This document shows, one piece after another, positions 1 to 21,743 of a DNA stretch of 21,743 bases. The stretch is from a virus. A program made the translations under genes and the position numbers. The notes beneath the pieces were generated by a model that ran no database searches, was not told where the DNA came from, and worked only from the letters and a program-made list of their open reading frames with translations. Every line of letters begins with the position of its first letter. The stretch's first letter is position 1. Location: IMG/VR virus record IMGVR_UViG_3300027686_000045, positions 1 through 21,743 of that record; one strand, 5' to 3'.

Positions 1-2
1 AC

Positions 3-2063
3 TCAGAGGTACAAGACGAGATAATGAACTTGTTTATCGACTCACTGCCAAGCACTGCCTTTGCTAAGTCCTTTAAGAATCGAGGCGGATATGATGGCTA
101 TATCCCCGATGCTATACATTCTATGCGGGCAAAGTCCTTTGATCTAGCGCGACAGATTAAGCGGATAGATTACAGCAGTCGTATACGCACAATAGAAGGA
201 GAAATAAAAACAGTTCAACAAGACCTGTCGATAAACAACTCTACTAGTAATACTACAACTGCTATAGGAGATGACCTAATAGCTCGCGCTAAGTTTGCTA
301 CCAGTGGGGCAGACCTCAAAAGTATAGAAGGCTATGTAAAGAACATTAACCAAGTAGCGTTTATATACACTATTGGCTTTAACGCTTCATCAGCACTTGT
401 TAACCTTAGTCAGTTACCTTTGTTTGTTGGCCCTATGCTAGGCGCTGAATTCGGACATATGAAGACGGGCAAGGTAATGACGGAAGCTATGTCTCTAGTG
501 AAAAGCTCTGGTAACAACATAGACAGTTACTTTGACATAGCTCAAGATAATGACGTTGATTCTAAAACTTTTGGTGAAGTTACCTACACACTAAGAGAGG
601 GGCTAGACCCTAAGATAGTTGCGGAGTACGGGCCACTAACTACCTTGATTACTATGGCTTCAAAAAGATCGTATCTAACGCAGTCGTACATATCAGATGC
701 TATGGGGCTGGACGAAAATACTAGTACGTTTGAGTTTATAAAAGATAAACTTGGGAAGGAGAAGTCGGGACGGATAGATCGTGGCAATGCTTTCCAGAAG
801 GGGTTAAATACCGTATCTTCTACCTCCGCGATAATGTTCAATGCGGGTGAGCGATTTAACCGTCAGGTAACTCTTCTAGCTGCTTATAAGTTATCTCTGG
901 AGGACATGCAGGCTAAAGAAGCTAAGAAGCCTAAAGACGCTCGTAAGAGTAACACTGAAATGGAGCTAGCGGCTTCTGAAGATGCTCTTTATAAGTCTAT
1001 GGAATACAACGGTGGTGCGGTACTAGAGACAGGCTCTAGAATATCTGCACAAGGTGCTGGCCGCGTTGCGTTTATGTACAAGAACTACGGTTTGCGTATG
1101 TATACCACTATGTTCAAGACAGGCAAGAGAGCGATAGAGCTTCAGTTTTTCCCCCCTAAAAACGAAACAGCCTCCCAAAAAGAAGAGCGGTTACGGCAGA
1201 AGAAAATAGCATGGGCGCAGGTGCGTGCTGTTCAACTATCTTCTCTTTTAGTAGCAGGTGTTGCAGGTATGCCTCTTTACGGAATAGTGACCGCCGCTAT
1301 AGACTTGACCCTAGACGATGACGAGGATGATTCAGATACTGTAGTACGTAAGTACTTAGGAGAAGGTTGGTATAAAGGGCCAGCAGTAGCCGCGCTAGGA
1401 GTAGATTTCTCAAAACGTGTTAGGTTGAATAGCCTCTTGTTTGAAGCTAACAGATACTCTAAAGACCCATCTCTAGAAGAGTCTTTCTTTCATTACTTTG
1501 GTGGCCCCGCAGCCAGTACTATATTACGTGGTGCTCGTTCTGTTAAAGACTTCTCTGATGGCGAGGTAGAGCGAGGTATAGAAAGTGCATTGCCCGCAGG
1601 ACTTACAAACATTTTAAGGAACAGCCCTATAGGTCGTTTCCAAAAAGAAGATGGTATGCGGACTAGGCGTGGAGATGTAATATACGATGATGTTACTGCC
1701 GGAGATTTCTTTGCAGGTATGATCGGGTTTCCTCCAGCAGGGTACACGTTTGCTCAAGAACAAACTAACGTAGAGCAACGTATTAGCGGAGCAGTTACTA
1801 AAGAACGATCTAAGTTAATGAAGAGATACTATCAAGCTCGTAGGGATGGGGATTACCCTGAGGGTGCTGCGGTTTTCAAAGAAATGATGGCGTTCGGTAA
1901 GGAACATCCAACTGCCGCGATAAACTATGACTCTTTGAAGCGGTCTTACAACGGACACCAAAGGACAACGGCTAAGATGCACAACGGAACTACGATTAGT
2001 CCTATGATGAAAAGAGTTTTAGAGGAGGAACGGAAAAATTATAGTATGGGCTTTTTCGATTAA
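3..2063 (+). CDS. C-terminal part of a very large phage polyvalent (PLxRFG-type) protein, 5' truncated
   Basis: The reading frame is already open at the window edge: no stop lies before the first ATG at 24, and the residues ahead of it read on smoothly, so the true start is upstream of the window. At least 679 residues remain. The sequence is mostly helical, with a segment around residues 118-141 (NASSALVNLSQLPLFVGPML) and a C-terminal part (RRGDVIYDDVTAGDFFAG, then a basic helical region) that I recognise from memory as typical of the C-terminal ends of giant PLxRFG-domain phage proteins. These are thought to be virion-packaged, possibly injected, multi-domain proteins. A hydrophobic stretch near residues 410-430 (SSLLVAGVAGMPLYGIVTAA) could be membrane-associated. 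It is the only rightward gene and so probably belongs to the virion module. No catalytic motif is visible, and the family assignment rests on remembered resemblance. Confidence 0.6.
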   Translation, partial: SEVQDEIMNLFIDSLPSTAFAKSFKNRGGYDGYIPDAIHSMRAKSFDLARQIKRIDYSSRIRTIEGEIKTVQQDLSINNSTSNTTTAIGDDLIARAKFATSGADLKSIEGYVKNINQVAFIYTIGFNASSALVNLSQLPLFVGPMLGAEFGHMKTGKVMTEAMSLVKSSGNNIDSYFDIAQDNDVDSKTFGEVTYTLREGLDPKIVAEYGPLTTLITMASKRSYLTQSYISDAMGLDENTSTFEFIKDKLGKEKSGRIDRGNAFQKGLNTVSSTSAIMFNAGERFNRQVTLLAAYKLSLEDMQAKEAKKPKDARKSNTEMELAASEDALYKSMEYNGGAVLETGSRISAQGAGRVAFMYKNYGLRMYTTMFKTGKRAIELQFFPPKNETASQKEERLRQKKIAWAQVRAVQLSSLLVAGVAGMPLYGIVTAAIDLTLDDDEDDSDTVVRKYLGEGWYKGPAVAALGVDFSKRVRLNSLLFEANRYSKDPSLEESFFHYFGGPAASTILRGARSVKDFSDGEVERGIESALPAGLTNILRNSPIGRFQKEDGMRTRRGDVIYDDVTAGDFFAGMIGFPPAGYTFAQEQTNVEQRISGAVTKERSKLMKRYYQARRDGDYPEGAAVFKEMMAFGKEHPTAAINYDSLKRSYNGHQRTTAKMHNGTTISPMMKRVLEEERKNYSMGFFD

Positions 2064-2098
2064 AAAAACTCCCTGCCGCCTCGGAAACGAACAGGGAG
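2062..2098 (-). terminator. Intrinsic terminator ending the leftward operon
   Basis: Read on the minus strand, a 7-bp perfect stem (CTCCCTG at 2092-2098, CAGGGAG at 2069-2075; 16-nt loop) is followed at once by seven T (2062-2068). It sits just downstream of the last leftward gene (stop at 2113) and overlaps the stop of the rightward gene. On the plus strand there is no T tract after the hairpin, so it should mainly stop leftward transcription. Confidence 0.85.
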
Positions 2099-2112
2099 AA
2101 AGAGGTGAACTG

Positions 2113-2328
2113 CTACAGTGTACGCCAGACACGTACTCCTAACTTGTCATCCTGTATTATAACTCTAATCTCTAGTTGCCAACACTTACGCTTAAATATA
2201 TTTTTGCACTGTGTGATAGCTTTTTGTGTGTTTATACAGGGTATAAAGACTGAGGCTCCTACTACCATCTTGCCCCAGTTCACTATTACCTTAACCCCGT
2301 CAGGGTCTAGGTCATCCAGTTTAAGCAT
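2113..2328 (-). CDS. Hypothetical 71-aa protein, last gene of the leftward operon
   Basis: Small protein MLKLDDLDPDGVKVIVNWGK and onward, ending LGVRVWRTL. Its ATG overlaps the end of the primase-helicase gene by 8 nt, which suggests translational coupling. The composition is a mix of beta-strand-like hydrophobic segments (VKVIVNW, GASVFIPC, LEIRVIIQ) with basic residues in the middle (KNIFKRK), compatible with a compact nucleic-acid-binding fold, but no named domain is recognised. It lies immediately before the terminator. A weaker open frame on the opposite strand covers the same DNA and was discarded because the minus frame is coupled to its upstream neighbour. Confidence 0.7.
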   Translation of the reverse strand: MLKLDDLDPDGVKVIVNWGKMVVGASVFIPCINTQKAITQCKNIFKRKCWQLEIRVIIQDDKLGVRVWRTL

Positions 2329-5143
2329 CGGTAGGCTCGTCTAAAGGAGTTTTAGAGCAGTCTATAGCTACTACACGGGATGGTGGTAACTGAGTAGAGG
2401 TACCCCTAGTCAGTCTCATAGTTATGCTCCTTGCCGCCATATGTGCTATCAAATCTGCTAAGAACGAACTATAGGTTATATCCTGCCTACCGCACCATGC
2501 TTTTAATGGCTTGGGGGTAAGGTATAACATCTTTGTATCTGTCTCGTACCTACCCACCAGACGAATTCTAGGATCGACTTCTGGTATTACCAGTTCATCT
2601 AGCCCATTGTCTTGTGTACTACGTAAGTCATCAGTACTACGTATCTTTAATATGCTACCCCAGTTCTCGTGTAAGTAGTTGTTTAGTGTTTCCTGTACAG
2701 ATGATCCCATTTCTCCTACGCTACGTAAGTTCTCTTTTAGTAAGCCCAATGAATAGTTCATTAACTTCTTGGGTAAGTAAGGTAGTAGTTCTAACCGATA
2801 AGCTATCATAGCCCCTGTAATAGTACATGCTGCCCCCGCTGACCAAAAACGGTTTTCTGCTTTCAACCCCGCTTCTTTATCTATAGCTTTCTGTACTCTG
2901 TCTAGCAGTATCCTAATTTCTTCTAGGTTATCTATAACGTACTGTATGTATATAATCCCTGCATGACCGTAGAGTATTTCCGCGTTCTGGGCATGTATAT
3001 CCGTAAGGTGCTTAGTCTCTGACTCGTCAAACAACTTCTTAGCCTTTGTTTCTAGCATCCTCTGCGCTTCTGCTTTCGGCATAGCTTTAGCTAAACTTAC
3101 CTTTTCGATAATGCTAGTGTTGCCTGTAGTAACTGTTAGCAGACTCCAAGGCTCTCCCCTAGCACGTTCTGTATTACCTCCACCTGCCATACGGTTTTTC
3201 TGCCTACCCCCAGAGAGTTGGTAGATCATGTCTGAAAGTTCTTCTGGCTTGGCGTTTGTCATCTCATCAATGTAGAGGGGTAAGTTATGGTATACCTCCC
3301 CACGTAACATCCTAGAGTTTTGCGTATCATTCTTGTCTATCACTAGTTCTTTAGGTTTGCCCCACACCGAAGCCCCTACGTACATAGCTGTAGTCTTACC
3401 TAGACCAGATTCAGTACTGTGTACATGCAATCCAGAACAAGCTATAGGACTCAGTGCCATCAAAGGGGAACCGAAGCTTGTAGCTACTATGTACTGGTGC
3501 AGTTCAAACCCATCTCGGTTATAGAAGTTAACCATCTCTTTCCACTCTTCCATAGTGCCGCTTGGCTCAAAGGCATGAAACAAGTCTCTGGTAGGCGTAG
3601 ATGGAGGGTTAGACTCTATGTGATCGGCAAATATTTCTTTATCCCCTAGTACAAAGGACTTAAAGTCTTCCCCAGTCCACCCAAACTGCCTACGGGCGTG
3701 CTGAGTAGCGGTAGTAGCTTGTAACTCGTTTACCCACCTAGTCGTGTAATTCATAATATCATCCATCTTAGTTACAGCTACCCCGTGTGCGGCCATTTGC
3801 TTACGGAACTCTTCTTTAGAAGTAACGGCTGTGAGTGGTACAGTAAACTCTCTGACCCCATCTATAGGCAGGTGGAGGCGCATAACTATACCCTCGCCAG
3901 ATTCGACATCCTGTATACGCTTAACGACATATAAGTCATTGTGATAGACCAACTTCTCGTCTACGTCTCCATCTTCTGTCTTGGTGCGTATGTACACGCC
4001 ACCAGTAGCACCACGGAAATAAGGTTTAGGATACGGTGGTATGGTATATACCTTACTATCCCCAGAGCCTGTTTCCATAGCTACTACGTTATCTTCTTCG
4101 TCTGCTTCTTTGATCCGTTGCCCTAGTACTATAGGAGAACCGATCTTGCCCCAGTGCTTACAGTCTGTACACACGTCCGGCCTGTTGTCATTGAATGTCT
4201 CACACCTGTGAACATGTTTTGTAGTGTCGTACTTGCTATCTGTTTCGTCGGGATCGTAATCATCGTACCCCCGCGATATTTTATGTGCGCCTTCTCTCCC
4301 ACCATCTACACAGTGTTTGATGATAGATACAGCGTCAAACCACAAAGGCTCACTAATCTCGTTAGGGTTCTTTAAGACGTGCGATATCTGAGCACAGCCA
4401 TCTCCCTTACTAGTCTTAGCAATGATATCTTTAAAGTAGTTCTCTCTATTGTTATAGAGTCCCTGCACAACTGCACTAAACTCTTCCACCATACGTTCGG
4501 GGACTGGTATCAAGTCATGTCCAAGCAGTTCTGAAAACGTGTCAAAGTTAACTAGGTCTTGGGTAGTGTTCCCGAAGTACCCTACTTCCGTAGGGGGAGT
4601 AGTCTTATAGTTATGCGTAGAGGGTATACGTAATATCCTAGCCGCATCAGAAGTCACTGAGTGGTCACAGATTAACCCGTGTGTCTTTGTTAGAGCCTTT
4701 AGACGGGAGGCTACTGGGAACCAATCATCGTATACGACAGGTTCAGACAGGTGCCAGTATACGTGTACACCCCGTCCAGAGTTAACAAGCACAGGTGTAG
4801 GCAGTTTTACGGTCTTGCAAAAACTTTGTAGGGCTACTATCGCTTCTTCCTGCGTAGCATACCCCTTGCCTTCTTTGTCTTTAACGTCACCACAGTCTAT
4901 GTCAAAAAAGAATGACTGTAACTTGTGTACGTTATCAACCTTCCGTGAGGTTGGTTCTTTAAAACTTGCGAGAGCAAAGTAACAATCGTATCCGTCTGTA
5001 TTCAGTTCGTGCGCTTTGTCTATTAACTGATCTATCTTAGAGTAAAACTTTTGTTGTATACGATCAGTCTTCTTGTTATGCGCCCAAATACAGTAGGAGC
5101 CGCTGTCGGCTAAAGCCCTCTGCAAAAATGATTTAGTATTCAT
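2321..5143 (-). CDS. Primase-helicase fusion (AEP-type primase + DUF927/P-loop helicase-like), 940 aa
   Basis: Probable replicative primase-helicase. The N-terminal part carries the three archaeo-eukaryotic primase (AEP) signatures: FFFDIDCGD with D81 and D83, SGRGVHVYW at 122-130 with H127, and RILRIPSTHNYK at about 169-180. A putative zinc site follows (H312, C314, C325, C328). The C-terminal half has a Walker A-like ESGLGKTT at about 578-585 and Walker B LYIDE at about 623-627, followed by a GNTS motif, as in DUF927-type helicase-like domains. In phages such fusions prime and unwind at the fork. The start ATG at 5143 is preceded by CGGAT; the gene follows the ssDNA-binding protein after an 89-bp gap with a palindrome. 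Key residues of both domains look intact. Domain names are from motif recognition only. Confidence 0.85.
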   Translation of the reverse strand: MNTKSFLQRALADSGSYCIWAHNKKTDRIQQKFYSKIDQLIDKAHELNTDGYDCYFALASFKEPTSRKVDNVHKLQSFFFDIDCGDVKDKEGKGYATQEEAIVALQSFCKTVKLPTPVLVNSGRGVHVYWHLSEPVVYDDWFPVASRLKALTKTHGLICDHSVTSDAARILRIPSTHNYKTTPPTEVGYFGNTTQDLVNFDTFSELLGHDLIPVPERMVEEFSAVVQGLYNNRENYFKDIIAKTSKGDGCAQISHVLKNPNEISEPLWFDAVSIIKHCVDGGREGAHKISRGYDDYDPDETDSKYDTTKHVHRCETFNDNRPDVCTDCKHWGKIGSPIVLGQRIKEADEEDNVVAMETGSGDSKVYTIPPYPKPYFRGATGGVYIRTKTEDGDVDEKLVYHNDLYVVKRIQDVESGEGIVMRLHLPIDGVREFTVPLTAVTSKEEFRKQMAAHGVAVTKMDDIMNYTTRWVNELQATTATQHARRQFGWTGEDFKSFVLGDKEIFADHIESNPPSTPTRDLFHAFEPSGTMEEWKEMVNFYNRDGFELHQYIVATSFGSPLMALSPIACSGLHVHSTESGLGKTTAMYVGASVWGKPKELVIDKNDTQNSRMLRGEVYHNLPLYIDEMTNAKPEELSDMIYQLSGGRQKNRMAGGGNTERARGEPWSLLTVTTGNTSIIEKVSLAKAMPKAEAQRMLETKAKKLFDESETKHLTDIHAQNAEILYGHAGIIYIQYVIDNLEEIRILLDRVQKAIDKEAGLKAENRFWSAGAACTITGAMIAYRLELLPYLPKKLMNYSLGLLKENLRSVGEMGSSVQETLNNYLHENWGSILKIRSTDDLRSTQDNGLDELVIPEVDPRIRLVGRYETDTKMLYLTPKPLKAWCGRQDITYSSFLADLIAHMAARSITMRLTRGTSTQLPPSRVVAIDCSKTPLDEPTDA

Positions 5144-5170
5144 ATCCGCATCCGAGAGGTAGGGTAGCAG

Positions 5171-5186
5171 GGGTGCATATGCACCC
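5171..5186. promoter_or_regulatory. 16-bp perfect palindrome GGGTGCATATGCACCC in the gap before the primase gene
   Basis: It lies in the 89-bp gap between the ssDNA-binding protein gene and the primase-helicase gene. It shares the core GCATATGC flanked by G and C runs with a second palindrome at 21118-21129 in the leader of the whole operon. On the minus strand it follows a small inverted repeat (GGATACTAATCC). It could be an operator or an RNA hairpin; on the plus strand it is followed by TTTT, but no rightward gene ends here, so a terminator is unlikely. Confidence 0.45.
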
Positions 5187-5232
5187 TTTTCGGATTAGTA
5201 TCCTAGCTACAGGTTATTTAAAGGGGGAGGTT

Positions 5233-5973
5233 TTACCCGTCCCAATTATCAACGATGGATGCTAAGTCTTTGTCTTCTTCTTTTGGTGCTACGGACTTCT
5301 TCTTAGCGGTTTTCTTAGGTTGCTCTATAGGAGCTTCTTCTGCGGTATCATCTCCAAACAAGTCATCAGATACTACTGGAGCTTGAGTAGCATTAACTTC
5401 TGCTGAAGAAATATTTGCAGACACTGTTTCAAAGGGATTGTCACTCTCTAACTCAAACCCATCTGCTACTACGCCAAACGGTGAAGCGGCTTCCAAAGGC
5501 AGATACTTAATAACCTGTACAGCACGTAAGCGAACAGATACACCTGCGTCACGCATGTTATAGGGATAGAAAGTAACAGCGACATTAGCCGTACTGCCTG
5601 TAGTAAGTTTAAAGTCTTCTGGTAACTCCTTACTCTTAGCGTCAAACTGCTTCGGGGGGATGGTAGCATCTTTACCGTAGGCCGCTTTAAGTACAGCCTT
5701 ACCTACAAACATGCCGTCTTCTTGCTTCTCAAAGGGAAAGTCGATCTTCTCAGGCCAACCTTTTTCTTTAGCCTTCTGGTAAGCCGCGTCCATCTGCCCA
5801 TAAAGAGCCTTGGCTTTATCCTTGTCCATACGGAACTTGGTTTCGTACTTAGCGCCATCGTCAAATGGGGTACAGGGTACGCTCTTACCGTTATCACCCG
5901 CCGTCTGGTCAAACTTATACGGCTGATTGATGCGGGGGTAGAGTATCTCTACATTTTCAATTATATAACTCAT
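5233..5973 (-). CDS. Probable single-stranded DNA-binding protein (DUF2815-like)
   Basis: 246 aa. The N-terminal two thirds (about residues 1-165) has the pattern of phage DUF2815/gp2.5-like OB-fold proteins: an N-terminal strand MSYIIENVEILYPRI, a central GSTANVAVTFYPYNMRDAGVSVRLRAVQVIKYL beta region (split here: GSTANVAVTFYPY at 126-138 and VSVRLRAVQVIKYL at 145-158), then a low-complexity charged tail. The tail has a lysine patch (KKTAKKK) and ends acidic with an aromatic residue (EEDKDLASIVDNWDG), like SSB tails that recruit partners. A motif SPFGVVADGFEL (164-175) recurs in the upstream neighbour. The start is supported by AAAGGAACATAGT before ATG. It lies between the four-cysteine protein and the primase, as expected for a replication SSB. 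Confidence 0.7.
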   Translation of the reverse strand: MSYIIENVEILYPRINQPYKFDQTAGDNGKSVPCTPFDDGAKYETKFRMDKDKAKALYGQMDAAYQKAKEKGWPEKIDFPFEKQEDGMFVGKAVLKAAYGKDATIPPKQFDAKSKELPEDFKLTTGSTANVAVTFYPYNMRDAGVSVRLRAVQVIKYLPLEAASPFGVVADGFELESDNPFETVSANISSAEVNATQAPVVSDDLFGDDTAEEAPIEQPKKTAKKKSVAPKEEDKDLASIVDNWDG

Positions 5974-5974
5974 A

Positions 5975-6643
5975 CTATGTTCCTTTACTGGTTGCGTTTA
6001 ATTCAAAACCTTCTACTACTGAGAAAGGAGACTTAGGTTCCGCAAACACATCTAGGCTTATCGCCTTCAATGTATCGGGGTGGTTCTTTAACTCTGAAAC
6101 CTTTTCTGCCTCGCCTTCATTCAGTGACCGTATCGGTTTAAAATAAAGTTTAGGGATCGGACTTTGTTCATCAAAATATACTCGCGTAATGATGCGAGTT
6201 GCTACAGAACCTCTGCTAGACAAGAACTTAACATAGTCTTGCATCGGCATGTGTCCACCGTTACCCCTACCATATATAGATGTAGCAGGTAACTGTAGTT
6301 GGTACACCTCGTCTAGTTGACCATCAAACACGACAGCTAGGCGTTGGGCAAACCTACAAGCACGTCCACGGTTACTCCCTGACCCACGTATATTCTGTGG
6401 GCAATCCATACAACGGGCGGCTTGCTTTTTCTCTTGGGGTACATCTACAGAAGGTCTTTGCGTATCTGCTGACCAACACGTTGGCACTGCTGACCTGTTA
6501 GGGTCGTAAGCATTCTCAAAGTATGAGCGTGAGACAGGAGCCGCATTAACAACTATGATGTCCTTAGAGTCTTCTTCTATAATAGCTGTTTCGTTGCCAA
6601 CCACAATAGAAAACTTCCTACCGTACAAACTAATTCGACGCAC
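5975..6643 (-). CDS. Hypothetical four-cysteine (zinc-site-like) protein next to the SSB
   Basis: 222 aa starting with GTG (TAG-T-GTG junction with the upstream gene; GAGG upstream). C56, C78, C81 and C96 form a C-x21-C-x2-C-x14-C arrangement that looks like a structural zinc or Fe-S site, in the context PTCWSAD, CMDCPQN and GRACRF. Downstream there is a beta-rich region and a C-terminal SPFSVVEGFEL (205-215) nearly identical to the motif in the adjacent SSB-like protein. I know similar proteins from phage genomes beside ssDNA-binding proteins but no established function. A second ssDNA-binding or SSB-partner protein is a reasonable inference. Confidence 0.75.
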   Translation of the reverse strand: MRRISLYGRKFSIVVGNETAIIEEDSKDIIVVNAAPVSRSYFENAYDPNRSAVPTCWSADTQRPSVDVPQEKKQAARCMDCPQNIRGSGSNRGRACRFAQRLAVVFDGQLDEVYQLQLPATSIYGRGNGGHMPMQDYVKFLSSRGSVATRIITRVYFDEQSPIPKLYFKPIRSLNEGEAEKVSELKNHPDTLKAISLDVFAEPKSPFSVVEGFELNATSKGT

Positions 6644-6644
6644 A

Positions 6645-6971
6645 CTACATATCCTCGTCGAACAAATCTTCCATCTCTGCGGGAGAAGCGGCTTCTTTTC
6701 TCCTAATGTAACTTTTTACCTTGTCTTCAGCCTCTTCTTGCAAGGAGCGCACTGTAGCTTTAGCACCTTCTTCTGTTGGGTCAACCCTAGCGCCATTAGA
6801 CAACAGCGAGTCAGTAACATCAGAAATCTTAAACCTGTACGTACTGCCTACTTTTATAAAGGAGTTGGGAGATATGTGTTTTCTACGTACCCACGAGCGT
6901 ATAGTCGATACCGATACTGAAAAGTGGTCGGCTATCTCTTCTATAGGTACAAATGATTCTTTGTTTTCCAT
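6645..6971 (-). CDS. Excisionase/MerR-type helix-turn-helix protein
   Basis: 108 aa. Residues 8-57 read as a classic HTH_17/excisionase-type winged helix: VPIEEIADHFSVSVSTIRSW, then RRKHISPNSFIKVGSTYRF, then KISDVTDSLL. The C-terminal half is charged and probably helical, with an acidic end (EMEDLFDEDM). The ATG shares a base with the TAA of the upstream gene (TAATG), so translation is probably coupled. It could be a regulator, a DNA-architecture protein or an excisionase-like factor. No integrase is visible in the window, so a recombination role is not supported here. Confidence 0.75.
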   Translation of the reverse strand: MENKESFVPIEEIADHFSVSVSTIRSWVRRKHISPNSFIKVGSTYRFKISDVTDSLLSNGARVDPTEEGAKATVRSLQEEAEDKVKSYIRRKEAASPAEMEDLFDEDM

Positions 6972-7363
6972 TATTTTTTCCTTACCGCAACTGCGTATTC
7001 TGAATCTACGTTAAGACCTTTTGGCACAAGGTCGGGGTTATCTTCTAAAAACTGCCGAACATTACCTTGGTTAAGACGCTTGTCAAAAAACTCTGGTACC
7101 TCGTTCTCCATAACAAATTTGTACATAGACTCCCAATCGCTAGTCCAGTACCTAGTCTTAACTGATCTATAAAACAGCCCTGCTGATGTCTTAACACTTT
7201 CTACACCTTGCTCCTCGCAATACTTGAGTAGTGCTTCTTTTATCTTCTCAAGATTTTCTGCAAGTACGGAGTCCTTATCTTTAAACTCCGCTGTCAGTTC
7301 CGCTCTCTTTATCTTTATCTTCAAGTAAGTCTCGGTCAGCTTCTCAGGGGTTACATTACTCAT
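6971..7363 (-). CDS. Conserved-looking phage protein, Gam/Gp157-like layout, 130 aa
   Basis: I chose the ATG at 7363 because it has a strong ribosome binding site (GGAGGAAGT then ATG); a longer frame reaches 7420 but lacks one. The N-terminal half (MSNVTPEKLTETYLKIKIKR and onward) is a predicted amphipathic helix or coiled coil. The second half contains VKTSAGLFYRSVKTRYWTSD and a helical region ending GLNVDSEYAVAVRKK. Long helices followed by a short beta region recall Gam or Gp157-type nuclease-inhibitor proteins, but only in layout. It lies immediately downstream of the SNF2 helicase gene and ends in a TAATG overlap with the HTH gene. Confidence 0.75.
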   Translation of the reverse strand: MSNVTPEKLTETYLKIKIKRAELTAEFKDKDSVLAENLEKIKEALLKYCEEQGVESVKTSAGLFYRSVKTRYWTSDWESMYKFVMENEVPEFFDKRLNQGNVRQFLEDNPDLVPKGLNVDSEYAVAVRKK

Positions 7364-7412
7364 ACTTCCTCCAATCGTTGACGAGATGTATACTTTAGTG
7401 AGTCTTTGTGCG

Positions 7413-8948
7413 CTAGTCAAGTATTTCTTTATAAAGGTCGATCATCTTTGTGTGAACGTCTATTCTACTGTCTAATAGCGAGTAAACGCGCTTTTCTACG
7501 TTCGATCCTTGTAGCTGAACAACGGTACACTTGTGGTCTTGGCCTGACCTATGTACACGAGCGTTAGCTTGCAGGTAGGTTTCAAGGGAACTTGTTGGCC
7601 CCCACCAGACTACAGTGTTAGCTGCTGTTAACGTAACACCATGTGCTGCGGCTTGAGGTTGTATTACCAGCACCTTTGGATCATCTTGTTCTTGGAACTG
7701 TTTAAATATTCTCGTGCGGTTCGGTGCGCTAACATCGCCACGGATTACTTCAGTAGATATTTTATCCTCGCGTAGCTTGTTAGTAAGTATGTCTATGGTG
7801 TGCTTAAACGGCACGAACACTAACACCTTCTTACTAGATTCGTCTATGACTTCTCGTAGCACCTTGTACCTATGCTTAATATCAAACTCTAACGCCCCTC
7901 CATCGTCTGTGTACACTGCGCCACTAGATATTTGGAGTAGCTTGTTCATACTTACAGCCGCATTGACCGCAGTTATCTGCTCACCTGACGCTTGCATTAT
8001 CATCCGGTCTTTTAGTTCTTTGTAATACTTCTTCTGTTGACGTGTTAACTCCACCTCTCGCTTAACGTATACCATCGGTGGTAGGTCAAGGCATTCTTCT
8101 TTTGTAAATCGTATGGCAGGCTGTAACGCGTTATAGACTGTCTCTGTAGCGGTTTCTTTGGCTACCCACTTAAAGTTAGTTACCTTACGCATGACTTGAT
8201 CGCGGAAAGAACCAAAGAAGTTAGGTACTCTTTTGGGGTTTATTAGTTTAGCTAGGCCATACGCATCCAACGGACTCTGTGCCGCAGGTGTACCTGTCAT
8301 CATCCATAGCCAAGTATTCGGTTTGATTAACCTGTTTAAAGTTTTCCATCGGGTAGTCTGTGGGTTTTTGTAATGCGTAGCTTCGTCTACAATTATTAGG
8401 TCAAAGCCCCCATTAGCGATAGTGTCCTCGACGATAGCTAGCCCATCGTAATTTATTACTACGTAGTCAGCACCGTTGTTGATAATCTTCCTACGCTTCT
8501 CTGCCGCACCATAGGCTACATCGACAGTCCTGTGCATGGCAAACTTAAACAAATCATCTCGCCATGCGGAATCCATAATAGATAGGGGGCATATGACCAA
8601 CACGCGGTTTATCTTGCCAACATTAAGAAGGTAGTCTGATGCCCATATAGCACTAGCGGTCTTGCCTGTACCCTGCTCGTTAAAGCAAAACGACTTCCTG
8701 TTAAGTGTTAGGAAGGATGCGGTAGTCTTCTGGTGGTCGAACGGTGCGTACTGTCCTGTCCATTCATACTTACCCTCTATAGGAGAAGGTGCCTTAATAT
8801 TTAAGTTGCGTAGTACATGAGTCTCTTCTATGCCCCAGTTAACTAGCACTTGGTTATCCGATAACTCTTTACTCTTTGGTATTACCGTAGTCACCTGACT
8901 AGGGTTGCGAAGGCGTAACAATAACGCCCTGTTGTCTACTATCTGCAT
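7413..8948 (-). CDS. SNF2-family DEAD/H helicase, 511 aa
   Basis: ATP-dependent DNA translocase or helicase. From the chosen start (MQIVDNRALLLRLR), motif I is EQGTGKT at 91-97, motif II is DEATH at 188-192 and motif III is TGTPA at 218-222. The C-terminal RecA-like lobe has VLVFVPFKHTIDIL and ends with motifs V and VI (HGVTLTAANTVVWW, then QANARVHRSGQ). Both lobes are complete. The ATG at 8948 overlaps the end of the nuclease gene by 10 nt; an upstream in-frame start exists at 8984, but the exact duplication of the 5' end at 9403-9445 also begins at this MQIV ATG. Phage SNF2 proteins usually sit in replication or recombination modules, as here. The first 14 codons are duplicated upstream (see separate entries). 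Confidence 0.92.
   Translation of the reverse strand: MQIVDNRALLLRLRNPSQVTTVIPKSKELSDNQVLVNWGIEETHVLRNLNIKAPSPIEGKYEWTGQYAPFDHQKTTASFLTLNRKSFCFNEQGTGKTASAIWASDYLLNVGKINRVLVICPLSIMDSAWRDDLFKFAMHRTVDVAYGAAEKRRKIINNGADYVVINYDGLAIVEDTIANGGFDLIIVDEATHYKNPQTTRWKTLNRLIKPNTWLWMMTGTPAAQSPLDAYGLAKLINPKRVPNFFGSFRDQVMRKVTNFKWVAKETATETVYNALQPAIRFTKEECLDLPPMVYVKREVELTRQQKKYYKELKDRMIMQASGEQITAVNAAVSMNKLLQISSGAVYTDDGGALEFDIKHRYKVLREVIDESSKKVLVFVPFKHTIDILTNKLREDKISTEVIRGDVSAPNRTRIFKQFQEQDDPKVLVIQPQAAAHGVTLTAANTVVWWGPTSSLETYLQANARVHRSGQDHKCTVVQLQGSNVEKRVYSLLDSRIDVHTKMIDLYKEILD
8906..8948 (-). repeat. 43-bp direct repeat, copy within the SNF2 gene start
   Basis: Identical over 43 bp to 9403-9445. This copy is the first 14 codons of the intact SNF2 gene. 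It contains a small GGCGT/ACGCC hairpin. The two copies flank the nuclease gene. Confidence 0.97.
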
Positions 8949-9358
8949 AATTTTACAAACTCCGTCATTGGTATGTACACACACGGTTCTACATCGTAAC
9001 TATCGTTTCTATCGTACCTACCCCCTAAACGTTTCTCGTACCCCTTTCTTATCACCACTGCGAATACTCCGTCAGTAAACCTTACCACTAGCAAGGGCAT
9101 AATCTTATCCTTCCAACTTATCTGTAACATGCTATTAGCCTTACTAGCACTTATCATATAAGTAGGGTACTTATCACTAGCGTTAGTCCTAGCTTTGATT
9201 TCTATAACCGCTACAGGTTTACCCTCTTTGAGTAACAAGCCATCTGTGGAAGCAAAGGGTTCGGATTTCTCATACGTAAACTCTCCACTAGCCTCAATGT
9301 AATCTTTTATATACCCCTCATTACTACGGTCAAAGTCGTTCTCGTATGTGGGTCGCAT
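8939..9358 (-). CDS. PD-(D/E)XK-type nuclease, 139 aa
   Basis: The core STDGLLLKEGKPVAVIEIKA matches the restriction-endonuclease-like fold: D39, then E53-x-K55 after a beta strand. An N-terminal helix precedes it, and strands (MPLLVVRF, GVFAVVI) follow, as expected for a small single-domain nuclease. It has its own site GGAGGAATAA directly before ATG 9358. Its last codons and stop lie inside the 5' end of the SNF2 gene, so the stop is supplied by helicase sequence. The gene is flanked by 43-bp direct repeats of the SNF2 start, which suggests it is an inserted (mobile or homing-like) cassette. It could serve phage DNA metabolism or attack competitor DNA; specificity cannot be read from the sequence. 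Confidence 0.75.
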   Translation of the reverse strand: MRPTYENDFDRSNEGYIKDYIEASGEFTYEKSEPFASTDGLLLKEGKPVAVIEIKARTNASDKYPTYMISASKANSMLQISWKDKIMPLLVVRFTDGVFAVVIRKGYEKRLGGRYDRNDSYDVEPCVYIPMTEFVKLCR

Positions 9359-9445
9359 TTATTCCTCCGTTGCGAAACAGCATGAAGTGGGTGTCCACGC
9401 CATGCGAAGGCGTAACAATAACGCCCTGTTGTCTACTATCTGCAT
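9359..9445 (-). pseudogene. Truncated duplicate of the SNF2 gene start (28 codons)
   Basis: Reading leftward from ATG 9445 the first 14 codons are identical to the SNF2 gene start (MQIVDNRALLLRLR). The frame then leaves helicase sequence, continues 14 codons (MAWTPTSCCFATEE) and stops at TAA 9359-9361, directly abutting the nuclease ATG. The ATG is preceded by CAGGACAATAAAAAG, an acceptable ribosome binding site, so it may still be translated as a leader peptide coupled to the nuclease. Best explained as the disrupted original 5' end of the helicase gene. Confidence 0.7.
9403..9445 (-). repeat. 43-bp direct repeat, outer copy
   Basis: Exact copy of 8906-8948. The distance between copies is 497 bp, holding the nuclease gene. 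Confidence 0.97.
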
Positions 9446-9460
9446 CTTTTTATTGTCCTG

Positions 9461-9646
9461 TTAACGTATTAGGTGGTAGGTATCTATACCCGCAGCTCCC
9501 GGGCAGGGATAAGTTCTTAAAAATAAGCCCTGCTTCGCCCACAGATAGAGCCACGTCTGCATATTACCGTATGCCATATCCGTAGATACGACACATCCTT
9601 TGGACTTCCTAGATTTTATACGTCGAATTAACTGCCTCGGAGGCAA
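9461..9646 (-). CDS. Small winged-helix-like protein (TTG start), 61 aa
   Basis: An open frame from TTG 9646 (an in-frame stop lies three codons upstream) to TAA 9461. The pattern is that of a minimal winged helix: basic helix (RQLIRRIKSRKSKG), STDMAYGN, helix NMQTWLYLWAKQGL, then a wing FLRTYPCPGAAGIDTYHLIR. The stop is followed after 15 nt by the ATG of the duplicated SNF2 start, the spacing expected for operon neighbours, which argues for a real gene. Against it: a non-ATG start with no clear Shine-Dalgarno site, and an alternative ATG at internal codon 24. A regulator role is inference. Confidence 0.4.
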   Translation of the reverse strand: MPPRQLIRRIKSRKSKGCVVSTDMAYGNMQTWLYLWAKQGLFLRTYPCPGAAGIDTYHLIR

Positions 9647-9850
9647 CGTACTTTATTTTATGACGCATCTAAGCAACGTCTCACACACACACATACCAAC
9701 CAAGTATTAAGTAGATACCAATTAATCATTATGAATAACTGTTAACTCTATGTAGAATGCCGCCTCCAAACAAATACTCCAGAGGCAACCGTGATCATTT
9801 ACATGTTAATTTTCGTTATACTATCCCTAGGCGCAGTAGCTAAACAAGAC
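9647..9850. other. 204-bp gene-free spacer within the operon
   Basis: It holds a short hairpin (TGCCTCGGAGGCA at 9632-9644 on its edge), a further GCCTC/GAGGC pair (about 9761-9785) and a short CA run (9681-9692). A weak minus-strand promoter-like pair, TTGTTT (9842-9847) and TAGTAT (9818-9823), is 18 bp apart. No convincing gene is seen; very short frames exist on both strands. As the largest gap inside the operon it is the likeliest place for an internal promoter. Confidence 0.35.
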
Positions 9851-10111
9851 CTATGAGTAGTTCCGTCTTCTGTTAGCAGAAGAACTTTCTATACGTACAC
9901 CATCTTTGTTACTACCACCTCGGCTCAATGCTACGTTATGACTAACGTCCTTACCTTCGCGCTTGTCGGCCTTGCCGTTATTGTTAGCATCTCTGCCTTC
10001 TCTGTCTATCTTGCGCCTAGCCCGTTGTCGTTCCATACGGGCGAAGTGCGCTTTACTCCCAACAGGAGGGTTCTTCTGTTTCTTGCGGTCTGCTTTATTT
10101 TTGTACGGCAT
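9851..10111 (-). CDS. Small basic protein, 86 aa, HNH-like tail region
   Basis: Starts MPYKNKADRKKQ; the ATG at 10111 overlaps the upstream stop as TAATG and has GGGAGAAACTA before it, so I prefer it to a longer frame reaching 10162. The first 60 residues are very rich in Arg and Lys (RMERQRARRKIDREGRDANN). The C-terminal region VSHNVALSRGGSNKDG followed by SSANRRRNYS resembles the metal and DNA-facing part of HNH-type proteins seen in phages, but a full HNH core is not present. DNA binding is likely from charge; nuclease activity is only a possibility. Confidence 0.7.
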   Translation of the reverse strand: MPYKNKADRKKQKNPPVGSKAHFARMERQRARRKIDREGRDANNNGKADKREGKDVSHNVALSRGGSNKDGVRIESSSANRRRNYS

Positions 10112-10782
10112 TAGTTTCTCCCATTGTAAACACATTCTGTTACTACGCAGTGACGTTTGCATAGTCCACTTTGATTAGCATTCCACACATCTTTTATGTA
10201 CGCTTGCTCCATACGATTATAATCGGCAAGCCACTTAGCCCAAAGGCTCGGTGCTACATCATAGTCATATTGTTCTTTCACTAACTCGTTACACACTACG
10301 AACACTAATCCACCACGTACTGTTTTTATGTCGGGGTAGTGTTTGAATACTGCCAGAGCCATAAGCTCCAACTGCCCCTTGTCAGCGTACCTAGTGTTCT
10401 TGCTTGTCTTGTAATCTATAACCCATGCTACCTTAGATTCTCTATCGAGGATAACTAAATCCGCTATGCCTCTCCACCACACGTTATCATCTCTGAATCC
10501 ACATGGCTCTAGGTTCTCTGTGAGTCCCATCTCCAACTCACATATCTTCTCCCCCTTCTTATCTATGAGAGAGTCTAGCACTGCCTTACCATACATAAAC
10601 TTCTCTGGCAGAGGCGTACCATCTCTAACATATTCCTCTGCCGCTAAGTGAAACGCTGTACCGTAGTACATCGCTTCTGTCTCAGGTTCCTTGTAACTCT
10701 TAGTCACCTTCAGATGGTAGAACTTTTTAGGACACTGCTCAAACGACTTAATCTTTGAGAACGACCACGGCTTTATATTCAC
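10111..10782 (-). CDS. Cas4/RecB-like PD-(D/E)XK exonuclease with four Fe-S-type cysteines
   Basis: 223 aa; N-terminal WSFSKIKSFEQCPKKFYH is typical of RecB/Cas4/DUF2800-type nucleases. Active-site candidates are H45, D108 in GIADLVIL, D123 and K125 in VIDYKTSK, and Q137 (QLELMA). C17 with C208, C212 and C217 near the C-terminus gives the one-plus-three cysteine layout of Cas4/AddB [4Fe-4S] nucleases. The start is GTG at 10782 overlapping the upstream TGA (GTGA). In phage replication modules such nucleases process DNA ends with PolA and SSB. There is no CRISPR locus nearby, so I do not call it cas4. Confidence 0.85.
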   Translation of the reverse strand: MNIKPWSFSKIKSFEQCPKKFYHLKVTKSYKEPETEAMYYGTAFHLAAEEYVRDGTPLPEKFMYGKAVLDSLIDKKGEKICELEMGLTENLEPCGFRDDNVWWRGIADLVILDRESKVAWVIDYKTSKNTRYADKGQLELMALAVFKHYPDIKTVRGGLVFVVCNELVKEQYDYDVAPSLWAKWLADYNRMEQAYIKDVWNANQSGLCKRHCVVTECVYNGRN

Positions 10783-11021
10783 TTGGTTTGATCCTTTTCT
10801 ATTGCTTCAGCCGCTTCGTATAGTCCTTCTATAAGACTATGTAACATCTCCACATCAAGTATAAGTTGCCCCTTGTGCATGGTGCTACCTACAGTCTCTA
10901 CTTGCTCTACAAATACAAGGATATCTTCGTCTTTTTCTCCCACGATTATTTGTAGGTAGGCGTTGGTAGTCTCAACGTCCTTAGTCTTCCTAAACTTGTT
11001 AATATCTATGACATTACTCAT
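10779..11021 (-). CDS. Hypothetical 80-aa protein following DNA polymerase
   Basis: Chosen start MSNVIDINKF at 11021, which overlaps the last codons of the polymerase gene and has GGAG 12 nt upstream; another ATG in frame at 11039 is possible. The N-terminal VIDINKFRK is followed by a beta segment (AYLQIIVGEKDEDILVFVEQ) and a C-terminal acidic helix (LHSLIEGLYEAAEAIEKDQ). No named family recognised. It is coupled downstream to the Cas4-like nuclease by a GTGA overlap, so it may act with polymerase or nuclease. Confidence 0.7.
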   Translation of the reverse strand: MSNVIDINKFRKTKDVETTNAYLQIIVGEKDEDILVFVEQVETVGSTMHKGQLILDVEMLHSLIEGLYEAAEAIEKDQTK

Positions 11022-12855
11022 CAGGTTCACAATCTCCATATGCTTTAGCTACCCCAGACTCGCAGTCTAGTGGTAGCCCTTCTGCCCAGTCCGGTGTTTT
11101 ACGCATACACATCTCTATGTATGCCTGTGCTTCTTTAGCCTCTTCGATAGGTACGCAACATACAATGGAGTCATGTACGGTAAGCACTGCGCGATACTTC
11201 TTGGTTATATCTACTAACTGATCACCAATTATACACCTTGCGTACGCTTGGCATATGTTCTCTACCACCTTACCACCATAGATTCTGGTTCGGCTTCGCC
11301 TAGTCTGGTAATCAAACTCAATACCTTTAGTGCCTTGTGTCCACGATAGATCGTCATAACGCATTCTTAGCCCTGACGGCAGTAGTGTCCATGCATTACC
11401 TTCGTCCGACCCGTACTTAACTATACCTCTTGGGCCAAAGGTACCGTAGTTACCACGAGACATATCAACTAGCATTGCCTGACATGTTCTCCATAGCTTA
11501 TCTATATTGGCATTGGCTTCCCGATATATCTTAACAACTCGACGACCTTCAGTCAGTGGCATGTCTACACCAAACGTCTTTAGCTGTTCTACAAATCGTT
11601 CTGCTCCCATACCGTAACCACAACCTAGGATAGTAGTCTTACCAACAAACCTCTGCGCCTTAGTTACCTTGTCCTCTGGTACGTTATATATAACAGCCGC
11701 CATCTTTACATACACATCTTCTTTGTTAGCGAATGCTGAGACCAGCTCCGACTCATCGGCAAGCCACGCTAGTACCCTTGCCTCAATCTGCGAGGAGTCA
11801 CAGTCCACTAATATGTACCCTTCAGGCGCAATGATACTCTTCTTTAACTTCTTACCATGTTGCCCACGGCTAGGTAGATTCTGTATGTTGATCTTGTCAT
11901 CGCCTCCCCACCTACCAGTATGAGCGGCATAGTACCTTATAGGTACGGGCATTAGTCCACGATTAGCAATGCCTATGAATCTCTCGGTGCGTGCCTCTTC
12001 AAGGGTACTCTTAGTCCCTAAACGTGTTACCACTAGAGACTGTACGCGAGGGTCTGGATGGTCAAGTAAAGCCTTAAACCCTTCGTCTGACTTGGCGAAG
12101 GCGAACGTCTGCTTACCTGTAGTGAGACTAACCTTCATAGGGGGTATTACACCTAGCCCTTTAAGCAACTCAGCAAACTTAGGGTTGCTCATTAATTCTT
12201 TCTTAGTTACACCAGAAGCTGTTATGAGGTCTTCTTTAATTTGCCTAGTGCTACCAAGGTGTTCCTCTAACATAGGAAGGTCTAGGTCTATCATAGGCTC
12301 GGTGAACATACGCAGGGTACGATCTATTATACGTAACTCTTGTTTCGGAAAATCCTTACCCATTATAGAGAACAACTTATATGTTAGTTCCACATCGTTA
12401 ACGCAGTAGTCTCCGTACTTGTCTAGTTCTTCTTCGGTAAAATCGCTACGTCTTTTTCCAATAGCATCAAGTACTTCTGTTCCCTTGTCCCCAATAGCAT
12501 ATCGTTGAGCAAGTACAGCGAGAGAGCCGCCAACTTCCACGCCATGCAAAGCACGAGCAATACATAAAGTGTCAGTAAGTAAGCGAGGGTGAACATCAAA
12601 CGTCCAAGACAAAATAGCGCCATCAAACAAAGTATTGTGAGCCAAAAGGACAGAACTAGCCCAGTCAAACGTGTGGAGGTAATCTTTGATCTCAGCATGA
12701 GTGCCGCTTGCCCATTCGGTGTTCCCGTTGTTTATCTTAACACCTACACCGATCACCTCAAAGCGAGGATCACGGATATAGGATTCGGTTGTCATCTTGC
12801 GTAATGAAAAGTCTTTGTCGTAATACGTTTCAAAGTCTACGGTAATAAGATCCAT
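11014..12855 (-). CDS. polA: Family A DNA polymerase with 3'-5' exonuclease, 613 aa
   Basis: Replicative phage DNA polymerase. The DEDD exonuclease domain is at the N-terminus: DFET with D7 and E9, then LLAHNTLFDGAIL, then YCVNDVEL. Polymerase motif A is CDSSQIEAR with D353; motif B is RFVGKTTILGCGYGM with R402, K406 and L410; motif C is VHDSIV with H561 and D562. No 5'-3' exonuclease domain is present, as usual for phage enzymes. Aligning motif B with E. coli Pol I puts L410 at the position of Phe762. The ATG at 12855 lies 3 nt after the upstream stop and has no strong Shine-Dalgarno site, so translation may depend on coupling. All catalytic residues are present. Confidence 0.95.
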   Translation of the reverse strand: MDLITVDFETYYDKDFSLRKMTTESYIRDPRFEVIGVGVKINNGNTEWASGTHAEIKDYLHTFDWASSVLLAHNTLFDGAILSWTFDVHPRLLTDTLCIARALHGVEVGGSLAVLAQRYAIGDKGTEVLDAIGKRRSDFTEEELDKYGDYCVNDVELTYKLFSIMGKDFPKQELRIIDRTLRMFTEPMIDLDLPMLEEHLGSTRQIKEDLITASGVTKKELMSNPKFAELLKGLGVIPPMKVSLTTGKQTFAFAKSDEGFKALLDHPDPRVQSLVVTRLGTKSTLEEARTERFIGIANRGLMPVPIRYYAAHTGRWGGDDKINIQNLPSRGQHGKKLKKSIIAPEGYILVDCDSSQIEARVLAWLADESELVSAFANKEDVYVKMAAVIYNVPEDKVTKAQRFVGKTTILGCGYGMGAERFVEQLKTFGVDMPLTEGRRVVKIYREANANIDKLWRTCQAMLVDMSRGNYGTFGPRGIVKYGSDEGNAWTLLPSGLRMRYDDLSWTQGTKGIEFDYQTRRSRTRIYGGKVVENICQAYARCIIGDQLVDITKKYRAVLTVHDSIVCCVPIEEAKEAQAYIEMCMRKTPDWAEGLPLDCESGVAKAYGDCEPDE

Positions 12856-12858
12856 TAG

Positions 12859-13263
12859 CTATACCGTACCAACTTTAAATACTTCATAAAACGCTTTTAC
12901 TTCCCCCCTAGATACCCCTGTGTCATCAGAGGTTCGTCGTACTGTGTTATTACCTTGTGCAGGGTCAGTAAAGTACTCATATAATCGTCTCAAGTTCTCA
13001 GAACCAATTTCTACATCATTCAATACATTCATAGCTTTTATCGTCTCCTCGTGTTTAATATCTTCCACATTCTTCGTTGCCATTCTTCCAGTGTTATCCA
13101 CCGCCACTGCCTCGTGTAGTTCTCCGTCTGTATGCAACATCCAAATTCCACGGTGGTCTATGTGAAATACTCGCCCATATTGGGACAGTCCTAGTACCTG
13201 CCCGTCACTTGAATCAATAATAATCTGTTTTATCTGTTCTTTTCCTCTTCCATCAGTCTTCAT
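12859..13263 (-). CDS. Hypothetical 134-aa protein with HTH-like C-terminus
   Basis: The ATG at 13263 is preceded by GAGGAAG at good spacing and overlaps the DUF3310 gene by 11 nt; a TTG two codons upstream is the alternative. The N-terminal part is a beta-rich repeat (IIIDSSDGQVLGLSQYGRVF, then HIDHRGIWMLHTD) like the short strand-turn units of phage proteins of unknown role. The C-terminal third (NTVRRTSDDTGVSRGEVKAF) reads as a helix-turn-helix. It lies directly upstream of the polymerase. No family name can be given. Confidence 0.75.
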   Translation of the reverse strand: MKTDGRGKEQIKQIIIDSSDGQVLGLSQYGRVFHIDHRGIWMLHTDGELHEAVAVDNTGRMATKNVEDIKHEETIKAMNVLNDVEIGSENLRRLYEYFTDPAQGNNTVRRTSDDTGVSRGEVKAFYEVFKVGTV

Positions 13264-13561
13264 TTTCAACTTCCTCTATTAACTTGTTTAGGTACCACTG
13301 GGCTTTCTTTAAGTCCTCTAACGGCTTGTCCTTACGCTCGTACCTCCAAAGGTATTTCAGGCAAGCACCCTTGCAGTACCCCCTGAATGCTTCGGGTGTC
13401 ATAGACTCTTGTATCCCCTCAATGCATTCAACCTTGCCGTAGGTATAGTGGCTTGGGTTGTTTACCATGTCTTCTTCTGGCGTGCACCATGCCTCTAGCC
13501 CTGTCTTTTCTATAGCAGGGATTTCTTCCTGTAACCTTTCCCAATCTTCTTTACTAGCCAT
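13253..13561 (-). CDS. DUF3310-family protein
   Basis: 102 aa; residues 32-100 carry the family pattern NNPSHYTYGKVECIEGIQ, then FRGYCKGACLKYLWRYERK and KPLEDLKKAQWYLNKLIEE. DUF3310 is a phage helical domain sometimes attached to T7 gp1.7-like nucleotide kinases; its molecular role is not established. The ATG at 13561 follows AGGAGGATAGT, where the AGGAGG is built into the last codons of the VRR-NUC gene. Confidence 0.9.
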   Translation of the reverse strand: MASKEDWERLQEEIPAIEKTGLEAWCTPEEDMVNNPSHYTYGKVECIEGIQESMTPEAFRGYCKGACLKYLWRYERKDKPLEDLKKAQWYLNKLIEEVENED

Positions 13562-13562
13562 A

Positions 13563-13850
13563 CTATCCTCCTAGGATTAGTTCAATGTCATTCATGTTGT
13601 CTTCGTTTACTACGCACGCGATTCCGTACGCTTCGCTTATCTCTTTGAGATTCTTTTCCTGTAGTGCTGTTGGCATGTTCTTACCTGCCTTACACTCTAT
13701 CCCAAAGAACTTACCTTTGTAGCATCCAACTATGTCAGGTACTCCGCTCTTACCGTATCCCCCAGTAGCAGGGAAAAAGTAGTAGCACCCTAACGTCTTT
13801 AGCTGTTCAACTATCTTCTTCTTTACCTTCCCTTCCGGTGTCATCGCCAT
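13563..13850 (-). CDS. VRR-NUC domain nuclease, 95 aa
   Basis: A single VRR-NUC (PD-(D/E)XK superfamily) domain: GVPDIVG with D39, then FFGIECKAG with E52 and K54. The N-terminal helix TPEGKVKKKIVEQLKTLG precedes a FPATGGYGKSG loop typical of the family. Stand-alone phage VRR-NUC proteins act as structure-specific or junction nucleases. The start at 13850 has GAGGGG upstream; an ATG two codons later is equally possible. The gene starts inside the small membrane protein gene (44-nt overlap) and ends 1 nt before the DUF3310 ATG. Confidence 0.9.
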   Translation of the reverse strand: MAMTPEGKVKKKIVEQLKTLGCYYFFPATGGYGKSGVPDIVGCYKGKFFGIECKAGKNMPTALQEKNLKEISEAYGIACVVNEDNMNDIELILGG

Positions 13851-14004
13851 CGTCTGCCCCTCGTGTTGATACCAGCCCCTCGTGCCGCCTTGCCGCCCAT
13901 GCACGCTCTTTGTCTCCTACTATCAGTGAGGCACCATAGGTCATCACACAGAAACCTACTATCAACACCACACCAAACAAACATGACAATACTTGACCTA
14001 ACAT
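13807..14004 (-). CDS. Small single-pass membrane protein, 65 aa
   Basis: Residues 1-29 (MLGQVLSCLFGVVLIVGFCV and onward) form one hydrophobic helix, followed by a charged cytoplasm-like tail ending in acidic residues. Ribosome binding site AGGAGTGAGTAT precedes ATG 14004, and a copy of the dispersed palindrome lies just upstream of it. The 3' part overlaps the VRR-NUC gene in another frame. Function unknown; size and layout would also fit a lysis accessory or a host-membrane effector, but nothing else supports that. Confidence 0.6.
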   Translation of the reverse strand: MLGQVLSCLFGVVLIVGFCVMTYGASLIVGDKERAWAARRHEGLVSTRGADDGDDTGREGKEEDS

Positions 14005-14014
14005 ATACTCACTC

Positions 14015-14323
14015 CTATATGGTAGGGGTTACCCCTACCTTACGGGGCAAAACCCAATATGTGTCGGCGTTAATACGCGCACCAACACCCTCTAACCATG
14101 TGTATTTGGTAGTTCCATACGTACATATACCTAGTACAGCCAAGCGATTAGTCATCCACTCAGGTATATCTTCATAACAATAATACCCATCACTAATCGG
14201 CGAGTCAATACAATCTATGCCAATGCATACTACATTGATGCCATTGATGTCGTTATGTACTTTAACGCGGTATACACTGTCTTCTGATGGGGTATCAAAG
14301 GGAAACGTGTTAAGCGTAGACAT
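14015..14323 (-). CDS. Hypothetical 102-aa protein, paralogous to the C-terminus of its upstream neighbour
   Basis: Residues 53-92 (IPEWMTNRLAVLGIC, later YTWLEGVGAR and TYWVLP) match the C-terminal region of the 328-aa protein encoded immediately upstream (LAALSIC at 300-306, YVEEVGHR, LYYVYA). Its own last residues (VGVTPTI) are encoded by a copy of the dispersed palindrome, so the original protein probably ended nearer residue 95. The ATG overlaps the upstream gene by 14 nt. Unknown function; probably a stand-alone copy of a small alpha/beta domain. Confidence 0.75.
   Translation of the reverse strand: MSTLNTFPFDTPSEDSVYRVKVHNDINGINVVCIGIDCIDSPISDGYYCYEDIPEWMTNRLAVLGICTYGTTKYTWLEGVGARINADTYWVLPRKVGVTPTI
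14021..14039. repeat. Dispersed palindrome, copy 1
   Basis: Perfect GGTAGGGGT-T-ACCCCTACC (9-bp arms). It encodes the end of the 102-aa protein and lies 17 nt upstream of the ATG of the small membrane protein, just before its ribosome binding site. Confidence 0.95.
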
Positions 14324-15296
14324 AGTACAGTGTCTCCATGTTGCGGTGTCCTACCTCTTCAACATAGTCCCCTACATCACATATAGATAGTGCGGCTAAC
14401 TTAGACATAATGTCAGAGGGTAGAGTCTCAGCCCTATACCTAGGGGTGCCATGTAAACTGTCGTACAGGCTGTCTGTATCCCACCCACTCATTACAGATA
14501 TGTCAGGGATACGTGCAACGTCAAAGGTCTGCTCGCCTAACCTCTCGTACACCCTTACACAGTAAGCTGTTACAGGTAGCGCCTTCTGCTCGTCTAGGGT
14601 TGCCATAATACTACGAGCGTTAGCTACATCCTTGTGGAATTCGGCAGATAGGAAGTGTTGCCCAGAGTCCATCTTATGGCACAACTCTAGCCATATGGGT
14701 GCTTGTCTGACGCGGCTTACATTGCAGGTAAGATTGATCTTACTTAACGCTTTTGTAAGATCATCAGAGAATGTTTCACCAAAATCCTTTACCTTGTCTA
14801 AGGTATCGCGGTAGCTACGTCTTATAACTTCTTGGTGGCTTATGGGTAGTAGATGCCTCTTGGCATTGCGTACGGCAGTGTGTACATTCTCTGACATCTT
14901 CATGCGGTGCTGTACCCTGTAGCTGTCACACTTGTTGTTTTCTATGTTCTGTGCAAACACTACGTACTTGGGATCACTGTTCCGCGATATGCTGAAGTCT
15001 CCGTAGCCTATAAAGCCCAGAACGTATAAGTCGTTAGGGTCGTATACAAAGTACCGCGTCCTTCCATACACCCCTCTACTGTCAAAAGCAAACTTGTAAG
15101 CGTGTCGTAACCCTTTAGATACAGCTAGTAAGTAATCCCTAACCTCTGTAGGTATCCGACTAACGGGGGGGCCGTCATCGGTACTCATCCATCCAGTTAC
15201 AGGGACTTCTAGGTCTTTATTTGTGAAGGTCGTATAGCTTGTATTTGATTTTATCTGCGCTACTAAAGGTACGTTGTGGTCTCCATTAAAACTCAT
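14310..15296 (-). CDS. Hypothetical 328-aa protein
   Basis: Start ATG 15296 with GGAGAAATATT upstream. No known domain is recognised. The N-terminal part contains VPVTGWMSTDDGPPVSRIPT and beta-rich segments (RYFVYDPNDLYVLGFIGYGD); the middle is helical and charged (SFRDTLDK-like region near residues 155-195); the C-terminal 90 residues contain the module duplicated in the downstream 102-aa protein (LPSDIMSKLAALSIC, then YVEEVGHR). A stable hairpin and a palindrome copy lie between it and the upstream gene. Proteins of this type are common, unexplained cargo in phage early regions. Confidence 0.8.
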   Translation of the reverse strand: MSFNGDHNVPLVAQIKSNTSYTTFTNKDLEVPVTGWMSTDDGPPVSRIPTEVRDYLLAVSKGLRHAYKFAFDSRGVYGRTRYFVYDPNDLYVLGFIGYGDFSISRNSDPKYVVFAQNIENNKCDSYRVQHRMKMSENVHTAVRNAKRHLLPISHQEVIRRSYRDTLDKVKDFGETFSDDLTKALSKINLTCNVSRVRQAPIWLELCHKMDSGQHFLSAEFHKDVANARSIMATLDEQKALPVTAYCVRVYERLGEQTFDVARIPDISVMSGWDTDSLYDSLHGTPRYRAETLPSDIMSKLAALSICDVGDYVEEVGHRNMETLYYVYA

Positions 15297-15317
15297 AATA
15301 TTTCTCCGATTTTTGGG

Positions 15318-15342
15318 GGACTGAAAGGTGGTATTTCAGTCC
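15318..15342. other. 9-bp perfect hairpin between genes
   Basis: GGACTGAAA at 15318-15326 pairs perfectly with TTTCAGTCC at 15334-15342, with a 7-nt loop. No T tract follows on either strand, so it is not an intrinsic terminator; an RNA-processing or stability hairpin in the polycistronic transcript is more likely. It lies between palindrome copy 2 and the ribosome binding site of the 328-aa gene. Confidence 0.8.
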
Positions 15343-15346
15343 TGTT

Positions 15347-15364
15347 GGTAGGGGTTACCCCTAC
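15347..15364. repeat. Dispersed palindrome, copy 2
   Basis: GTAGGGGT-T-ACCCCTAC core at 15348-15364. It contains the stop codon of the 104-aa gene (15361-15363). Confidence 0.95.
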
Positions 15365-15675
15365 TGTTGGGTTGGGTTTACTATCTTCTTGGTTAGCCAC
15401 TCACCTGAAAACTTCTCATTAGGCGTTGTTAAAGCTGACCTAACTTCGCTTGCTTTCTTCTTAGGGCTACGTGAAACACGTTCTCCATCGTTGCCATAGT
15501 TCTGGTTGATCGGACGCAAGTGTGCGGCATACACCTCGTACACTTTGTGTAACCTCGTTGCCATCGTACTAGCGGATAGCCCCGACACCCTTGCGTAGTC
15601 ACTCGCCGTGTAGAAATGCCCTGTAGTAAGTTCAGGGTGTTCACCTCTAAATGGTAGTAGTCTTACTGATCCCAT
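15361..15675 (-). CDS. Hypothetical 104-aa protein, HTH-like
   Basis: Strong start: AAAGGAGAGAGAC before ATG 15675. Residues about 22-48 (FYTASDYARVSGLSASTMAT) look like a helix-turn-helix unit, with a basic C-terminal half (RVSRSPKKKASEVR). It may be a small DNA-binding regulator. The stop codon lies in palindrome copy 2. No named family. Confidence 0.75.
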   Translation of the reverse strand: MGSVRLLPFRGEHPELTTGHFYTASDYARVSGLSASTMATRLHKVYEVYAAHLRPINQNYGNDGERVSRSPKKKASEVRSALTTPNEKFSGEWLTKKIVNPTQQ

Positions 15676-15690
15676 GTCTCTCTCCTTTAG

Positions 15691-21665: not shown

Positions 21666-21743
21666 TTGTAAACATGTAACACTCAGAGCCATAGAGGCAC
21701 TGGTCTCGAACTCGGTCAATGCTCGGAGCCATAGAGGCACTGG

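Follow-up and report, generated by a model that had tools for sequence, protein, structure and literature searches.

Comparison of full and empty loci shows that a cassette carrying a PD-(D/E)XK nuclease gene entered the start of a phage SNF2-family helicase gene very recently, as a 497-bp insertion into a genome like that of the relative L207. The same comparisons show the nuclease gene to be horizontally mobile: some genomes have it and others lack it at a single fixed site, and it spreads separately from the remaining genome. A free-standing mobile nuclease of the PDDEXK_14 family that homes to the 5′ end of phage SNF2 helicase genes would probably account for these observations, with one-sided repair at a microhomology producing the duplication described below.

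A nuclease cassette at the start of the helicase gene

The window, the whole stretch of DNA analysed, is a 21.7-kb IMG/VR virus fragment. Its features around the insertion are as follows.

7413–8948 (−): SNF2-family helicase, 511 aa, the target gene (Pfam SNF2-rel_dom, E 1.2e-24; Helicase_C, 1.8e-17)
8906–8948 (−): inner 43-mer copy, start of the intact helicase and stop codon of the nuclease (repeat and ORF reading)
8939–9358 (−): PD-(D/E)XK nuclease, 139 aa, 420-bp frame (Pfam PDDEXK_14, PF24579, E 1.8e-26; phrog_7141)
8949–9445 (−), equivalent to 8906–9402 given the repeat: the 497 bp that the window has in excess of L207 and L208 (alignment to both)
8960–8963 (−): GGAG in the final codons of the nuclease, candidate new helicase ribosome-binding site (sequence reading)
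9359–9402 (−): leader of 44 bp from the outer copy to the nuclease ATG, probably imported with the nuclease, GGAGG at 9364–9368 (not in the empty L207, L208 and L004–L014)
9359–9445 (−): 28-codon minicistron, MQIVDNRALLLRLRMAWTPTSCCFATEE-stop, a product of the insertion (read directly from the sequence)
9380–9405 (−): predicted RNA hairpin, GCATGG.C.GTGG(ACAC)CCAC.T.TCATGC (folding and covariation)
9403–9445 (−): outer 43-mer copy, the 5′ end of the recipient's original helicase gene (same sequence as in the empty L207/L208 allele)
9446–9465 (−): original ribosome-binding context of the outer copy, GTTAACAGGACAATAAAAAG (read from the window)

The two copies (8906–8948 and 9403–9445) are identical at 43 of 43 bases, lie 497 bp apart from start to start and match at 48 of 50 bases when extended. 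An exact 43-base repeat cannot be a chance occurrence in 21.7 kb. The identical structure is found at 100% identity in three further IMG/VR contigs (3300006947_000106, 3300006193_000426 and 3300008221_000428) and is therefore not an assembly artefact. The shared bases comprise helicase codons 1–14 and the first base of codon 15. A sequence-only reading had described a repeat enclosing a PD-(D/E)XK nuclease gene, an outer copy with an operon-like ribosome-binding site, and an inner copy that supplies both the nuclease stop and the helicase start. Each of these elements was confirmed: Pfam assigns the enclosed gene to PDDEXK_14, the outer copy follows GTTAACAGGACAATAAAAAG, and the nuclease frame, lying between the copies, terminates within the inner one (TTATGCAGATAG), which also contains the start of the helicase ORF, 8948 (−).

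The insertion would also have rearranged the translation signals. The minicistron starts in the outer copy with the old ribosome-binding site, and its TAA directly abuts the nuclease ATG, a contact that makes translational coupling possible. The GGAG at 8960–8963, in a region kept as ACGGAGTT in most nuclease-bearing loci, is likely the new ribosome-binding site of the helicase and would act on its translation.

Two classes of element were rejected for the insert. A group I intron or intein does not fit, since the helicase frame is complete downstream, positions 8800–9800 have no Rfam match and the 497 bp are nearly all nuclease and leader. An insertion sequence or transposon does not fit either, the nuclease being the only ORF in the insert and no terminal inverted repeats being found among those listed.

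Elsewhere in the window, a large ORF at 24–2063 (+), at the border of oppositely directed gene blocks, resembles DarB-like antirestriction proteins in their C-terminal part (phrog_10089, E 2.5e-27). The palindrome TAGGGGTNACCCCTA occurs at nine places in 14023–21670 (e.g. 14023, 15349, 19280, 20231, 20749, 21087, 21587 and 21650), mostly near gene boundaries, and is possibly an operator or terminator family. A perfect 27-bp tandem duplication at 20855–20908 repeats nine codons in the ORF at 20767–21153 (−).

Empty alleles, joints and the leader

The sequence-only reading had further proposed that a nuclease cassette had entered the helicase gene at about codon 14, duplicating its 5′ end and leaving the helicase intact, and had called for a search for uninterrupted relatives with one 43-mer. 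Such relatives were found in L207 and L208, which are 98–99% identical to the window around the site. L207 (13.5 kb) matches positions 1–8955 at 99.2% (8.96 kb) and 9403–12566 at 97.7% (3.17 kb), and 2.6 kb of L208 agree with this. In L207 and L208 alike, GTTAACAGGACAATAAAAAG leads directly into a single helicase start, with one 43-mer and no nuclease; the difference between the window and L207 at the site is exactly 497 bp, a clean insertion. These alleles support the proposed history, which is refined in two respects: the cassette also brought a leader with hairpin and ribosome-binding site, and only the window's lineage has the 43-bp duplication. About 70 more close helicase loci (proteins 80–97% identical) lack the nuclease. 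Full and empty alleles co-occur within single samples (L083 full and L016 empty in 3300006193; L084 full and L019 empty in 3300008221). A single crossover of two divergent phages was rejected, as one and the same empty lineage is the closest match of both flanks, which are 98–99% identical to L207. No closer donor was found for the window nuclease than relatives at about 75% DNA identity.

At the left joint, recipient sequence (...CGCCTTCGC) meets donor-type TTCGC-GTGACGTGG... (L088 form: TTTTTCGCGTGACGTGGACACCC). The joint is a 5-bp microhomology, TTCGC, in helicase codons 13–14, 42 bases into the gene. At the right joint, the sequence at the nuclease end (...GACGGAGTTTGTAAAATT) adjoins the helicase ATG; the form in nuclease-bearing relatives is GACGGAGTTCGTACAGAT-ATG. 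From the helicase ATG, the inner copy and the sequence that follows are recipient-like (43/43, then about 99% against L207), and the helicase frame is therefore complete after the insertion. This identity and the closely matching flanks place the return to recipient sequence on the right most likely at the helicase ATG or right beside it, unless the donor shared the identical 43 bases, in which case the inner copy could come from the donor.

The leader of the window is nearly identical to that of L088. Within the window's clade, the empty genomes lack it and both nuclease-bearing lineages (the window and L015/L088) have it; thus, the leader probably arrived there with the nuclease. The 5′ arm of its hairpin consists partly of the final bases of the outer copy. 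Four leaders fold at −17 to −20 kcal/mol (z −2.7 to −4.0), and across 18 distinct sequences 97% of cells are paired, with a covariation of 0.264, a level reached by none of the shuffled alignments (0.191). The many G-U pairs point to a hairpin formed in RNA. Among 36 distinct contexts of the leader, two are cut by the contig end; in the others helicase or nuclease lies immediately downstream, and the hairpin never precedes any other gene. In this phage group, the conserved hairpin with its ACAC loop, which matches no Rfam family, is part of the helicase operon's 5′ leader. It may be a translational control element.

Spread of the nuclease gene at a fixed site

In other lineages, the nuclease lies exactly at the helicase start codon, without the 43-bp duplication. 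L086 has flanks nearly identical to those of the empty L033 and L037, with the nuclease at the start codon, no duplication beyond the ATG and one leader SNP linked to the nuclease. L087 likewise shows an exact insertion relative to L044, with several linked leader variants. These standard loci have the leader/ATG junction split by the nuclease, whereas the outer copy of the window keeps that junction up to codon 14. Nuclease and helicase also adjoin in L094–L098, whose helicase proteins are only 66–69% identical. In L045 and L201, the leader and the last 17–18 nuclease bases are fused through a CGGAG common to both; judged by this junction, the fusion is a deletion scar, the mark of nuclease loss. 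The nuclease 3′ end left over in the scars of L045/L200 and L201 serves as the helicase ribosome-binding region.

Nuclease presence has to change 9–10 times across a helicase tree of 96 rows, nine of these changes being forced by well-supported branches. Divergence of the two genes is discordant, most plainly at synonymous sites. Among L078, L118/L060, L086, L087 and L032, nuclease DNA is 96–99% identical versus 80–88% for the helicases, and L095 and L092 have nucleases at 93% and helicases at 68–69%. Synonymous divergence (dS) of nuclease versus helicase is 0.064 versus 0.815 for L078/L118, 0.164 versus 1.217 for L078/L086, 0.092 versus 0.780 for L086/L087, and 0.248 versus 2.414 for L092/L095. 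In a control on nine pairs, no other 411-bp window of shared sequence reaches the identity of the nuclease. The high-identity block begins at the hairpin edge, about −47, and ends near +15 in the helicase; in L092/L095 its limits are about −100 and +5. The flanks are thus co-converted, leader variants travelling with the nuclease.

The gene is optional between conserved genes, spreads independently of its neighbours and has an intact active site, features by which free-standing homing endonucleases are recognised. Its optional, scattered presence, its low dS and the loss scar therefore indicate a nuclease that is mobile at a fixed site in the manner of these enzymes. The homing analogy drawn in the sequence-only reading gains strength from distribution and divergence, as far as sequence comparison reaches.

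The protein itself is under selection, since the frame is open in all 26 close nucleases checked and dN/dS is about 0.1. The active-site set E14, D39 and E53-x-K55 is intact in the window, and these residues, together with R57, K73 and GGR.DR.D..D.E, are invariant or nearly so in the alignment. In PHROGs, phrog_7141 is without known function, and Pfam labels PDDEXK_14 as putative. The structure model (pLDDT 88, pTM 0.82) is predicted to resemble archaeal Hjc resolvases best (2wcw, Z 13.2 over 111 residues; 1gef, Foldseek E 7.5e-05), followed by RecU and the nuclease domains of SPARDA, with I-Ssp6803I (2ost) lower at Z 7.6. At the sequence level, the nuclease has no match to the Hjc family, PF24579 being the sole family above cut-off. 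A sequence search against solved structures gave only an insignificant match (E 0.36) and none to I-Ssp6803I. Distant PDDEXK_14 relatives occur in 154 Pseudomonas phage records; in the one phage examined, the gene lies among small genes with no adjoining helicase. One scan of bacterial and archaeal genomes returned no relative, and no near relatives at the DNA level were found among isolated phages. We know of no homing function in the PDDEXK_14 family. The window carries two further nuclease genes, one PDDEXK_1/Cas4-like exonuclease (10111–10782) and one Hjc/phrog_93 endonuclease (13563–13904), so the PDDEXK_14 gene is its third.

Proposed homing, its alternatives and its parallels

Under the homing hypothesis, the nuclease would make a double-strand break in or near an uninterrupted helicase start during co-infection, and repair of the break would copy the cassette from the donor phage. 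In most recipients, leader and helicase start would both be homologous, giving insertion exactly at the ATG. The recipient lineage of the window has no hairpin leader and would have offered homology on the helicase side only. The other end would then have been joined at TTCGC, found both in codons 13–14 and just before the donor-type hairpin, and the first 43 bp would be duplicated as a consequence. With its complete reading frame downstream of the insert, the helicase would stay whole, and the terminal codons of the nuclease would give it a likely new ribosome-binding site. One-sided homing in phage T4 yields microhomology junctions of this kind (PMC2988022).

Several observations count against homing. 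The closest predicted fold is that of a Hjc resolvase (Z about 13), with the homing enzyme I-Ssp6803I lower (Z 7.6), and the Pseudomonas phage relative examined is not at a helicase. In addition, the outer copy retains the uninterrupted start up to codon 14, so that, with a target confined to this stretch, the phage would be cut by its own nuclease. The target would therefore have to reach past codon 14 or be located in another place, unless the phage is protected in some different way.

The main rival is a history of recombination alone, in which the nuclease is a beneficial accessory or helicase partner (acting, for example, in recombination, in degrading host DNA or in keeping out co-infecting phages). 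The phage's ordinary recombination could move such a gene as well, by way of the short conserved leader and the helicase start and without target cutting, and the duplication in the window would be one illegitimate joint. The predicted Hjc/RecU-like fold, the strong purifying selection on the nuclease, its adjacency to the helicase even in the distant L094–L098 and the conserved flanking segments usable as crossovers all suit this history. However, the exchanged tracts are only about 470 bp and nothing else was exchanged in the same pairs, an unusual pattern if recombination is undirected. The repeated gains at a single position, and the scattered presence with losses that left scars, also speak against it. 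Recombination alone accounts less well for the sole exchange of a 0.5-kb segment, and we regard it as unlikely while giving it real weight.

A tandem duplication of the helicase 5′ end that preceded the entry of the nuclease, or an assembly chimera, would each yield two identical 43-mers. Both are highly improbable, given that no relative has a tandem 43-mer without the nuclease, that the left joint coincides with microhomology of donor and recipient, and that four contigs agree. Marginally less probable still is that nuclease and helicase are an old neighbour pair with many losses: the association in L094–L098 despite divergent helicases, and at least one loss scar (L045/L201), fit such a pair, but nuclease dS is several times below helicase dS in the same pairs, and the window lineage is a net gain, with target duplication, relative to an empty genome 98–99% identical to it. 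The dS and empty-allele data refute an old pair for the loci examined, and losses occur in addition. The sequence-only reading had named an old conserved neighbour as one finding that would refute its proposed history; this holds in part for the family, as L094–L098 show, and fails for the insertion in the window.

Homing thus remains the preferred reading, and several known systems bear on it. Free-standing homing genes are optional insertions between conserved genes (PMC6083498), and their placement near essential genes is among the subjects of one survey (PMC10448857). T4 SegF, SegG, MobE and their kin (PMC2988022, PMC6083498) share with the gene described here an optional nuclease between conserved genes, a place beside a replication gene, embedding in an operon and spread independent of the genome. 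Unlike those enzymes, which are GIY-YIG or HNH nucleases, the present one is a PDDEXK_14 protein with a predicted Hjc-like fold. It also differs in its position at a start codon, the probable supply of a ribosome-binding site to the helicase and the hairpin leader, and its cleavage activity is putative. One-sided homing of the T4 td intron likewise has one homologous side and microhomology on the other, through illegitimate double-strand-break repair (PMC2988022). However, that is an experimental intron system from which one exon homology was removed, whereas here a natural free-standing gene duplicated 43 bp of its target's start.

The nearest structural parallel is found in the mobile endonuclease ORFs of fungal mitochondria (Allomyces atp6; Glomus atp6, atp9, cox2 and nad3; PMC3630166), in which a duplicated piece of the target preserves its product. 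These elements supply a foreign carboxy-terminal end, whereas the duplicated piece here is a recipient-like 5′ end. Cyanophage F-CphI (PMC6083498) is a phage homing enzyme built on a catalytic domain like that of a Holliday resolvase, as the present nuclease would be if it homes; F-CphI has an Endo VII motif and works with an intron, and the enzyme here has a predicted Hjc-like PD-(D/E)XK domain. A further comparison is with I-Ssp6803I, also small and with a PD-(D/E)XK fold that the model resembles (2ost, Z 7.6), from which the nuclease differs in having no detectable sequence similarity to it and in being structurally closer to Hjc (Z about 13). I-Ssp6803I is encoded by an intron within a tRNA gene.

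A broader proposal, which we put forward tentatively and with somewhat more doubt than confidence, is that PDDEXK_14 is a homing family of Hjc fold that moves with its hairpin leader and ribosome-binding sites, re-equips its target with translation signals and perhaps recognises the hairpin-forming inverted repeat at the insertion point as structured DNA. To our knowledge, such a homing endonuclease family would be new. The matched full and empty alleles, 98–99% identical, suit cleavage and transfer assays. The insertion in the window would be a natural and very recent counterpart of the T4 experiments, in which homing with one-sided homology is finished at a microhomology, here with the helicase kept whole. 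These findings suggest a lifestyle for PDDEXK_14 and phrog_7141, so far putative in Pfam and without function in PHROGs.
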